Shown: positions 1-64,000 of the stretch, piece by piece
Numbering within the stretch: the first letter of the stretch is position 1
Layout of the letters: each line of letters starts with the position of its first letter
The notes under the pieces: generated by a model
What the model was told of the DNA's origin: nothing
The model's input: the letters and a program-made list of their open reading frames with translations, nothing else
The model's database searches: none
Source: Oscillatoria sp. CS-180
Lineage (GTDB): Bacteria > Cyanobacteriota > Cyanobacteriia > Phormidesmidales > Phormidesmidaceae
Assembly (NCBI RefSeq): GCF_028330965.1
Contig: NZ_JAQMUB010000063.1
Location: forward strand, 1 to 64,000
Length of the DNA: 64,000 nt
Reading direction: 5' to 3'
Program-made: the position numbers and the translations under genes

Positions 1-57
1 CCCCGCGACCGGCCGCGTCGCGGTGTTGGCTCACCCTAATCCTTTAACTCGTGAAGT

Positions 58-1122
58 TTATGCCGCACGATCACGGCTGGCGGCAGCAGAGAAGACAGGA
101 GGCTGGGGCAAATTTTCTCGCTCGGGATGAAGGCGGTAGTAGCGATCAGTGACCCAGTGGTTGATCTGGCGGTCCAGCGTGATCAGAAATTTCATCACGC
201 TGGGGGGAGCTTGCCCCCATAGGAACCGCTTAACCCAGGGTTTGATAAAAGCTTGATGACGACGATAGCCAAGACGCTGATAGCGCTTACGAAAATATTT
301 GTCTTTTTTGGGTAAATCCCACTTTTTGCGGAAGTATTTTAGGCTGCGGATTTCCCATTCGTCACTCCAGCGCAGCATGAAGTAGGCTAAGTCTGACCAG
401 CGAAAGAGGACTTCGGGAACGTAGGTAACGACGGAGGCGGGTTCACAGTAAACGGTGCCGCCGACCTGGGCAAGGGTGAGACAGAAATCAATATGTTCGC
501 GAGTGCTGATCAGGTTTTCATCTAGGGGACCGATAATATCGAAGAGCGATCGCCGCACCATCATGCAGTGAAATTCGGCAAATTCACACTGGCGACGGTG
601 AAGTTGGTCTTGCACGTCGGTCACAGGACGATTAACAAAATAGTGTTTTTCATGGACGCGCCGCTGTTTTTTCTCACCTTTTATCTGGAGGACAATGCGG
701 GCTTCACCTCCGGCTAGGTGAATGGTGTCGCCGAGGGGCTGACCGATGCAGGTGAGGGGGCAAACAACAGTGGCGTGCGTTGCTTCGGCGCAGTCAGCTA
801 ACGGTTTGAGCCAGTCGGGGGCGACTTCAACGTCGTTGTCGATGAAGACGACATATTGAGTATCGGGGTAAGCGCGATCAACGGCGGCAAGTCCCAAATT
901 GCGAGCCTGGTTGGGGGCGAGAAAGCTCTCGGTGCGAACCAACTCGAATCCCCGCTCTGCGGATTGCTTCTGAAGGTAGTTACTGATGGAACGGGGGGAA
1001 CCGCCATCCACGTAAACCAAATTGAAGGGAGTTTGAGTGTTTTCGTAAATGCTTTCGAGCGATTTTTGGGTATGGCTGAATCGTTCGCGAGGGGAAACGA
1101 TGAGAGTAATGTTGGATTTCAT
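58..1122 (-). CDS. Family 2 glycosyltransferase
   Basis: A GT-A fold glycosyltransferase expected to transfer a sugar from a nucleotide-sugar on the cytoplasmic side of the membrane. The N-terminal part has the family 2 pattern: a beta strand (ITLIVSPR), a VYVDGGS segment and FIDNDVEV, a DxD-like metal and nucleotide site. No membrane helix is obvious, so it is probably soluble or peripheral. The open frame begins earlier at a TTG, but the ATG at 1122 (MKSNITLIV) fits the family start better, giving 354 residues. It is the last of five glycosyltransferase genes on this strand, 68 bp after the preceding one. The acceptor and sugar cannot be read from the sequence. Exopolysaccharide, O-antigen or glycolipid assembly is plausible. 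Confidence 0.85.
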   Translation of the reverse strand: MKSNITLIVSPRERFSHTQKSLESIYENTQTPFNLVYVDGGSPRSISNYLQKQSAERGFELVRTESFLAPNQARNLGLAAVDRAYPDTQYVVFIDNDVEVAPDWLKPLADCAEATHATVVCPLTCIGQPLGDTIHLAGGEARIVLQIKGEKKQRRVHEKHYFVNRPVTDVQDQLHRRQCEFAEFHCMMVRRSLFDIIGPLDENLISTREHIDFCLTLAQVGGTVYCEPASVVTYVPEVLFRWSDLAYFMLRWSDEWEIRSLKYFRKKWDLPKKDKYFRKRYQRLGYRRHQAFIKPWVKRFLWGQAPPSVMKFLITLDRQINHWVTDRYYRLHPERENLPQPPVFSAAASRDRAA

Positions 1123-1190
1123 AGCGGTAGAACAGTAAAAACGATTATGAGGTAAGGGCAATTAGCGGCAAAGTAACCTCGCCACCACTC

Positions 1191-2390
1191 CTACGCCGAT
1201 AAGGCAAACATTTTCTCTGGAACGGATTGCAGGACGCGATCATAAACTTCGGCCCAATGGGCTTGTTCGATGGCAGGGGCAAGCTGGTTTAGCACCGTTT
1301 CGCGGGCTTGCTGACCGAGTTGCTGGCGCAGACTAGGGGATTGAGCCAACTGCCAGAGAGCGTAGGCCAGGGCAGAGCTGTCGCCGGGTGGAACGACGAG
1401 GGCGTTGTGGCGATCGCGCAAGATCTCGCCAATGGCATCCACCGGAGTGCCGACGATGGCGCGTTCTGCCAGCATGGCTTCGAGCATGGCGTTGGGGCAG
1501 CCATCGTGCAGGGAAGGAACGGTAAAGATGTCAATGTAGGGCAAGTAGGCCAGGGCTTGGGTGCGCTCGATCAAACCGGTGAGGATAATGCGATCGCGGA
1601 TAGGACTCGCCTGAACTTGCTGTTCCCAATAGGACCGTTCGCGATCGGCGTAGTCACCCACTAGGAGCAGGGTCAAGGGAATTCGAGCCGCGAGTTCGGC
1701 ACAGGCGTCCAGCAGAAACTCAAGTCCCTTTTTATCTCGAAATCGTCCAATAGAGCCGATAACGGTGCCTTGAAGCTGATTCAAGTTTTCAGGGACAGGT
1801 AGGTTGCTGAGATCGAGAGGCAGGATAGAGTTCCAAAAGGCAGTGGTACGGTAACGGACTTCAGGAACGAGAACACAGACCCGGTGCCTGAGGGCGTGAC
1901 TGACGCAGGTGATCCAGTCGGAGTTGGCTAGTGTCCATGTCACTTGACCATGCTGCTTAGGGTTGAAGACGTGCTTATGCAGGTCGCTCCCCCGGACGCT
2001 GTTGATGACGGGAATGTTGAGTTCTTTAGCCAGGAGGGTGGTCAAGAATCCCGTTTCGTTGATGAAGAATCCGTGGAACAGGCTGAATTGAAAGCGCTGA
2101 TGGAGCTGTTCGAGTAGAAAGTAAACTTCGCTGAGGAAGTCCTGCACAATGGGATTGTCGGAACGAATGGCAGGGTAGAGACGGTGGATGCAGATGTCAT
2201 CTTGAAGGTGGGAGAGGGTTTGCGATCGCCGTAGGTTGTCGTCTTTCCGCTGCTTTGAGTGGAAGACAGCAACGTGAACTTCGTAGCCGATATCGTTCAG
2301 CATGTGAGCAATGCGGGCGACCGATTCCCCGACACCGCCGACATCGGGGGGGAATTCAAGGGTGGTGATGCAGATTCGTGTTTTTTTCAT
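1191..2390 (-). CDS. GT4-type glycosyltransferase
   Basis: A GT-B fold retaining glycosyltransferase of about 399 residues. Seen: an N-terminal FPPDVGGVGESVARIA loop typical of family 4 acceptor domains, GSIGRFRDKKGLEFLLDA opening the C-terminal donor domain, and the signature PSLHDGCPNAMLEAMLAERAIVGTPVDAIGEI, which carries the conserved glutamate region that binds the nucleotide-sugar. The frame stays open upstream, but the ATG at 2390 (MKKTRICITTLEFP) is where the family normally begins. It lies 92 bp after the preceding gene in an operon-like run. Family assignment is secure; sugar and product are unknown. Confidence 0.88.
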   Translation of the reverse strand: MKKTRICITTLEFPPDVGGVGESVARIAHMLNDIGYEVHVAVFHSKQRKDDNLRRSQTLSHLQDDICIHRLYPAIRSDNPIVQDFLSEVYFLLEQLHQRFQFSLFHGFFINETGFLTTLLAKELNIPVINSVRGSDLHKHVFNPKQHGQVTWTLANSDWITCVSHALRHRVCVLVPEVRYRTTAFWNSILPLDLSNLPVPENLNQLQGTVIGSIGRFRDKKGLEFLLDACAELAARIPLTLLLVGDYADRERSYWEQQVQASPIRDRIILTGLIERTQALAYLPYIDIFTVPSLHDGCPNAMLEAMLAERAIVGTPVDAIGEILRDRHNALVVPPGDSSALAYALWQLAQSPSLRQQLGQQARETVLNQLAPAIEQAHWAEVYDRVLQSVPEKMFALSA

Positions 2391-2482
2391 GGTGTGAGGG
2401 GTTTTTGGGCTTAACCGTAGGGGCTGATAACTAAGGCTGGTATGCAAGCGGATCAACGGCATGATTGTTGGACAGAGCCAAC

Positions 2483-3700
2483 CTAGATCTTGGGAACAGT
2501 CAGTTCACTGGTGGGCGCCATAACTGACGCTATTGGTGTTGCTGTGAAGTCCCTGAGAATCTGAGCCGTCTGAGCGACGCCGTTGAGGTCCAACTGAATC
2601 GAAGAGGGTTGGGTTCGCAAGTAGTTGACAATTCGCTGGGCCAAGCGTTGAGGATGCAGGTCATTGGCACGAATCACAGAAACAATACCCATTTCTTCCA
2701 GCCGTTCGGCACGGATGGTTTGTTCTTGGTCGCCGTTTCCCGTAAAGGGCAGCAGCATACAACGGACTCTTGTTTTGAGGACATTTAGAGTCGTGTTATA
2801 GCCGCCCATATTGATGGAGAGATCCGCTTGTCGCATGTGTGCCATGAGATTCGGTGTATAGCGCTCAACGGTAAGATTTGGTCTTAATGTGGCAAAGGAC
2901 TGGAAGTAGTCGTGAATGGTATTGGGAGAAAAGGGTCCCGTAAACATTTGAATGTGATGAGGAATGAGGCCCTCTAAATAGATGCTGGCTTGGGCCACAC
3001 AATCTAGAAGTTCGTGACCGAAGCGCCCGCCGCCAACGGAGGTCAAGATGGTAGGGAGAGGAGACTGATGAACAGTTCGATATTTGGAACGGCGGAACGA
3101 CTGTGAGCTTTCAGATTGAACGACGTACCCTGTGTAGTGAACCGGGCAATTCAGGTCAGCAATGCGGGAGAAGCTGCGTTCTAGGGGCATGAACTGGGAG
3201 TCGCCGTGGATGAGAAGCAGATCAAAGTATTGGTTGATGAGTTTGCAGACTTTGGCTTCGTGACGCGCTTGATCTTGCTTGGTGACCACAATATCTCGCA
3301 GGCTGGAAACGATTTTGGTGCCGCGATCGCGAGCAGCTTCAATTAAAGGAATTAACTCTGGAGAGAAACGGCGGCGGCCAAAGGGAAAGAGTTCGATCAT
3401 CAACACATCAGGCTGAAACCGCTCCAAGATGGTAAGCATTTGCTGACGGCGGCTGTCAAAGACCGTTTCGAGGGAGTCAAAGCCAGGGGGCAATTGGAGT
3501 TCGGAAAATTCCTTGTCTGTTTTTAGCGGCGGCAGTTGGATCACTTCGACCCCTTTGGGAATCGGCAAGTTATTGACGGCCTCACCTCCGTTAATGAAGC
3601 AAATCTGAAAATCCTTGGTTAACCCTTTGACAATTTCCATGCTGCGAATCAGGTGTCCAATTCCCAGAATGTGCTGACAGTAAAACAACAGGCGTTTCAT
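2483..3700 (-). CDS. MurG/COG4671-like predicted glycosyltransferase
   Basis: A GT-B type protein of about 405 residues. It opens with MKRLLFYCQHILGIGHLIRSMEI, the glycine-rich N-terminal loop of MurG/GT28-like enzymes, and carries TSVGGGRFG between the two domains and INMGGYNTTLNVL near the C-terminus, corresponding to the donor-binding GGxxT loop. The chosen ATG (3698-3700 on the complement) overlaps the stop of the upstream GT4 gene as ATGA, a strong sign of translational coupling. A longer frame from 3790 would run well into that gene and is rejected. It is a paralogue of the gene at 5096-6304, sharing the loop near the N-terminus and MGGYNT. Substrate unknown. Confidence 0.82.
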   Translation of the reverse strand: MKRLLFYCQHILGIGHLIRSMEIVKGLTKDFQICFINGGEAVNNLPIPKGVEVIQLPPLKTDKEFSELQLPPGFDSLETVFDSRRQQMLTILERFQPDVLMIELFPFGRRRFSPELIPLIEAARDRGTKIVSSLRDIVVTKQDQARHEAKVCKLINQYFDLLLIHGDSQFMPLERSFSRIADLNCPVHYTGYVVQSESSQSFRRSKYRTVHQSPLPTILTSVGGGRFGHELLDCVAQASIYLEGLIPHHIQMFTGPFSPNTIHDYFQSFATLRPNLTVERYTPNLMAHMRQADLSINMGGYNTTLNVLKTRVRCMLLPFTGNGDQEQTIRAERLEEMGIVSVIRANDLHPQRLAQRIVNYLRTQPSSIQLDLNGVAQTAQILRDFTATPIASVMAPTSELTVPKI

Positions 3701-5040
3701 CGGATAGCGGTCTCCAGATTGGGGGACAGAGAAGGGGATACGGGATAAGGAACCGTTGTGGCGGTGCGTCGTAGGGTCTGTAACAGCCAATCTTTGACTT
3801 GGCCGACGTTCAACTCCAGCGTGAAGTTTTGATGGACGGTGCGACTACCAGCTTTTCCGAGCCGAGCACCCAGGAACGGATCGTTAGCCAGACGGGTTAG
3901 GGCAGTGGCGATCGCCGCTCCATCTTTTTCAGAGACCAGCAAGCCGTTTTGCTCAGACTGCACCAGCTCGGTAATGCCTGAGATAGCGGTAGTGATGACG
4001 GGAAGGCCCGTTGCCATCGCTTCTAACAGAACGTTGGGGATGCCGTCGCGATCGCCGTCGTCGGTCACCAGGCAAGGCAACACAAAAACGTCGGCCCGAT
4101 GGTATTGTTCAATGACCTGGTCTTGGGTGAGCTTGCCAATGAGGGTGACGACTTCGGTCAGTTCTAAGTCTTGGATCTGCTGGCGGATTTGCTTTTCCAA
4201 GGGACCAAATCCAACGATGTTGCAGTGGAAAGGAATCGCCGCGTCCTTTAAGATGCAGCAAGCTTGAAGCAGATAGGGAAACCCTTTTTTCTCACAAAAT
4301 CGGCCTACTGAGAGGATTTTTAGCGGTGAACGGCTAGGGGTTGGAGCGAGGTTGGGCATCGCTTCAGGATTTGCCGCAGCAGGAAGCTGATGGGGGGCAA
4401 ACCGAGAGAGGTCAATGCCGTGATAAGAGAGGTAGATGGGCGTATCGGAAGTTGAGATAGACTCCAAGTGGCGACGGTTGTAATCCGTACAGGTGAGCAC
4501 AAAATCGGCGCTGCGAATGCGGCGATTGAGGGCAGCTTTTTCGGTCAGATAGATGTCTTTGGCATGGGCGGTCATGCTGAAGGGGATGCCGCTAAACCGT
4601 TTGGCAATTTCAGCGGTGGCAGCAGGGATATTGGCAAAATGCACGTGGAGATGATCAATATTGAGCCGCTGCATTTCGGTGGCGAGATAGCATCCTTGCA
4701 GAAATTCATTGAAGCGCCGCTCTTCCAGGCGATCGCAATAAAACTGCAAGGTTTCCAGCATCTGCATCGGATGACGACGGCTCCAGGCAATTTGATTTTC
4801 AATAAGCTGGCTTTCTTCCTCTAGGTCCCATTCGGGCAATAGGGAAGGGAGGTAGGTCACAGGCGCTTTGAGCTGGCTAACTGCTGGATGGTGGTTCCGG
4901 TCTGTAGGCTGACGCAGGGAAAAGATGTGCAGGTTAATGCCTTGCCGCTCTAGCTCCAGCATTTCGTTCAAAATGAAGGTTTCTGAGAGCTTCGGGAAGG
5001 TCTTCAGGAGATAACCAACAATTGGTCTTCGAGGGGTCAT
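3697..5040 (-). CDS. GT4-type glycosyltransferase, WcaL/AmsK-like
   Basis: A 447-residue GT-B glycosyltransferase. The N-terminus (GYLLKTFPKLSETFILNEMLELE) is characteristic of the WcaL/AmsK group, which acts in colanic acid and amylovoran synthesis. SVGRFCEKKGFPYLLQA starts the donor domain, and DRDGIPNVLLEAMATGLPVITTAISGITE is the family 4 nucleotide-sugar signature. Its stop overlaps the next start by four bases (ATGA), and it begins 55 bp after the gene at 5096-6304, so it is probably the second gene of the operon. A role in export-coupled polysaccharide assembly is inferred from the family; the sugar is unknown. Confidence 0.88.
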   Translation of the reverse strand: MTPRRPIVGYLLKTFPKLSETFILNEMLELERQGINLHIFSLRQPTDRNHHPAVSQLKAPVTYLPSLLPEWDLEEESQLIENQIAWSRRHPMQMLETLQFYCDRLEERRFNEFLQGCYLATEMQRLNIDHLHVHFANIPAATAEIAKRFSGIPFSMTAHAKDIYLTEKAALNRRIRSADFVLTCTDYNRRHLESISTSDTPIYLSYHGIDLSRFAPHQLPAAANPEAMPNLAPTPSRSPLKILSVGRFCEKKGFPYLLQACCILKDAAIPFHCNIVGFGPLEKQIRQQIQDLELTEVVTLIGKLTQDQVIEQYHRADVFVLPCLVTDDGDRDGIPNVLLEAMATGLPVITTAISGITELVQSEQNGLLVSEKDGAAIATALTRLANDPFLGARLGKAGSRTVHQNFTLELNVGQVKDWLLQTLRRTATTVPYPVSPSLSPNLETAIR

Positions 5041-5095
5041 AAGCGTTTTTCTAACTAAGAGGGAAGGGGTACGGCGGAAGGATCAGTAAAGTGCT

Positions 5096-6304
5096 TCAGG
5101 CGACCAGTTCTGATTTAGAAACTAAGGGGGTAGACTTTTTTAGGTTGAGTAGGGCTTCGGTAATGCGAGGTAGGGCGTTGAGATCGAGCTGGTAGGCGGG
5201 TGTTGAGGGAGTTGCCTGGAGTTCTTCAAGGAGATTCTGAGCTAGGTGAGCGGGGGTCAGGACGTCGGGGTGAACGGCGCTGAATAATCCCAGTTCTGCC
5301 ATGCGCTGTGCTCGAATCCACTGTTCTTCGACAGGATAGGTGCGGGGTACAACGATTGCCCGTCGCCGCAGAGACAAAATCTCGCCTACCGTGTTGTAGC
5401 CGCCCATCGAAACAACTACATCGGCAGCGGTCATGTAGCTAGCTAGGTCATCGGTAAACTCTAGCCAGTGGAGGTTGGGCTGTTGTCCAATTCGCTGTAG
5501 CAGGTCGCGCTTTTGAGGGCTGGGCATTTCTGGGCCGCCAACAATGAGGCTAACGATGGACTGGGTAGGAGCGATCGCGCTCTGGGCTTTCAGATAAGTG
5601 TCCACTAGTCGAAAACCATCACCACCACCCCCTGGCGTGACTAGTACTAATTGATCGGATGGGGCAATGTTAAAGGACTGGCGAACGTCGGCGATCGTTC
5701 GGAGGCTGCCACCCCGCCGGATATAGCCCATAAAACGAGTTTTTGCCGTCAATGCAGGCGGAAATTGGTAGGCCTGAGGAGCATCAAAGATATCGCGACT
5801 GCCGACAACCCAGACCTGGTCGTATAGGGTCTCTGCCAGGGTGTAGTAATTTTCTCGCTGCCACTGGGCGATCGTGGCGGTTGGACTATCCAAAATGTCT
5901 CGCAGCAGCAGCACTAATCGAGTCGATGGCAACTGTTGACTTAAGTAGTCCAGAGTAGGCTGAAGTTCTCCCCAAAGGCCGTTAGGCTTTTTGTCAACCA
6001 GCAGAACATCGGGCTGAAAGTTGGCTGCCGCCGTGCGGATAAGCTCACCCCGTAACTTGAGAGCATCCCCCAGTTCAGACCTGAGGAATTTAACGCTCAT
6101 GTTGCCGTGCTCATCCCGACCTAGGCAGGGCAATTTGATATAGTCCAACCCCTCAGGCAAACGTAGCTGATGCAGTGCGGGCGATCCTGATATGACTAAG
6201 ATCGAAACGCTTGGAATGGCTTTCAGCAAATAGTCACAGATGGCGACCATCCGGCGGATATTGCCTAGTCCAAAAGCGTCATGGGAATAGACCATTAACT
6301 TCAT
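5096..6304 (-). CDS. MurG/COG4671-like predicted glycosyltransferase, first gene of the operon
   Basis: A GT-B fold protein of about 402 residues and a paralogue of the gene at 2483-3700. Seen: MKLMVYSHDAFGLGNIRRM at the N-terminus, the interdomain VTPGGGGDGFRL and VVVSMGGYNTVGEIL near the C-terminus. The start at 6304 is preceded by AAAGGGACATCCC, an acceptable ribosome site; the frame from 6352 lacks one. It is the first gene of the five-gene minus-strand run and faces a 0.5 kb divergent spacer shared with a two-component system, which may regulate it. It may make a glycolipid or polysaccharide; the substrate cannot be deduced. Confidence 0.82.
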   Translation of the reverse strand: MKLMVYSHDAFGLGNIRRMVAICDYLLKAIPSVSILVISGSPALHQLRLPEGLDYIKLPCLGRDEHGNMSVKFLRSELGDALKLRGELIRTAAANFQPDVLLVDKKPNGLWGELQPTLDYLSQQLPSTRLVLLLRDILDSPTATIAQWQRENYYTLAETLYDQVWVVGSRDIFDAPQAYQFPPALTAKTRFMGYIRRGGSLRTIADVRQSFNIAPSDQLVLVTPGGGGDGFRLVDTYLKAQSAIAPTQSIVSLIVGGPEMPSPQKRDLLQRIGQQPNLHWLEFTDDLASYMTAADVVVSMGGYNTVGEILSLRRRAIVVPRTYPVEEQWIRAQRMAELGLFSAVHPDVLTPAHLAQNLLEELQATPSTPAYQLDLNALPRITEALLNLKKSTPLVSKSELVA

Positions 6305-6821
6305 GGGATGTCCCTTTTGAAAATGCGTGAGAAGGCAAGAGCAAAGAAACAATAAGCAAAGTTTTAAGTAATCCTATTGACTAATTGTCAATATTGAGTG
6401 CGCGAATAAACCGTTCGACAATCTTACTTTCCAATGCGTGCATAAAACACCCATGAAGTCTTTATGAGATCCATTTAATGAATGTTCATTAGACTTTCAT
6501 GAGAATTTTTTTAGAGTTATGAGACCGATCCTCTAAGATTAGTTGAGGCGTTTAGCGAGTCACCTTTACAGCGATCGCCTGTTATTAAAGTAGGAACTTC
6601 TATCAGCTTCATTCGTCAAATCAGCGAATAAAGATAAGTCGTTTCCATTCGATAAATCGGTAGATAAAAGTAAATCGGTTTGAAAGGTCGATCATCGCCT
6701 TGGTGAGATAGTTAGGACTGATCACTGATAGAAGATGAGAATGTCAGAAAATAGTTTATGGGTACTAATTTCTCGAAATCTTAAATGTTGACATCTTCTA
6801 CCCTCTCTCCCTAAAACTACC
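6305..6821. promoter_or_regulatory. Divergent control region between glycosyltransferase operon and sensor kinase
   Basis: This 517 bp AT-rich spacer contains no convincing gene. It must hold promoters for both directions. Visible elements are a perfect 6+2+6 palindrome AATGAATGTTCATT at 6477-6490 and three ATGAGA hexamers at 6464, 6499 and 6519, two of them in TTATGAGA and one in TCATGAGA, irregularly spaced. OmpR-type regulators bind direct repeats, so autoregulation by the regulator at 8321-8995 is possible. That link is inference. Confidence 0.4.
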
Positions 6822-8324
6822 GTGAAAAGCACCGTTCGTCCCTTATTTGAAGTTATAGAATCAGGATCTGCTTTGCGGATTTTTAAGTGGCTACAAAAAC
6901 TAAGGCGTGAGACCCGCACCCGCATCCTGTTGCTTTATGCAGCAACTATGCTAGCAGTGGTTGCTGCTTCGGTCCCAATCTTTCGATATTTTTTATTCTC
7001 TGAAATTAATGCTCGGGTTCAGGAGGATTTGAGGGAAGAGGTCGAGGAGCTTCAAGAAGCTTATGAAATCTGGGATGCAGCTACTCCAGAATCTAGAGCA
7101 GGCTTGGTTAGTTTCATTGACAATTATTTGTACAACCAAATTCCTGAGGATGATAATTTTCACATTGTTGTCTTTGAAGGGGAATTTTATGGGGCCAATC
7201 CTGGTGTGTTGCCAAGTGTTCTGGATGCTGATTCAGATCTGATGCAAAAGTGGATGCAGTGTTCTGAATCATCAACCTCGATTGAAGAAATTATTGTCGT
7301 CCCCAATCCAGAAATTGGCAGCATTTTATATCAAAATCATGTTTTAGAAATCGATAATGTTCCGGTTGGGGCCTATATTGTTGCTCATTTGTCTGCTGGT
7401 GAACGAACTGAGGCACTGACAAGCGTTTATATCTTTATCAAAGTTGCCATAGGGGTAATCCTGGTCTCTTTCTTGCTTGCTTGGTTAGGCAGCCGTCAAT
7501 TGCTTAATCCTGTTCAACAACTCTCTAAAACCGCTAGGAGCATCAACGAGACCAATCTATCCCAACGGTTGGATGTCAAAGGGTCGGGAGAGCTGGCCGA
7601 GTTGGCATTGACTTTCAATACGATGATGGATCGTGTTCAAACGGCGTTTGATACCCAGCGTAATTTCATCAATGATGCGAGTCATGAACTGCGAACCCCT
7701 CTGACTATTATTCAGGGGCATTTGGAGTTGATGGACGAGGATCCTGAAGAGCAGCAAGAGACGCTTGATTTGGTGATGGATGAGCTGTCTCGCATGGGGC
7801 GATTTGTCAACGATCTGCTGCTGTTAGCTAAAGCAGAACGTCCTGATTTCTTGAAGCTAGAAACGATAGAGATTGAACCCTTTATGAAAGCGGTGTTTGC
7901 CAAGATCACGGCTTTGGCTGATCGCCACTGGGTGCTGGTTAATTCTAACTGTGGCGTATTGGTCGCCGATCGACAGCAAATCACAGGGGCGCTCATCAAC
8001 TTGGCCCAAAATGCTGTTCAGCACACCGCACTGGATGACACGATTGAGTTAGGTGTTGAGAGGACAAGCGGTCTCTTACGATTTTGGGTTAGGGATACCG
8101 GAAACGGTATTTCACAGAGTGACCAGGAACGAATTTTTGATCGCTTTGCCCGTGCAGCAAAAACATATCGTCGCTCAGAAGGAGCAGGCTTGGGGTTAGC
8201 AATTGTCAAAACTATTGCTGAATCTCACGCGGGCTATGTGGAGCTGATTAGTCAAGTTGGCATCGGGTCCACTTTCAGTTTGATTTTGCCGGTTGAACAA
8301 CCCGAGGAAAGGCGACCTGAATGA
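6822..8324 (+). CDS. Membrane sensor histidine kinase (HAMP-HisKA-HATPase)
   Basis: A 500-residue two-component sensor. Domains in order: a membrane helix at about residues 36-57, an acidic sensory region of about 140 residues outside the membrane, a second helix at about 205-222, a HAMP domain, HisKA with the phospho-acceptor His288 in DASHELRTPL, and HATPase with N (LINLAQNAVQH), G1 (VRDTGNGI), F (IFDRFAR) and G2 (GAGLGLAIV) boxes. The start is GTG with no clear ribosome site. Its stop overlaps the next gene as ATGA, so kinase and regulator are coupled. The sensory domain is not one I recognise, so the stimulus is unknown. Confidence 0.92.
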   Translation: MKSTVRPLFEVIESGSALRIFKWLQKLRRETRTRILLLYAATMLAVVAASVPIFRYFLFSEINARVQEDLREEVEELQEAYEIWDAATPESRAGLVSFIDNYLYNQIPEDDNFHIVVFEGEFYGANPGVLPSVLDADSDLMQKWMQCSESSTSIEEIIVVPNPEIGSILYQNHVLEIDNVPVGAYIVAHLSAGERTEALTSVYIFIKVAIGVILVSFLLAWLGSRQLLNPVQQLSKTARSINETNLSQRLDVKGSGELAELALTFNTMMDRVQTAFDTQRNFINDASHELRTPLTIIQGHLELMDEDPEEQQETLDLVMDELSRMGRFVNDLLLLAKAERPDFLKLETIEIEPFMKAVFAKITALADRHWVLVNSNCGVLVADRQQITGALINLAQNAVQHTALDDTIELGVERTSGLLRFWVRDTGNGISQSDQERIFDRFARAAKTYRRSEGAGLGLAIVKTIAESHAGYVELISQVGIGSTFSLILPVEQPEERRPE

Positions 8325-8995
8325 CCCATATTCTGATTGTTGAAGATGAATCTCGAATTGCTTCTTTTATTAAAAAAGGGCTGGTCTCAAACGGCTTCAC
8401 GACGTCTGCTGTTTCTAATGGTGAGGAGGCGATCGCGATTGCCCTTGATGCTCAAATTGATTTGATGATTTTAGATTTGGGTTTACCCAATCAGGATGGG
8501 TTGGATCTTCTGGAGAATCTGCGTGGTCAGGGATTCTCAGCCCCAGTGATTATTCTGACAGCGCGTGATGACATCCGAGACAAGGTAAGTGGGTTTGAGC
8601 GAGGGGCTGACGATTACATGACGAAGCCGTTCCGCTTTGAAGAACTGCTGGTGCGTATCCGCGCCCGTTTACGTCCAGTTACGGGGGCATCCAGTGCTGG
8701 GCAGACGGATACCGTGTTGATGACAGGACAGATCTTACTTGACCTAAAGACCCGCCGCCTCAACACAAATGGACGAACGATTGATCTTTCAGCACGAGAG
8801 TTTGCCCTAGCAGAAACGTTTTTGAGGCATCCGAATCAGGTAATGAGTCGAGAGCAACTTCTCGATCAAGTCTGGGGATATGACTATGCTCCTGGTTCAA
8901 ATATTGTTGATGTTTATGTGGGATATTTACGCAAAAAATTAGGTGATGATGTGATTGAGACGGTTAGGGGTATGGGGTATCGCCTACGTTCGTAA
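8321..8995 (+). CDS. OmpR/PhoB-family response regulator
   Basis: A 224-residue transcription regulator and the cognate partner of the upstream kinase, with which it shares an ATGA overlap. The receiver domain has the acidic pair EDE near the N-terminus, phospho-acceptor Asp52 in ILDLGLPNQDG, a switch threonine in ILTARDD and the lysine in MTKPF. The C-terminal winged helix contains LSAREFALAETFLRHPNQVMSREQL and IVDVYVGYLRKKLG, typical of the OmpR class. It may bind repeats in the spacer upstream of the kinase gene. Targets are unknown. Confidence 0.93.
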   Translation: MTHILIVEDESRIASFIKKGLVSNGFTTSAVSNGEEAIAIALDAQIDLMILDLGLPNQDGLDLLENLRGQGFSAPVIILTARDDIRDKVSGFERGADDYMTKPFRFEELLVRIRARLRPVTGASSAGQTDTVLMTGQILLDLKTRRLNTNGRTIDLSAREFALAETFLRHPNQVMSREQLLDQVWGYDYAPGSNIVDVYVGYLRKKLGDDVIETVRGMGYRLRS

Positions 8996-9152
8996 GAGGT
9001 TTCTCATTTCCGCTTAAGGGCTATCTTACTCAGGTGTGTTGGAATTTGAGGGTTACTTAGTAGCTTTTTTCGAAAAAGATTGCAGGGTATACTTCAATAC
9101 GTCCTATTTATTTTTCTCAAGGCTACTGTTAGGTGCTTTTTAGTCGGAATCT

Positions 9153-9512
9153 ATGTCTTGCATCCTAATTGCAGAGGACGAACCTAGAATTGCAGCTTTC
9201 ATGGAGAAGGGGTTAAAACGTGCAGGCTTTACAACGGTAGTGGTGACAAACGGTTCTGCTGTTGTAGACAGTCTTGTGAGCGGAACATTTGATCTACTAC
9301 TGCTTGATTTAGGTCTCCCTGATAAGGATGGAATAGAGATTCTGGAAGACATGAGGCGACAAGGCTTCACAGTACCCGTCGTCGTTGTCACTGCCCGCGC
9401 TTTGGATCTTAGGGAGCGAACAGAAATCGGCATGACCGGCAGAGACGTTGTCAGCAAGCCTTTTTTGATGAAGGATCTTGTGCAGAAGGTGCGATCGCTA
9501 CTCAATCAATAA
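9153..9512 (+). CDS. Stand-alone receiver-domain protein (CheY-like)
   Basis: A 119-residue single receiver domain with no output domain. Phospho-acceptor Asp52 (LLLDLGLPDKDG), the acidic pair EDE, the threonine in VVTARA and the lysine in SKPFLM are all present. It closely resembles the receiver of the regulator just upstream (same IAEDEPRIAAF/IVEDESRIASF opening and DLGLP site), so it looks like a duplicate that lost its DNA-binding half, or a phospho-sink. The family motif GADDYMTKPF is altered to GRDVVSKPF. It is followed directly by a terminator-like hairpin. Confidence 0.88.
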   Translation: MSCILIAEDEPRIAAFMEKGLKRAGFTTVVVTNGSAVVDSLVSGTFDLLLLDLGLPDKDGIEILEDMRRQGFTVPVVVVTARALDLRERTEIGMTGRDVVSKPFLMKDLVQKVRSLLNQ

Positions 9513-9566
9513 AGACAGGTAAAAGGATGAAACCTGTTCTTTTGAGCATCTACCTGTCTCATTTTT
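9513..9566 (+). terminator. Hairpin terminator after receiver gene
   Basis: AGACAGGTA (9513-9521) pairs perfectly with TACCTGTCT (9551-9559), followed by CATTTTTAG. The arms begin at the stop of the receiver gene. The loop is long (29 nt), which weakens the call. Confidence 0.5.
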
Positions 9567-10233
9567 AGACTTACTGATCTGCTAGTTAGTCTATTTATTT
9601 AACTTACTGGTCCAATTGCGAGACAAAGTCTTATTGCTCTAACGGGAGGGATGATGGCGGAGATCTTAGATATAAGTAAATCTCAAAAATAGACTCAAAA
9701 GCTGATTTTATAGTCCTAAAAAGATTTTTTATGGACTCATGGTGAGGCAAAGGGCATGAAGAAAATTGCTGTTTGTCTCTAGCTTCAGGACTTTTGATAA
9801 CAATGTTTGTGGAGGAGCGATCGCGGTTTGAAACTACGTACTCGAATGAACTATCGATACATCAATATCCTATATCGCCTCCTCAATGGTTATCTCTTAG
9901 ACAAAAGTCGATTAAAGCTTGAGACGGCAAGGCTTCTGGCTGCTGCTTACAGGGAGTCATAAGACGACTCTATCGGCTTCGCAACGTCCTTCGGCCTACG
10001 ACCAGGACGAATCTGCCGTCCTGGACCTCGCAGAAAGGGGGTCGAGCTACGCAATAAGAGATCAACTGCAAGATCTAAGTATCAGCTATCAAGCACGAAT
10101 CGTATATAGACCCAGAAGTCTATTTGTAAGTCTAGTTGAGATCCTAATTAGTCTATTCATGAGACAAAAGGTTACTGGATCATATCGCTATAGCCAACAC
10201 TGGTGAAATAGCGATATGAATAGGCGAATGCTG
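9567..10233. other. Gene-poor spacer with inverted repeats
   Basis: No convincing gene in this stretch. An open frame at 9919-10206 has no ribosome site and a composition unlike protein. Structures seen: CCAGGAC and GTCCTGG arms around 10000-10025, and a 12-bp perfect inverted repeat, TCATATCGCTAT (10180-10191) with ATAGCGATATGA (10208-10219). The motif TAGTCTAT recurs in the spacer. It may be decayed sequence or hold an unidentified RNA. Confidence 0.4.
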
Positions 10234-10275
10234 CAAAAAGCGACCCCTTAGAACGGTTTTATGTCCTAAGAGGTC
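10234..10275 (-). terminator. Rho-independent terminator of the symporter gene
   Basis: CGACCCCTTAG (10241-10251) and CTAAGAGGTCG (10265-10275) pair with one G-U or mismatch. Read on the minus strand the stem is followed by CTTTTTGC. It lies just downstream of the symporter stop at 10307. On the plus strand the stem is followed by T-rich sequence further away, so it may act in both directions. Confidence 0.7.
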
Positions 10276-10306
10276 GTTGTAGTTAGTTTTTCAGCTTTTT
10301 TGTCGG

Positions 10307-11941
10307 CTATTGGCGAACTCTTACGGTCTCCCGCTGAGACTCAATGGCGGTTGCTTGGGAAATTTTCTTATAGTTCCACAGTCCAAAAATTATCCAAAAA
10401 GCGAGCAGGCCGCCTGTTAATAGCAAAATAGCGAGGGGACCAAACCGATTGATCAGTACAGGAGCCGCCCCTGTGAATAATCCACCTCCGACAATCGGCT
10501 CAAAAAACAGCTGTTTGTAGCCGAAGCTTTCAAAGGCACCTGTGCGGTCATCCGGATCAACCATCCGCATTAGCAAAATTCCGGTCGCGGTAACGCCCAT
10601 TGATTGTCCCATATCACCAATGCCACGCTCAAACCAGGCTCTGGGAATCATGCGAGGCGCGAAATAGATGAAGAACAGGACGTTCCATGTAATGCCTGCG
10701 ATCGCCAATACGGCAAAAGCTCCAAAATTGCGGGCGATGATTGCCAGGCTGATAGACGCTAAGGCTGCCACAATTGTGGCGTCCAGAGCTACACCTCCAA
10801 TGCGCACCATGAGCTGACGGCTGATGAGATATTGCTTGTTCAACCGCTTTAGAAGGAGTTGAACAATGATTCCACCAACCAACGCCATTGGGAACAAGGG
10901 GATGCCACCTAGGACTTCAAATCCAGTTCCGCCTCGGTTCCAGGTCAAGGATTCAATGAGGACTAGAAGCTCTAAGATGACCCAGCCGATCGCGATCGCG
11001 ACGCCGACAAAGCCAAACTGTAATGACAAGGGATCAACAAGCAAGCTGCTCAAATGACGGCGACGTTTCTCAGTGGTTTCTGGATCCTCCTCTTCGACGG
11101 GAAGGCGCTCTTGAGCATCGGCTGGGATATCGTCGATGGCTTGCCTACTCGCTACCGTATGCCCTCGATGACGTCCCCAGTTGGATAAGGCCACGCCGGC
11201 GATAATGCCAGTGACGATACCGACAGTCGCCATTCCCACTGCCAAATCCGGGCCAGCCTCAAATCCAACCTCCTCAAATACCTCAGCCATCCCTGCTGCG
11301 GTCCCGTGGCCTCCTTCAAATCCAATTTCAATCAATGCTCCGGAAACGGGTGGCAACCCAAAAACTGGACCGAGTACCAGCATTGCTAGCAACAGTCCAA
11401 CAACATACTGGCCCCAGGCTATGGACTGTCCGAAAGCAACTTGAGGTGAAGCTCGTCGCCAAATTTCACTGGGTGGTGGAATGAATTCGCCTAAGAAGAT
11501 AGTTGCGAAAACGATATTGATAAAAACACCAGGAATTGCAGACCAAACAGCCAGGATCGGTTGAGGGAAGAGACCATTAGCAAGGAGGCTCCCTTCGCCA
11601 GCGATCGCTGAAACAATGCCTCCCAGAACGCCAGGTCCTAACAACAACGCGACGACTCCGGCCACAATTGAGCTTGGCAAAAAGAGAGCTTGTAACACCC
11701 CCACATGCTGACGTATCCAACGGCCAACTAATACCAAAAAGCTCAAAGTAATGAAGGCAAAGAAGACATCTACAAAGGTGTAACCAGGGCTACCATCACC
11801 TCCTTGGGCTATTGCTGCAAACGCTGAAGGCCCAGCTACTAAGAACAAAGCCATCAGGAAAATTGAGACCAATGGCTTTGAGCGGCACTCTAAAAACGCC
11901 CCTTTGAAGAAACGTTGTAAACGCAATCCAGGCTGTGTCAC
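10307..11941 (-). CDS. GltS-type sodium/glutamate symporter family protein
   Basis: A 544-residue polytopic inner-membrane protein of the ESS (GltS) family, expected to import glutamate or a related anion with sodium. Seen: about ten to twelve hydrophobic helices, the GltS-like signature FEGGHGTAAGMAEVF in the first half, and a matching region (GVTATGILLMRMVDPD) in the second half, the inverted-repeat architecture of the family. A hydrophilic cytoplasmic loop of about 60 residues with many acidic and basic residues separates the halves. At 544 residues it is longer than E. coli GltS (about 400), mainly because of an N-terminal extension and this loop. GTG start with AAGAGGGGAG upstream. Substrate is inferred from family only. 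Confidence 0.82.
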   Translation of the reverse strand: MTQPGLRLQRFFKGAFLECRSKPLVSIFLMALFLVAGPSAFAAIAQGGDGSPGYTFVDVFFAFITLSFLVLVGRWIRQHVGVLQALFLPSSIVAGVVALLLGPGVLGGIVSAIAGEGSLLANGLFPQPILAVWSAIPGVFINIVFATIFLGEFIPPPSEIWRRASPQVAFGQSIAWGQYVVGLLLAMLVLGPVFGLPPVSGALIEIGFEGGHGTAAGMAEVFEEVGFEAGPDLAVGMATVGIVTGIIAGVALSNWGRHRGHTVASRQAIDDIPADAQERLPVEEEDPETTEKRRRHLSSLLVDPLSLQFGFVGVAIAIGWVILELLVLIESLTWNRGGTGFEVLGGIPLFPMALVGGIIVQLLLKRLNKQYLISRQLMVRIGGVALDATIVAALASISLAIIARNFGAFAVLAIAGITWNVLFFIYFAPRMIPRAWFERGIGDMGQSMGVTATGILLMRMVDPDDRTGAFESFGYKQLFFEPIVGGGLFTGAAPVLINRFGPLAILLLTGGLLAFWIIFGLWNYKKISQATAIESQRETVRVRQ

Positions 11942-13190
11942 CCCTATGCTCCCCTCTTAATTTTTTGCTATTAGCTGACTAAAAACCATTCCATAAGTCA
12001 ACATTTTTCTGAGCATAAATTAGATTTTTTTTGAAATCAATTTCGTATCAGATCCTACACTACTGACTTCCCAGAGATAGAAATCTCGCCCTTAGTATTC
12101 CAGAAAATATAGGGCTACAGAGCAATTGACAAAGTACAAATTTCTAAGCTGAGCATTGCGTCTTGCAAAATCCAATGCTATAGAAACCTGTTTCAAAGCT
12201 TTACCTGAAAGGGTTTCAATCATCTTTCCAGCGCTTTACCTACCCTGGTCGAAGGTCGATTAACTATCATTGGTAATTCGAGATAATCGCTTACCTGACC
12301 ATAAGAGATCTGTCCTTTTAGGACAGTAGTAGCCTGTTGTATCGCGATTACCTGACATAACTAAAAGCTTGTGTATTGGAAGTATCTATACCACTGAGAA
12401 AATGCAGAACTTTTATGCCTGTCTCTCGGTTGCCTTAAGAGATGCCTGGGTTGATTCAAAAGCTATCAGCACACGCGATACCTAGAACTGCTGTCAGCTA
12501 ACACTCAAAATAATCACACCGCTTTGACTGCAATCTCACAGTCTGACAGCTTCTCATTCAACGATATTGCTTAAACGTCAATCCAGCCTCAAGACTCACA
12601 AGTATTTTATTGAGTCTACAAACAAGAAATTTGAGTCCAATCTCAATTCAGCCAAGTATGATGCTTTTGGGTTTATGTGCCTATTCTGCCTACTAGCGCT
12701 AACCTTGCGATGGGATGGAAGTTGGATACGAAAGGGGCTGCGATCGCGCCCCAAGGGGCCTTCTCAAAGCACAGCTCAAATTAGTCCAAAAGTAGTCCGG
12801 CAATCAATACGAGAGATCTTAACCCACTTCGGCTTAGGGTTTGAGGGTTTAGAGTGTTTGCGTATCCCGCAACTATTCAAGAGCGCCTCCGAATTGAAGC
12901 ACTGTGCATTGTCTATGGATTATCCGTTCTTTCTGAGAGACTCATGAAAAACAATTTAGGACTTTATTGGAGATCCATAAGTCTTAAAATAAGACTAATT
13001 AACTCTAGCTCACTTTTCTTGAATGGATTATTGCCAGGCTAATGCCTAGGCACTAGCCTGGTGCTTTGGCTATGAAGCTCCGCCTCAATCTGACAACGGT
13101 GTTTTCAACCTCAGGGTCCTGAGAGGACTTAGACTTTTATTTGACTTGAAAGCGTGAAAGCAGCTTTGCTCAATAAGCATTACTGAGCAA
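11942..13190. other. 1.25 kb gene-poor region
   Basis: No gene I can support. An open frame of 126 codons at 12567-12947 has no ribosome site and no recognisable features. A hairpin with arms CCAGGCTA (13034-13041) and TAGCCTGG (13054-13061) is present. The length is unusual for this otherwise compact chromosome and suggests decayed genes or an unrecognised RNA. Confidence 0.4.
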
Positions 13191-13613
13191 TTAGACACTA
13201 GAAGGTGCTAACTCCTTATCTTCGCTAAACAGGTCATACCACCACTGCTGGACTACTTCAGACGCTGTTTTCAGCATTTCATCTCCCTGTTGAATGGCTG
13301 TGGCATAGTAGGCTTTCGCTTCTTCTCCAAAGCCACCTGCCTCTACATGGCGAATAAGAGATTGGATAATCGGTAATGCAATTCCCAAAACGAAAAGGGC
13401 ATTAAAGCCTGCCACACCTGCCGGAGCAGATAGAACAACCACAATTTCAGGGAAGAGTGCCATTACCACGACAAAAAGTAGAAAAAAGATAGGGGTGGCA
13501 ACACCTGCACGAACAGCGGCAGCAATTATCTTGTCACGGAATTCTTCAACAGTAATGTCGCCTCTGTAGAGATCAAGCGCATGAGACAGAGCTGTTACCA
13601 GTGCCTGAGCCTG
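13191..13613 (-). pseudogene. C-terminal remnant of a membrane protein
   Basis: The frame is open from just after a TGA at 13614-13616 to the stop at 13191, 140 sense codons, but has no ATG near its beginning. A GTG at 13469 would give 92 residues, yet protein-like sequence continues in frame before it (HALDLYRGDITVEEFRDKI, then AGVATPIFFLLFVVV), so the true gene was longer and has lost its N-terminal part. The surviving part has two hydrophobic helices, one on each side of LSAPAGVAG, and an acidic C-terminal tail (FSEDKELAPSSV). I do not recognise the family. An inverted repeat sits just upstream of the break. A rare start codon cannot be excluded. Confidence 0.55.
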
Positions 13614-13630
13614 TCAGGCTAGAAAATTGT

Positions 13631-13654
13631 GCACTCCACCACTACATGGAGTGC
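13631..13654. repeat. Short inverted repeat
   Basis: GCACTCCA (13631-13638) and TGGAGTGC (13647-13654) form a perfect 8-bp stem with an 8-nt loop. It lies beside the truncated end of the membrane-protein remnant and upstream of the DUF4058 gene. It could be a small hairpin or a scar of an excised element. Confidence 0.5.
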
Positions 13655-13724
13655 TTGTTCAACTACTTTAAGATGAAGACTACGATCGCTCTCAGCTAAA
13701 GCCTCTCTCTTCAAGGATGCAACA

Positions 13725-14504
13725 ATGCCTTCACCGTTACCCGGAATGGATCCCTACTTAGAACATCCGCGTTCCTGGCCCAATTTTCATCATCGGTTGA
13801 TTAGCGCGATCGCGATCGATCTAGGCCCACAACTACGTCCCAAATATCGCGTGGTCGTTGAAGAGGCAATTTACCAGACTGAAGGACAGAACTCCGTCTT
13901 GGTAGGTGTCCCTGATGTTACCGTCCAAAAAGCAAAACGCGCTCAAGCCAATGCCGGTAGCGAGCCAGCTTTGAGTATGACGGCGGCTCAGCCCATCCTT
14001 GTTGATTTGCCGATGCCAGAGGTTATTCGACAGGGGTATCTAGAAATTCGAGAAGTTGCCACCAGTGAAGTTGTTACCGTCATCGAAGTCCTCTCACCGA
14101 CCAATAAACGTCCCGGCGAGGGACGACGAACCTATGAAGCAAAACGCCAGGTCATTCTAGCCAGTGCTACCAGCCTGGTCGAAATTGACCTATTGCGCCA
14201 GTGGCCGCCCGTTGTTCAGCTACCTGAGCAGCTAAAAACGCACTATCGGATTTTGGTGAGTGCCAGTTCCCAACGCCCGCAGGCAAGCCTTTACGCCTTT
14301 AATTTGTCAAACCCAATTCCCGCATTCCCACTACCGCTTCAGGAAACCGAGTCAGAACCCATCGTTAACCTGCAAAATCTACTGAGCGACATCTATGATC
14401 AGTCAGGCTATGACCTAGTGATTGACTACACCATTCCGCCAGTGCCTCCCCTGCCAGAAACAGACGCTGCATGGCTAGCAGAATGGCTTGCCAAAAATCA
14501 CTGA
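13725..14504 (+). CDS. DUF4058 family protein
   Basis: A 259-residue soluble protein of the DUF4058 family, common in cyanobacteria and planctomycetes and of unknown function. The N-terminus MPSPLPGMDPYLEHPRSWPNFHHRLI is diagnostic. VVTVIEVLSPTNKRPGEGR in the middle is the other conserved block and resembles the PD-(D/E)XK-like core E-x-L-S-P-x-N-K seen in some nuclease-like families. Length matches the family. It stands alone, facing the DUF6761 gene. An enzymatic role is unproven. Confidence 0.9.
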   Translation: MPSPLPGMDPYLEHPRSWPNFHHRLISAIAIDLGPQLRPKYRVVVEEAIYQTEGQNSVLVGVPDVTVQKAKRAQANAGSEPALSMTAAQPILVDLPMPEVIRQGYLEIREVATSEVVTVIEVLSPTNKRPGEGRRTYEAKRQVILASATSLVEIDLLRQWPPVVQLPEQLKTHYRILVSASSQRPQASLYAFNLSNPIPAFPLPLQETESEPIVNLQNLLSDIYDQSGYDLVIDYTIPPVPPLPETDAAWLAEWLAKNH

Positions 14505-14604
14505 TAGTCTTTTGCACTGGTTTTTGAGATCGATCTATCCAGTTCGAATTCATTGATCGCCGCTGTCACCGGCAAACCCTTGAGGCTGAGTATCCCCCCA
14601 AACT

Positions 14605-14853
14605 TTAGTAATAATCGCGATCGGGTTCAGGTTGTGGTTCATAGAAGTTCGACGGGTCCATCATGAACCGGAGTGCTTCTTCCTCCAAGCGGTTAATAAG
14701 GTACGACTCTAAAGCATCTGCATGGCGTAGCGCCGCGATATAGCCTTCAAGGAAAAGGCGAAGTTCATCCGTACGATAGCCCCGATTCCAGTGATCGACG
14801 AGCGAGTCAGTGATTCGCTGATAGTATCGGACGGATCTAGCATCCTGGAGCAT
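14605..14853 (-). CDS. DUF6761-like small cyanobacterial protein
   Basis: An 82-residue soluble, mainly helical protein beginning MLQDARSVRYYQRITDSLV and rich in charged residues, ending in an acidic, proline-rich tail (EPQPEPDRDYY). It matches a small family I associate with cyanobacteria under the name DUF6761; the name is from memory. Function unknown. It is monocistronic and converges with the DUF4058 gene. Sequence conservation of the central DELRLFLEGYIAALRHADALE is the main reason for calling it a real gene. Confidence 0.75.
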   Translation of the reverse strand: MLQDARSVRYYQRITDSLVDHWNRGYRTDELRLFLEGYIAALRHADALESYLINRLEEEALRFMMDPSNFYEPQPEPDRDYY

Positions 14854-15253
14854 GGTTTTGAGTGATTCTTACCTGAGCAACAGTTGAAAACTAGGGTTTA
14901 AAGGACCGTGGAAGAGCCAGCTCAAGAAAAAGCTGCACTCCTTCACAATCTGCTGATTTCTTAATACTTTACTGAAGTTTGGGTTCTAGCGAATGTTTAG
15001 TCTGTATGAAATTCTTCTACATAGCCTGTCTGAAATTCTTCAGACTACGACCTGTTAAAGAAAAGGATACAAACAACCTCAAATTTGCAGAATGCTTACA
15101 CAGCAGTATTTTGAACGTTACCCACGTCTGCTGAGCCGCTGGTTTACTCGTTTAGAAGAATTTAAGCTAGGGATGAGTAGTTGCCGTTACAAAAATTTGG
15201 TTAGTGCTTTGTTATGTTGAACCAAATTTGTTGGTTCTAGGCCAAGAGGACTG
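14854..15253. promoter_or_regulatory. Spacer with direct repeats before the OmpR regulator
   Basis: An AT-rich spacer that must hold the promoter of the DUF6761 gene and probably that of the regulator at 15254. TGAAATTCTTC occurs twice in direct orientation at 15007-15017 and 15031-15041, 24 bp apart, preceded by CTGTA and CTGTC. Two-turn spacing of an 11-mer is typical of a site for an OmpR-type dimer. A 42-codon frame follows (listed separately). Confidence 0.45.
15092..15220 (+). CDS. Possible 42-residue small protein
   Basis: An ATG-initiated frame encoding 42 residues (MLTQQYFERYPRLLSRWF at the N-terminus), preceded by AAGAAAAGGAT about 25 bp upstream, so ribosome-site support is weak. 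It ends 33 bp before the GTG of the response regulator and lies after the direct repeats. Aromatic and arginine-rich composition is protein-like, but I recognise no family. It could be a leader peptide, a remnant or chance. Confidence 0.25.
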   Translation: MLTQQYFERYPRLLSRWFTRLEEFKLGMSSCRYKNLVSALLC

Positions 15254-16021
15254 GTGGGTACAGCGACTATACAAGTTATTGAGGGAAACCCTCATTTGCG
15301 ATCGCTCCTGGGCTGGCACCTGCAGCAATCTGGATATCGAGTCTATCAGTCTGCCGACTTGAGCCGTGCCCGTGATACTTACCAAACGCATCAGCCCGAC
15401 CTGCTCATTTTGGATGCTCAGCTGCCCGGCAGCGACAGCCTAGAGTTTTGCAACTGGGTCGCCCAACAGGGACAAGCCTATATATTGATGCTCTCCGCCC
15501 GCGATACGGAAGCTGACATTGTAGCTGGGCTAAAGGCCGGCGCAGACGACTATTTAACAAAGCCATTTGGTATGAGAGAGTTTTTGGCGAGAGTTGAAGC
15601 GCTGACCCGACGGCTGAGTCGATTGAGTGCTCCAGCAGCTCTTACCTATGGTTCACTGCATATCGACTTAGTGCATCGCCGCGTCCAATATCACGAAACC
15701 TATATTGACCTAACGCCGCAAGAATTTAGTTTGCTCTATGTGCTCACCCAAGCCAGCGGTCAACCCCTGAGCCGCAGCGACTTGTTGAAGCGGGCCTGGC
15801 CCGATGCCATAGACAATCCTCGGACGGTGGACACTCACATCCTGTCTCTCCGCAAAAAAATCGAAGCTGATCCCCGTCAACCCAGCATCATTCAAACCGT
15901 TAGAAACGTCGGCTATCGATTCAACGTGGATCGATTGTTAACCAATGCGGCAACCCCTGATGACACTCCGGGCGAAGTACGATCAATGGCCGCTGCAACC
16001 TCCATACCTGGATCGGGCTAA
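15254..16021 (+). CDS. OmpR/PhoB-family response regulator
   Basis: A 255-residue regulator with GTG start preceded by AGAGGA. The receiver has phospho-acceptor Asp54 (LILDAQLPGSDS), a serine at the switch position (MLSARDT) and GADDYLTKPF. One oddity is the N-terminal acidic cluster: the usual DD/ED pair is replaced by IEGN, so only one acidic residue remains, which would weaken magnesium binding and phosphorylation. The C-terminal winged helix is normal (LTPQEFSLLYVLTQ, VDTHILSLRKKIEADP, VRNVGYRF). About 30 disordered residues follow. No kinase gene is adjacent. It may act partly independently of phosphorylation, as described for some atypical cyanobacterial OmpR regulators. Confidence 0.9.
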   Translation: MGTATIQVIEGNPHLRSLLGWHLQQSGYRVYQSADLSRARDTYQTHQPDLLILDAQLPGSDSLEFCNWVAQQGQAYILMLSARDTEADIVAGLKAGADDYLTKPFGMREFLARVEALTRRLSRLSAPAALTYGSLHIDLVHRRVQYHETYIDLTPQEFSLLYVLTQASGQPLSRSDLLKRAWPDAIDNPRTVDTHILSLRKKIEADPRQPSIIQTVRNVGYRFNVDRLLTNAATPDDTPGEVRSMAAATSIPGSG

Positions 16022-16075
16022 GACCCGTGCTCGATTTTCGATGTCAGCACCGAGACCATCACAATAGCTGTACTT

Positions 16076-17332
16076 TCAGGCCTCCTTCCCGCTGCGGTCT
16101 TGCAGCACAAAATCAAAGATGTGATGAGCCAAGCGACGCTTTGAGCACTGAGGAACCGCTCTTCTATCACCCGTTTTGCTAAGAAGAATCGCTCGGTTCG
16201 AGTCACTGCCAAAGCCGCTGTTCTCCTGATCAATAGGATTCGCCACGATCGCATCCAATCCCTTAGCTTTCAACTTATGCCATGCCGGAGTTTCAATGTC
16301 CCCCGTTTGAGCCGCAAAGCCAATCAAAACTTGGGCTGAGCTTTTCTCCTGCGCCAGATGAGCCGCGATATCAGGCACAGGAACAAGCGGTAAATCATCA
16401 GGCAAGGCAACTTTAGGCAGTTTGCCCAGCGCGCGATCGCGGGGTTTCACATCCGCCACCGCCGCCGCCATGATGATCCAATCGGCTCGGGGAAGATGGG
16501 CCATCATCACCCGCTGCATATCGTCAGAGGTGGTCACCGAAACCTGTTGAATCCCCGTTGTCGCTGTGAGATGCTCCGTCGCCATAGGACCATGAACAAG
16601 GGTGACAGTAGCGCCCCGGTGACTAGCCGCCTGCGCCAAGGCAACCCCCATCTTGCCCGTCGCAGGATTACCAATAAACCGAACCGCATCAATATATTCA
16701 TGAGTGCTCCCCGTGCTGATCAGGATTTGCTTCCCAGCCAAATCGCGTTTTCCCTCAGTCAGCAGCAGGGAGTCAATAACCGCCAAAATTTCAGCAGGTT
16801 CAGCCATACGACCCTGACCAACGCGATCGCAGGCCAACAACCCAGTTCCTGGCGCGATCGTGTGATATCGCCGATCCGTCTGCAATTGTTTCCAGTTGCG
16901 CTGCACACTCTGCTGCTGCCACATGTCCGTGTTCATAGCCGGAACTAGCAAAGCCGGACAGCTAGAGGCCAAAACCGTATTCGTGAGCAGGTTATCAGCA
17001 AGTCCATAGGTCAGCTTCCCTAACGTATTGGCCGTTAAAGGAGCCAGCACTAACAGATCAGCCGTTTCCCCCAGCTCGATATGTAGCGGACGGGCCTGAT
17101 GAGACTGCCAAAATTCCTGGTCAGTGTAAGCAGGGTGACGGCAAAGAGTCGCCAACGTCAGCGGCGTGACAAACCGCTGGGCCTGCTCCGTCAAGACTGG
17201 AATCACTTCAGTTCCCGCCTTTGCCAGCGTAGACGCAACCTCACAGACCTTGTAAGCAGCAATGCCGCCCCCGATGCCCAAGATGACTCGATGCTTCCGG
17301 CTATTGGACGCGCCAGCTCCCATCTCGCTCAC
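16076..17332 (-). CDS. coaBC: CoaBC: phosphopantothenoylcysteine synthetase/decarboxylase
   Basis: Bifunctional coenzyme A biosynthesis enzyme of 418 residues. The N-terminal flavoprotein half (CoaC) decarboxylates 4'-phosphopantothenoylcysteine: GIGGGIAAYKVCEV is the flavin site, VPAMNTDMW the PAMNxxMW motif, and LACDRVGQGRM contains the active-site cysteine loop. The C-terminal half (CoaB) ligates cysteine to 4'-phosphopantothenate: ISTGSTHEYIDAVRFIGNPATGKMG and NPIDQENSGFGSDSN are its conserved blocks. Length is normal. The DUF2555 gene ends 5 bp before its start on the same strand, so the two are probably cotranscribed. Confidence 0.95.
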   Translation of the reverse strand: MSEMGAGASNSRKHRVILGIGGGIAAYKVCEVASTLAKAGTEVIPVLTEQAQRFVTPLTLATLCRHPAYTDQEFWQSHQARPLHIELGETADLLVLAPLTANTLGKLTYGLADNLLTNTVLASSCPALLVPAMNTDMWQQQSVQRNWKQLQTDRRYHTIAPGTGLLACDRVGQGRMAEPAEILAVIDSLLLTEGKRDLAGKQILISTGSTHEYIDAVRFIGNPATGKMGVALAQAASHRGATVTLVHGPMATEHLTATTGIQQVSVTTSDDMQRVMMAHLPRADWIIMAAAVADVKPRDRALGKLPKVALPDDLPLVPVPDIAAHLAQEKSSAQVLIGFAAQTGDIETPAWHKLKAKGLDAIVANPIDQENSGFGSDSNRAILLSKTGDRRAVPQCSKRRLAHHIFDFVLQDRSGKEA

Positions 17333-17337
17333 ATCGC

Positions 17338-17550
17338 TTAGGCTTCGTCATAAGATTCGATATCAAGCAGATAAGTATAGTTCTGAACAAGTTCTGGACG
17401 CTGAAAAGCAAGCGCTCTCAAAAGATGCCAATCTCTTAAACCTTCGAAGGCATTATCGTAAGCGTCCCTTTCCAACCGCTTTGCAAGTTCTGCAACCGAC
17501 TCTTGGGTCATCGCCAAAACGGATTCTTGTGATACGTGTAATGTGTTCAT
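17338..17550 (-). CDS. DUF2555 family protein
   Basis: A 70-residue soluble helical protein of a cyanobacterial family (DUF2555) of unknown function. Residues such as LAKRLERDAYDNAFEGLRDWHLLRALAFQRP are the conserved core. The start at 17550 (MNTLHVSQ) is preferred to a TTG-type frame opening 18 bp earlier. It lies 5 bp upstream of coaBC and probably leads that transcript. The family name is from memory and the link to CoA synthesis is positional only. Confidence 0.8.
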   Translation of the reverse strand: MNTLHVSQESVLAMTQESVAELAKRLERDAYDNAFEGLRDWHLLRALAFQRPELVQNYTYLLDIESYDEA

Positions 17551-17645
17551 GCTTGCTCCCCCCAGCATTCATGTGATCGTAGAGGCGATCGCAAATCGAT
17601 ACTCAGGCTAGCAAACAAGTCAGCTTGCAACGCAATCGCCCCTAG

Positions 17646-17906
17646 AAAGTAATTCTGTCAAAATCAGACGCCTCAGAGACGGTTTGCTATCACGAGACTG
17701 AAATCAACTATCCTGCTGATTTTGCAATCCGCAACACAGGACAAACAGTGATCGTGCCGAGTATTCCCCTAGACACTTTAATCTTAGAAGCCCTGTACAA
17801 GAGTGCGATCGCAAGCGCGTCAAAACTTATTCAAGTTTTCGAGAAGTTGTTTTCCCTTGGATCAATCGCACATAGAACCCGGGAAAACAAAGCGTATTGC
17901 ATCTGA
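17646..17906 (+). pseudogene. Degraded coding remnant, unknown family
   Basis: The frame is open for 86 codons from a TAG to a TGA but has no usable start near its beginning. The translation looks protein-like for about 50 residues (HETEINYPADFAIRNTGQTV, then IVPSIPLDTLILEALYKSAI). The tail after that is atypical. It ends just before the inverted-repeat element, which may have disrupted it. I cannot name the family. Confidence 0.35.
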
Positions 17907-17916
17907 TAAGACAAAC

Positions 17917-18026
17917 AGGACTTACGCAGTTGCATCCGACTTTGGCCCCTTAATCCCCAAATATGGGGAAGCCGGATGCAACGTCCCCCAAAATTGGGGG
18001 ATGCAAGGGGGCCGTGCGTAAGTTCT
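17917..18026. repeat. MITE-like element with 12-bp terminal inverted repeats
   Basis: AGGACTTACGCA (17917-17928) and TGCGTAAGTTCT (18015-18026) are inverted copies with one mismatch, enclosing 86 bp that contains further symmetric parts: TCCCCAAATATGGGGA and CCCCCAAAATTGGGGG, and GCATCC / GGATGC. Elements with GGACTTACGCA ends are frequent in cyanobacterial genomes. It has no coding capacity. Confidence 0.7.
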
Positions 18027-18285
18027 AACAAATTGAAAATTTTCCAAGAAAAAGGCACACCCAGAAGATTCTAAGTGTGCTGCCAGATTGAGCTCTTGCA
18101 GTCTAATTGACCCCATAGACATCAGTTTGTTCCTGCCGCAGAAAAGATTGACAATTTATGCCACGAACCCAAAATCAAAGATGTTCCACCTCTCCTTTTC
18201 ACGAAGCGTACGTTAGTATGGGCACCGAACCAAACTCAAACCAATGCGTCTGACATCTTAAGCTGACTATGTAGTGTGAGGTTTC

Positions 18286-19014
18286 GTGAGTTCTCTGCCC
18301 TCCTGCGATCGCCCCTCCGAAGAACAGCCCAAACCCGTAAAGACAGATCATGGCCCCATTATCATGACGGCCCTGATGTTTTTGGGGGTGGCATGGCTCA
18401 TCTCGACAGAGCATCCGCTTATCTTTGGGCGATCGCTTCATCTCCATTCATCCACTTCGGTCACTGAGCCAATTCCACTAGAAATGGAAGGCGGTGATCC
18501 CTATGTTCGGGCATTGATGAGGACCATTTCAGCCGCAGAGTCCAATACCAATGAGCCTTACCACACACTCTATGGCGGCGACCTGATTAACGATCTGACC
18601 CAGCATCCAGATCATTGCATTGAGATTGTGGCCGGTCCCAATCTAGGCGACTGCACAACCGCTGCCGGACGCTACCAGTTCATCACCACAACTTGGATAG
18701 AGCAGGCCCATCACTATCACCCACAACCGCCCCAGTGGTACTCCTGGTGGGCCGAGTATAGTTTCGAGCCTATCTATCAGGACACAGTAGTCTATCGGTG
18801 GCTCAGTGATGCCACCTTCTGGGGAGTCGATATTCCCACACTGCTCCGTCAGGACAAGCTAGAAGACGTCTTGCATCTGCTCTCTCCAACTTGGACGAGT
18901 CTGGGATACGGCATTGAAGACAATGCTATGACCCCCTATCTCGGAGGAATCTATCAGTCCATGCTGGAAGAAGAATTGCAGAACTGTAGAACCGCTAATG
19001 GAGGTGGCTGTTAA
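18286..19014 (+). CDS. GH104-like lysozyme (lambda R type) with N-terminal anchor
   Basis: A 242-residue peptidoglycan-cleaving enzyme. Residues about 72-235 match the lambda endolysin R (GH104 lytic transglycosylase) pattern: catalytic Glu85 in ISAAESNTNE, then TLYGGDLINDLTQHP (R has VGGELFTDYSDHP) and TTAAGRYQFITTTWIE (R has GAGRYQL). A hydrophobic segment at about 25-41 is an anchor or uncleaved signal, so it acts in the periplasm, unlike the phage protein. GTG start; an ATG at 18364 (MTALMFLG) is an alternative. It converges with a holin-like gene 36 bp away. It may be a domesticated phage lysis gene or a housekeeping wall enzyme. Confidence 0.75.
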   Translation: MSSLPSCDRPSEEQPKPVKTDHGPIIMTALMFLGVAWLISTEHPLIFGRSLHLHSSTSVTEPIPLEMEGGDPYVRALMRTISAAESNTNEPYHTLYGGDLINDLTQHPDHCIEIVAGPNLGDCTTAAGRYQFITTTWIEQAHHYHPQPPQWYSWWAEYSFEPIYQDTVVYRWLSDATFWGVDIPTLLRQDKLEDVLHLLSPTWTSLGYGIEDNAMTPYLGGIYQSMLEEELQNCRTANGGGC

Positions 19015-19050
19015 TTGGCCCTCATTAGACCACACGTATGGGTCAGCTCG

Positions 19051-19410
19051 TTAAAGCAAGCCAACGGCCTGTAGGATAAACACCAAAATGCTGTTGATGA
19101 TGGACAGCGCGATCGCGCCAATAATGGCACTCATAATGCCCCATCGTAGCCGGAAACCCTCAATCAGCATGGCAGACAAGCCAAACACCACAATGCTGAT
19201 AATGAGCGGAACCAGTCCCAGACTGATGATTGCGCCAAAACTACGGAGTCCCTGAGGAAGGAAGTGGTATAGGCCATTTAGAATGCCAATCACAGCGCCT
19301 CCCATGAGTGCTTTAGCTGGGCTATCCACCTCAACCCCGGTTGGCAGCAGCGAGACGATCCATAGACTGACCGCTAACACAACGACGGTAATCAAAAATG
19401 CAATGATCAT
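19051..19410 (-). CDS. Phage holin family 4-like membrane protein
   Basis: A 119-residue protein that is almost entirely hydrophobic, with four predicted helices (IIAFLITVVVLAVSLWIVSLL, then a GGAVIGILNGL segment, LVPLIISIVVFGLSAML and the C-terminal IIGAIALSIINSILVFIL). This fits the Phage_holin_4_2 family, widespread in bacterial chromosomes and not restricted to phages. It is convergent with the GH104-like lysozyme. Function in cyanobacteria is unknown. Confidence 0.78.
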   Translation of the reverse strand: MIIAFLITVVVLAVSLWIVSLLPTGVEVDSPAKALMGGAVIGILNGLYHFLPQGLRSFGAIISLGLVPLIISIVVFGLSAMLIEGFRLRWGIMSAIIGAIALSIINSILVFILQAVGLL

Positions 19411-20198
19411 TCTGAGAACTCCTTGTCCTTATAAACGTGCGACTTAGAGGAACAGTAGCAGCCACAGCTCAGGGATGAAGGCAGACGCATAAAGCTTGCC
19501 TCTGCGGAGCAGCAGACCCATCAATCCCTTCCCTGTATTGGCTTTAACGCTCTCAACCGTCCTAGCTATGTTGGCTACAGCGATTAGAAGCTGTTCTAAA
19601 AGTCATCTGTTGGGGGCAACGCAATCGAGATGACAACCCTCTAAAGCTATCGATATTCAGAGAGATGAATAGTCCGTTAGCTTCTTTCTGACGCACTTTT
19701 TCCCAATTATTCAACACTATTCCGCTTGCCAGTGAGTATCCTCTCAAATAAAACTTAAGGCTGGGCTAAGGCGGCTGAATTGGCTCAATTTGGCGAAATT
19801 CATCTTCTATGGACATAATGCATGCCCTCTACATCTCCCAATCCTAGAAGCTGTCGTCGTTTAGCGCTCAAATACCGTATTGGACGGGTTTCCAGCCCCT
19901 AACTGATCACCCTAGTACCGCTACGCGGAATTCAAAATTCAAAATACTCTGCGAGAAGAGCAAAGCTCTACAAAACTAAGGTAGATAAGCTTTCCGAGCA
20001 TTTTGCAGGGTGAGCCTATTCTGCCGTAGTGTACTAGCTATTAATGGAGAATGGGCACAGCAATGCTTGTACCACAAGGCTTCTGAAATCAATAGATGAT
20101 GCGCCCTCATGGACGTGAAAATCTTTCGGTAGAGAGTCGTTACTTGTTGGTGAGAGCGTTAGCATACGTTAAATTCAAGCGATCGCTCTTCTAATCCC
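19411..20198. other. Spacer containing a MITE-like repeat
   Basis: No gene is supported. The notable content is repeat copy A (19912-20037). The promoter of the YkvA gene must lie at the right end, where GCGATCGC is followed by the start at 20199. Confidence 0.5.
19912..20037. repeat. MITE-like repeat family 1, copy A
   Basis: A 126-bp element bounded by CTAGTAC (19912-19918) and GTACTAG (20031-20037). The core reads GCGGAATTCAAAATTCAAAA, then CTAAGGTAGATAAGCTTTCC and GGTGAGCCTATTCTGCCGTA. The same order of blocks recurs at 27401-27496 and, degraded, at 25217-25306. Copy A has about 30 extra bases after the AATTCAAAA block (TACTCTGCGAGAAGAGCAAA onwards). No coding capacity. Confidence 0.85.
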
Positions 20199-20489
20199 AT
20201 GAAACAGTCTGTCTTTCAGCGCATTTATCGCTCGCTTCTAGGGCATCCTATTGCTCGCTGGTTCGTGATCCTAGGGTCGATCGCTTACTTAGTGAGTCCA
20301 GTCGATATCTCCCCAGACGCTATTCCCATCTTAGGTTGGGTTGATGACGGCGTCCTGACAGCGCTCCTCGTAACCGGGGTGACAGAGATCCTGTTAGAGC
20401 GTCGTCGTAATCTCAAAGCCGCAAAGTCCGAAGCCGAGATCTCCTCAGAACAAACGACCGTTAACACCTCAGCGTCGACCGTTGATTGA
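20199..20489 (+). CDS. YkvA/DUF1232 family membrane protein
   Basis: A 96-residue membrane protein with the DUF1232 core IARWFVILGSIAYLVSPVDISPDAIPILGWVDDG, in which the SPVDISPD and GWVDD motifs are diagnostic. A second hydrophobic helix (VLTALLVTGVTEILL) and a charged C-terminal tail follow. Function is unknown; the family is widespread in bacteria and in chloroplasts. A 37-codon frame follows 10 bp later. Confidence 0.88.
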   Translation: MKQSVFQRIYRSLLGHPIARWFVILGSIAYLVSPVDISPDAIPILGWVDDGVLTALLVTGVTEILLERRRNLKAAKSEAEISSEQTTVNTSASTVD

Positions 20490-20499
20490 GCCAATACCC

Positions 20500-20613
20500 A
20501 TGAGACTGCAAACCAATCGCTCCATTCCACTGCTAATCCTGGGCGTGACACTGCTAACGCTTTTAGGTCTATCAGTTTTGTATTGGCTATCGCCCGAATG
20601 GCTAGCAGTATAG
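20500..20613 (+). CDS. Possible 37-residue single-helix membrane protein
   Basis: An ATG-initiated 37-residue frame 10 bp after the YkvA-like gene. It encodes a short basic N-terminus (MRLQTNR) and one long hydrophobic helix (SIPLLILGVTLLTLLGLSVL) followed by YWLSPEWLAV. The basic then hydrophobic layout is that of small membrane proteins, and the position suggests cotranscription. No family is recognised. Confidence 0.45.
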   Translation: MRLQTNRSIPLLILGVTLLTLLGLSVLYWLSPEWLAV

Positions 20614-20748
20614 GCGTGCTTTGCACCCAATGGCATCCGGTGCCTATTGGTGTAGCCCAATGGCTCGCCGTCTTATCCTAATGGAACTGGGACGGCTATA
20701 AAATACGTACGTTAATGCAGATTGGCTGAATATTAGCGTCTAGGCTGC

Positions 20749-22206
20749 TTACAGGATGTCTTCATTGAGTCGCTTTTTTGTGCCTTCAGCTTTAAGAACA
20801 GCAGTTTGCCGCTCCTTGAGAATGTAGGTTTGCATATAGCCTCGGCCTTTAATTTTGATAGGGCCTCGGTCCTCAAAATCGTAGCGCGTTTTGAGGCGAT
20901 CATACGTACTCTTACTGACTTGAATTCGGTCATCAATGCCGTGGGACTCCATGCGGCTAGCAATGTTTACCGCGTCACCCCACAGGTCATAGCTGAACTT
21001 CTTAATGCCAATCACGCCAGCTACGACAGGCCCAGTATTAATGCCAATGCGAAGCCGAAAAGGACTGCCATCGGCGCGTTTGAATGACTGAATAGTTTCC
21101 TGCATTTTGATGGCCATTTCCAGGGTTGCTTGAGCGTGATCCGGTTGGGGGTTTGGCAGTCCGCCGACAACCATATAGGCATCCCCAATCGTTTTGATTT
21201 TTTCCAGTCCCAAAGACTCCGCAATACAGTCAAAAGCAGAAAAAACTTCATTGAGTAAGCAAACCAATTCATTCGGCGACATCTGCGTCGAAAGGCCAGT
21301 GAAGTCCACAATGTCTGCAAATAAGATAGTGGCTTCCTCAAAACGAGACGCGATCGCACCCACCTCCATTTTGAGCTGCTCAGCGATTGTAATCGGCAGA
21401 ATATTGAGCAATAGCTTTTCCGACTTCTCCTGTTCCACCTTAAGCGCCATCTCCGCTTGTTTGCGATCGCTAATTTCTCGATGGACCCGCTCAAAGAGTT
21501 CGTAAAAAGCTTTGGACACTTCGCCCAATTCGTCTCGACGCTTCATTGCCTGGGTTTGAAAATTAGGAGGCTGTGCTTGTCCGACAGCATCCCGGGCCTG
21601 TTTCAAATCATCTCGCAGGCGCAAAACTGGAATAATCAAAATTCGCTCCAGCACCACAATTGTGACGAAGGTGACGAAGACCGAAATGATGATGACCAAA
21701 CCACCGATCGCTAAGGCATACTGACGCATCTCGGACATCACGCCTGACGCATCATGACGAACAATCAAGATGTATTGATCAGAAAGGCGATCGCTCGGCC
21801 AGGCCACATCATATCGCTGACGGTCCGACGATAGCTCCGTAACCGTTGCACCTGGCGATACAGCTGCACAGTCAATCACAGGTGTTTCGCCAAAGGATTC
21901 CACCACCTCACCATTGGACAGGCAAAGCACAGCTCCTCGAATAACCGAATCGGGCTTGAGGTTCTGCTGAATAATGTTGAGCAACCCTATCGAGTTGTCT
22001 CCTAACATGATGCTCGCCTTCACAGTCAAGAGAACTTCAGAGGATAGATCGCTCAGCTCATCCAGCTTTTCCTGGTATCGCCGATAGAAAGATGGGATAA
22101 AGATAATCGCTTCGATGGCAATGATGCTAAGAAAAACCCAGGTCACAATGCGACGCGACAGGCGAGAGCGCAAAAGCCCCATTGATGATTGCAGGATGCT
22201 AGCCAT
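20749..22206 (-). CDS. Membrane-bound class III adenylate/guanylate cyclase
   Basis: A signal-transduction enzyme of about 485 residues making a cyclic nucleotide. It has a membrane helix near the N-terminus (VTWVFLSIIAIEAIIFIP), a periplasmic sensor of about 130 residues, a second helix (LAIGGLVIIISVFVTFVTIVVL), a HAMP-like linker, a coiled coil and a C-terminal cyclase domain. FADIVDFTGLS carries the first metal aspartate; LEKIKTIGDAYMVVGG contains the lysine and second metal aspartate; YDLWGDAVNIASRME supplies an Asp at the purine-selecting position. The Lys/Asp pair favours ATP, thus cAMP. The ATG at 22206 is preferred over an earlier TTG. Confidence 0.9.
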   Translation of the reverse strand: MASILQSSMGLLRSRLSRRIVTWVFLSIIAIEAIIFIPSFYRRYQEKLDELSDLSSEVLLTVKASIMLGDNSIGLLNIIQQNLKPDSVIRGAVLCLSNGEVVESFGETPVIDCAAVSPGATVTELSSDRQRYDVAWPSDRLSDQYILIVRHDASGVMSEMRQYALAIGGLVIIISVFVTFVTIVVLERILIIPVLRLRDDLKQARDAVGQAQPPNFQTQAMKRRDELGEVSKAFYELFERVHREISDRKQAEMALKVEQEKSEKLLLNILPITIAEQLKMEVGAIASRFEEATILFADIVDFTGLSTQMSPNELVCLLNEVFSAFDCIAESLGLEKIKTIGDAYMVVGGLPNPQPDHAQATLEMAIKMQETIQSFKRADGSPFRLRIGINTGPVVAGVIGIKKFSYDLWGDAVNIASRMESHGIDDRIQVSKSTYDRLKTRYDFEDRGPIKIKGRGYMQTYILKERQTAVLKAEGTKKRLNEDIL

Positions 22207-22508
22207 AGCGCTGCTGGATGGTAACGACAGGAACCTCAATCAATATTACTGAGTCAGCAATAGGAGCTCCGGGGGAGCACATTTAGGAATAGATAAGAGT
22301 TCCCTGAGAGCAGGCTGATATCCCTGTTGTTAGCACCGTCTTCCTCAAGACGCTCTAACTCCAACCTCCAACTTCACGACAAACCTCAGTCCTATCAGGT
22401 ATCCCGCACCGATAGACGAAAGCTACGTTTCACATCGCATTTCCAGGACGGCCTTTGCTAGACTGAACATCAACTCTGAATGCACATTTAAGGAAGGAAA
22501 CGGCATCT

Positions 22509-23993
22509 ATGACCGTCGCCATCATCCCCCGCAGACCGATCCAAACTCAAGAAATCCCGAGCTTAGACTATGACGCGACTCGCGATCGCTTCGATGAGTC
22601 ATGGCGTAGCCCCCTTTCCATGCTGCTGGGGTTAGGACGGTCTGCAGGAGCTGACTTCGTTGAATTCTTTTTAGAACGGAATCAGTACATCAGCTGTATG
22701 GCTGAAGACGATGCCATTACCAGCATCTCGCCTCGCTTGGTGACAGGAGCTGGGGTGCGCGTGTTCAAAGGCAAAGCAGACTGTTACGTCAGCACCAACG
22801 ACCTAACCTTCAGCGGATTACGGAATGCCTTGGAGAAAGCGCTCTCCATTATGGGGCTTTATCTGCCGGGACCTGCTGCTTCAGTCCCCGAAGCAAATTT
22901 AGAACTCTTGCGAGACTATGCCACGGCAAAGGGCAAAGAGGCTTGGCTAGGGGCTTGCAGTTCCATGCAGGAAATGGGTGAAGTTCTCCTGTCTGCCAAT
23001 GGCGCTGTGGCCCAACACGGCATCCATATCCAGGCCCGTCGTGCCGGATATTTCCGAGACTGGCAGGAAGTACTAGTCGCCGCGAGTGACGGTACCTTTG
23101 CTCGGGACATTCGCCTCACACAGTCAGTGGGCTGCAATTTGCTTTGTGCCGATGGTGAGCATCGCTCCTCAATCGGTCAGCGACTCGGCGATACCAGCGA
23201 CCCCGCTTTTCTACGAACCTGGGACTATGCTACGACCGCTCAGGAAGTGACCGAATCAGCGGGCAAAATGCTGTACGCCGATTACGTTGAGTCGGGCAAT
23301 TATCCCGTCATCATGGCGAATCACTTCGGCGGCGTGATCTTCCACGAAGCTTGTGGTCACCTGCTAGAAACCACCCAAATTGAGCGGGGCACGACTCCTT
23401 TCATTGACAAGAAGGGGGAGAAGATCGCCCATGAGAATTTGACGGCATGGGACGAAGGCTTATCTGATGATGCCTTTGGCACAATCGACATGGACGATGA
23501 GGGAATGCCAACGCAGCGCACACTCCTGATTGAGAACGGCATCCTGAAGAACTTCTTGAGCGATCGCGCTGGCTCCATGCGGACAGGCCATCCCCGTACG
23601 GGCAGTGGGCGTCGCCAAAGCTACACCTATGCCGCCGCCTCGCGTATGAGAAACACCTATATTGCGCCCGGCGACTTCTCGATGGACGACCTGTTTGGCT
23701 CAGTTGAAAAGGGCATCTACTGCAAGAAGATGGGCGGTGGCAGTGTTGGCCCCACTGGACAATTCAATTTTGGGGTAGACGAAGCCTACCTGATTGAGAA
23801 CGGCAAAGTGACCAAGCCGCTCAAAGGAGCCACGTTGATTGGTGAGGCCAAAGAGATTATGCAGCGCATCTCCATGTGCTCAGAAGACATCAGCTTGGCT
23901 CCAGGCTTCTGCGGATCCATCAGCGGCAGCATCTACGTCACCGTTGGCCAACCTCACCTCAAGGTTGACTCCATCACGGTTGGCGGTCGCTAG
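22509..23993 (+). CDS. tldD: TldD-family metalloprotease
   Basis: A 494-residue protein of the TldD/PmbA family, zinc proteases that act as TldD-TldE heterodimers on unfolded peptides and on microcin or CcdA substrates. The metal-binding HExxxH motif is seen in [13 protein letters not shown], and the C-terminal block [28 protein letters not shown] is intact. These indicate the catalytic TldD rather than the inactive TldE partner. The start at 22509 has TTAAGGAAGGAAA just upstream. Length is normal. No tldE/pmbA gene is adjacent. Confidence 0.93.
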
Positions 23994-24019
23994 GCACTTT
24001 GAGCCGTACCATCCTGGAG

Positions 24020-24055
24020 TAGAGTTTCAGTCACTCAATCGCGCCTGAAACTCTA
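24020..24055 (+). terminator. Terminator-like hairpin after tldD
   Basis: TAGAGTTTCAG (24020-24030) and CTGAAACTCTA (24045-24055) form a perfect 11-bp stem with a 14-nt loop, 26 bp after the tldD stop. No strong T-run follows, so termination efficiency is uncertain. Confidence 0.55.
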
Positions 24056-24075
24056 GTAGGTCTTAAAGTAGCGAA

Positions 24076-24124
24076 GCTGGGATCATGGTGGATAGCGGCG
24101 AGCGCGCTCCACCATGATCCCAGC
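24076..24124. repeat. 17-bp perfect inverted repeat
   Basis: GCTGGGATCATGGTGGA (24076-24092) and TCCACCATGATCCCAGC (24108-24124) are perfect inverted copies separated by a 15-nt GC-rich loop. Neither side has a T-run, so it is not a standard terminator. It lies between the tldD terminator and a DUF4177 remnant at the edge of a scarred zone. It may be a mobile-element end or an RNA structure. Confidence 0.7.
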
Positions 24125-24131
24125 CAAGAAT

Positions 24132-24278
24132 TTATCTCACCTTCTTGAAAATACACTCATAATTAAATTCATCGGTGAGCGAGTCTTGAGCACGACGTGC
24201 AAATACAAGTTCCCACCCTTCTTCACCAAGCTCATTCATTGACTCTTCAAATGCAGGTGTTGGTATCCAGCAGGTAGA
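24132..24278 (-). pseudogene. C-terminal fragment of a DUF4177-like protein
   Basis: Read on the minus strand, the frame after the stop of the antitoxin-like gene encodes about 49 residues ending at TAA (24132-24134). The sequence LGEEGWELVFARRAQDS followed by FNYECIFKKV is the C-terminal half of DUF4177-type small proteins (xxLGxEGWELV... FKR). The N-terminal beta strand is missing. An internal ATG at 24237-24239 could start only 35 residues. It is in the same frame as the gene upstream and begins immediately at its stop codon. Confidence 0.55.
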
Positions 24279-24506
24279 TCATAGAAAGGCATCCCGCTCA
24301 GCTTGATCACCCTGGGGAGCACGAACGAGCGGTTCCCCCTGCCAAGCACCGAAAGCGTTGAGTACCCCTTCTGACCATTGACGTTTTTGGGGTTCAGCGG
24401 GTTGATAGACCACCAGGATTTCCAAATCTTCGTCGCGATAATCTGGGAGCTGAATCTGTAGAATGCCGTTTTGATCGACGTGGGAGCGAATCTTAAGGGT
24501 ACGCAT
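24279..24506 (-). CDS. Orphan antitoxin-like small protein
   Basis: A 75-residue protein (MRTLKIRSHVDQNGILQIQLP...) with a predicted beta-rich N-terminal half and an acidic tail (GEPLVRAPQGDQAERDAFL). This matches small cyanobacterial proteins often encoded directly before PIN-domain VapC toxins and treated as antitoxins. No toxin gene follows; a DUF4177 fragment occupies that position. The ATG at 24506 has an AAAGGAAAAAAGG ribosome site; the longer frame from 24557 is rejected. The antitoxin role is inferred from similarity to remembered relatives. Confidence 0.6.
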   Translation of the reverse strand: MRTLKIRSHVDQNGILQIQLPDYRDEDLEILVVYQPAEPQKRQWSEGVLNAFGAWQGEPLVRAPQGDQAERDAFL

Positions 24507-24565
24507 AAGCCTTTTTTCCTTTAAAGCTAATCTGAATGAAATGATAAGTAAGAACAAGCTAGCAA

Positions 24566-24901
24566 TCAGTAAGTGATCGCTTCTCTCAGCTTCAGCTTCA
24601 AATCATTGGAAAGAGGCAACCAATCAATCTCGCCCATTAGCGTTTCAGTGGTTTCGCCCTTGGCGCAACGTTCCTTGTAGATGGCAACGAGCAGCACGTC
24701 TAAGCCAAAGCGGGTGAGCATATCAGCGGCTAGTCCAACAATGCTGAGCAGAATGATACCGCCAATCATGCCGCCAGGACCTAAGAATGCTAGAGATGCT
24801 GTGATGGCTGCTGCTCCGGCTAGTCCAGTCGTAGACATAGTGATGAGCAAAACGACGATAGGGAGTCCAATTCCAGCGGCTTTGCCAACAAATTCATCCA
24901 T
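24566..24901 (-). CDS. Small membrane protein of unknown function
   Basis: A 111-residue protein with two glycine- and alanine-rich hydrophobic segments (GIGLPIVVLLITMSTTGLAG and GPGGMIGGIILLSIVGLAAD) and a hydrophilic C-terminal third (CAKGETTETLMGEIDWLPLS). I do not know the family, but small proteins with a GPGGMxGGI block occur in several cyanobacteria from memory. Start at 24901 is preceded by AAGGAGAAATCGCT, a good ribosome site. It lies between the antitoxin-like gene and a transposase remnant. Confidence 0.7.
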   Translation of the reverse strand: MDEFVGKAAGIGLPIVVLLITMSTTGLAGAAAITASLAFLGPGGMIGGIILLSIVGLAADMLTRFGLDVLLVAIYKERCAKGETTETLMGEIDWLPLSNDLKLKLREAITY

Positions 24902-24913
24902 AGCGATTTCTCC

Positions 24914-25216
24914 TTAACTGAATTCTAGATAAATGTGGGCGATCGCTTGAGGAGGTCTTGGAGGTGATGATGCCCGCTTAAAGTTATTCAACCCTCTCAG
25001 CTTATTTTTCTGTCGCCAGAGTTTGCCAAGTCGTGTGGCCGAGGGCCTGCAAGACCTCAACGACACCACTGGTGGTTCTATGTTCAAAGTATTGCAGAAT
25101 CTCACCAAACCATTGCCTCATCGTCGCCACCGAGTTTGGGTAGAGGCTTTGCGCCGTCACCATCCAATCCAGGAGGTCAACCAAAGCATCACTGCCGCTC
25201 TTGACCTCAAAAGCCC
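24914..25216 (-). pseudogene. C-terminal remnant of an ISL3-family transposase
   Basis: The frame 25002-25241 encodes SGSDALVDLLDWMVTAQSLYP and then RQWFGEILQYFEHRTTSGVVE, the C-terminal catalytic region of ISL3 (IS204/IS1001/IS1165) DDE transposases, with the terminal catalytic Glu in TSGVVE. After VVE the normal continuation (GINNKLKLIKR) is lost; a second frame (24914-25108) supplies NKLRGLNNFKR, so a frameshift or small deletion follows the catalytic Glu. The N-terminal three quarters are absent. The first codons of the open frame (MSFEFRYF) derive from the adjacent MITE-like repeat. Non-functional. Confidence 0.8.
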
Positions 25217-25306
25217 TAAAGTAGCGGAATTCAAAACTCAAAACTAAGGCAGATGGGCTTTCCTAGCATTCTGAATGCTGAGCCCATTTCTGCCGTGATG
25301 TGCTGG
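25217..25306. repeat. MITE-like repeat family 1, copy B (degraded)
   Basis: GTAGCGGAATTCAAAACTCA, then AAACTAAGGCAGATGGGCTT and GAGCCCATTTCTGCCG match the internal blocks of copies A and C, but the CTAGTAC/GTACTAG termini have decayed to CTAAAGTAG and TGTGCTGG. The element abuts the ISL3 transposase remnant and appears to have cut or replaced the region upstream of it. Boundaries are approximate. Confidence 0.75.
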
Positions 25307-25352
25307 CGGATTGACCCGCTCTAATGTCTATCTGCCCACAACAGACCCCAGT

Positions 25353-25781
25353 TCAACTCCCTGAACATTTCTCAAGATGTGATTTAAGGATGTGGTTGAG
25401 TTGAGTCAGAGGTGTTTCTTCCGGACGGTGTGCCAAAATCGCTTGTACCGTTTCAACCAAAGGCCAGTTGATAGCAGCACCATCTCGAATTGTTTTACTG
25501 GCCGCATAGTAAGCCACATCTGGCGGCACGTCCATTTCATCCGTTTCGCCCGTTTGCAGATAGTCAGGCGATCGCCACGACACCACTTTTCCTCTGAGGG
25601 TGATTTGAAACCAAGTGATCTGATCCGCGATTGCCTCAGCAGTGACATCAAAATAAGACTCATTGCCCTGATACCAAATCCGCTTCTTTGCAGTATCGCC
25701 CTCGGTCGGCTTCATCATTCCGGGGTTAATTGGTCGCAGGGAGGCTCCTAGAGCAGTAATCTCAGACTCTTCCAATTTCAT
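25353..25781 (-). CDS. Hypothetical soluble protein
   Basis: A 142-residue protein with no membrane segments. The start MKLEESEITALGASLRPI at 25781 is preferred to the open frame from 25835 because the extra N-terminus is atypical. Features: an aromatic-rich central beta-like segment (RIWYQGNESYFDVTAEAIADQITWFQITLRGK) followed by an acidic helical half. I do not recognise the family; the layout of one segment resembles small cyanobacterial proteins of unknown function. It is isolated between a repeat and desB. Confidence 0.65.
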   Translation of the reverse strand: MKLEESEITALGASLRPINPGMMKPTEGDTAKKRIWYQGNESYFDVTAEAIADQITWFQITLRGKVVSWRSPDYLQTGETDEMDVPPDVAYYAASKTIRDGAAINWPLVETVQAILAHRPEETPLTQLNHILKSHLEKCSGS

Positions 25782-26218
25782 AATTGATTTGCAAAAACCG
25801 ATAACAAACAGGGAACCTCTGCCAAAGCATTGCAAAATTTTTCAGTGACCTTTCAACAACGCCGGATTCATCGAAGAAGCTCTCCGAAAGCTTGAAGGAT
25901 CCCTTTAGCAAAACGAGTGACCTCTGCCAGCGAACGTAGTGTTTCTGGCTAAACAGGAATCAGACTTCGGCAATCCGCAAAAACTGCATCAGTGACGTAT
26001 CATCGCAAGCTTTTTCAAACAGAGTAGTTTTGGGGACTCTATCAACTTTTCAAAGCTTTTGTATCCAATCCGGGACAAAAAAAAGAGCGTACCTTGGGCA
26101 CGCTCCTGGTCGTCATTCTGAGGTATGTCAGCGGTTAAGAGCTGACATACTCCCCCCGAATGGACTGATCTCAGATCTTGCCGTTAATGCTGACTGCAAG
26201 ATGTCCGTTAATTCTGCT
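25782..26218. other. Spacer downstream of desB with terminator and hairpin
   Basis: No gene is supported. It contains the desB terminator (26077-26106) and a second hairpin, GTATGTCAGC (26123-26132) with GCTGACATAC (26141-26150), followed by TCCCCCC. The sequence GACATACTCCCC resembles what is often found near IS200/IS605 ends in cyanobacteria, so this may be the scar of such an element. That last point is tentative. Confidence 0.4.
26077..26106 (-). terminator. Rho-independent terminator of desB
   Basis: On the minus strand GAGCGTGCCCAAGGTACGCTC forms a stem followed by eight T residues (A-run at 26077-26084 on the plus strand). It is 110 bp after the desB stop. Confidence 0.85.
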
Positions 26219-27280
26219 CTAGCGTTTAGGACGAGGCTGGTAGTACACCGGCGATCCCTGATCTGCAACGAAGTGGCAATCTTTGTAAGAACGAACGAAA
26301 CTTTGCCAAATAGAGTCATCCGATTTGCGATAGTAGTCTCCCAAAACAGGCTTGATGGCTTTGGTCGCTGCCTTCAGGTGATAGTGGGGAATGCTCAGGA
26401 AAATATGGTGGGCAACGTGGGTTCCAATATTGTGGTGAATTCCGTTGAAGATACCATAATCGCGGTCAATGGTAGACAAGGCGCCTTTTAGAAAATGCCA
26501 ATCATCGTTGGTATACCAAGGAATATCGGCTTCTGTATGGTGAAGCCACGTTACCAAGTCTAGCCAGATAACAAAGATGACGTAAGGAATGAGGTAGTAC
26601 GTCGTCAAGAAACCCAACCCATATTGGTATCCCAGCCATCCCAGAAAGCACACCATACCGATGATCCAGCAGGTACTCGTGAGTACACATCGCCTTTCAG
26701 AAGGCTGGAAAAGAGGGCTATTAGGTGAGAAGTGGGAGCCTTTACGATTGGGCGATCGCTTGAATAGGTAGATTGGGTAGGCCAGCAGAGGCAGATAGAA
26801 CCGCACCAGTTTCTCAGGCCAAGACATCGCGTTGTACTTCGACTCGGTGATGGGATACCAGCTCTCATCAGTGTCGATATTACCCGTATTAGCATGATGG
26901 GTACGGTGGCTAATGCGCCAGCCGTGGAAAGGCACCAAAATCGGAGTGTGACTTAGATGTCCAATGAGATTGTTAAGCCATCTTTGTCTAGAGAACGATC
27001 CGTGACCGCAATCATGCCCAACGACAAATAAGGCCCAGAACATCGTGCCTTGAGCAAACCAAAAGACGGGCAGAAACCACCACGAATCGATAGCGGCGGC
27101 CAGAGCATATAGCCCTGCGATGATGCCGATATCCAAGAAAAAATAGGCGAGCGATCGTAAAGCAGACGGCTTGAAACAATAAGCAGGAATTGCGGCTCGA
27201 ATCTCCTTCAAGGTGAACGGTAAATCTCTAGATGAGCGGTTTGGATGTGGACTAGATTGTAATTGCACTGCGTCTTTCAA
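26219..27280 (-). CDS. desB: Omega-3 acyl-lipid desaturase, DesB type
   Basis: A 353-residue membrane-bound di-iron desaturase that introduces a double bond at the omega-3 position of fatty acids esterified to glycerolipids, using ferredoxin. The three histidine boxes are present: HDCGH (GHDCGHGSF), HRTHH (ISHRTHHANTGNIDTDESW) and HVAHH (IGTHVAHHIF). The ANTGNIDTDESWYP stretch after box 2 separates DesB and FAD7/8 from DesA. Four hydrophobic segments are visible. The frame opens with TTG, and GTG at 27268 is an alternative start. It follows desA on the same strand, 294 bp away, with a repeat element in between. Cold induction is known for the family. Confidence 0.92.
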   Translation of the reverse strand: MKDAVQLQSSPHPNRSSRDLPFTLKEIRAAIPAYCFKPSALRSLAYFFLDIGIIAGLYALAAAIDSWWFLPVFWFAQGTMFWALFVVGHDCGHGSFSRQRWLNNLIGHLSHTPILVPFHGWRISHRTHHANTGNIDTDESWYPITESKYNAMSWPEKLVRFYLPLLAYPIYLFKRSPNRKGSHFSPNSPLFQPSERRCVLTSTCWIIGMVCFLGWLGYQYGLGFLTTYYLIPYVIFVIWLDLVTWLHHTEADIPWYTNDDWHFLKGALSTIDRDYGIFNGIHHNIGTHVAHHIFLSIPHYHLKAATKAIKPVLGDYYRKSDDSIWQSFVRSYKDCHFVADQGSPVYYQPRPKR

Positions 27281-27400
27281 ATTCCAATAGAGGTGTGCTC
27301 TGACAGACAGTCAGAATCGATTCAAATGTCGGTCAATTCTGTTGATCAGAAAGGCAGCTTAAAAGGACTCATCGTTATCAGCAAACTAGGTCTCAGCACA

Positions 27401-27496
27401 CTAGTACCGCTATGCGGAATTCAGAATTCAAAACTAAGGCAGATAAGCTTTCCAAACGTTTTACAAGGTGAGCCTACTGCTGCCGTCGTGTACTAG
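27401..27496. repeat. MITE-like repeat family 1, copy C
   Basis: A 96-bp element from CTAGTAC (27401-27407) to GTACTAG (27490-27496). Internal blocks GCGGAATTCAGAATTCAAAA, CTAAGGCAGATAAGCTTTCC and GGTGAGCCTACTGCTGCCGT match copy A at 19912-20037. It is inserted between desA and desB and may separate their transcription or affect mRNA processing. No coding capacity. Confidence 0.88.
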
Positions 27497-27574
27497 AGAG
27501 CTGCCTCAGTTTCTCTGAGACGATGAATACCGGAAAGCCTTCTGCAACAGTCTCTAAAGCACCTTAAGCATGGG

Positions 27575-28624
27575 CTAGCGAAGACTATCAAACGGTCGAT
27601 AGGCTCTATCCGCGTCATAAAGGTGACATTTTTGGGTGATTTGAGTCATGAGCTGCCAGGAAAACCGGCGAGTATGAATATATTCACCCCAGTTTTGTAC
27701 CAGGCTTCTGTGGGCCGCTCGTAAGTTGTAAGAAGGGATACCGACCGAAATATGGTGTGGGACATGCACATTGATGTCGTGGCAAAGAACTTCGACCCAC
27801 TTAGGATAGGTGCAGTGAACAGTCCCACTCAACTGGGCCGGCACAGCAGACCACTGCTCTTTCGGATGAAACTGAATCTCAGGAATGGTGTGATGCACGA
27901 TAGTGAACGTGCTCATCCAGAAGTGATACCCCAACCAAGGCATGAGCCAAAATTTCACAATGCCCCAGAGGCCCAGAGTGAAGTACATCGTGGGGAAGAA
28001 AATAGCAGCGAAAATAGCAACGACTGCGATGGAAACTTTGACAGCAGGACGATCGCGCTTAGAAAAGTTCTCTGGCTTAAAGTGCAATACGGCCCAGTGT
28101 GCGATCGACCCTGTCCACCAAAAGACTCCGCGGAGTGCTCGATAGCCCATTTGCAACCAGCTCGGAGCGGCTTGAAATGCTTCTACTGTCCATGGCTCCC
28201 AAGCATTGTCAACATGCAGCTTGTTGGTATGGACATGATGATGGTCATGCAGAATCCGCCAGCAGTGAAACGGATAAACCAGCGGCATCATCGTGATATG
28301 CCCAACCCAATCGTTGACCCAGCGCTTTTTAGCAAAGGAACGATGTCCGCAATCATGCCCAACGACGAAGAGACCTGTTGCAGCAGTACCTGTAAAAAAC
28401 CAAGCAACCGGAAGTAAATACCAGGGAGAGAAAGCGATCGCGCAGTATCCGATGACAACACCTATCACCGTAACTAAGACTGACAGCCAAGCTTTTCGCC
28501 AATCTTTCTCAAAACAGGATTTAGGAATAGTTCGAATCACGTCACTCAGCTTTAAGTCACTCAACGCTAAGGAAGGATCTGCTAGGGTAGACACCTGAGC
28601 AGTGGGGGGAAGTGTAGCAGTCAT
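27575..28624 (-). CDS. desA: Delta-12 acyl-lipid desaturase, DesA type
   Basis: A 349-residue membrane di-iron desaturase that converts oleoyl to linoleoyl chains on glycerolipids. Histidine boxes: HDCGH (GHDCGHRSF), HDHHH in [19 protein letters not shown] and HVPHH near the C-terminus ([19 protein letters not shown]). The sequence [14 protein letters not shown] after box 2 is characteristic of DesA rather than DesB or DesC. Length is normal. The product is the substrate for DesB encoded downstream, so the two are consecutive steps of polyunsaturated fatty acid synthesis for membrane fluidity in the cold. Confidence 0.94.
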
Positions 28625-29014
28625 TCAGAGCCTCGAATAAAAACCAGACTTTTCGTCAGCATGCTGTTAGAGAAGAAGCTTCCCCGTTCCAATTTCAATC
28701 ACAGGACTAACACCATGAAGGTGTCATTTTGATAATTTTCATCAAGGAAAAATAACAAACAGCCAAAAACACCCAAAAAGTCTGATAAGCAAACCTAAGT
28801 AGTCTACCGCACAGCGGATGCCAGCACTATCACGCGCATAGGTCAAATTAAAAGACTTGAGTCATCGTGTGAGAATACCTCTAGAAAATCTAATCACTGG
28901 CAAAATTACATCGCTAGTTCAGCACTTGAGATTTTGGAGAACCCTGGGTACTAAACATTTGGGACAAGTACCCGAAAATTGTAAATTAGAGATGACCTGC
29001 ACTCTGGTAATACC
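28625..29014. promoter_or_regulatory. Divergent promoter region of desA and dxr
   Basis: A 390-bp AT-rich spacer between two divergent genes. A small hairpin ACACCATGAAGGTGT lies at 28712-28726 in the desA leader. Otherwise I see no specific operator. desA transcripts in other cyanobacteria are cold-inducible; no sequence evidence for this can be given here. Confidence 0.4.
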
Positions 29015-30208
29015 GTGAAAGCGATCACTTTGCTCGGCTCCACTGGTTCAATTGGGACCCAAACGTTAGACATCTTAGAGTCCCATCCTGAGGACTTCCG
29101 GCTAGTGGGGATCGCAGCAGGGAACAACGTAGAATTACTCGCTCAGCAAGTGCGTCAGTTCAGACCAGAGATTGTAGCCATTTGCAATGAGAGCAAGTTG
29201 GAAAGCCTGAGAGAAGCACTTGCCGACCTTGATCCCCAACCGCAGATATTAGCCGGAGATGAGGGCGTTGTAGAGGTCGCCCGCTATGGGGACGCCGAAG
29301 CCGTCGTCACAGGCATAGTAGGGTGTGCTGGGCTTTTACCAACACTAGCGGCGATCGCAGCAGGCAAAGACATTGCCCTCGCCAACAAAGAAACGCTTAT
29401 TGCCGGCGGTCCAGCCGTATTGCCTCTGGTTGAGAAGCATGGTGTCAAGCTGTTACCTGCCGACTCCGAACACTCCGCCATCTTCCAGTGCTTGCAAGGG
29501 GTTCCTGATCGCGGTCTGCGACGGATTATCCTCACTGCCTCTGGGGGTGCCTTCCGAGATTGGCCCACTGAGAAATTACCTCAGGTAACAGTCGCTGATG
29601 CCCTCAAACATCCTAACTGGAGCATGGGCCGCAAAATTACGGTGGACTCTGCCACCCTCATGAACAAGGGCCTTGAGGTGATCGAGGCGCACTATCTATT
29701 TGGGATGGATTACGACGATATTGATATTGTGATTCACCCTCAAAGCATTATTCATTCGCTCATTGAGCTGCAAGATACCTCAGTGCTAGCACAATTAGGC
29801 TGGCCCGATATGCGATTGCCCCTCCTGTATGCCATCTCCTGGCCCGATCGCATTTACACCGACTGGGAACCGCTAGACTTGGTCAAAGCTGGCGACCTGA
29901 CCTTCCGCGAACCCGACCACGCTAAGTATCCCTGCATGGATATTGCCTATGCCGCAGGTCGGGCCGGAGGCACCATGACGGCTGTATTAAATGCTGCTAA
30001 TGAGCAAGCCGTAGCGCTGTTTCTAGATAAGAAAATCAGCTATCTAGACATTCCCAAAGTGATCGAGCAAGTATGCGATCGCCACCGCATCGACCTCAAT
30101 GCTCAGCCCTCTTTGGAAGACATCTTGGCAGTAGACGACTGGGCCCGCTTGCAAACCCTAGCGGTCAGCGAAACTCTCACACGACCTGTTGCCGTCTCCA
30201 TGGGTTAG
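29015..30208 (+). CDS. dxr: 1-deoxy-D-xylulose 5-phosphate reductoisomerase
   Basis: A 397-residue NADPH-dependent enzyme of the MEP isoprenoid pathway, which makes carotenoid, chlorophyll phytol and quinone precursors. Seen: NADPH loop [15 protein letters not shown] at the N-terminus, [10 protein letters not shown], the metal and substrate site [14 protein letters not shown], the flexible loop [10 protein letters not shown], and [28 protein letters not shown]. Length is typical. GTG start. It is followed 4 bp later by a small membrane protein gene, likely cotranscribed. Confidence 0.97.
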
Positions 30209-30212
30209 CGTC

Positions 30213-30422
30213 GTGGAACTCGTTATCGTCATTGGCGCGATCGTCATTTCCTTTTTGGTCTTCACTTGGCTGCTCAGAATCGTTCGAGCAACCTTCAAAA
30301 CAGCGATTCTAGTTGCGGTAACGCTGCTGATTTTGCAAATCATTTTCGGCATCGGACCCCAAACCCTATGGGAACAGGTTCGAGATTCGCTACCTGGATT
30401 TGAACCTGTTAATTTTCAGTGA
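30213..30422 (+). CDS. Small membrane protein cotranscribed with dxr
   Basis: A 69-residue protein from the GTG at 30213, 4 bp after the dxr stop. It has two hydrophobic segments (VIVIGAIVISFLVFTWLL and TAILVAVTLLILQIIFGIG) separated by a short basic linker, and an acidic tail. An open frame from TTG at 30189 overlaps dxr and is less likely. Small cyanobacterial membrane proteins with this C-terminal FGIGPQTLWEQV pattern exist from memory, but function is unknown. Confidence 0.65.
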   Translation: MELVIVIGAIVISFLVFTWLLRIVRATFKTAILVAVTLLILQIIFGIGPQTLWEQVRDSLPGFEPVNFQ

Positions 30423-30837
30423 AGAGACCAGAAAACCTACGTTAGCGTGAAAGAGAAGCTTTTCAGGAAAAAGCCATTTCTCGTCCTAACGAACGGGAAC
30501 GTGTTTAAGTATCAACTTTGAGCTTTGGATTTGCCGATGACTCAATCATTCAAAACTCAAAAGTGAGAACTTAAAATTCATTCATTCCTAAGAGACAGTC
30601 AAGAATTAGGCATTTTCACGAAATCTTTAGGCTTCAGCTTAAAGCGAACTCGTTTAACCCATCCTTGCCTATTTGAGCGGTCTCTTTAAAGCACTAACGT
30701 ACTGTTGTTAAACTCAATGGGATGAATCGATAATGCGGTGAATCAGAACGAGGTGGAAGACCAGAAGTGCTTGAATGTTCGTCTGAATTCTTTAAAGGCG
30801 TCTACACATTAGTCTACACATTAAAGGAGTATTGAAG
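30423..30837. other. Spacer, no gene seen
   Basis: No convincing gene. TCTACACATTA occurs twice in tandem around 30801-30823, just before the ribosome site AAAGGAGT of the next gene. Nothing else can be supported. Confidence 0.4.
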
Positions 30838-31191
30838 GTGCCTATTCCAGATTGGTTGAAATCACAAAAGGTTGAAGCCCAGTTTCGAGTTGGTGAAGAA
30901 GAATGGCAGCTCATCAACATTACGCTAGAGGATGACCAGGGACAGTACGCGGCTCCAGATGATAGTGAGAAGGGAATTCTTCATTACATCGCCCACGGGC
31001 AACATCCTCATGGCGGCGAAGTTTTTCTCATTCATTGGCAAGAAAGCCACGGTCCCCTCGCTGGCCACACGGGTATTGATACTTTATGGTTTCAAAAGCG
31101 AGAGGAAGGGATTGCGGTGCGAGGGACCTTCTTTTTAGATCAAAGTACCGATTATGGGGAAATTAGCAGTGCCACCACGCTGTTACGGTAA
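30838..31191 (+). CDS. Hypothetical soluble protein
   Basis: A 117-residue protein with no signal or membrane segments. The GTG at 30838 lies at a good distance from AAAGGAGT (30823-30830); the TTG at 30832 is too close. Mixed alpha/beta composition with a histidine-containing central block (ILHYIAHGQHPHGGEVFLIH) and an ISSATTLLR end. I recognise no family. It is followed by hairpin-forming sequence (CGGGTTG at 31253 with CAACCCG at 31282). Confidence 0.6.
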   Translation: MPIPDWLKSQKVEAQFRVGEEEWQLINITLEDDQGQYAAPDDSEKGILHYIAHGQHPHGGEVFLIHWQESHGPLAGHTGIDTLWFQKREEGIAVRGTFFLDQSTDYGEISSATTLLR

Positions 31192-31787
31192 TCCAAGCCG
31201 TAAGCTTGCCTGCATAGACTTTACAGAACACAACTGCTTTAAAAAGAAAAAGTCGGGTTGAAGACATCTCTAAAGAAGCTCCAACCCGAGCCGTGCTCAA
31301 GGAGCACACGCGAGTCTACAGGATGTTTTGATCATGGCCCACTTATTCTTCAGTCACCATAGGGAAAAGTTCAGTTAAATTCAGGTGTTTTCTAAGCTCC
31401 GTATGCCTACATAAGCCTACCGAGAAAACGCTACCGGCGTCAGTAAGATGACTAGCTCTCGGAACTTTATGTCCCGAGAGCTGTTGCTGCAAAGGATCCT
31501 GAGACATCGAATCGTGCTTGAGCACAGTTACAGTCTTATAACGGCCTACGCAAAAACTCAGAGACAAGTGCTTGAGCCCAATGGATCGAAATAAGAGACA
31601 ATTCGGCATTGACGTAAAGCTCACGTCAGTTTTGAACTATTAGGATCGCGTCATCCAGCACAAAATGCCCCGATCAGCGCGGCGGTGCTACCCTTCAGCA
31701 AAACTCCATTTATAACAAAAGGCAGGAAGCATCGTGCTTCCTGCCTTTTGTTTCAAACGTGTCCTTGTCTAACTCAACCCAGCAGTA
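31192..31787. other. Convergent spacer with hairpins
   Basis: No gene I can support; a minus-strand frame at 31343-31624 lacks recognisable features. The region holds several stem-loops: CGGGTTG/CAACCCG near 31253-31288, GTGCTC/GAGCAC near 31293-31308, AGCTCTCGG/CCGAGAGCT at about 31451-31482, and the strong hairpin at 31717-31750 (listed separately). The density of stems is notable for a spacer between convergent genes. Confidence 0.4.
31717..31750 (-). terminator. Strong hairpin terminator of htpG
   Basis: AAAAGGCAGGAAGCA (31717-31731) pairs perfectly with TGCTTCCTGCCTTTT (31735-31749). On the minus strand the stem ends in a T-run, 39 bp after the htpG stop. The arms are also A- and T-flanked on the plus strand, so it may serve both directions. 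Confidence 0.85.
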
Positions 31788-33770
31788 CTATTTCGTCAGT
31801 TGAGTCAGCAGTTTGCTAGACCGTTCCACAAACGACTTCATGCCGTTAGCATCAAACCCTTTCTGAGCCATCAGCGCAAGATCATACACATGCTGACAAA
31901 TAAGATTTGCCATCTCGCCTGCCGGAGAGCTAGATCCATCAGGCTGCACGATCGCACTCTTGCCCATCGTAGACAGATTCTGGATGAGCGGATGAGCCGT
32001 GTTAACTAGCAAAACGTGATCTTCAGGAAACTCAGCATTGGTTTGCTGCATCATCGCCATCATTTCCTGCATTCGACGAGTAGCCTCCGGCAGCAGCACC
32101 ATGGCAGGCGGCGTATCGGGATTGTCTGTTTTCAGCGCCTCGGTTCTTACGGTGACCTGAGGTCTGCCAAGGGCCGCTTCAAACAGTCCTTTGATCTCTT
32201 CATCGCGAGTTTTGTTGGTATTAGGATCAACAATTTCGCTGTCCTTATCCTTATCGAGCAGCGCATCATCCAGATCAGCATCCACCCGCGAGAACTTAAC
32301 ATCCGAGTACTGCTGCTCCAGGAAAGTGACGAAATGGCTGTCGATAAACGTGTCCAGAAACAGCACTTCCAATCCCTGAGATTGATGCAGCGCAATGTAA
32401 GTCGCCTGTGAGGCCTCATCCGTCGCATAAAAGACGCGATTCTCATGGCGCTCTTTGTTGCGCTCCAGATAGTCCTTCAGATTGGTGTAGTAATACCCGT
32501 TTGCATCTGTCGGCACATCGGACTCAGAATTCACCTCTGCCCAAGCATCCCCTTCATCAGATTGGACTTCAACCTTAGCCGACTCATCGCTAGTTGCGCC
32601 CAGTTTTGCCGTCGTACGGAAGATAATGAAGTCTTCTACCTGCTGCTTAAACTTATCGTCGTTCATGGAGCCGAACTTGACGAAAGTGCCCAAGTCTTGC
32701 CACGACATAATGTACTTAGCAAGATCGCTTCGATAGAGGCCCTTCAGACTGTCACCCACCTTACGAGCAATATAGTCAGAAATTTTGCGGACGGTGCGAT
32801 CGTTCTGCAAAAAGCTTCGAGAAACATTCAACGGAATGTCAGGGCTATCAATCACACCCCGCAAAGGCATCAAGAAGCGAGGAATAATCTCTTCACAATT
32901 GTCGCTGACGAAGACCTGGCTGCAGAAAAGTTTGATGCTGCTCTTAGTGACATCAATATCAGGCTTGAGCTTAGGAAAGTAAAGAATCCCATTCACAGCA
33001 AAGGGATAGTCCGTATTAAGATGCACCCACAGCAGTGGATCCTCTTGAAAAGGATAGAGATAGCGATAGAACTCTAAATACTCCTCATCGCTCATCGCAT
33101 TCAGAGACTTTTTCCAAGGCGCTTCATGCTTATTAACAACCTCGTCCTCCATCTTGATGGGAACGGGCAAGAAGTCGCAATAGGTTTTGATGAGCTGCTT
33201 AACACGAGCATCTTCTAGATACTCCTGCTCGTCTTCCAACAAATGCAGCGTCACCGTGGTGCCCACACTGACTCGCTCTGAAGGAGACAGCTCAAACTCA
33301 GTCGTACCGTCACAGCTCCAGTGAACCGCCTCAGCCCCTTCTTGATAAGAGAGGGTATCAATCTCAACTTGGCTAGACACCATAAAAGAGGAATAGAAGC
33401 CAAGACCAAAGTGTCCAATAATGCTGGCGTCACCACTCTCTTTGTACTTAGAAATGAACTCTTCTGCACTGGAGAAAGCCACCTGGTTGATGTACTTCTT
33501 GACCTCCTCGGCAGTCATTCCCAAGCCCGTATCCGAAATGCTGAGGGTTTTCGCGTCTTTGTCAATCGTAATTCGAATCTCAGGACTGCTCACGTCACCC
33601 GAATACTGCCCTGAGCGAGCCAGAAGGGAGAGCTTTTGAATCGCGTCTACTCCGTTGGAAACCAGCTCTCGCAGAAAAATTTCGTGGTCAGAATAAAGCC
33701 ATTTCTTGATAATGGGGAAAATATTCTCAGTATGGATACTGATGTTGCCTTTCTCAAGGATTGTTGCCAT
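31788..33770 (-). CDS. htpG: Chaperone HtpG (Hsp90)
   Basis: A 660-residue cytosolic ATP-dependent chaperone. The GHKL ATPase domain shows LRELVSNGVDAIQKL, DTGLGMTAEEV and GHFGLGFYSSFMV (ATP lid and nucleotide motifs), and the middle domain has the conserved FLMPLRGVIDSPDIPLNVSRSFLQ block. Length is normal for cyanobacterial HtpG. Known roles in cyanobacteria include heat and oxidative stress tolerance and phycobilisome and haem-enzyme maturation. No CIRCE element is visible upstream. Monocistronic with its own terminator. Confidence 0.97.
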   Translation of the reverse strand: MATILEKGNISIHTENIFPIIKKWLYSDHEIFLRELVSNGVDAIQKLSLLARSGQYSGDVSSPEIRITIDKDAKTLSISDTGLGMTAEEVKKYINQVAFSSAEEFISKYKESGDASIIGHFGLGFYSSFMVSSQVEIDTLSYQEGAEAVHWSCDGTTEFELSPSERVSVGTTVTLHLLEDEQEYLEDARVKQLIKTYCDFLPVPIKMEDEVVNKHEAPWKKSLNAMSDEEYLEFYRYLYPFQEDPLLWVHLNTDYPFAVNGILYFPKLKPDIDVTKSSIKLFCSQVFVSDNCEEIIPRFLMPLRGVIDSPDIPLNVSRSFLQNDRTVRKISDYIARKVGDSLKGLYRSDLAKYIMSWQDLGTFVKFGSMNDDKFKQQVEDFIIFRTTAKLGATSDESAKVEVQSDEGDAWAEVNSESDVPTDANGYYYTNLKDYLERNKERHENRVFYATDEASQATYIALHQSQGLEVLFLDTFIDSHFVTFLEQQYSDVKFSRVDADLDDALLDKDKDSEIVDPNTNKTRDEEIKGLFEAALGRPQVTVRTEALKTDNPDTPPAMVLLPEATRRMQEMMAMMQQTNAEFPEDHVLLVNTAHPLIQNLSTMGKSAIVQPDGSSSPAGEMANLICQHVYDLALMAQKGFDANGMKSFVERSSKLLTQLTK

Positions 33771-33885
33771 AGTCCTGCGATCTACGTTTTCAAGTCAGCA
33801 TAAACGGCTTTATCATCATCGGCGATCGCCTTTTTCATCAAGGGCAATATTTCCCTAGGCGAGTACGGTTTACCCTACAGCGAAA

Positions 33886-34563
33886 TCAAACTAGCCCACC
33901 CCGCAAAGCAGCCACTGCTGCTTGAACGCGATCGTCCACTGACAGTTTATTCATAATGCTCCGTAAATGCGTTTTGACTGTACTAATACTGAGAAACAGT
34001 TCAGACGCAATTTCGGGATTACTTTTCCCTTCAACAATTAGCCTGAGGACATCTAGTTCTCGCTTAGACAAATCAATTTCAGGACAAGGTGGATGAGCAT
34101 ACTGGAGATGTCCGATGACCTGGCGAGCGATCTGTGGATCAAGATAGGCCGCTCCGTTTTGAGCACAACTCAACGCGATTTCCAGCTGTTCCAAACTAGT
34201 ACCCTTGATGCAATACGCATCTGCACCGCTAGCAAGGGCAGCAATCATTTCAACATCAGCCGTATGAGAGGTCAACATAACGACTCGGGTGTTGGGACTT
34301 TGCTGCTTGATCTGTTGGGTGGCCGCTATCCCATCGAGCTGTGGTAGACCAATATCCATCACCACCAAATCAGGTTTGAGGGTAAGCGTGGCAGCAATTC
34401 CCGAATAGCCATCTTCAGCCCGACCAACAACCTGAAAATGGTCATAGTTAGCTAGAAACTGTTCCAATCCCAGCTGCATCACCGGGTCATCTTCTACGAT
34501 GACAATTCGCAAAGGAGAATCAGATTGAGGTTCAGAATCAGACGGTGTTGATCCATTTAGCAT
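33886..34563 (-). CDS. NarL/FixJ-family response regulator
   Basis: A 225-residue transcription regulator. The receiver has the acidic pair in IVEDDPVM, phospho-acceptor Asp70 (VVMDIGLPQLDG), a switch threonine (VVMLTSH) and the lysine in CIKGTS. The C-terminal LuxR-type helix-turn-helix is complete: LSKRELDVLRLIVEGKSNPE, then FLSISTVKTHLRSIMNKLSV. The ATG at 34563 follows TAAGGAACCCC, a better start than the open-frame beginning at 34611. No kinase gene is adjacent. Target unknown. Confidence 0.92.
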   Translation of the reverse strand: MLNGSTPSDSEPQSDSPLRIVIVEDDPVMQLGLEQFLANYDHFQVVGRAEDGYSGIAATLTLKPDLVVMDIGLPQLDGIAATQQIKQQSPNTRVVMLTSHTADVEMIAALASGADAYCIKGTSLEQLEIALSCAQNGAAYLDPQIARQVIGHLQYAHPPCPEIDLSKRELDVLRLIVEGKSNPEIASELFLSISTVKTHLRSIMNKLSVDDRVQAAVAALRGGLV

Positions 34564-35062
34564 GGGGTTCCTTACAAGCACAGATGAAAGACTCAAGGCA
34601 CGCAAAACCATGCAGCTACTCTGCTCAATCTTGTCGATGATGTTAGGGGAGCGTCATCCCCCCCCCTTAACGCCAGAAAGGTCTACACAATTTCGAGATG
34701 CGTTGACTGAACCAAGAAACTAATAATAACTAACGGATCAAGGAGATTGGAAATCGATTTGAATAATAAATTAAATCAGTAGCTAAAGTCTATTTCTATC
34801 TAGAAAACTGGAAACAATGATTGGAATTTTTAATACAAACAGTTTATTTAACAAGTTATTTTGTATGTCTAGATGCCCTTATTTGTTCCCTTGATTAACA
34901 GTCCTTAATCAAAGAAAAAGGTTTAGCTCTACAGACAAACAAGCGATCGCCCTCAGCAAATACAGATGATTGACTGACAAAAGTTGCTCATTGCAAGAGT
35001 TTTGCCAGTCAATCAAAAGAGGCTTACTAGGGGTTTTGCAGGGCTGCAACTAACTTAATAGC
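34564..35062. other. AT-rich spacer, no gene seen
   Basis: About 500 bp with low GC and an eight- to nine-residue C-run around 34660. It must hold the promoter of the LuxR-type regulator. No gene, hairpin of note or repeat can be supported. Confidence 0.4.
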
Positions 35063-36481
35063 TCATTGCAGAATCACCTTTTTTGAGTCGAACAACTGAG
35101 GCTGTTCATCTTCTTGATGATACCAATCCGCCCATCGCCGCAGGGGTTCGACAGGATGATTTTCCCTACGATTACTAGGGTTTTCAAAGTCGTAGGCGTC
35201 AACAAATTCCACCAAAATTGCCTTCAACTGAGGATCAAGATCTTGAGCTGCGTCAAGCGATACCCGGGCAGCCGTCATGCTGGCACGGGCATAGGCCATT
35301 TCTGTGATCAATCGTCTGGCAGTAGGCGGAGACTGCTCATGCTCAGCAATTGTAAAGAGAATCCGGATGGCACTGTTAGCAACCCTCGGATCTGAATTGA
35401 TCAGCCCAGCCGTCAGCCCTGGCTCTTCCTTGTCGAGAAAAGTGATGTACGGCGACACCTCTTTAGACGGCACCTCTCCCCAAGATCCCCAGACCAAAGC
35501 AGCTCTTTTTTGAGCATTGTATTCATGGCTAAAGGAAGGGAGAAACAGCTTGCGACTCGTGCGAAAGTCTCCGGCAGGCTCCTGGCGACAGAGAAAACCA
35601 ACCAGACCTTCTGTGACATAGTGAATGGTTTCTTCAACAGCCATTCCCTGTAACAATGCTCGTCGATAAAACCAAGGCGCGATTCGTTGAAAAAGGCCAT
35701 AGTCCGAATCAATGGGAAACTTCGTCATATCATCTGGTGCCAGATAAACCAGATAGTTGGGATCAGCAGAATTGAGCTGAGTGTACTGATTAGGTATTTT
35801 TTGAACCGTAGCGAGATCATTCCCAAAGCGATCGTCAATCGCTGTCGCCACAATGTGATCAAAATCATGCCATTCAGGAATCGAGTAAGGCACAAAGTAA
35901 TCTATGAGGGGCCGATCATAATCTCCCTCTCGAACAGCTTTTCTTCCGCCGGGCTGCGTCACCACAGCATGACGAGGAACCCGCTCTTTCGGCAAAATAT
36001 CCAAGGGACAAGACCGAATAAACATGACGGTTCCAACATTTAGCAAAGCAATCCCCAGACAATTGTGTTGTAACAGAGACCAAAGAAACTGAAGTTCTTT
36101 GGGATAGGCACTTGCTAGGGGAGCAAACCTCTGGGCATCTGCTTTTGAGCACAAACGCCGACCATTGAAGTCTGTCAAAGAGGCTGCTATCTTGAGCAGT
36201 GCTTCTGCCGTTTCTTGGGAGAGATTAGGGCGAGCTTGCAATCCCTTAGGCCCGAAACTGAATAGATCAAGCGCTGAGATAGAAAACTCTTTTCTCAAGA
36301 AGGTCACAATGTTATTTCGGACCTGTTCTTTGAGCTGATAGGCAATCCGGTCAATATTAGCTGGGCTACCCATAATAGGGGACGTTTCGATATCGCTAGG
36401 AACATAGGGGTTATGCACCGATTCAAGTCTCCATATGAAACGATTACTTGACTGACACTCAAGCTTTCCCCTCGTAAACAT
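35063..36481 (-). CDS. Large hypothetical protein, unrecognised family
   Basis: A 472-residue soluble protein with no signal peptide or clear membrane helix. Visible features: a conserved-looking central segment DYFVPYSIPEWHDFDHIVATAIDDRFGND, an aromatic segment GLFQRIAPWFYRRALLQGMAVEETIHYVTEG, and a helical C-terminal half with repeated Leu/Ala patterns (INSDPRVANSAIRILFTIAEHE) resembling HEAT-like helices. I cannot assign a family or catalytic motif. An internal ATG at 36373 (MGSPANIDR) is an alternative start. It stands alone between two AT-rich spacers. Confidence 0.7.
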   Translation of the reverse strand: MFTRGKLECQSSNRFIWRLESVHNPYVPSDIETSPIMGSPANIDRIAYQLKEQVRNNIVTFLRKEFSISALDLFSFGPKGLQARPNLSQETAEALLKIAASLTDFNGRRLCSKADAQRFAPLASAYPKELQFLWSLLQHNCLGIALLNVGTVMFIRSCPLDILPKERVPRHAVVTQPGGRKAVREGDYDRPLIDYFVPYSIPEWHDFDHIVATAIDDRFGNDLATVQKIPNQYTQLNSADPNYLVYLAPDDMTKFPIDSDYGLFQRIAPWFYRRALLQGMAVEETIHYVTEGLVGFLCRQEPAGDFRTSRKLFLPSFSHEYNAQKRAALVWGSWGEVPSKEVSPYITFLDKEEPGLTAGLINSDPRVANSAIRILFTIAEHEQSPPTARRLITEMAYARASMTAARVSLDAAQDLDPQLKAILVEFVDAYDFENPSNRRENHPVEPLRRWADWYHQEDEQPQLFDSKKVILQ

Positions 36482-36803
36482 ACGGAGAAACTGGTAGATC
36501 GAAAGAGAATCCTAAATTTTTCAATACAAAATTTAATCAAGAAACCTATTTTTTCAAATACAAGAAAGAAGCTTGTATCGACAACTCATTCAAAAGCTTC
36601 ATATTCTTTGCAGTTCGAGCAATTTCATTGCACTTCATGAAATTACTTTTCTTGATTACAAAAAACGATCGCACTTATCAAGTAACTTATATAACGTCAA
36701 AAAAATCAGTAGAGTCGTTCAAAAGCCGCGTTTCGTTTGCGCTGTTTCTAGACACACCTAGCACCACGTCTCCCATGCCACATCCCAAACACTCGAAGGA
36801 CAC
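36482..36803. other. AT-rich spacer upstream of cobU
   Basis: It should carry the cobU promoter and that of the hypothetical gene on the other strand. I looked for a cobalamin riboswitch (B12 box) ahead of cobU and saw none. No gene is supported. Confidence 0.4.
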
Positions 36804-37364
36804 ATGACCGAGCGCATCCTCATTACGGGCCCCACCAAGTCAGGTAAGAGTGAATGGGCAGAACAATTAGCCCTTCAGTCCACTCAGACTGTCGTTTACG
36901 TCGCCACGTCATCCGTCAATGGGGAAGACGCTGATTGGCAGGCACGCATTGAGATGCATCGACAGCGACGTCCTGACGCTTGGCGCACCTTGGAGGAGCC
37001 CATTGCGCTAGCTCAAGCTCTTCAGCAAGCCCGACCTGATGAATGCTGGCTGGTTGATTCCCTAGGCACTTGGTTAGCCAACTGTCTTGAGCTATCTGCA
37101 ACCGATTGGCAGGAGACAACGGATGGCCTACTCGATGCGATCGCACGCTTTCCAGGGACGCTTATTCTGGTGGCAGAGGAAACCGGATGGGGTGTGGTTC
37201 CCGCCTACCCATTGGGGCGCACCTTTCGCGATCGCTTGGGAGTCTTGACTCGGCAGGTCGGTGCGATCGCGGATGTTACCTATTTGGTGGTCGCCGGATT
37301 CGCGATCGCCCTAAACACAATGGGGATTCCCACACTCTCTAAAGCGGATTCCCAGCCAGACTAA
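36804..37364 (+). CDS. cobU: Adenosylcobinamide kinase/adenosylcobinamide-phosphate guanylyltransferase
   Basis: A 186-residue bifunctional enzyme of the late cobalamin pathway (nucleotide loop assembly). P-loop GPTKSGKSEWAE at the N-terminus, VYVATSS, a histidine-containing MHRQRRPDAWRTLEEP (the guanylylated histidine region, with the family pattern I..H...R...W.T.E.P), VDSLGTWLAN and VAEETGWGVVPAYPLGRTFRD, where the family has NEVGxGIVP. Length is typical. The upstream spacer has no recognisable riboswitch. Cyanobacteria make pseudocobalamin, so the product is probably used for that. Confidence 0.94.
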   Translation: MTERILITGPTKSGKSEWAEQLALQSTQTVVYVATSSVNGEDADWQARIEMHRQRRPDAWRTLEEPIALAQALQQARPDECWLVDSLGTWLANCLELSATDWQETTDGLLDAIARFPGTLILVAEETGWGVVPAYPLGRTFRDRLGVLTRQVGAIADVTYLVVAGFAIALNTMGIPTLSKADSQPD

Positions 37365-37492
37365 TTATTACAACAGTTTGCGGAGGCCCAAGGAAAGGAT
37401 TACAAAAGCAGCAGCTTTTGAGCGAACCGAATAGGATCTAATTGAAGTAAAGCAGTTCATCAGCTTATAGTTGCAGGTCCTGGAAGAAATTT

Positions 37493-37906
37493 ATGGCATC
37501 CGTTCAAAAAGTTCAGTCTTATCTGGCTTATTGGTTTCAATTAGGAAAACCCGTCGTTTTTGAAAAAACGCAGGCTACCCGTTTGCCTAGCCCCGTTTTT
37601 CGAGGAGCTGATTTCAGCAACAGTTTTGAACAGTGCTGGCAGGCCATTATGCAAACACCTGACACCTGCTACCTGAAAGGAACAGACGAAAGCATTGCAG
37701 ATTTGCTTAGCGACGAATGGGATGTCAACAGCTGTGCTCGTTGCTCCATGCCCCTTCCAGAAATTGTTAGAGGCATCAAACATTCTCCATGCCCCTGTGC
37801 CGATCTCCCCTCTTGGCCTAACACCGATATCCCAGAACCGCGAGCTGGCGTTGATACCACACAGCATCTCGATGAAATTCGTCAGCGTTTGTCAGGGCGT
37901 TCATAG
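37493..37906 (+). CDS. Cysteine-containing hypothetical protein
   Basis: A 137-residue soluble protein with six cysteines in two clusters in its second half: CARCSMP and CPCADLP, plus two isolated ones (EQCWQ, DTCYL). The CxxC and CxC spacings suggest a bound metal or Fe-S cluster. The ATG at 37493 is preceded by GGAAGAAA. I do not recognise a family name, though the length and clusters suggest a conserved cyanobacterial protein. It follows cobU by 128 bp, so cotranscription is uncertain. Confidence 0.7.
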   Translation: MASVQKVQSYLAYWFQLGKPVVFEKTQATRLPSPVFRGADFSNSFEQCWQAIMQTPDTCYLKGTDESIADLLSDEWDVNSCARCSMPLPEIVRGIKHSPCPCADLPSWPNTDIPEPRAGVDTTQHLDEIRQRLSGRS

Positions 37907-38387
37907 TTCGCCCCGTCGTCAAGCAAGAGAGCCGAGCATTTCCAAGGAGATCTCCAAGAAAGAATGACCACTGGTAGGGTGTCATTAGCGCAGCGTAATG
38001 CACCCTAGCTGGGTGGTTTCATTTTCAGAGATCTTCTAACAAGTCACAAAACGGGTGGTGTCGCCAGTCACCCATTGTGGAGCCTTCATAAACTATCAAC
38101 AGTCAACCCCGACCGGGTAACGCGACGTTAACCCGGCGGTGCGCGCTGCAAATTTTCGAACAACCAGCTCACATTCCAATCCTATATCCCTTACAAGACA
38201 ACCCATCACGGCTAGCAGGATGGGTTTCGGTATTGTCGCTATTAGGGATTTTCGTTTAGCGATCGCTCCGCAAACTCAAGCGTTGACTTTTGTTTGCTTC
38301 AGATTCGTTTGCTTCAGAATAGAGGAGGGCTATTGCAACAGCATCGAGTGATGGCCGTTGCAAGACCATGACAACTATTAATGACCC
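37907..38387. other. Repeat-rich spacer
   Basis: No gene is supported. The spacer contains a copy of a short palindromic repeat (37945-38011), a hairpin CCGGGTAACG/CGTTAACCCGG (about 38114-38137), a stem AACCCATC (38200-38207) with GATGGGTT (38219-38226), and a tandem duplication TTTGCTTCAGA near 38290-38320. Confidence 0.5.
37945..38011. repeat. Palindromic repeat family 2, copy 1
   Basis: TAGGGTGTCATTAGCGCAGC followed by GTAATGCACCCTAG is a near-palindromic unit (stem GGTG-CATTA-GCG with CGTAATGCACC). The same unit with the same upstream context (CTCCAAGAAAGAATGACC) recurs at about 52840-52912 with CTCCAGAAAAGAATTTACC. This makes a dispersed REP-like element with at least two copies. Confidence 0.8.
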
Positions 38388-39680
38388 ATGTTCAACCTCA
38401 ATCGAAAATTAGCTAAGTCCTTCCGCTGTGGTTTGATTACAGCAGGTAGTGCGATCGCGCTTCTTAGCATCATCGGATGTACCGCTCAATCCCAGCCAGA
38501 ATCCACCACTCCGTCCCAGTCCGAATCCACCACTGCGGCTCAACCTGAAGAAGAAACTGATACTCCGTCCAGTCCAACCACAACGGCCCAAGCGGACAGC
38601 ACAAACGATGGGACCAATCCAGATTTCCAAAACGTCACCGTTCTGGATAACCTAGAACATCCCTGGGGTATAGTCTGGCTGCCAGACGGCTCAATGTTGA
38701 TTACAGAACGACCCGGTCGAGTTCGCATCGCCCGTGAAGACGTATTAGATCCAACGCCCATTGCAGGCGTTCCTGACCTTTTTGCAGAAAACCAAGGTGG
38801 TTTACTAGATATCGCTCTACACCCTCGTTTTGTAGAGAATCGCCTAGTCTACTTCACCTACTCCCACGGTACCAACGACGCCAACCGTACTCGCATCGCT
38901 CGGGCAACCTTTGATGGCAGCACCTTAAACAATTGGAACGTCATCTTTGAAGTATCCCAACCCAAACCTAGGGGACAGCACTTCGGATCACGACTCGTTT
39001 GGCTGCCTGATGGAACACTGCTAGCGTCCATTGGCGACGGGGGAAATCCTCCGATTGAACTCAACGGTGAACTGATTCGCCAGCAGGCCCAGAACATTGG
39101 CAGCCATTTCGGTAAAGTACTGCGCCTCAACGATGATGGTTCTGTCCCATCGGATAACCCATTTGTGGCCGATGCTAACGCTGAACCTGAAGTCTGGAGC
39201 TATGGACACCGCAATATCCAAGGACTCGCCTTCAATTCCCTAACCAACCAAGTCTGGGCAACCGAGCATGGTTCCCGAGGCGGGGACGAAGTCAATCGGG
39301 TTTCAGCAGGAGAAAACTACGGGTGGCCAGTAGCAACCCATAGTCGAGAATATTCCGGTGGCCTCATTTCTCCAGAACAATCACTTCCAGGCATGATCGA
39401 TCCCAAAGTGATCTGGACTCCTTCGATCGCTCCCTCAGGGCTAGCTATTTATACGGGCGATCGCTTTCCCGAGTGGCAGGGTGATCTGTTCGCTGGTGGA
39501 TTAGTGTCCCAAGATATTCGTCGGATTGAAATTGATGAGTCGGGCAACGTGGTAAACGAGGAGTCGATTGCAATCGGTCAGCGGGTGCGAGACGTTCGGC
39601 AAGGCCCCGATGGATTACTCTACGTGCTGACGGATGAACCCAATGGGCAACTCATCCGTCTCACTCCCATCTCCGAATAG
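38388..39680 (+). CDS. PQQ-dependent sugar dehydrogenase family lipoprotein
   Basis: A 430-residue secreted protein. The signal peptide (LITAGSAIALLSIIGC) ends in a lipobox with Cys at about 31, followed by a low-complexity Ser/Thr/Pro/Glu linker to about residue 75. The mature part is a beta-propeller of the soluble glucose/aldose sugar dehydrogenase family (PF07995 type): HPWGIVWLPDGSMLITER, LDIALHPRF, GSRLVWLPDGTLLASIGDGG, GHRNIQGLAF, EHGSRGGDEVN and GENYGWPV are conserved blocks. It would oxidise sugars in the periplasm if PQQ is available. Cyanobacteria are not known to make PQQ, so it may rely on external PQQ. Confidence 0.88.
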   Translation: MFNLNRKLAKSFRCGLITAGSAIALLSIIGCTAQSQPESTTPSQSESTTAAQPEEETDTPSSPTTTAQADSTNDGTNPDFQNVTVLDNLEHPWGIVWLPDGSMLITERPGRVRIAREDVLDPTPIAGVPDLFAENQGGLLDIALHPRFVENRLVYFTYSHGTNDANRTRIARATFDGSTLNNWNVIFEVSQPKPRGQHFGSRLVWLPDGTLLASIGDGGNPPIELNGELIRQQAQNIGSHFGKVLRLNDDGSVPSDNPFVADANAEPEVWSYGHRNIQGLAFNSLTNQVWATEHGSRGGDEVNRVSAGENYGWPVATHSREYSGGLISPEQSLPGMIDPKVIWTPSIAPSGLAIYTGDRFPEWQGDLFAGGLVSQDIRRIEIDESGNVVNEESIAIGQRVRDVRQGPDGLLYVLTDEPNGQLIRLTPISE

Positions 39681-39686
39681 CCATCT

Positions 39687-39741
39687 CAAACCCCAAACCC
39701 CAAAACTCAAACCCCAAACCTCAAAACTCAAAACTCAAACC
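39687..39741. repeat. Low-complexity CAAA-CCCC repeat
   Basis: About eight imperfect tandem units of AAACCCC, AAACTC or AAACCTC (39687-39741) directly before the GUN4-domain gene. Similar AACTCAAAACTC runs occur near 30545 and within repeat family 1. Slippage-prone. Confidence 0.75.
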
Positions 39742-39767
39742 ACCTAACTATCGCCTAAAGTTTTCTC

Positions 39768-40442
39768 ATGACCTCCCATTCACAATCGAATCCCATGCCC
39801 CAAGACTCTACCGCCGACAGCTCATCTCCCAGTCCAGAACTCGTCGCTATTCAGCAGATGATGGGCGAAATTGCGTCACTGCGTCAAGAAATCAGCCAGC
39901 TTGCAGCACTGCCTCAACAGGTAGAACAGCTCGAACAACGTCTGCTTATGGTGGGTGATGTCTACCGATACGAAACCCTTCAAGAGCAGTTGGCAACGCA
40001 ACAGTGGTTTGCAGCTGACAAAGAGACCGTAAAGCTTATCGCCGATATTGCCAGCGTATCTGACCTAGAAGAATTAAGCCCTCGCGACATTCGAGGCTTT
40101 TCCTGTGGCGAACTACAGGTTATTGATCGTCTCTGGACAACCTATAGCAACGGGCGTTTCGGATTTAGTGTGCAAGTACAGACCTATCAGGAGCTAGGCG
40201 GAACACTGGAAACCACCATTGGCGAAGACATCAAACTCATACAGCGATGGGGGGCAGTTCTAGGCTGGCGCGATGGCGTTAGTGAACAAAAGCCAGAAGG
40301 CGATCGCTGGCGCAAATGCGACGAATTAGAATTTTCACTCGATGCTCCCAAAGGCTGCCATCCTTCCCGATGGTGGAATTCTCCCTACGGCTCCCGCATG
40401 ACGAACTATTTTCTCAATCGTCTGATCACCTGCGAAATGTAA
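39768..40442 (+). CDS. GUN4 domain-containing protein
   Basis: A 224-residue protein. After a Ser/Pro-rich N-terminus there is a coiled-coil segment (about residues 25-65, leucine heptads LAALPQQVEQLEQRLL). The C-terminal 140 residues match the GUN4 fold: LATQQWFAADKETVKLIADIAS, then CGELQVIDRLWTTYSNGRFGFSVQVQTY, the family pattern LxxIDxLWxxYSxGxFGFSVQ, and WRKCDELEFSLDAPKGCHP. GUN4 binds protoporphyrin IX and Mg-protoporphyrin and stimulates Mg-chelatase. This coiled-coil version differs from the classical one and its porphyrin binding is unproven. Confidence 0.88.
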   Translation: MTSHSQSNPMPQDSTADSSSPSPELVAIQQMMGEIASLRQEISQLAALPQQVEQLEQRLLMVGDVYRYETLQEQLATQQWFAADKETVKLIADIASVSDLEELSPRDIRGFSCGELQVIDRLWTTYSNGRFGFSVQVQTYQELGGTLETTIGEDIKLIQRWGAVLGWRDGVSEQKPEGDRWRKCDELEFSLDAPKGCHPSRWWNSPYGSRMTNYFLNRLITCEM

Positions 40443-40525
40443 CGGCTATTCGCTGATAGTTCCTCAGTAGGTTAAAAACTGCGTTTACGCCTAATTTCTA
40501 TCATCCACATTACTGCTTATCCACC

Positions 40526-40747
40526 ATGAATCCTGCCCCCAATTCATCCCCCGCACTCCAACAATTTGATAGCTGGCTCGAACAGCAAATTAAGGATCTC
40601 AGCGTTGATGCCCTCAGTCGCGAAGCCATGACTTGCACTGCCTGCCCCCAAGTCATAGGCGACTACATTATCGAGTATCAAGGGGAGTCCTTGCGGTTTC
40701 CAGCACCCAAAGCCTACGCCTTTCTCCGTTACGTACTCGACCAGTAG
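40526..40747 (+). CDS. Small hypothetical protein with CxxC
   Basis: A 73-residue soluble protein with one CTACP motif, beginning MNPAPNSSPALQQFDSWLEQQ and ending FLRYVLDQ. It lies 83 bp after the GUN4-domain gene in the same direction. A start at 40526 is the only reasonable one. Composition and ordered alternation of charged and hydrophobic residues suggest a real gene, but I recognise no family. Confidence 0.6.
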   Translation: MNPAPNSSPALQQFDSWLEQQIKDLSVDALSREAMTCTACPQVIGDYIIEYQGESLRFPAPKAYAFLRYVLDQ

Positions 40748-40826
40748 AGGACAAATCACCCTGCCCCCACTTCCTACTCCCCGCTCCCCTTACACCCTAC
40801 TCAAGCAACCTGAAACAGGCTATAGG

Positions 40827-41150
40827 TCAATATCGAGGAACAGAAGCATCGACGTTGATTGAATAAGCATCGATACCGCCAACCAAATTTTCAACGTGAG
40901 TAAATCCCTGCTGTTTGAGCCAAGCACACATTTGGGCCGAGCGAATGCCGTGATGACACATCACAATAGTTTCCGTTTCAACATCAAGATGCTGATGGAT
41001 TTGCGTCTCCCATTCAGCAAATTGACTCAAAGGCAGGTTGATAAAGCCTGCGATTGCAGCTTTCTGTAATTCCCAGGGTTCACGCACGTCGATGAGCTGA
41101 ATCTCATCACTGCCAGTCTTTAGCTTGTCGGCGAAGGCATAGACATCCAT
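40827..41150 (-). CDS. Rhodanese-domain protein
   Basis: A 107-residue single rhodanese domain, a sulfurtransferase that carries sulfane sulfur on an active-site cysteine. Seen: IQLIDVREPWELQKAAIAGFINLPL, the cysteine loop VMCHHGIRSAQM and the C-terminal HVENLVGGIDAYS block. The active loop CHHGIR differs from the CxxGxR of thiosulfate sulfurtransferases only in its second residue and is common in single-domain cyanobacterial rhodaneses. Length is typical. Physiological substrate unknown. Confidence 0.92.
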   Translation of the reverse strand: MDVYAFADKLKTGSDEIQLIDVREPWELQKAAIAGFINLPLSQFAEWETQIHQHLDVETETIVMCHHGIRSAQMCAWLKQQGFTHVENLVGGIDAYSINVDASVPRY

Positions 41151-41461
41151 GAGTCACCAAACAGTTCAGGTAAAACGAATTCTATCGAACTATAGCCGTC
41201 GCCGGTTCCGTAAGGACAAAACGCAACCCATCGGGCAATGCACGAAGCATCCGGAGGCTATTGAGTGCACAAACCTAGATGGCTCAAGCCATAGCGGCAG
41301 GCATTCGAGTCAAGCACACCCCATTCCCTGTTCCCTTAAGACACTGAGATGTACTTGACCAAGCTGCGCAGGGCTATGAGGACGGTTTTCATCTAGAGCT
41401 GGATGAATAGCCATTAAATTCAAACAGTCCACAGACTTCCCAGAAATCAATGGTTTATGAA
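41151..41461. other. Spacer with MITE-like repeat
   Basis: No gene is supported. It contains a copy of repeat family 3 at 41290-41378 (listed separately) and the promoter side of the rhodanese gene. Confidence 0.5.
41290..41378. repeat. MITE-like repeat family 3, copy 1
   Basis: ATAGCGGCAGGCATTCGAGT followed by CAAGCACACCCCATTCCCTG at the left and TACTTGACCAAGCTGCGCAG then GGCTAT at the right. Ends form an imperfect inverted repeat (ATAGC...GTCAAG with CTTGACCAAGCTGC...GGCTAT). The same block order recurs at 50502-50586. No coding capacity. Confidence 0.8.
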
Positions 41462-42337
41462 CTACTCGCTGTACCAAAAGACGTCAGCGATCGCTCCACC
41501 CATGTCCTCAAATTCCTCAATGGGATTCAGCAGCACAGTCTGTTGAGTCAGGTCCTCTCCTAAGCGCCGTTCGACACGATCAGGAATACCGTATCCATAG
41601 ATGACATGACCATTACCCGCAAGCACCACTACCTGAGTGTCTGGGTTGTCGGTTCTAAAATCAGCGATCGTCATTGCCATGGTTTCATCCCAAGTAACCT
41701 GAGCGGCAAAGAAATTATCGAAGTTGAAATTGCCGTGGCTGCCATGACTGCCGAAAGCCGCAGACACAAATTCTTGGTAGTCCGTATTGCTGGTATCAAT
41801 CTCAGAGAGAGGCGGAATGTAGCGAAAATCATCTCCCTCTAGGCTGGCAAGTCCTTCACGAGCGATCTGACGAGTAATTTCACTAGGGGCATTCAGGGCC
41901 AACACCGGCAAACCGTTCTCCTGAGCAAAGCGTAAAAAGGGGGCATAAAACTCCCACGGAAATCCCCAGCGCTCTAAATATTGCGTCTGCTCGATTAGCT
42001 CGGCTTCCGAGATTTCTCCTGCTAGGTAGCGATCAATCGCCGGTTGAAAAGGCCGTTGAAACATTTCAAGGGCGATCGCCATATCGGGATCCTCCGCATA
42101 TAGCCCCTCAATGATTTCAAGCTGAGCCGCATGGTCAGCAGCACTATCGTGCTGTTCTCCCAAATACACAACATCCGCTGATTGCAAAACCTGAAACGCA
42201 TTATCCTCAACACTACTGAGTGAAACAGGCTGCTCCAGCGCAACCCCATTATCCGCCGAGCACGCGAGCGGGCTAGTCAAAAACACCGCGCCTAGAAATG
42301 CAAAGCCAAGTCCCCATCGTCGTAGGTGTAGTGCCAT
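41462..42337 (-). CDS. ChaN-family haem-binding lipoprotein
   Basis: A 291-residue lipoprotein (signal GLGFAFLGAVFLTSPLAC, Cys at about 26). The mature protein belongs to the ChaN family (PF04187), whose characterised member in Campylobacter binds two haems between two monomers. Family blocks seen: VVYLGEQHDSAADHAAQLEII, the ALEMFQRPFQPAID stretch, and VVVLAGNGHVIYGYGIPDRV, containing the metal- or haem-binding histidines. It is placed at the periplasmic side. It lies downstream of, and in the same direction as, the cytochrome cluster; 364 bp separate it from the thioredoxin gene. A haem storage or delivery role is inference. Confidence 0.85.
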   Translation of the reverse strand: MALHLRRWGLGFAFLGAVFLTSPLACSADNGVALEQPVSLSSVEDNAFQVLQSADVVYLGEQHDSAADHAAQLEIIEGLYAEDPDMAIALEMFQRPFQPAIDRYLAGEISEAELIEQTQYLERWGFPWEFYAPFLRFAQENGLPVLALNAPSEITRQIAREGLASLEGDDFRYIPPLSEIDTSNTDYQEFVSAAFGSHGSHGNFNFDNFFAAQVTWDETMAMTIADFRTDNPDTQVVVLAGNGHVIYGYGIPDRVERRLGEDLTQQTVLLNPIEEFEDMGGAIADVFWYSE

Positions 42338-42701
42338 GGTTTGGTGGTAATCAAAAATCAGGTCGATTCACTGTGCAGTGTAAAGTGAGAGCAGCCGCGA
42401 TCGCCAATACTGCTGATGAAGAACTGTCACAGCTCATGAGTACTAAGGCTTGATGACTCAGCATACAAAAAACAACTGTAACGCCAATCGGAGTCGTAGA
42501 AAACTCAGCAAAGGCAACAAGCCCTTCAATAAGTTTCAGCAGGTGAAGGAAACGGTTCAAAATAGCCATCGCTGCAAACCCCTCTCAATAAAATTCCTTA
42601 GTGTTGCTGAATTCGGGGATGAGGTAGTCATAAGCCCTCTTCAAGCCTCTAGCGAGGGGACTTTCAAGCAATGCCAGAGTAGGAATGCGACAATCGTGTC
42701 C
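42338..42701. other. Spacer, no supported gene
   Basis: A minus-strand frame at 42351-42569 (72 codons) has a hydrophobic stretch but no ribosome site or recognisable features and is not called. No hairpin or repeat of note. Confidence 0.4.
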
Positions 42702-43205
42702 CTACAAATTCCCTAACAATTCCTGAAGCCGACCCAACAAAATTGACTTAGGCACCTTCCCTACAAACGTTTCCGCGATCGCTCCGTCACCTCTCAACAA
42801 CGCTAAATGAGGAACCCCTGTGACGTTGAACTGCTGAACCTGATGCCGCCACTGTGGATCATCAATATTCAGCATGACTCGGTTAAGCGCTGAGTCAAAC
42901 TGCTGATGCACCGAATTCAGGGCAGGCGCCATCGCCTGACAGGTCGTGCACCAGTCCGCATAGAACTCAATCAGAGTCGGCTTTCCATTCGTCATTGCGG
43001 TTTCCAAAGGCAACGCTTGCCTAGCACTCGCCCTTAGCATTACCAAATTAGAGACCGGAGAAAGGCTCTGAGTAACCGTCACGGAGCGGGTAATGGAAAA
43101 AGCCACGATCGCAAATAGGATGACGAGGGCGATCGCAAATTTTCCAACTCTGCTGGCTTCAAGCTGCTGGGGGCGGTTTTTAGATGAAAGCGGCTCGATT
43201 GTCAT
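42702..43205 (-). CDS. Membrane-anchored thioredoxin, TxlA/HCF164-like
   Basis: A 167-residue protein with an N-terminal membrane helix (FAIALVILFAIVAFSITRSV) and a periplasmic/lumenal thioredoxin domain. The redox motif is WCTTC in EFYADWCTTCQAMAP and the cis-proline is in TGVPHLALL. This is the layout of HCF164/TxlA, which passes electrons to apocytochrome cysteines during System II haem attachment. The ATG at 43205 has GGAGA upstream. Its position in the cytochrome cluster fits a role in keeping CxxCH motifs reduced for the multihaem proteins upstream. Confidence 0.9.
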   Translation of the reverse strand: MTIEPLSSKNRPQQLEASRVGKFAIALVILFAIVAFSITRSVTVTQSLSPVSNLVMLRASARQALPLETAMTNGKPTLIEFYADWCTTCQAMAPALNSVHQQFDSALNRVMLNIDDPQWRHQVQQFNVTGVPHLALLRGDGAIAETFVGKVPKSILLGRLQELLGNL

Positions 43206-43536
43206 AAGAGAACTCTCCGGTATCAAAGCATCGACAAAAAAAGGAGCGACAGTACCAGAACATCGAAAGAGCGATTGCTAAACCATGCCCACAATTCCAC
43301 GAAGAGGCAGTAGTCAATCTCACCGATTCTGGTTTATCCCTATAAAATTCCTGCGTAAATCTCACGGTGTTCCTGAGCTATCTGGGCCGAACTCAGTGGA
43401 CTGATATCGCCATCTCAGATGATCTCTAGGGATGAGAAGGCTTTTTGAATCAGGTTTTCCTGGTATCCGTTTAGCGTAGACTGGGAGACCTGCTGCGCTG
43501 GCTCCTTTTCAAGAGATTGCTATTTATGGACCGACA
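43206..43536. other. Spacer, no gene seen
   Basis: No supported gene in this 331-bp spacer between the cytochrome b-like and thioredoxin genes. Nothing stands out. Confidence 0.4.
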
Positions 43537-44277
43537 TTACTGGTAGTAATAGGCCAGAGCAATATGAAAGACGAGCATCACGGCAAACACGCAGACAAAG
43601 AAAATATGACTCGCTAGCCAGACAGCCCTTAATCCTCGAATCAGGGGACCTTTTGTGAGAACTCGGCCAGTGATGGGTAGCTTTCCAAAGGACTTCCGAG
43701 TCGACTCCACAATGCCCGTCTCTGTCCCAACGCCGACCAAAGCCGTCAAAGTGGTGGCAAAAAAGACCCATAGGAAAACCGCATTAAAATTAAGGCCATT
43801 AGCTCCTAGCGTGTGAACTAACACGACAGCAAGAAGGGCTACACCAGCAAAAATGTGAAAACTACGCCAAAAAAGGACAGAACCAGGTAGCTTGATATTG
43901 GCAATCCAGCCTCGACCTCGCTTGCGGACCGTTAGCAGCATCTCAAGCACTACAAACGCTAGGGCAACGTAGCCCGTCGCTTGCTTATATAGCTCGCCCC
44001 TCAGGAAACGGTGAAGTTCGACAGAGCGCGATCGCAACTCATCCAAGTAATAGTCACTAAACACGAAGGGCGTTAGCAACAGGGCCGTCAGCAGCGTCAG
44101 TCCAATCAGCGCTTTAAAGCTAGGTTGGATACCCTTGGACTTGGCAGGACGACGACGCTGGGGGGCGATCGCTGCCGTGACCTCAGCAGCAAGATCCGTA
44201 GAAAGAGTATCCTCAGGGCTAGAGTCTATCTGCGATTGAGGATTAAGCATGTTCCGGGAGGGGTGGGACTGGCTCAT
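43537..44277 (-). CDS. Four-histidine membrane b-type cytochrome
   Basis: A 246-residue membrane protein with an N-terminal disordered part (about 1-50) and five hydrophobic segments. Two helices each carry two histidines 14 residues apart: His141 and His155 (SFHIFAGVALLAVVLVHTLG), and His224 and His238 (ASHIFFVCVFAVMLVFHIAL). Pairs spaced like this across two helices are the classic ligands for two stacked b haems in cytochrome b, formate dehydrogenase gamma and ferric-reductase families, enough to conduct electrons across the membrane. I do not recognise a named family. It sits downstream of the c-type cytochromes on the same strand (211 bp after the DUF3365-like gene). Confidence 0.78.
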   Translation of the reverse strand: MSQSHPSRNMLNPQSQIDSSPEDTLSTDLAAEVTAAIAPQRRRPAKSKGIQPSFKALIGLTLLTALLLTPFVFSDYYLDELRSRSVELHRFLRGELYKQATGYVALAFVVLEMLLTVRKRGRGWIANIKLPGSVLFWRSFHIFAGVALLAVVLVHTLGANGLNFNAVFLWVFFATTLTALVGVGTETGIVESTRKSFGKLPITGRVLTKGPLIRGLRAVWLASHIFFVCVFAVMLVFHIALAYYYQ

Positions 44278-44488
44278 GGGTGAAATGGAAAAAACTTAAG
44301 GAATAGCCAAAAGGGTTGAAAAATAGCTCAAAGGGCTGAAATCAGATGGATTAGGCAGCCAGAGAGCCTTAGAACCATCAATTTCTACAGGACCAGAGAG
44401 GCTAGTTGCGAGGGCTATTGGCCTCTCCAGTCCGCTTCACTAGGAGACGTGAAGGGCCAGCTACATGGGTAACCAGCGATCGCTCCCC

Positions 44489-45142
44489 TTAAGCGCCCTC
44501 TAGGGGAATGTTGATGACGATGCCACCCATCACTTCGTCCATTACAAATGTCTTGTCAGGATAGCGCTCCAGGTGGACAGGGTGAGTGTTGTGACAAGAC
44601 ACGCAGGCTTCAGCCACCGCAACATCGGGATACATTGCCGAAAAGTAGGACTGACCACCAATTTCCTGATAATCCTTCACCGGTTCACCCGTCTCAATCA
44701 TGGTTTCAATAGCCACTTCCTCAAATTCACCCTTAGGCGCATGGCTGTCGTTGATATACCAGGGAGAAATCAAGTTGTAGGTAAAAAAGCCCGCTTCGTT
44801 GGCAATCTCAGACCCCAAGCGAAACATTTGCGCTGGCAGAGGAATACCGTCAGCTTGTTGCCAGCCTTCAGTTGCCTCAATGGTGAGAACACCGTCTTCC
44901 TTAGATTTACCCTCAAGGGTCTTGGAGCGGTTGACGACGTGTTTAGTGTAAGCCGTTCGGTCAGCCTCCAGAACGGTATGAATGTAATCAACTACCATTT
45001 CCGGTGCAATACCAGGCGTTGTTGTTGCCGTTGTGCCGCTACTGCTACAGGAAATAGCTGTAATAGCTACAGCCATGATGATGGCCATGAAGGCAACGGT
45101 ACGAGTCCGAATCGTACTCATCCATCGGTCTACAAGTGTCAT
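44489..45142 (-). CDS. DUF3365/Tll0287-like single-haem lipoprotein
   Basis: A 217-residue secreted protein. Signal peptide VAFMAIIMAVAITAISC with lipobox (Cys about 32). The C-terminal part has one haem c site, CVSCHNTHP, in the pattern EACVSCHNTHP, preceded by MYPDVAVA, typical of the DUF3365 (Tll0287-like) family; the Thermosynechococcus protein of that family binds haem c in a PAS-like fold and is thought to be a redox sensor. The start at 45142 is supported by GAGGAGA at 9 nt. In the cluster it could sense redox or carry electrons. Function inferred. Confidence 0.85.
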   Translation of the reverse strand: MTLVDRWMSTIRTRTVAFMAIIMAVAITAISCSSSGTTATTTPGIAPEMVVDYIHTVLEADRTAYTKHVVNRSKTLEGKSKEDGVLTIEATEGWQQADGIPLPAQMFRLGSEIANEAGFFTYNLISPWYINDSHAPKGEFEEVAIETMIETGEPVKDYQEIGGQSYFSAMYPDVAVAEACVSCHNTHPVHLERYPDKTFVMDEVMGGIVINIPLEGA

Positions 45143-45262
45143 GGAAACTAATCTCCTCTAGTGAATCATTAAACGTTGATAGGTTTGAAGGAACGTAACC
45201 GTGCTGTATCACTGTGTGATTGTGTAAGTCCGGCAATGCGAACACTGGATTTGACGATCGCC

Positions 45263-46150
45263 CTAGCTACCCTCCTGATCAGTCCGCCGCACCTCCAGCG
45301 CTCGGACCAAGTCAAAGGTTTCTAGGGATAAGGCGGGTGGGGCATCAAAGTTGGCCTCCACCAAGTCATCGTCAAAAATGCTGTTGTAGCTGTACTCCAC
45401 GCCATGGCAGTTCATGCAGACTTCTTGCACCATGCGATCGCGGGGAAGCAGCGTATAGGTATTGTTGTGGTTGACCTGTGTCACCCTATCACTGCCGACT
45501 TTCAGCTCGTGACGCGGTAAATGACAGGTCGCACAGCTGACGGATGCCGCAGACGGACGAGGGAGACTTCGGTCCGCAGCAAATAGCTCGGCATGGCGAG
45601 AGTTGGGATAGTTCAAAGAATGGGTATCACTATGACAGCCCAAACAAGAATCTACCGCCGCCTGCACCGTATTGACCGAGTGAACATCATGGCAGGTGCT
45701 GCAATTCATCTGCACATCGTGGGCGGCAACCTGCATGGGTAACCGTGCCATCGCTGGCGTCAATGGCGATGCGCCTTCTAGCTGTCGAATACCGTGCTTT
45801 CCCAAAAGGAACGTATCAACCGATTGCTCATGACAGGACTGACAGCTTTCGATTCCCGGCTGAGCCACAAACGCCTTCGTATCATCAGCCTGGTGACAGC
45901 TAGAACAGTTGACGTTGTTCAAAGCATGAGCACTGGTTTGCCAAAGCTGGGTACTTTCATCGAGCTTGGCTGGGTCAACACCACTACCCCACGCAGGTGT
46001 TGCCCATCCTAAAAGCAGCAGCATCGCCATGACGAGTGCAGCGATCGCCCGTCTCGCCTGTCTCGGGTTCCGCCAGCCCGCCGAAGCAAACCTCAAAACT
46101 CTGGACATAATCGAGACCTTTAGAGTCCGATAGCTGGCAAATAACCTCAT
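45263..46150 (-). CDS. Hexahaem c-type cytochrome
   Basis: A 295-residue secreted protein with a long N-terminal signal (VMAMLLLLGWATPAWG). Six haem c attachment motifs in order: CSSCH, CQSCH, CSTCH, CLGCH, CATCH and CMNCH. The segment SCATCHLPRHELK and VNHNNTYTLLPRDRMVQEVCMNCHG recalls the C-terminal region of octahaem HAO-like and NrfA-like enzymes, but the lysine-type active-site motif of NrfA is not seen. The start overlaps the stop of the preceding cytochrome gene as ATGA. Expected in the periplasm or thylakoid lumen. Whether it is an electron carrier or an enzyme is unknown. Confidence 0.88.
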   Translation of the reverse strand: MRLFASYRTLKVSIMSRVLRFASAGWRNPRQARRAIAALVMAMLLLLGWATPAWGSGVDPAKLDESTQLWQTSAHALNNVNCSSCHQADDTKAFVAQPGIESCQSCHEQSVDTFLLGKHGIRQLEGASPLTPAMARLPMQVAAHDVQMNCSTCHDVHSVNTVQAAVDSCLGCHSDTHSLNYPNSRHAELFAADRSLPRPSAASVSCATCHLPRHELKVGSDRVTQVNHNNTYTLLPRDRMVQEVCMNCHGVEYSYNSIFDDDLVEANFDAPPALSLETFDLVRALEVRRTDQEGS

Positions 46151-46794
46151 GCCGCACCCCCTAGAAACTCACGACTGAGGTCAGGTGCAGGCGCAGTTTC
46201 CACCTGAGTCAGAACAGTCCGCTCCGGCAACTGCTGCACAGGCAGCAGGGGGGGCTGATCCAAATTCTCCCTCAAAAATCCGGTCGAAATTGAGCGATGA
46301 TCGTGGTAATTGTGACAACCTGCCGTCCAACAGCCATCGGCAGCAAAGCCATCGTGACTCTTGAGATCACCCTGAATAATGCCTTCATGACAGGCCATAC
46401 ACAGATCAGGCTGCAAATGGACGCCCCGTCCGAACATATGCACATGCTCGTTATGACAGGTCGTGCAAGTCAGGGCTTCGACCTTCGCCAGCTCCCCGGC
46501 CCAACGCGGATCCCGAAATTTAGCAGCACCGTGCTTGTCTTCCGCCATTTCCGCCTCATGACAGCGCATACAGTTGTCGTTGCTCACAGGCTTGAAACCC
46601 TCATGGCAGGAACTACAAGAGGTTTCAAACAGGTAGTGGCCAACTGAGGTTTCCCCAGGGAGAAAAACCTGCTTGTTATCCAGAGCAAAGGCCGCCCCAA
46701 ACCAGCTCACCAGAAGGATGCAGGTCAGGGCGATCGCTGTCCTTAAATTCAGAACAGACCGCCATTTCAACGCTCGACCTCTTAACGCCATCAA
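46147..46794 (-). CDS. Multihaem c-type cytochrome with a CX4CH motif
   Basis: A 215-residue secreted protein with an N-terminal signal or anchor (LRTAIALTCILLVSWFGAAFA). Four canonical haem c motifs: CSSCH, CMRCH, CTTCH and CMACH. A fifth candidate is CWTAGCHNYH (CX4CH), a spacing known from a few multihaem proteins such as cytochrome c3-like ones. Overall pattern is cytochrome c3/NapC-like, soluble or anchored by the uncleaved signal. It begins 32 bp after the globin gene and overlaps the hexahaem gene by four bases, so the three are very probably cotranscribed. Confidence 0.88.
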   Translation of the reverse strand: MMALRGRALKWRSVLNLRTAIALTCILLVSWFGAAFALDNKQVFLPGETSVGHYLFETSCSSCHEGFKPVSNDNCMRCHEAEMAEDKHGAAKFRDPRWAGELAKVEALTCTTCHNEHVHMFGRGVHLQPDLCMACHEGIIQGDLKSHDGFAADGCWTAGCHNYHDHRSISTGFLRENLDQPPLLPVQQLPERTVLTQVETAPAPDLSREFLGGAA

Positions 46795-46826
46795 TTCTGC
46801 TCCGTACGTCTCCTAGCGTTAAAGCG

Positions 46827-47855
46827 TTAAACCAGCAGGAACAGGGCAACTAACGCGATTAATCCACCCCCGATCAAACCCGCAGCAGTTCCCGTAGTAA
46901 TGTTGCTTTCGGGGACTTCGACCGTTGCCGCTGAAGACTGGAGTTGAACCGCCGTTTCGTCATACTCAGCCCCTTCCAGCATGACAGTGGTGATTAAACC
47001 ATAAGCATCCACCCAAGCCTGCTGCGTTTCAGCGGTCCAATCCTCCTTGAGGTATTGGCCAAACGTTTTGAGCAGAGTATTGCCGACTAGGGGATAGTGC
47101 TCGGGTAGCGCACCATACTTGACGTGACGTGCTCCCAGACCCTTCAGCGCTCCTGTCAAAGCCCCCGGCTTTCTCAAGTTTTCAACGACGAAAACAAGAG
47201 ACGTCAACAGCTTGCGCCCCTGATCACTCATATCGGTGTGGGCGAAAAGGGGCTTGGCGGCAGGATAATCCGTAAATAGATTCTCGTAGAAGCTCGTCAC
47301 AAATTCATTGGCGTGGGGCTTCACTTTCTCAAAGCTCTCTTCCAGCAGCCTAACCTTCAAACCAGTGGCCTCATCGATTTCAGGTTCAGGAGAATCTAGC
47401 TGAACCTGAGTCTTGGAGTAATCAGCGCCCTCAAGCATGACCTCAGTAATCACCCCATAGGCACCTGCCCAAGCCTGCCGAGTATCAGGAGTCCATTCAT
47501 CCCCTAAATACTGCTCGAACGTTTTGAGCAAAGTATTGCCCACCAAGGGATAGTGCTCCGGTAATGCACCGTACTTCACATGACGCGCCCCTAAGCCTTT
47601 CAAAGCCCCAGCCAAGGCTTCAGGCTGCCGCAGGTTTTCTACAACAAACACCAACGACTTCAGCAATTTATTGCCCTGCTCCGTCATGTTGGAGTGAGCA
47701 AACAAGGGCTTGGCAGCGGGATAATCTGTGAACAAATTGCCGTAAAAGCTCGTCACAAATTCATTAGCCTGGGGAGCTATTTTCTCAAAACTGCTTTCTA
47801 GCAGTTCTATTTGTAAAGTCGTCTCCTGCACATCCTTCTGTACTTCAGAAACCAT
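46827..47855 (-). CDS. Tail-anchored tandem globin
   Basis: A 342-residue protein made of two flavohaemoglobin-type globin domains (about residues 12-146 and 164-298), a short linker and a C-terminal hydrophobic tail (GTAAGLIGGGLIALVALFLLV). Both domains carry the same key residues at a constant offset of 152: B10 Tyr38/Tyr190 (SFYxNLF), E7 Gln60/Gln212 (EQG/DQG) and proximal F8 His92/His244 (ARHVKYG). Tyr B10 with Gln E7 is the distal pair of flavohaemoglobins that dioxygenate NO, but the FAD/NAD(P)H reductase domain is absent. The ATG at 47855 has GGAGAATTTG upstream. It leads the minus-strand redox operon. Electron source is probably the membrane b-type cytochrome (inference). Confidence 0.9.
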   Translation of the reverse strand: MVSEVQKDVQETTLQIELLESSFEKIAPQANEFVTSFYGNLFTDYPAAKPLFAHSNMTEQGNKLLKSLVFVVENLRQPEALAGALKGLGARHVKYGALPEHYPLVGNTLLKTFEQYLGDEWTPDTRQAWAGAYGVITEVMLEGADYSKTQVQLDSPEPEIDEATGLKVRLLEESFEKVKPHANEFVTSFYENLFTDYPAAKPLFAHTDMSDQGRKLLTSLVFVVENLRKPGALTGALKGLGARHVKYGALPEHYPLVGNTLLKTFGQYLKEDWTAETQQAWVDAYGLITTVMLEGAEYDETAVQLQSSAATVEVPESNITTGTAAGLIGGGLIALVALFLLV

Positions 47856-48653
47856 CAAATTCTCCAAAATTTTTCTCACAAACACGCACATTCAAGCCCC
47901 AGAAATCGCGCTCTGACATTCGCCAGAGTTGGCGTTGAGTCAGAGTTAGCGATCTAGAAACTATTTTCAAAAAATGCTTAAGGGAAAGCTTAAGGAACAG
48001 AAATTGGTCAGCAGCACAAAAAAGAGTGCCCCAAACTTGCACCTGCCGCTGAAAACAAACAGAGGTTAAAACTAGTCTTATCGAACTAAAAGAATCGAAA
48101 TTCCTAACAAATTAGATTCTTTTAGTTGGACCTATCCAATTGATGAGAATGAGATTAGTGAAGCAAATTTTGTTTTTTTGTAGCAGGAACGACCAAATCA
48201 AAAATTGTTATTCCTATATTGCATCAAAGTCATGCAATAAACGGATTAATCAATCAGTCCAACTTGAAATAATCGACAGAATCCTTGTTGGGCAAGGATT
48301 TTACTGTTTCATAATTACTTGCGATACCCAATGAACTGCTCATGAGAAAGCCTCACTACTTGACTCTCCGCCTCTTCTTCTTCGTTATAGACACCGCTCA
48401 ACTGGCCTAATCACTTAAGTTTTGATATTAGATGTGAAGCAAAGAATAAACTTATATTTCTTTTATTATCTGCTTTCTAAAGTTGTCTAACACAAGCGAC
48501 GCCATTTTTTTAGATGTTGTTCTTGCATGGATTTAATTCGAATGATGCATGGCATGATCTTTTTAGTAGCTGCTAATACAGAAGCTTATGGGTGCCTTCG
48601 GGATTTTATAACGTTAGATTTGCATGTTCTTTGTCAGGTTAATCAGTTGACTT
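47856..48653. promoter_or_regulatory. Divergent control region of the redox island
   Basis: An AT-rich 0.8 kb spacer between the globin operon and ccs1. It contains a 13-bp perfect inverted repeat (48084-48127, listed separately) and a stem AATCCTTG (48280-48287) with CAAGGATT (48293-48300) followed by TTA. No protein-coding frame is convincing. A clear NtcA site was not found by eye. It should contain two promoters. Confidence 0.5.
48084..48127. promoter_or_regulatory. 13-bp perfect inverted repeat, possible operator
   Basis: AACTAAAAGAATC (48084-48096) and GATTCTTTTAGTT (48115-48127) with an 18-bp spacer, centred about 250 bp upstream of the globin start. It could be an operator for a dimeric regulator or an RNA hairpin in the 5' leader. 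There is no T-run for termination. Confidence 0.55.
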
Positions 48654-50447
48654 ATGGAATCTAGGCTTATTCGCTTTTTAAGTTCAATTCGATTAGCAGT
48701 TCCGTTGTTGGTCGCGATCGCACTTATCCTAGTAGGCGCGACTTTTTATGAGTCTGAAGTCGGCTCTGCAACCGTACAAAGAGACATTTACAAAAGTGCC
48801 TGGTTCGGTGCTTTGATGTTTCTCCTGGCCGTTAATTTGGGGCTTTCTACACTCAGTAGATTTCCTTGGAAGGGGCCACGAAAGCTAGGATTCGCACTGA
48901 CCCATTGGGGGTTAGTCATCATCATTGCAGGTTCAGCAGCGGTGATTCATCTCAGCACCGAAGGAATGCTGTTGGTACGGACAGACAGCGGACCTGGCAA
49001 TCAGATTCGCGTTGAGGGTGACCTCCTAGAGGTGATTGCCCCCAGGCAAACTCGGCAACAAGCCGACATCTTCATCCGACCCGATGGCTCCGTTTATCCA
49101 CACGAGTTTGCAGGATTGACTCTGCTGGGCTACAGCGAGAGCGCCATCAAGACAGTGCAGTTTGTTGATGGAGGTGCCGTTGATAATCCAGCCGTCAAGA
49201 TTCGGCTGCAGAGCGATCGCATGGGCCAAACCTTGGACCGGTGGCTGGCAGTTGCCCCCGCTGGCTACAGCCAAATGGACATCGGTCCTGCTCACCTAGA
49301 GATTTTTGCCGCCGCAACCGAGGCTGAGCGGCGGCACCTTCTCAGTCCGCCATCAGCCCCTGAAAGTCGCTACGGTGAGCTAAAAGTAGGCGATCGCGTT
49401 TTTGACATCGAGCAGACTTTAGGCCGTTCTATCGCTATCCGTCCCGACACAACCCTTGAGGTTACGAACGTCTGGCCAGATTTTCGTCTGGAAGGAGGGC
49501 AACCTGCATCGGCATCCAGTCAGTTCCACAATCCGGCGATTCAGGTCACTCTCGTCCAGGGAGAAACTCAAGAGCAGTGGTTTGTGTTTGCGAATGCCGA
49601 ATTTCCGCCAGTGCGATCGGGCAACGCCATCGACCTGACCCTGACCTACGAAGCACCCCAACAGTCGCCCACCGACTACTTCCGTATTGTGACCACACCT
49701 GATCATCACATCTTTTACGCAGCGGCTTCTTCAAAGGGGTTCAAGTCCGGTGCTTTTTCGCCTGATGAGGCTATTGCACCAGGATGGGCAGACTTTCAAA
49801 TCTCTTTGGTAGACCAACTCACTCAAGCTCAGGTCCAGCGGCAGGTTGTTCCGGTAACGCCCGTTGCTGATGGGGCGATCACCGATGCAGGATCGCCCGC
49901 CCTGCATGTGGCAATACCAGGCGGACAAGAGTTTTGGCTGCCTTGGGGAGAACCGACAACATTAGAGACTCCCACAAGCGATTACTTTGCGGCCTTTAGC
50001 CCCAAAATGATTCAGCTTCCCTTCTACGTCAAGCTGAATGACTTCATTGTGGAGCGCAATGAGGGCAGTGAATCGGTTGCCATGTGGACCAGTCAAGTTA
50101 CCCTTTTCGACCCTCAAACCGATACCGCAGTGAACCGCGCGGTCTGGATGAATCACCCAACCTGGTTCCGAGGCTGGAAGCTTGCCCAGGCATCCTGGAA
50201 TCCAGGCGATCTCCAACAATCCACCCTGCAGCTCAAACGCGAGCCTTGGTGGGTCACCGCACTCACCTGGACTGGATCTGTCCTCGTCGTTCTGGGCATT
50301 AGCACCATGTTCTATGGTCCTGGCCTGATGAAAAAACGTCGCAAATGGTCTAGAACCACAGCCCCCAACAAAGAGACCTCTGGTATAGACGCCCCTAACA
50401 TAGACGAACCCAAGACCATCCCCATCCTCGCTGTTTTCAGCAAATAG
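48654..50447 (+). CDS. ccs1: Ccs1/ResB-family cytochrome c biogenesis protein
   Basis: A 597-residue membrane protein of System II. Helices at about residues 13-31 (IRLAVPLLVAIALILVGAT), 49-66 and 79-97 (THWGLVIIIAGSAAVIHL, with a haem-handling histidine), a large periplasmic domain of about 430 residues and a C-terminal helix (VTALTWTGSVLVVLGISTMF). The opening FLSSIRLAVPLL is typical of ResB/Ccs1. It binds or shields apocytochrome while CcsA delivers haem. It is clearly larger than the cyanobacterial Ccs1 proteins I know (about 450 residues). It is the first gene on this side of the divergent spacer and likely serves the multihaem cytochromes opposite. The symbol refers to the family. Confidence 0.85.
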   Translation: MESRLIRFLSSIRLAVPLLVAIALILVGATFYESEVGSATVQRDIYKSAWFGALMFLLAVNLGLSTLSRFPWKGPRKLGFALTHWGLVIIIAGSAAVIHLSTEGMLLVRTDSGPGNQIRVEGDLLEVIAPRQTRQQADIFIRPDGSVYPHEFAGLTLLGYSESAIKTVQFVDGGAVDNPAVKIRLQSDRMGQTLDRWLAVAPAGYSQMDIGPAHLEIFAAATEAERRHLLSPPSAPESRYGELKVGDRVFDIEQTLGRSIAIRPDTTLEVTNVWPDFRLEGGQPASASSQFHNPAIQVTLVQGETQEQWFVFANAEFPPVRSGNAIDLTLTYEAPQQSPTDYFRIVTTPDHHIFYAAASSKGFKSGAFSPDEAIAPGWADFQISLVDQLTQAQVQRQVVPVTPVADGAITDAGSPALHVAIPGGQEFWLPWGEPTTLETPTSDYFAAFSPKMIQLPFYVKLNDFIVERNEGSESVAMWTSQVTLFDPQTDTAVNRAVWMNHPTWFRGWKLAQASWNPGDLQQSTLQLKREPWWVTALTWTGSVLVVLGISTMFYGPGLMKKRRKWSRTTAPNKETSGIDAPNIDEPKTIPILAVFSK

Positions 50448-50501
50448 ACCATATCGAAAATCTACCGCAGAGGACCAACCAATCGCTATGGGATAAAGCG
50501 A

Positions 50502-50586
50502 TATAGCGGCAGCATTTGAGTCAAGCACACCCTTACTCCCTGCTCCCTAGTCCCTTAAAACTTGACCAAGCTGCATAGGGCTATAT
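50502..50586. repeat. MITE-like repeat family 3, copy 2
   Basis: ATAGCGGCAGCATTTGAGTC then AAGCACACCCTTACTCCCTG, ending in AAAACTTGACCAAGCTGCAT and AGGGCTAT. Same block order as copy 1 at 41290-41378. It lies between ccs1 and ccsA, which otherwise look like one transcription unit, so it may be a recent insertion. Confidence 0.8.
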
Positions 50587-50632
50587 CCCGTTGTCCTCAT
50601 TCCTGCCCCTCTTTTTACTGTCATATCAACCT

Positions 50633-52342
50633 ATGAAACTCATCACATTTCTCATTGGTTTATGTCTGGGCTGCTTACTACTGCTCTGTCCCCTCAGCCA
50701 GTTTCAACCAGACGGATTAGACGCCCTTAGATCCCTTGCCGTCCAGCTCGACGGACGCAAAAAGCCACTCGATACCGTTGCCCAAGAAACCGTGGCTAAG
50801 ATTCACGGGTCGGCAACCTACAAAACAACCGATGGCAGCAAAGAAGATGCCCTCAGCACCTATTTGACAATGTGGTTCAACACCCGCAACTGGAACGAAG
50901 AACCCTTTGTGCTGGTGAGCTATCGTCCTCTGAAGGAAGCCGTAGGGCTAGATTTGGAACGCAAGCATTTTACTTTTCGAGAGCTGATGGAGAATCGCGA
51001 GTTGAGCGCGATCGCCGGACAAGCCCATCAAAGGGAAATAAACGAAGAGACGTTGACTCGCAATGAACGCGAAGCACTGACCATCGAAGACCGACTGAAT
51101 CTACTGTTTCAAACTGTCGGCGACAACCGCTTGCCCATCGTGCCTCATCCCAACGATATCAAAGGCAAATGGGCCGGACTGAATGACGCGACCACCCTAT
51201 ACGCCCCTGAGACCGTTGCGCCCCTGATGGCAAACTTTGCCATGATGCAGCAAACCCTGTTACAGGGTGGCGCCACCCATATTCCCATGGTGGCTTCTTT
51301 AGCGGATGGACTAAAGGAAGGATTGCGACAGCTCAGCCAGTCGATTTACCCCACCGATACGGTTCTGAATCGAGAGGTTCATTTTAATCACTTTCATCCC
51401 TTTGCTAAAGCGTGGTGGCTCTACGCGATCGCCTTCACAACCCTACTCATCAGTCAGTGGATTGCTCGCTCCCATCTCTATTGGCTATCCATAGGTCTTT
51501 TCACCACAGGCATTGCCGTCCAAAGCTATGGGTTTTTCCTCCGAATGCAGATTGCTGACCGCCCACCCGTAACAAATATGTATGAGTCGGTGGTGTGGGT
51601 TGGCTTTGGCATTGCCGCGATCGCCCTAATGCTGGAACTTCTCTCTCGCAATCGCTTCTACCTGTTAGCAGCGGCTCCTCTATCAGTCGTCTGTTTGGTG
51701 CTGGCAGATAGCCTGCCGGCAGTGCTCGACCCCAGCATTGCCCCCTTGGTTCCCGTCCTGCGAGACAACTTTTGGCTCAGCATCCACGTTCCGACGATCA
51801 CCTTGAGCTACGCCAGCTTTGCGTTGGCGCTAGGGGTTGGGCATGTGGCGATCGGCAACTATCTGTTTACCCCCCAAGCCAGCAAGCGCATCAAACTGCT
51901 GTCCCAACTCAACTACCGAGTCCTGCAAGTCGGCGTCCTGTTGCTCACCGCAGGCATCATTCTGGGCGGCATCTGGGCGCACTTTTCCTGGGGACGCTTC
52001 TGGGGCTGGGATCCAAAAGAAACCTGGGCACTCATTGCGCTGCTCTGTTATCTCGCGCCTCTGCATGGGCGTTTAGTGGGCTGGATTGGCGATTTTGGCA
52101 TTCACGTCGCCAGCATTGTGTCTTTCAACGCGGTCCTGATGGCCTGGTACGGCGTGAACTTTGTCCTGGGAACAGGACTACACAGCTACGGCTTCGGCAC
52201 GGGCGGCTCAGAACTACTGATCGCGAGTGTTGTAGGACTTGACCTGCTGATCGTATTAGTCGCTGCTGCTCGTCAATACGGCTGGTTCAAACCGTCCGAA
52301 CCACTCACCACGGCTGACAATCTTGAGAAGGTATTGCAATGA
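50633..52342 (+). CDS. ccsA: CcsA-family cytochrome c haem lyase with long N-terminal domain
   Basis: A 569-residue polytopic haem-exporting protein of System II. The C-terminal 300 residues form the multi-helix CcsA core with the haem-binding WWD-type motif (WGRFWGWDPKETWALI) and histidines flanking it (VGHVAIGNYL, APLHGRLVGWIG). The N-terminal 270 residues contain an anchor (LITFLIGLCLGCLLLLCPL) and a large external region beginning LDGRKKPLDTVAQETVAKIHG, which resembles the N-terminal part of CcsBA/CcsA proteins from Bacteroidetes and planctomycetes rather than typical cyanobacterial CcsA of about 330-350 residues. The ATG at 50633 is preferred over a TTG at 50591. Confidence 0.88.
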   Translation: MKLITFLIGLCLGCLLLLCPLSQFQPDGLDALRSLAVQLDGRKKPLDTVAQETVAKIHGSATYKTTDGSKEDALSTYLTMWFNTRNWNEEPFVLVSYRPLKEAVGLDLERKHFTFRELMENRELSAIAGQAHQREINEETLTRNEREALTIEDRLNLLFQTVGDNRLPIVPHPNDIKGKWAGLNDATTLYAPETVAPLMANFAMMQQTLLQGGATHIPMVASLADGLKEGLRQLSQSIYPTDTVLNREVHFNHFHPFAKAWWLYAIAFTTLLISQWIARSHLYWLSIGLFTTGIAVQSYGFFLRMQIADRPPVTNMYESVVWVGFGIAAIALMLELLSRNRFYLLAAAPLSVVCLVLADSLPAVLDPSIAPLVPVLRDNFWLSIHVPTITLSYASFALALGVGHVAIGNYLFTPQASKRIKLLSQLNYRVLQVGVLLLTAGIILGGIWAHFSWGRFWGWDPKETWALIALLCYLAPLHGRLVGWIGDFGIHVASIVSFNAVLMAWYGVNFVLGTGLHSYGFGTGGSELLIASVVGLDLLIVLVAAARQYGWFKPSEPLTTADNLEKVLQ

Positions 52343-52815
52343 ATCGACGTGAATTTATGAACTGGATAGGCACAGGCACTCTAGCAGCCTCGCTACCCGC
52401 CGCGATCGCGGCCTGTCAGCCAGACACAGCGTCGGTTCCCACCGATGGTCCTGCCGAAGACACCCCAGAGGCTGCTGTCGAAGTAGACTCCACACCCCGT
52501 CCAGATGGGTTTGCCGCGATCGGAACCGTTGCAGAACTGGATCAAGCAGGCTCTGTCTCCGATAAAAGCTTCCAAGGTCAGCAAGTTTTGGTTGTTCGCG
52601 ACCCTGTTGATAGTTCCGCCCTGATTGCCGTCAACTCTCTTTGCACCCATCAAGGCTGTAGTGTTGATTGGGCGGCAGGATCATTTGCTTGTCCCTGCCA
52701 CGGTTCCAGTTTCAACCCAGATGGCACCGTGGCATCCGGGCCAGCCACAGACGCCCTGGGCACCTTTGAAGCCAAAGTTGAAGACGATTTAGTCTTGGTG
52801 AAAATTGAGTCTTAA
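52339..52815 (+). CDS. Rieske 2Fe-2S lipoprotein, Tat-type signal
   Basis: A 158-residue protein with an RR motif (NRREFMNWIG) and a hydrophobic stretch ending in AAIAAC, a Tat-dependent lipoprotein signal. The mature part is a Rieske domain with both ligand loops: CTHQGC and CPCHGS, the pattern CxHxGC...CxCHGS. A linker of about 35 residues rich in Pro, Glu and Thr precedes it. The start overlaps the ccsA stop (ATGA), so they are coupled. It differs from PetC, which has a transmembrane anchor. A soluble-domain electron carrier for the nearby haem chain is likely. Confidence 0.9.
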   Translation: MNRREFMNWIGTGTLAASLPAAIAACQPDTASVPTDGPAEDTPEAAVEVDSTPRPDGFAAIGTVAELDQAGSVSDKSFQGQQVLVVRDPVDSSALIAVNSLCTHQGCSVDWAAGSFACPCHGSSFNPDGTVASGPATDALGTFEAKVEDDLVLVKIES

Positions 52816-52839
52816 ACCCATGGCGGTTCAGCTTCAGGG

Positions 52840-52912
52840 ACCTCCAGAAAAGAATTTACCGAGGGTAGGGTGTCATTAGCGCAGCGTAATTCACCATAGT
52901 CGAAGGTGCTAA
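52840..52912. repeat. Palindromic repeat family 2, copy 2
   Basis: GTAGGGTGTCATTAGCGCAG then CGTAATTCACCATAG, with preceding context CCTCCAGAAAAGAATTTACC, matches copy 1 at 37945-38011. The right arm carries two changes (TTC for TGC and ATAG for CTAG). It lies just after the Rieske gene. Confidence 0.8.
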
Positions 52913-53032
52913 GAACCCTCAGCCCTGACACCAATCAAAGTTAGTCACGAGATGCAAAGCTCAGCTTTACATCAATACTCTACATAGGACCATCGCATGA
53001 TATTCCTACAGTAGACTGCTTTGAAAGTGAAC

Positions 53033-54499
53033 ATGATCATAGACTATGAAGCTCTCAGCCTCATCTGGATTGTCCTGCCCCTATTCGTAGGGTTTGGTAT
53101 TTATCTTTTCCCCCAATTAGATCGCGTCCTGGCAATCACAGTTTCGTTAATTTCCTTGGGGTATGGGCTATGGCATGTACTCAATTCAGCGCCTGTCAGC
53201 TTACAGCTATTAGATCATTCTGGTGTCAGCTTGCTCATCGACAGTCTGAGCGGCTTCTTTATTTTGACCAATGCCGTCGTCACCCTAGCAGTCATTATTT
53301 ACTGTTGGCACAGTCAAAAAGACGCTTTCTTCTACACACAAGCCATTATCTTGCATGGCAGTGTCAACGCCGTCTTTGCCAGCGCCGACTTGATCAGCGT
53401 TTATGTCGCCTTAGAGGTTATTAGCATTGCGGTATTTCTGCTAGTTGCCTACCCTCGCACTGAGCGTTCTATTTGGGTTGGACTGCGATATTTATTTGTG
53501 AGTAATACAGCCATGCTGTTTTACCTAATCGGCGCGGTGCTGGTGTATCAAGCTAGTAATTCGTTCGCTTTTGAGGAATTAGCAAAAGCGCCCACCGATG
53601 CGATCGCACTCATTTTTCTGGGCCTTTTGGCTAAAGGCGGTATTTTCGTCTCAGGGCTATGGTTGCCCCTGACCCATTCCGAATCGGAAACACCCATATC
53701 CGCCCTGCTGTCGGGTGTCGTCGTCAAAGCAGGGGTCTTTCCCCTAGTCCGATTTGCACTCATGGTCCCCGAGGTCGATCCTATTGTGCGCTTTTTTGGG
53801 GTGGCAACAGCGGTTTTAGGTGTTAGCTATGCGGTCTTTGACAAAGATACGAAGCGTATTCTAGCCTTTCATACCGTCTCGCAGATTGGGTTCATTTTGG
53901 CCGCACCCGCTGTCGGCGGCTTTTATGCGCTCACTCACGGTTTGGTGAAATCAGCCTTGTTTCTGATTGCAGGCAACCTGTCAAGCCGCGACATCAAAGT
54001 CCTGAAACAAAATCCGATACCGCTTCCCATTTGGATAACGCTAGCGATCGCCAGTTTTTCCATCTCAGGTTTTCCACTCCTGGCCGGATTTGGCGCTAAA
54101 GTGCTCACCTCAAAAAATCTTGTCCCGTGGCAAGTAGTTGGCATGAACATCGCCGCGTTGGGAACAGCCATTTCATTCGCCAAGTTTATTTTTCTGCCTC
54201 GCACCTCAAATCTTCCCGATAACACGGTCAAAAAAGGGTTTTGGCCAGCTCTGGTGCTGCTATTGAGTGGACTCGTGCTGGCTAATAGTCTTTACTATGA
54301 AGCCTATAGCTTAAGTAACATCATCAAACCCCTCGCCACCATTGCAGCAGGGTGGCTAGCGTATCTCCTGATTTTTCAAAAGGTATCAGTCAAAATACCC
54401 CGTGTAGTCGAGCAATTCGATCATCTAATCGGCACCATGAGCCTAACGCTGCTCCTCCTGTTTTGGATGGTCCTACGTGAGTGGAGGCTGCTCTACTAG
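53033..54499 (+). CDS. MrpD/NdhD-like proton-translocating membrane protein
   Basis: A 488-residue protein with about fourteen hydrophobic helices, of the antiporter-like family shared by MrpA/MrpD and complex I subunits NdhB/D/F. The helix-lining features are seen: ISVYVALEVISIAVFLLVAYP with the conserved glutamate, GLLAKGGIFVSGLWLPLTHSESETPISALLSGVVVKAGVFPLVRF with the lysine and histidine, and DTKRILAFHTVSQIGFILAAPAVGG. No other mrp or ndh genes are nearby, so it is an orphan. The ATG at 53033 is preferred over upstream TTG/GTG. It may couple the redox chain to proton or sodium movement (inference). Confidence 0.82.
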   Translation: MIIDYEALSLIWIVLPLFVGFGIYLFPQLDRVLAITVSLISLGYGLWHVLNSAPVSLQLLDHSGVSLLIDSLSGFFILTNAVVTLAVIIYCWHSQKDAFFYTQAIILHGSVNAVFASADLISVYVALEVISIAVFLLVAYPRTERSIWVGLRYLFVSNTAMLFYLIGAVLVYQASNSFAFEELAKAPTDAIALIFLGLLAKGGIFVSGLWLPLTHSESETPISALLSGVVVKAGVFPLVRFALMVPEVDPIVRFFGVATAVLGVSYAVFDKDTKRILAFHTVSQIGFILAAPAVGGFYALTHGLVKSALFLIAGNLSSRDIKVLKQNPIPLPIWITLAIASFSISGFPLLAGFGAKVLTSKNLVPWQVVGMNIAALGTAISFAKFIFLPRTSNLPDNTVKKGFWPALVLLLSGLVLANSLYYEAYSLSNIIKPLATIAAGWLAYLLIFQKVSVKIPRVVEQFDHLIGTMSLTLLLLFWMVLREWRLLY

Positions 54500-54722
54500 C
54501 CTTACCAGGTCGCCATAGGCGGGTTGAATTCATTTCTGCGTCAACGACGCTTTTCTTCAGAAATCCTGGTGTCCACCCTTGAAGATCCCCCTTGGACGAA
54601 GCAGATGCTAATCCAGTTGTTGGCAAAATGAAGATCTCCAGTAATCTGTAAGAGCATCTTTTCTGGGCCTTCTACAATGGCAGCATCTTAGTCGCCATCA
54701 GGCAAAATTTGCGAGAAGAGCC

Positions 54723-56009
54723 ATGCCCCTAGACCAAGATCGGTTCTGGAAAGCGTTTAATCCATCAAAGCCACTCAATATCGCCGATGCTGAAGATTTG
54801 AGATACTACATTGACTTCTCAGACGTTCGGGGGGGAAATGTCACTCGACAATTGGCCAGAACAATTGAGCGATTGAAAGATAGCCCCACCTGTCAACTAT
54901 TCACAGGTCATATTGGGTGTGGCAAATCAACAGAGCTACTGTGCCTCAAAAACCATCTCACGAAGGAAGGGTTTCACGTCGTTTTTTTCGAATCTAGCGA
55001 CGAAATGGACCTCAACGACGTGGATGTGACTGATATTTTGATTGCGATCGCCCGTCAGGTCAGCGCCAGCCTAGAGTCTATTAATATTTCCCTTAAACCG
55101 AATTACTTCGTTAGCTTATTCAAAGAAGTCAGTGAGATCCTTAAAACCCCTATTGAAATTAGCAACGTTCAGTTTTCGGTGGGACTCGCTAGCGTTGCGG
55201 CCAGCACAAAAGATAGTCCAGAGCTGCGGCGGCAAATGCGGCAGATTATGGAACCCCGCACCAACAGTATTTTAGAGTCCATCAATCTAGAGCTTCTGGG
55301 GCCAGCAGAAAAAGTACTAAAGCAAAAGGGATACAAAGGTCTAGTGGTTCTCATCGACAACCTAGACCGTCTTGATAACACCCAAAAAGCGGGCAAACCC
55401 CAGTCAGCTTATCTGTTCGTAGACCGAGGAGAACAACTGCGACGGCTGAATTGTCACGTCGTCTACACGATTCCCATCGTGCTGGTGTTTTCTAATGAAG
55501 TGAACCCATTAGCCAATCGCTTCGGCATTGACCCCCAGGTCTTGCCCATGGTGATCGTGCGCTACTCCGACGAAAGGATTTGCGATTCGGGGCTGAATCT
55601 GCTGCGCCAGGTGATATTGGCGCGATCGTTTCCTACGCTCGCTTCATCAGACCGCTTAGCCAAGGTCGAAGAAGTGTTTGAAGATTTAGAAACGCTCGAT
55701 CAGCTATGCCTTGCGAGCGGTGGACATGTCCGCAACCTGTTGAAACTAGGGTTTAGCTGCTTACAGCGTATGGATCCCCCCTTCTCACGTCAGTGTGTTG
55801 AGCGCGTCATTCGACAACGACGCAACGAACTGCTGCGGGCAATTACTCCTGACGAGATGACGCTATTGCGGCAAGTCAAGCAAAAAAAGACAGTGCGGGG
55901 TGAGGCGAGTTACGAAGTTTTGCTGAAAAGCATGTTCGTTTTCGAGTACCGCAGTGATGATTACGGTCACTGGTTTGACGTAAATCCGATTCTCTATGGC
56001 GACCTCTAA
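54723..56009 (+). CDS. P-loop ATPase, partner of the STAND-WD40 protein
   Basis: A 428-residue NTPase. Walker A GHIGCGKST at residues 62-70 and Walker B LVVLIDNLDRLD with Asp212. After an N-terminal FNPSKPLNIADAEDLRYYIDF, typical of a cyanobacterial STAND-like ATPase group, the rest has an ATPase alpha-helical layout and a short C-terminal winged-helix-like region (LRRQVKQKK, FEYRSDDYGHWFDVNPIL). Its stop overlaps the start of the next gene by 14 bp, so the two are translated together. The pair may form a signalling or defence module. Function unknown. Confidence 0.8.
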   Translation: MPLDQDRFWKAFNPSKPLNIADAEDLRYYIDFSDVRGGNVTRQLARTIERLKDSPTCQLFTGHIGCGKSTELLCLKNHLTKEGFHVVFFESSDEMDLNDVDVTDILIAIARQVSASLESINISLKPNYFVSLFKEVSEILKTPIEISNVQFSVGLASVAASTKDSPELRRQMRQIMEPRTNSILESINLELLGPAEKVLKQKGYKGLVVLIDNLDRLDNTQKAGKPQSAYLFVDRGEQLRRLNCHVVYTIPIVLVFSNEVNPLANRFGIDPQVLPMVIVRYSDERICDSGLNLLRQVILARSFPTLASSDRLAKVEEVFEDLETLDQLCLASGGHVRNLLKLGFSCLQRMDPPFSRQCVERVIRQRRNELLRAITPDEMTLLRQVKQKKTVRGEASYEVLLKSMFVFEYRSDDYGHWFDVNPILYGDL

Positions 56010-59000
56010 TCTGTCTCCCCTATCTTCATCTAATCAGGACTCCCTGCGATCGCTTATTCGGTCAATCGAACGATCGCAGGGCATCTTCTCGCTGATTTTA
56101 GCCCGCTGTAATTATCGGTCGTTGCGCGATCGCGTGCAGACTCTACTCAAAACTCAGGTCCAGGTCCCTTTGCAGGAGGTCAACCTAACACCCCAAACCC
56201 AGTCCCTGTACACAGCGATTCGCCATACCTTAGGCGACGATCCCCCCATCGCTCTCGTCATCAACGGTCTAGAAACCGTTGAAAATTTGGATTGCTTGCT
56301 CAGAGTTGCCAATCAAACCCGAGAAGAATTCCGGAACAATTTGCCCTGCCCGCTCGTGATTTGGGTGACAGATGATATTCTCAACCGCCTCATTCGCAAC
56401 GCTACCGATTTTGAAAGCTGGGCTTCAGTCACCATTGAGTTTGAAAGTGACCTGACGGCTCTGACCCAATTCATCCTACACACGGCTGATGACATCTTCG
56501 GTCAGCTGCTGGACTCCCGAGAAAATGTTTTTTTAGACAGCGAAGCTCTGGATCTAGGTCAAGATTCTCCCCTCCGGATGGAGCTACAGGCCGCTTGTGA
56601 AGAAGTTCATCGATATTTAGACCCCTTGCCGCCTGACGTAGAAGCCAGCAGCCAATTCATTTTGGGTCGCGCGGCTGACAATAACGAGGAGAAAGCTCGG
56701 CAGCACTATGAGCGCAGTCTAGAACTCTGGCAGCAGGTGGGCAATTTAGAGCGCTACGCTCACGTGCAGTTCTACATTGGCTTTTGGTGGGGAAACTATT
56801 CAGTTCGCCACGCCCAAGATCGTTGGGCAGGTCTACAAAAGTCACGAGAATATCTGGAAGCGGCACTGCAAAACTATCAGAGTTTGGGCAAGCCTGATCG
56901 CGTTGCCCAGTTCATCAACTATCTGGGTGAAGTTCTGCATCGTCAAGAAGACTGGGCTGCCCTAGATGCTCGTGCCAGTGAAGCATTCAAGCTGCACCAG
57001 CAGTTCTGCAACTATTTCCGGCAGGCCAAGGCACTGGGATTGATGGCCGCAGTCTCCATTGCTGAAAAAAACTGGGCTCAGGCAGAGTATCGGGCCAATC
57101 TAGCACTGACGACCTGGCAGAAAGCCATCGACTTATCCGATTCGATCCGCGATCGCTCCGCCTTTCTAGACTGGGAAACTCGATTTCATCGTCCTTGGTA
57201 CCTCTATTACTTAGGGAAAGCCCAGCGCGAAAATCGTCACCTTGTAGCGGCTACCCAAAACCTGGAAGAAGCGCGAAAAAGCGCCAAACCCAGCTACGAT
57301 CCTGACCTCTACACCCATATTTTGGATGAACTTCGAGAGATTTATTTTGGCCAGAAAGACTACCTCAAAGCCTATAAAACGCGGCAGTTGAGGCGGGAAA
57401 TTCAGAGCAAGTTCAACCTTCGTCCTTTTGTAGGACCCGGCAAGCTACAGGCCAACCAAAAAGTCACTAATCCCTCTCTACCATCCCCTAAACAGAATAA
57501 TCAGATTGCGCCTGAGATTGAAACGTCTGCCCGAGCCCTGGATATCAACGCTCTGCTTCAGCGGGTCGAGCGCAAAGATTTTCGCCTGACTATTGTGTAT
57601 GGCCCCTCAGGCGTTGGGAAAAGCTCCATTTTTCAAGCGGGTTTGATCCCGGCACTCGAACAGCGCACCTTTGAAGGGCGGCAGGTCATTACCGTACTTC
57701 AGCAGGTTTATCAAAACTGGGCTCAAGAACTGGGAAACCAGCTTACCGAAGTCTGCCAAGAAGTCTATACAGACACAACTCAAATTCAGACACTCAATTC
57801 CGTAGAAGCTATTTTGCAGCAGCTTCAAGAAAACGGTCAACAGCATTTCAAAACTGTTTTAATCTTCGATCAGTTTGAAGAATTCTTTTTTACAAACCTC
57901 AACGTAGAAGAGCGCTATCGCTTTTATGACTTTGCGGCAGCCTGTTTCAAAATTCTAGATACTGAAGTTATTCTTTCGATGAAAGAAGACTATCTTCATT
58001 TTCTGCTGGCCTGCAACCGATTGTCCGGATTAGAAATCATTGACAATAACATCCTAGACAAAAAAATTCTGTATTATATTGGCAACTTTGCCCAGGAAGA
58101 AACCTATAAGATTGTCAAGAATCGTACCAAAAATACTCGGATCAAATTTGACGATGACCTCATCGACCAGATGGTCAAGGATTTAGCCGATCCATTCGAT
58201 CAAATTCGTCCCATTGAACTCCAAATTGTCGGTGCTCAGCTACAGACTGATAACATCACGACCCTGGCAGAATATCGGGCTTTGGGCGTTGGAGGAATTC
58301 CGCCCCGAGAGGTGTTGGTCAATCGATATCTGGAAAACGTTGTTGAAGATTGTGGGCCTGAAAACGAAGAACTCGCTGAAATCATTCTCTATTTGCTAAC
58401 TAATGAGGATGGCACACGTCCGATTCGGACAAAAACAGAATTAATGCAGGAAAAGCTCTGCGAAGTTCTCAGCAGTCATCCTCAGCAAATTGATCTTGTT
58501 CTTGAGATTTTTGTTCAGGCTGGACTCATCTTATTAGTGCCTTCTAGCCCCGTTGATTCTTATCAGCTCGTTCATGACTATCTTGTCAATTTAATCCGAG
58601 AGAAAGTCCAAAGAAAATATCAGAAAAAGATTAGTGATCTAGAGACTAAGATTAAAGGTCTCGGTAAAACCGTTCGCTTTCTTTCTGGCCTATTGCTGTC
58701 GCTCATGCTAGTCGGTTCAGTTCTTTACTTGCTCTACAGAAATAACAGAATGCTCTATCAGGTCACTCAATTAGACCGAGATTCTGTCGAGAATCAGCGC
58801 CAGTTTGATGGCTACCAGCTGATCAGTTTAGAAAGCGCTATTCGAGTCGCCGATCGCTTCCAAAATCGCTCTATCTTACAAAACCGGACAACGCTACCCA
58901 CTTACACGCTTCAATACATTTTGGACAACATTTATGAGGAGAAGTGGATCGATACCCGACAAACGCAAATTTTTGCAGCAGATGTCAGTCCTGAAACTCA

Positions 59001-61221
59001 GCAGGTGGCAACGGCGGGCCTCGACAAAACGGTCAGAATTTGGAATTATGCCGGGAATCAAGTACACCGGATCGACCTGTCCAACCATCTTGAAGAAGAA
59101 AGTCAGATTTGGGATGTGCGCTTTCTGGCAGGGGGCGATCGCATTGCAGTGATTGATAGTTTGGGCCAACTTAAAATATGGAGCCTGACACCAGAAACAT
59201 CTGAGCCTGTCGTTTCGATTGCAGCTCACACCGCCGACAATTTCCTCACCCGCCTTGCTATCAGTCCAGACAAGTCAGTGCTGGCAACAGCAGGGGCAGA
59301 CGGTTCAATCAAGCTGTGGAATGCTGAGACGCTCGACTCAGTCAAAACATGGCCCGCTCATGAAGATCCTATTAGCAGCTTGCGATTTACCCCCAACGGG
59401 GAACAGCTGATATCGTCTAGTTACGACGGATCGATTCGCAGCTGGTCATTGGAAACAGACAATGTCGGCAGTCTGCTAGAAGAGTTTTTCATTCCTGATG
59501 CCTCCGATACTCAGCTGCCGATTAATTTCGGGTTGGCCATCAGTCCTGATGGCCAAATTCTTACCGCTGCATCAGAAGATGGTTTCGTGCGAATGTGGGA
59601 CTTGGCATCGGGGGAATTTGCCCGGCAGTTCTTGGCTCATAACGGTCGCTGGGTTACGGCAATCGATTTTATTCCTACTGCTTCTATTGGAACTACCGAG
59701 GAAAACTCGTATCAGTTGGTTACAGCGGACGAACTTGGATCGATCCGAAGCTGGTCAGTTGATTTAGTCAAAAGTATTCATTTACAAGAATCTAGAAAGC
59801 TTCAAGAGCTGGGAGGCCATCAAGGTTGGATCTGGACGTTGCTGTACAGTGCTGGAGTCGAAACTGATAACTCTCTCCTGATCTCCACCGGGATTGACGG
59901 AACGTTGCGGTTCTGGGATCTGACAGACGTTTTTCAAAGATCATCCAGCTTCATAACTCGCTATGCAGGGCACCACAATCCAGCCTTTGAGCGCAATCAA
60001 GCGTGGAGCACCAATTACAGTCAAGACCGCAAACTGTTAGCGACCTCTGGAACAGACGATACCGCCAAAGTTTGGCAATTACCGTCAGCCTCAGATCCAT
60101 CAGCCCCTTCAACACCATTATTTATCCTGAAGCATGAAAACTCTCCTGTTGAAAAGTGCGAATCTCTGGCGATTAAGGAAACCAACAACGATGTCTTTTG
60201 GGTCGTCTTTTCCTCTGACAATTCTATGATCGCAACCGCAGGAGCTGACTGTACCGTCCGGCTATGGAACAGTGAAACCGGAGATCTATTGCTGAGAGAG
60301 AATGAACTGGGTGAGACGAGTCCGCTTATTCTGCCCCATGAGCCGGATGCTGCCGTCTATAGCGTTGCCTTCAGCCCTGATGGAAATCTCATCGCCTCGG
60401 CAGATTCTAGAGGCCGGCTTTATTTATGGACAGCGGATGGTCAGCAGATTGGGAAACCCCTATCTACAGCTCAGTTCTCAGGCAAGCAGCAGCAACAGCC
60501 CGTCTTTGCCGTCAAGTTCAGTCCCGACGGCAACTATATTGCAACAGCCAGTGAGGACGGAACAGTCAAGCTCTGGGCCGTACAGACAGAAGGCAGCGAT
60601 CGCACCCTACCCACTCAGCCCCTTGTCACCCTATCAGGACATCGGCGCGGCGCGACCAGCGTTGACTTCAGCAAAGATGGCCTCATTGCGACTGCGGGCA
60701 AAGATGGCAGCGTTCGGATTTGGGATATGACATTGCTTTTGCGGCAGGCATCCACGTCAAACGCCTCTAGAGTCAACCCACCCCAACCGATTCAAGAACT
60801 ATCCGCTTATCGACGGCGAGTCACCTGGGTTGAATTTCACCAGACAGACGAATCTGCTCCAGAGCTATTAGCGACTGCCAGTAAGGACGGTTCTGTGATT
60901 GTCTGGGACCGCAACCTAGAAGGCTGGGGGATCCGTCGTCCCGGTCGGATGTTCAAGCCCCGCTATCAATTTGGAGGGCATGAGGAGGGGGCTTTTAGCG
61001 CGACTTTCTTAGAAGAAGGCAAGCAAATTGCGGTTGCCGAAGGCAACGGTGGCATCAAGTTTTGGCAATTGGAAGAGACCCCTGAACTCATTCAAAGAGC
61101 TTGCCAGTGGTTAGATATGGGACCAGTCACCAGTTCTGACCAGCGCAAATCCGTAGGGTGGAAATGGCCTTGGGCAGATAAAAAAGATCCGGATGTTGGT
61201 GAAATCTGTCGTAAATATTAG
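55996..61221 (+). CDS. Giant TPR-STAND NTPase-WD40 protein
   Basis: A 1741-residue protein. Order: an N-terminal domain (1-170) with a Walker B-like ALVINGLETVE but no P-loop; helical TPR-like repeats (about 220-470); a linker; a STAND NTPase with Walker A GPSGVGKSS at 536-544 and Walker B LIFDQFEEF (Asp625); winged-helix-like region to about 870; a single membrane helix (about 893-915, FLSGLLLSLMLVGSVLYLLY); then WD40 repeats from about 1000. I count 14 WD-type motif ends (for example VRIWNYAG, IKLWNAET, VRMWDLAS, LYLWTADG, VKLWAVQT, IKFWQLEE), enough for two seven-bladed propellers. STAND proteins act as ligand-triggered switches. Overlaps the ATPase gene by 14 bp. Confidence 0.88.
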   Translation: MATSNLSPLSSSNQDSLRSLIRSIERSQGIFSLILARCNYRSLRDRVQTLLKTQVQVPLQEVNLTPQTQSLYTAIRHTLGDDPPIALVINGLETVENLDCLLRVANQTREEFRNNLPCPLVIWVTDDILNRLIRNATDFESWASVTIEFESDLTALTQFILHTADDIFGQLLDSRENVFLDSEALDLGQDSPLRMELQAACEEVHRYLDPLPPDVEASSQFILGRAADNNEEKARQHYERSLELWQQVGNLERYAHVQFYIGFWWGNYSVRHAQDRWAGLQKSREYLEAALQNYQSLGKPDRVAQFINYLGEVLHRQEDWAALDARASEAFKLHQQFCNYFRQAKALGLMAAVSIAEKNWAQAEYRANLALTTWQKAIDLSDSIRDRSAFLDWETRFHRPWYLYYLGKAQRENRHLVAATQNLEEARKSAKPSYDPDLYTHILDELREIYFGQKDYLKAYKTRQLRREIQSKFNLRPFVGPGKLQANQKVTNPSLPSPKQNNQIAPEIETSARALDINALLQRVERKDFRLTIVYGPSGVGKSSIFQAGLIPALEQRTFEGRQVITVLQQVYQNWAQELGNQLTEVCQEVYTDTTQIQTLNSVEAILQQLQENGQQHFKTVLIFDQFEEFFFTNLNVEERYRFYDFAAACFKILDTEVILSMKEDYLHFLLACNRLSGLEIIDNNILDKKILYYIGNFAQEETYKIVKNRTKNTRIKFDDDLIDQMVKDLADPFDQIRPIELQIVGAQLQTDNITTLAEYRALGVGGIPPREVLVNRYLENVVEDCGPENEELAEIILYLLTNEDGTRPIRTKTELMQEKLCEVLSSHPQQIDLVLEIFVQAGLILLVPSSPVDSYQLVHDYLVNLIREKVQRKYQKKISDLETKIKGLGKTVRFLSGLLLSLMLVGSVLYLLYRNNRMLYQVTQLDRDSVENQRQFDGYQLISLESAIRVADRFQNRSILQNRTTLPTYTLQYILDNIYEEKWIDTRQTQIFAADVSPETQQVATAGLDKTVRIWNYAGNQVHRIDLSNHLEEESQIWDVRFLAGGDRIAVIDSLGQLKIWSLTPETSEPVVSIAAHTADNFLTRLAISPDKSVLATAGADGSIKLWNAETLDSVKTWPAHEDPISSLRFTPNGEQLISSSYDGSIRSWSLETDNVGSLLEEFFIPDASDTQLPINFGLAISPDGQILTAASEDGFVRMWDLASGEFARQFLAHNGRWVTAIDFIPTASIGTTEENSYQLVTADELGSIRSWSVDLVKSIHLQESRKLQELGGHQGWIWTLLYSAGVETDNSLLISTGIDGTLRFWDLTDVFQRSSSFITRYAGHHNPAFERNQAWSTNYSQDRKLLATSGTDDTAKVWQLPSASDPSAPSTPLFILKHENSPVEKCESLAIKETNNDVFWVVFSSDNSMIATAGADCTVRLWNSETGDLLLRENELGETSPLILPHEPDAAVYSVAFSPDGNLIASADSRGRLYLWTADGQQIGKPLSTAQFSGKQQQQPVFAVKFSPDGNYIATASEDGTVKLWAVQTEGSDRTLPTQPLVTLSGHRRGATSVDFSKDGLIATAGKDGSVRIWDMTLLLRQASTSNASRVNPPQPIQELSAYRRRVTWVEFHQTDESAPELLATASKDGSVIVWDRNLEGWGIRRPGRMFKPRYQFGGHEEGAFSATFLEEGKQIAVAEGNGGIKFWQLEETPELIQRACQWLDMGPVTSSDQRKSVGWKWPWADKKDPDVGEICRKY

Positions 61222-61434
61222 AGGTTAAGTAGTAGCACGGAAGACGATTTTCCATCTTCCCTTCCGAATATGGGCCAGTTGAGATAATGACACTTTGGCG
61301 CAGTATTCAGAAAGACGATCGCTCTACTCTAATCCTATGAGGTCGTAAGACAACCCTGCCAAAGGGTTGAGTGCCTATTGTTGAAGCACCTACCGATTGT
61401 CCTCTAATATCCTGTCCCGTCCAGGAATCACGCG

Positions 61435-61638
61435 ATGAAAACCAAACTGACCGCAACGATTAGCCTTGTTTGTCTTGGGATAAGTGTATTTACGGTTTGG
61501 GCAGGAATGCAGTCCCTTGCTCGCGATGGTCAGAGCGATCGCTCTGTTGCCAGTGAATATAGCCCTCCAGGTCGAGGTAGAAGTTACCCCGGCGGCACTC
61601 GCTTCATGGAACAGCCGCTACCCCAAGACTTTGCTTGA
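61435..61638 (+). CDS. Small secreted protein
   Basis: A 67-residue protein with an N-terminal signal peptide (ATISLVCLGISVFTVWAGM, cleavage probably near SLA) and a short mature part containing SPPGRGRSYPGGTR. The latter resembles the N-terminal motif of DUF928 proteins (PPxRGxPGxxxGGGTR), so it might be a truncated member, but the intact signal and normal stop also fit a genuine small protein. ATG preceded by no strong ribosome site. Function unknown. Confidence 0.55.
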   Translation: MKTKLTATISLVCLGISVFTVWAGMQSLARDGQSDRSVASEYSPPGRGRSYPGGTRFMEQPLPQDFA

Positions 61639-61783
61639 CAAGGACTTCTAGGACGTCAATGACTAGGCGTCAGCAATCCCCCCATAGTCCACGTCATTTT
61701 TCCGAATTCTGCATACTCTCCAGAAGCAAGCCTCATCCTCTTGTTAGGGTCGCTTTAAATGCCGTAGCAACCAATGCTCAACG

Positions 61784-62998
61784 CTATTCCACCAAGCGGA
61801 CAAACTTCTTCTTGCCCACCTGAAGAACTTTGCCGTAAAGGTCTGAGGGAGCGTCAAAGGTGAGGTTGGGATCTGCAATGCGATCGCCCTCTAGCCTGAC
61901 CGCACCGCCCTGAATTTGCCGCCGCGCTTCACTGCTGCTAGCACAAAGCGGTGTCGTGCCCAACAGGTAAAATGCCTTGGCTGGAAAGTTGACCTCTGCT
62001 AGCGAAAATTCTGGAACGCCTTCTGCTTCTCCCCCACCCTGCACCAAGTTGATAGCATCTTGCTGAGCCTGCTGAGCAGCGGCCTCGCCGTGAAACTGGC
62101 GCGTAATTTCTAGGGCTAGAAGCTTTTGGCGATCGCGAGGCGTCTCCGGTAGCGTCTCTAAGGGCAATCGGGTCAACAGCTCGAAGTACTGCTCAACCAA
62201 GCTATCCGGCGTTTTCTCCAGCTTTGAATACATAGTTAGCGGATCTTCCTGAAGGCCCACATAGTTTCCCAGCGACTTCGACATTTTTTGAACACCATCC
62301 GTCCCCAACAGCAGCGGCAGCACCATGCCAAACTGCGGCTGCAAACCAAAATGTCGCTGCAAATCTCGGCCCACCGCAATGTTAAATTTCTGGTCAGTGC
62401 CCCCTAACTCCACGTCCGCTGAAACGGCAACCGAATCATAGCCCTGCATAAGCGGATAGAAAAATTCGTGCAAAAAGACCGGAGTCCCCTTCTCATAGCG
62501 TTCAGCAAACCCTTCTTTTGCCAACATTTGTCCCACGGTCATCGTGGCGAAAAGCTCCAGAATCTTGCTGAGGTCCAGTCCAGAGAGCCACTCGGAGTTA
62601 TACCGCACCTCCAAACGACCAGGCGTATCAAAATCGAGAATGGGACGCACCTGCTCCAGATAGGTCTCGGCGTTGGCCTTGACTTCGGCTTCAGTCAACT
62701 GCTTGCGAACCTCCGATTTTCCGGTTGGATCACCAATCCGAGCAGTAAAATCACCAATGATGAGAACTGCGGTGTGTCCTGCGTCTTGAAAAGCTCGTAG
62801 CTTACGGACTGGGATGCTATGGCCAACGTGAATTTCAGCCCCGGTTGGATCGATGCCCAATTTAATCCGCAGCGGGCGATCGCACGTTTGCAGTCGCACC
62901 AGCAGATTGTCCTGAGCATTGTCAGCATCGGGCTGATCAGGAAAAACCTCAATCACCCCCCGATAGATCCATTGAAATTCGTCTGGGATTTGTGTCAT
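61784..62998 (-). CDS. tyrS: Tyrosyl-tRNA synthetase
   Basis: A class I aminoacyl-tRNA synthetase of 404 residues that charges tRNA-Tyr. HIGH-type motif HVGH in [16 protein letters not shown] ([10 protein letters not shown]), and a C-terminal S4 RNA-binding domain ([19 protein letters not shown] and [13 protein letters not shown]). The ATG at 62998 ([10 protein letters not shown]) is the family start; an open frame six residues longer is possible. It is the TyrRS type with HVGH and KMSKS, the TyrZ-like group. Essential housekeeping gene, apparently monocistronic. Confidence 0.96.
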
Positions 62999-63230
62999 AT
63001 CAGCTAAAAGTTTCAATCATCCCTAATACTGTTTTCGTCGCCTAGCCGCTGAATCCTTATATAGAGCGATGCCATCTTCATTAATGAAGCCTTAAAAAGG
63101 TGGCAGACCTCAACAAGTCACCTTATTCTGTTGCCACGTCCTTTTTATCGCCGTTTAAAGGTCAGGCTTCTATAATTACAAAACCTTGGGTCATTTAAAA
63201 CCCTTACGCCCTTAAAACCTTCGTGCCAAA

Positions 63231-64000
63231 GTGTCCAGTAACACGTTTCCCAAACAGGTCGCGGCCTCTCGTTCCTCAAACACCACCAACGACATCATCA
63301 AGTTTGTTCAGGATGTCGGACAGATTACAGTGGCGTCTCTTCTGGGCACCACGATGTTGGTCAGCTCCATCGCTGCAGGAGGATTGGTCGGCTTAGCCAT
63401 CAGTTTTAGAAACCTGCCGGATGTCCGAGTATTGCGGAATTATCTACCCAGCGAAACGAGCTATATCTACGACATTGAAGGAACATTGCTCTCCAGCCTT
63501 CACGATGAGGCGAACCGAGAAGTCGTCGATCTAGATGAGATTTCTCCTCATCTCAAGCGAGCAGTTCTGGCGATCGAAGACAGCTACTTCTATTCCCACA
63601 AAGGCATTAACCCCAGCAGTGTCGGACGAGCACTTTTGGCTAACGTTCAGGCAGGATCTACGGTTGAGGGTGGTTCGACCATCACCATGCAGTTAGTGAA
63701 GAACCTGTTCCTCACACCCGAACGAGCCATCAGCCGTAAGGTTGCAGAAGCCGTGCTGTCCATGCGGCTAGAGCAAATCTTTGAAAAAGACCAGATCTTA
63801 GAGATGTATCTCAATCAGGTCTACTGGGGGCACAACACCTACGGCGTTGAGACGGCCTCCCAAAGCTACTTCAACAAATCGGCTAAAGACCTGACCCTGG
63901 CCGAAGCTTCCATGATGGCAGGCTTGATTCAGGCCCCCGAAGGATTCAGTCCCTTTGTAGACTATCCCCTCGCGAAGCAGCGACAGGCAACCGTTCTAGG
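63231..64000 (+). CDS. Class A penicillin-binding protein, 5' part (GT51 domain)
   Basis: The frame is open from a GTG at 63231 to the window end, giving 256 residues of a longer protein. After about 33 polar residues there is a membrane helix (SLLGTTMLVSSIAAGGLVGLAI) and a GT51 peptidoglycan glycosyltransferase domain: catalytic Glu116 in AVLAIEDSYFYSHKGINP, then EGGSTITMQLVKNLF, RKVAEAVLSMRLEQ and EMYLNQVYWGHNTYGVETAS. The transpeptidase domain should follow outside the window. The GTG is the likely start because no in-frame ATG precedes the helix with a ribosome site. Confidence 0.9.
   Translation, partial: MSSNTFPKQVAASRSSNTTNDIIKFVQDVGQITVASLLGTTMLVSSIAAGGLVGLAISFRNLPDVRVLRNYLPSETSYIYDIEGTLLSSLHDEANREVVDLDEISPHLKRAVLAIEDSYFYSHKGINPSSVGRALLANVQAGSTVEGGSTITMQLVKNLFLTPERAISRKVAEAVLSMRLEQIFEKDQILEMYLNQVYWGHNTYGVETASQSYFNKSAKDLTLAEASMMAGLIQAPEGFSPFVDYPLAKQRQATVL

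Follow-up and report, generated by a model that had tools for sequence, protein, structure and literature searches.

Multihaem c proteins are found in MtrCAB conduits and, together with a dihaem cytochrome b, in CbcL-type systems, which are known quinol-to-multihaem chains; globins, sCache_heme proteins and System II genes are not known to belong to either. The sCache_heme domain, with its CXXCH motif, occurs in stand-alone proteins such as Tll0287 and in longer, presumably signalling, homologues. Haem attachment by System II involves Ccs1 (ResB), CcsA and a thioredoxin of the HCF164/TxlA/ResA kind. Paralogous synthase genes adjoin the gene of a multihaem cytochrome with an atypical CXXCK or CX15CH site in the cases of NrfEFG, NrfI, CcsA1 and SirEFG, and such haem lyases dedicated to atypical sites are outlined in PMC6976685.

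In the window, which is the whole 64-kb stretch of DNA that was analysed, about nine adjacent genes in a divergent cassette appear to form a chain of haem proteins across the cell membrane that is joined to an O2/NO-binding globin and has its own assembly machinery (Table 1). The minus strand encodes the globin, a pentahaem and a hexahaem cytochrome c, an sCache_heme protein, a four-histidine cytochrome b, a thioredoxin and a 72-aa protein, and the plus strand encodes Ccs1/ResB and a long CcsA, to which a Rieske lipoprotein is usually added. The first-pass annotation had described a haem and redox island that carries System II genes of its own, a description that is supported; all genes that it named are in place, and the gene set and order are conserved across cyanobacteria. 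Its calls of a tandem globin, a pentahaem-like and a hexahaem cytochrome c, a single-haem DUF3365-like lipoprotein, a four-histidine b-type cytochrome, Ccs1, a long CcsA and a Rieske lipoprotein are borne out by the profile matches, motif counts and invariant residues given below. The 72-aa protein, which falls under the 80-aa limit of the list of open reading frames (ORFs), had gone unnoticed.

Table 1. Features of the cassette and its immediate surroundings in the window
Feature	Position	Strand	Evidence
ChaN-like (Tiki superfamily) haem-binding lipoprotein, optional non-core neighbour	41462..42337	-	PF04187 241.9 bits; 9/23 complete loci
72-aa conserved hydrophobic small protein	42351..42569	-	Profile from 18 relatives, 107 bits; cluster in 18 loci
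Membrane-anchored thioredoxin (WCTTC), candidate apocytochrome reductant	42702..43226	-	PF00085 61.9 bits; 21/23 complete loci
Cytochrome b, five membrane segments, two HX13H pairs, predicted dihaem	43537..44277	-	4 invariant His, n=34
sCache_heme (Tll0287-like, PF11845) monohaem lipoprotein	44489..45142	-	65.2 bits
Hexahaem cytochrome c, signal-like N-terminal segment	45263..46150	-	6 CXXCH; 37/388 genomes
Pentahaem cytochrome c (4 CXXCH + 1 CX4CH), hydrophobic N-terminal segment	46147..46794	-	10 invariant His
Tandem two-domain globin, flavohaemoglobin class, C-terminal hydrophobic tail, without reductase domain	46827..47891	-	PF00042 140.6 bits, 2 stretches
Divergent promoter region, inverted repeat GCAT-N7-ATGC at 48221-48235, candidate operator	47892..48653	.	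6/17 intergenic regions
Ccs1/ResB paralogue	48654..50447	+	PF05140 55.1 bits; 21/23 complete loci
Long CcsA, 583 aa, N-terminal extension, cytochrome c synthase paralogue	50591..52342	+	PF01578 109.2 bits
Rieske [2Fe-2S] lipoprotein, RR signal, frequent accessory	52339..52815	+	PF00355 49.1 bits; 17/23 complete loci by ORF

Among 388 cyanobacterial genomes the hexahaem cytochrome is present in 37 (roughly one in ten), the cytochrome b in 36 (35 in common with the hexahaem protein) and the long CcsA in 35 at E<1e-200 (33 in common), and the discrepancies trace to contig ends, fragmented genomes and, in one case, a decayed copy. Co-occurrence with the hexahaem protein gives Fisher p values of ~3e-46 for the cytochrome b and ~5e-41 for the long CcsA in a statistic that ignores relatedness. 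The five core genes lie together in all 23 complete loci, and thioredoxin, ResB and CcsA are each found in 21 of them. The ResB-CcsA wing varies in orientation and may lie on either side (L071, L075, L083, L085 and L088) while remaining linked; ResB and CcsA are absent from the fetched flanks of two complete loci, L046 and L047. The first-pass annotation had asked whether the synteny is limited to a single genome and whether the globin and cytochrome genes are distributed independently; the gene order recurs well beyond one genome, and these genes are not scattered separately. A contig scan with cytochrome b patterns only, a weak test of other phyla, returned 17 matches, all with cyanobacterial titles. 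The hexahaem search of plasmid records gave no match, and CcsA matches there over 80% coverage were only three CcsA proteins of 27-28% identity, which we take to be from Bacteroidota.

Around this core the gene content is less regular. The Rieske gene was recovered in an 18th complete locus (L059) by tblastn, and Cys102, His104, Cys107, Cys118, Cys120 and His121, together with the lipobox Cys26, are invariant in 19 sequences. The one relative of the 72-aa protein that was tested has no Pfam match at E<=0.01. The ChaN-like lipoprotein is sound as a family assignment but not as a core member, since the loci that carry it, window included, are a minority of the complete ones. An orphan MrpD-like gene (53021-54499; PF00361, 130.7 bits) had also been placed in the island and is better left out of it, as the fetched loci did not show it next to the cassette; the only matches, a pair of genes with 27-28% identity, lie ~7 kb from the cytochrome b in L046. 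A pentapeptide-repeat protein of ~308 aa adjoins the cassette in 15 of the 23 complete loci when a strict N-terminal pattern is applied, one that overlooks similar ORFs of L083, L085 and L086; it is not counted as a part here, its best host match being 42% over 150 residues. The inverted repeat of the divergent promoter is confined to the window and five close relatives among the intergenic regions tested, arises in 0.65% of cases when the promoter region is shuffled by mononucleotides 2000 times, and recurs at two further places in the window. Known regulator motifs gave scattered matches only in this promoter, and a LysR-like gene lies near the cassette in 6 loci only.

Proteins with export signals carry all 11 multihaem c sites of the cassette as well as its single sCache haem site. 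Both multihaem cytochromes match the Pfam model PF14537 (43.4 and 28.4 bits). The pentahaem family has four CXXCH motifs and one CX4CH in 39 of 40 members, the 40th (L050) ending at a contig end with 3 + 1 motifs, and the CX4CH site is kept in all 40. Ten histidines are invariant for five haems in 22 pentahaem sequences, and 12 are invariant in 33 hexahaem sequences, corresponding to six haem-motif histidines and six possible distal ligands. As read from conservation, these histidines suffice for bis-His ligation at all eleven sites, and with this complement the two proteins look like wires rather than enzymes. The AF2 model of the hexahaem protein (pLDDT 50) is too poor for checking the ligation, and a PDB profile search with the pentahaem protein gave no convincing match.

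The cytochrome b has four invariant histidines across 34 sequences, arranged as the pairs H141/H155 and H224/H238; from its hydrophobic segments and computed loop charges, one pair lies towards each face of the membrane. Its AF2 model (pLDDT 80) has no Foldseek match at E<=0.001, and in structure comparison b561 (Z 7.9) and b6 (Z 7.8) fall within helix-bundle noise, with talin and other bundles ranking above haem proteins; a PDB profile search gave nothing convincing, and there is no significant family match in Pfam. The sCache_heme protein scores 65.2 bits against a PF11845 (Tll0287-like/DUF3365) cut-off of 24.1, and the lipobox Cys and CXXCH are present in all 43 aligned sequences. It shares its domain and haem motif with Tll0287, yet it belongs to a fixed cassette and lacks the Cys common to four stand-alone homologues (VC(K/R/A)P), which is taken as axial and is also missing from the longer homologues. 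The window protein has no Cys besides those of the lipobox and CXXCH; His68 and Met106 are conserved and are candidate ligands. A PDB profile search and phmmer with this protein returned nothing convincing.

The closest solved relatives of the globin are single-domain and flavohaemoglobin-class globins (3s1i/3ubc/3wfw, VHb and Hmp), which have the same Tyr/Gln/His set. Numbered along a ruler sequence, TyrB10 is present in 68, GlnE7 in 70 and HisF8 in 72 of 73 cassette globin domains; four second globins and a cut domain account for the deviations. In contrast to these relatives, cassette globins have one to three tandem domains and lack an export signal, and most carry a hydrophobic C-terminal tail (segment 336-354 of the window protein), which is present in 31 of 36 first-globin ORFs and in none of L049, L065, L067, L085 and L087. 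A flavohaemoglobin proper was rejected for want of an FAD/NAD reductase domain, as only the globin is above the Pfam cut-off and the tail follows it. The best reading of the sequence is a tail-anchored, cytoplasmic globin that offers the clearest open O2/NO site in the cassette.

ResB and CcsA both exceed curated cut-offs (24.6 bits for PF05140 and 29.9 for PF01578), and the CcsA, at 153.9 of 187.6 bits, falls under that of the CcsB equivalog TIGR03144 and is a divergent paralogue. Its W462-W479 tryptophan-rich region, presumably a WWD-type motif, and H399, H464 and H531 are invariant in 26 sequences. The host genome has another, general Ccs1 (G000:C92) and CcsA (G000:C75) elsewhere, and the cassette pair is a second set. 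The thioredoxin, which has one hydrophobic segment and whose two Cys are kept in all 36 of 36 sequences aligned, had been called TxlA-like; the support extends only to a membrane-anchored thioredoxin with a WCTTC motif, and with the slr1796 thylakoid model, whose cut-off is 140, it reaches 26.8. The invariant CX4CH site, which differs from the CXXCK and CX15CH sites of the dedicated systems described elsewhere, may be the reason for a dedicated haem lyase. However, some bacteria mature their CX4CH sites with the general machinery, and the site therefore need not explain the second CcsA.

Our leading interpretation, to which we give a probability of about 0.4, is that the cassette is old and co-inherited in cyanobacteria and assembles, across an energy-converting membrane (plasma or thylakoid), a haem wire that is tied to the globin. 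The bis-His multihaem sites would serve electron carriage only, and the cytochrome b would shuttle electrons between the c haems and the cytoplasmic face, where the tail-anchored globin would reside; transfer between globin and cytochrome b is suggested by topology and neighbourhood only. Because the globin lacks a reductase domain and its O2/NO site is the most clearly open one in the cassette, the wire would most likely re-reduce (or drain) it, with NO dioxygenation or O2 reduction the likeliest chemistry. The Ccs1-CcsA-thioredoxin set would mature the cassette cytochromes, above all the CX4CH site, much as NrfI and CcsA1 do elsewhere.

A possible, if doubtful, alternative is a quinol-fed outward outlet, in which the cytochrome b takes electrons from plastoquinol and the pentahaem and hexahaem proteins pass them to a periplasmic or external acceptor while the globin only buffers or senses O2/NO. 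The dihaem b and bis-His multihaem c proteins do resemble quinol-to-multihaem chains, and the hexahaem protein barely passes the MtrC/MtrF domain model PF22113 (31.4 of 30), its best NCBIfam match being the DmsE decahaem family, far under the cut-off (40.1 of 192.2). Many named carriers, which include Halomicronema, Geitlerinema BBD, Coleofasciculus and Prochloron, are presumably benthic, mat-forming or symbiotic, and electron outlets could help there. Unlike MtrCAB hosts, however, this one has no match to the MtrB/PioB porin model PF11854, for which no control genome passed the cut-off either; the MtrB route was rejected, although a different porin is possible. A search for a second Paired_CXXCH protein found no match with a model that is insensitive and misses the pentahaem protein too, the cytochrome b reaches 17.0 of 26.7 bits with DUF4405, and no quinone site was identified. 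According to a 2019 review (PMC6899825), evidence for multihaem c cytochromes on the surface of cyanobacterial cells is lacking. Exchange of electrons with the exterior, which the first-pass annotation had offered as a candidate role, is not supported; no outer-membrane component was recognised in the cassette.

The same annotation had also suggested handling of NO or nitrogen oxides, with which the open Tyr/Gln globin site and the sCache_heme protein without the stand-alone Cys are compatible. A nitrogen-oxide or redox sensing module, in which sCache_heme and globin bind NO and the remainder relays a signal or detoxifies, is unlikely. A preprint reports that signalling sCache_heme domains bind NO and assigns a redox role to the stand-alone form (PMC12889525); in its missing Cys the cassette protein resembles the longer, presumably signalling, homologues, and the promoter has a candidate operator, but the cassette holds no conserved signalling output domain or regulator. 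NO synthase is not associated with the cassette (2/37 cassette genomes, 16/351 others; Fisher p 0.69), on which ground a link to endogenous NO synthesis was rejected, and Hcp is weakly associated (7/37 and 32/351; Fisher p 0.08), short of a strong link. Less likely still is a multihaem nitrite-, hydroxylamine- or sulfite-type reductase with accessory genes. In profile comparison the hexahaem protein weakly resembles an entry named 'similar to hydroxylamine oxidoreductase' (E 5e-8), and entries for NrfA and octahaem nitrite reductase match at E 2e-4 or less well, but the matched stretches are short or confined to CXXCH-rich parts, the aligned pentahaem and hexahaem sequences contain no CXXCK, and the conserved histidines are sufficient for every haem; an NrfA/MccA-type enzyme was rejected, as neither CXXCK nor CX15CH was seen. 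That ordinary haem genes cluster here by chance or merely locally, as the ChaN-like and Mrp-like neighbours do, is exceedingly improbable given the co-occurrence and the synteny across seven families.

No description of this gene set was found in the open-access literature searched, and the HAO and Hcp genes of mats treated in PMC8940962 are not this cassette. For photocurrent work, the way in which electrons get out of cyanobacterial cells is an open question. With eleven multihaem c sites, a cytochrome b and a globin, the fixed cassette, which some tenth of the sampled genomes carry, is a concrete candidate for electron exchange across the membrane or for defence against NO/O2, as well as a natural example of a cytochrome system travelling with its own maturation genes. 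More speculatively, the cassette might represent a novel type of module, respiratory or protective, in oxygenic phototrophs, in which a trans-membrane wire links multihaem cytochromes outside the membrane with the O2/NO chemistry of a cytoplasmic globin tethered to that membrane and has its own CX4CH haem-attachment machinery; in its boldest form, it would be a native multihaem electron gateway to the surroundings.

The locus lies on contig G000:C3 of the host genome (6.5 Mb, 102 contigs). Its coordinates place four-base overlaps between the pentahaem and hexahaem genes and between the long CcsA and Rieske genes, a pattern shared with co-transcribed genes. The small protein encoded at one edge falls under the usual ORF cut-offs in size, and no Pfam match was obtained with the one relative's sequence tested. 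The inverted repeat and its adjoining element occur in 6 of 17 promoter regions, namely those of the window and five close relatives, and in another clade other conserved blocks stand at the same place in the divergent promoter. Further along, at 54723-61221, the window encodes a 428-aa protein whose AAA-ATPase matches are weak and, after it, a 1741-aa protein that appears ATPase- and WD40-like by eye; both are unrelated to the cassette.

Features of the cassette locus in the window
Feature	Coordinates	Strand	Remarks
Cassette, two divergent gene groups	42351-52815	both	groups separated by a 762-bp intergenic region
Minus-strand group		-	in transcription order: tandem globin, pentahaem c, hexahaem c, sCache_heme lipoprotein, cytochrome b, thioredoxin, 72-aa protein, ChaN
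Plus-strand group		+	in order: ResB/Ccs1, long CcsA, Rieske lipoprotein, then Mrp-like gene
Small hydrophobic protein, 72 aa	42351-42569	-	downstream of the thioredoxin gene; conserved in 18 further loci
Inverted repeat GCAT-N7-ATGC	48221-48235		in the divergent promoter; adjoins conserved TTTTTTGT element

A hexahaem ORF is present in 44 annotated loci: the window, 36 from other cyanobacterial genomes (G handles) and 7 from a scan of genome contigs with cytochrome b patterns (17 matches, nine duplicating G loci and one without a hexahaem ORF). In the 23 of these with at least 5.5 kb on each side, globin, pentahaem, hexahaem, sCache_heme and cytochrome b are present without exception. The synteny of globin, both cytochromes and the b-type protein, which the first-pass annotation proposed to look for, is not limited to a single genome. 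Thioredoxin is found in 21 of the 23 (missing in L075 and L077), Rieske in 17 by ORF, with L059 also positive by tblastn, and ChaN in nine. A pentapeptide-repeat protein is present in 15 of the 23 by a strict pattern; a form of about 308 aa (for example L056:13883-14803) adjoins the cassette in many relatives, and no close copy of it was found in the host genome.

Nor are the globin and cytochrome genes independently distributed. As raw genome counts, uncorrected for relatedness, the hexahaem was found by sequence search in 37 of 388 genomes of the class (18 of 159 genera, seven families), and a profile search of the same 388 genomes gave 36 cytochrome b carriers, 35 of them common to the hexahaem set. 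In the two hexahaem genomes without cytochrome b (G362, G235), the contig with the locus is about 3.1 kb long and stops short of that gene. The cassette CcsA, found at E < 1e-200 in 36 places in 35 genomes, is separated by a clean gap from general CcsA genes, which begin at 8e-27 after a cassette fragment in G202 (3e-27); 33 of the 35 genomes also have the hexahaem, by the same uncorrected count. The exceptions are G188, where the contig ends inside the globin gene, and G150, which is also the sole cytochrome b genome without a hexahaem. The long CcsA is missing at full length from four hexahaem genomes, three of them fragmented assemblies (G344, 1050 contigs; G210, 380; G386, 610) and the fourth, G202, with part of the gene where a contig ends. 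The G150 locus (L092) is a cassette copy in decay, with no remaining match for globin, pentahaem, hexahaem or sCache_heme in 19.5 kb of sequence. Its pentapeptide-repeat and cytochrome b genes are each broken by ORFs that look transposase-like by eye. Named carriers among the scan loci include Halomicronema, Leptolyngbya, Geitlerinema sp. BBD 1991-9, Spirulina, Prochloron didemni, Coleofasciculus and a Pleurocapsales strain.

A midpoint-rooted tree of four concatenated proteins from 42 loci groups the cassettes mostly by genera and keeps the loci of family f11 together; families f1 and f26 are not monophyletic, and G168 (f26) is placed among f1 loci. The cassette may thus be old, largely inherited, often lost and sometimes transferred, a weak statement, drawn from a midpoint-rooted tree of cassette proteins.

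The histidines of the multihaem cytochromes suggest electron carriers. Among 33 hexahaem sequences twelve are invariant, six of which belong to CXXCH motifs; among 22 pentahaem sequences ten are invariant, five of which belong to haem sites, and a further two are nearly so. These are the numbers required for bis-His ligation of every haem, which suggests an electron-carrying role for both; AlphaFold2 gave no usable model of the hexahaem. The Tll0287-like protein combines PF11845, a CXXCH motif and a lipobox; besides it, the host encodes two PF11845 proteins. According to a 2026 preprint (PMC12889525), sCache_heme occurs in about 30% of Cyanobacteriota genomes, signalling members bind NO, and stand-alone members with Cys/His ligation look redox-related. 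The cassette protein is without the Cys common to four stand-alone homologues of other genomes, and conserves His68 and Met106 as candidate ligands; it represents a third variety, stand-alone yet without the stand-alone Cys.

The cytochrome b has four invariant histidines, two per helix in HX13H spacing (34 sequences), and no family-profile or fold search gave a match that settles its class. Because there are five hydrophobic segments, and given the K/R versus D/E counts of the loops (5/0 between TM2 and TM3, 7/2 between TM4 and TM5, 4/4 between TM1 and TM2, 6/5 at the N-terminus, and none in the TM3-4 loop and C-terminus), the N-terminus is predicted to lie inside, with H141 and H224 nearer the cytoplasmic face, H155 and H238 nearer the outer one. 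Cassette globins contain one to three domains, and no reductase domain was found in them. Across 73 domains, Tyr B10 (68), Gln E7 (70) and His F8 (72) are nearly constant, with exceptions in the second globin genes of some relatives and in one domain truncated where its contig stops. In four loci (L057, L058, L059, L091) such a second globin gene lies between those of cytochrome b and thioredoxin; its product has a single domain and a C-terminal extension, with His at B10 in every case and Met at E7 in two of them. The sole hydrophobic segment of the window globin is C-terminal (336-354), and the protein is therefore presumably tail-anchored with its globin domains inside; such a tail is present in 31 of 36 first-globin ORFs (missing in L049, L065, L067, L085 and L087).

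The claim that the island has its own c-type maturation genes is also supported: ResB and CcsA are each present in 21 of the 23 flank-complete loci (both missing in L046 and L047), and the host keeps a single further ResB (C92) and a single further CcsA (C75), both of which score above their cassette counterparts against the Pfam models. Linkage of this wing is kept despite varied placement, which may be divergent, parallel upstream (L075, L077, L080, L085), beyond ChaN (L071, L083, L086) or directly downstream (L088). Against plasmid records, the 583-aa cassette CcsA gave three matches at coverage of at least 80%, to CcsA of Emticicia, Prevotella and Parabacteroides (27-28% identity). Besides four CXXCH sites, the pentahaem contains a CX4CH site that recurs in 40 of 40 sequences. 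General machinery is able to handle CX4CH in some bacteria. Dedicated haem lyases for other atypical sites are known (PMC6976685), namely NrfEFG and NrfI for CXXCK, CcsA1 for CX15CH and SirEFG for the SirA site, and by analogy the cassette CcsA/ResB is a reasonable candidate for a lyase dedicated to CX4CH.

The sCache_heme protein, the penta- and hexahaem cytochromes and perhaps the Rieske protein would lie outside the membrane, the dihaem cytochrome b within it and the globin inside. The likeliest reading is O2 or NO chemistry at the globin, to which this wire would supply or from which it would drain electrons, because the globin site looks open and those of the multihaem cytochromes closed. 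Of the roles first suggested, nitrogen-oxide handling is compatible with such globin chemistry, but a focus on NO is disfavoured by the distributions of NO synthase (2/37 cassette genomes versus 16/351 others, one of the 16 under the family cut-off) and Hcp (7/37 versus 32/351; Fisher p 0.08). In the host, outside the window (G000:C7:49351-50775), an NO synthase oxygenase domain and an adjacent globin domain share an open frame of 1468 aa, and the solved NOS 9q05 likewise has 1468 residues.

Not far behind is an outward, quinol-driven electron outlet. Exchange of electrons with the exterior in its classic form, the other role suggested, gains from a hexahaem score just over the cut-off of PF22113, the MtrC/MtrF domain (31.4 against 30). 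It loses from the lack of an MtrB/PioB match in the host, in a search that put none of the control genomes above the cut-off either, and from the lack of a second Paired_CXXCH match, with a model that misses the pentahaem too. One review (PMC6899825) states that there is no evidence for multihaem c cytochromes at the surface of cyanobacteria.

Each part of the cassette is a member of a known family or resembles one, and the whole is akin to known membrane electron chains of cytochrome b and multihaem c. A description of this assembly was not found in the open-access library searched, and what appears new in the cassette is the combination, its fixed linkage and a globin tied to a multihaem chain.
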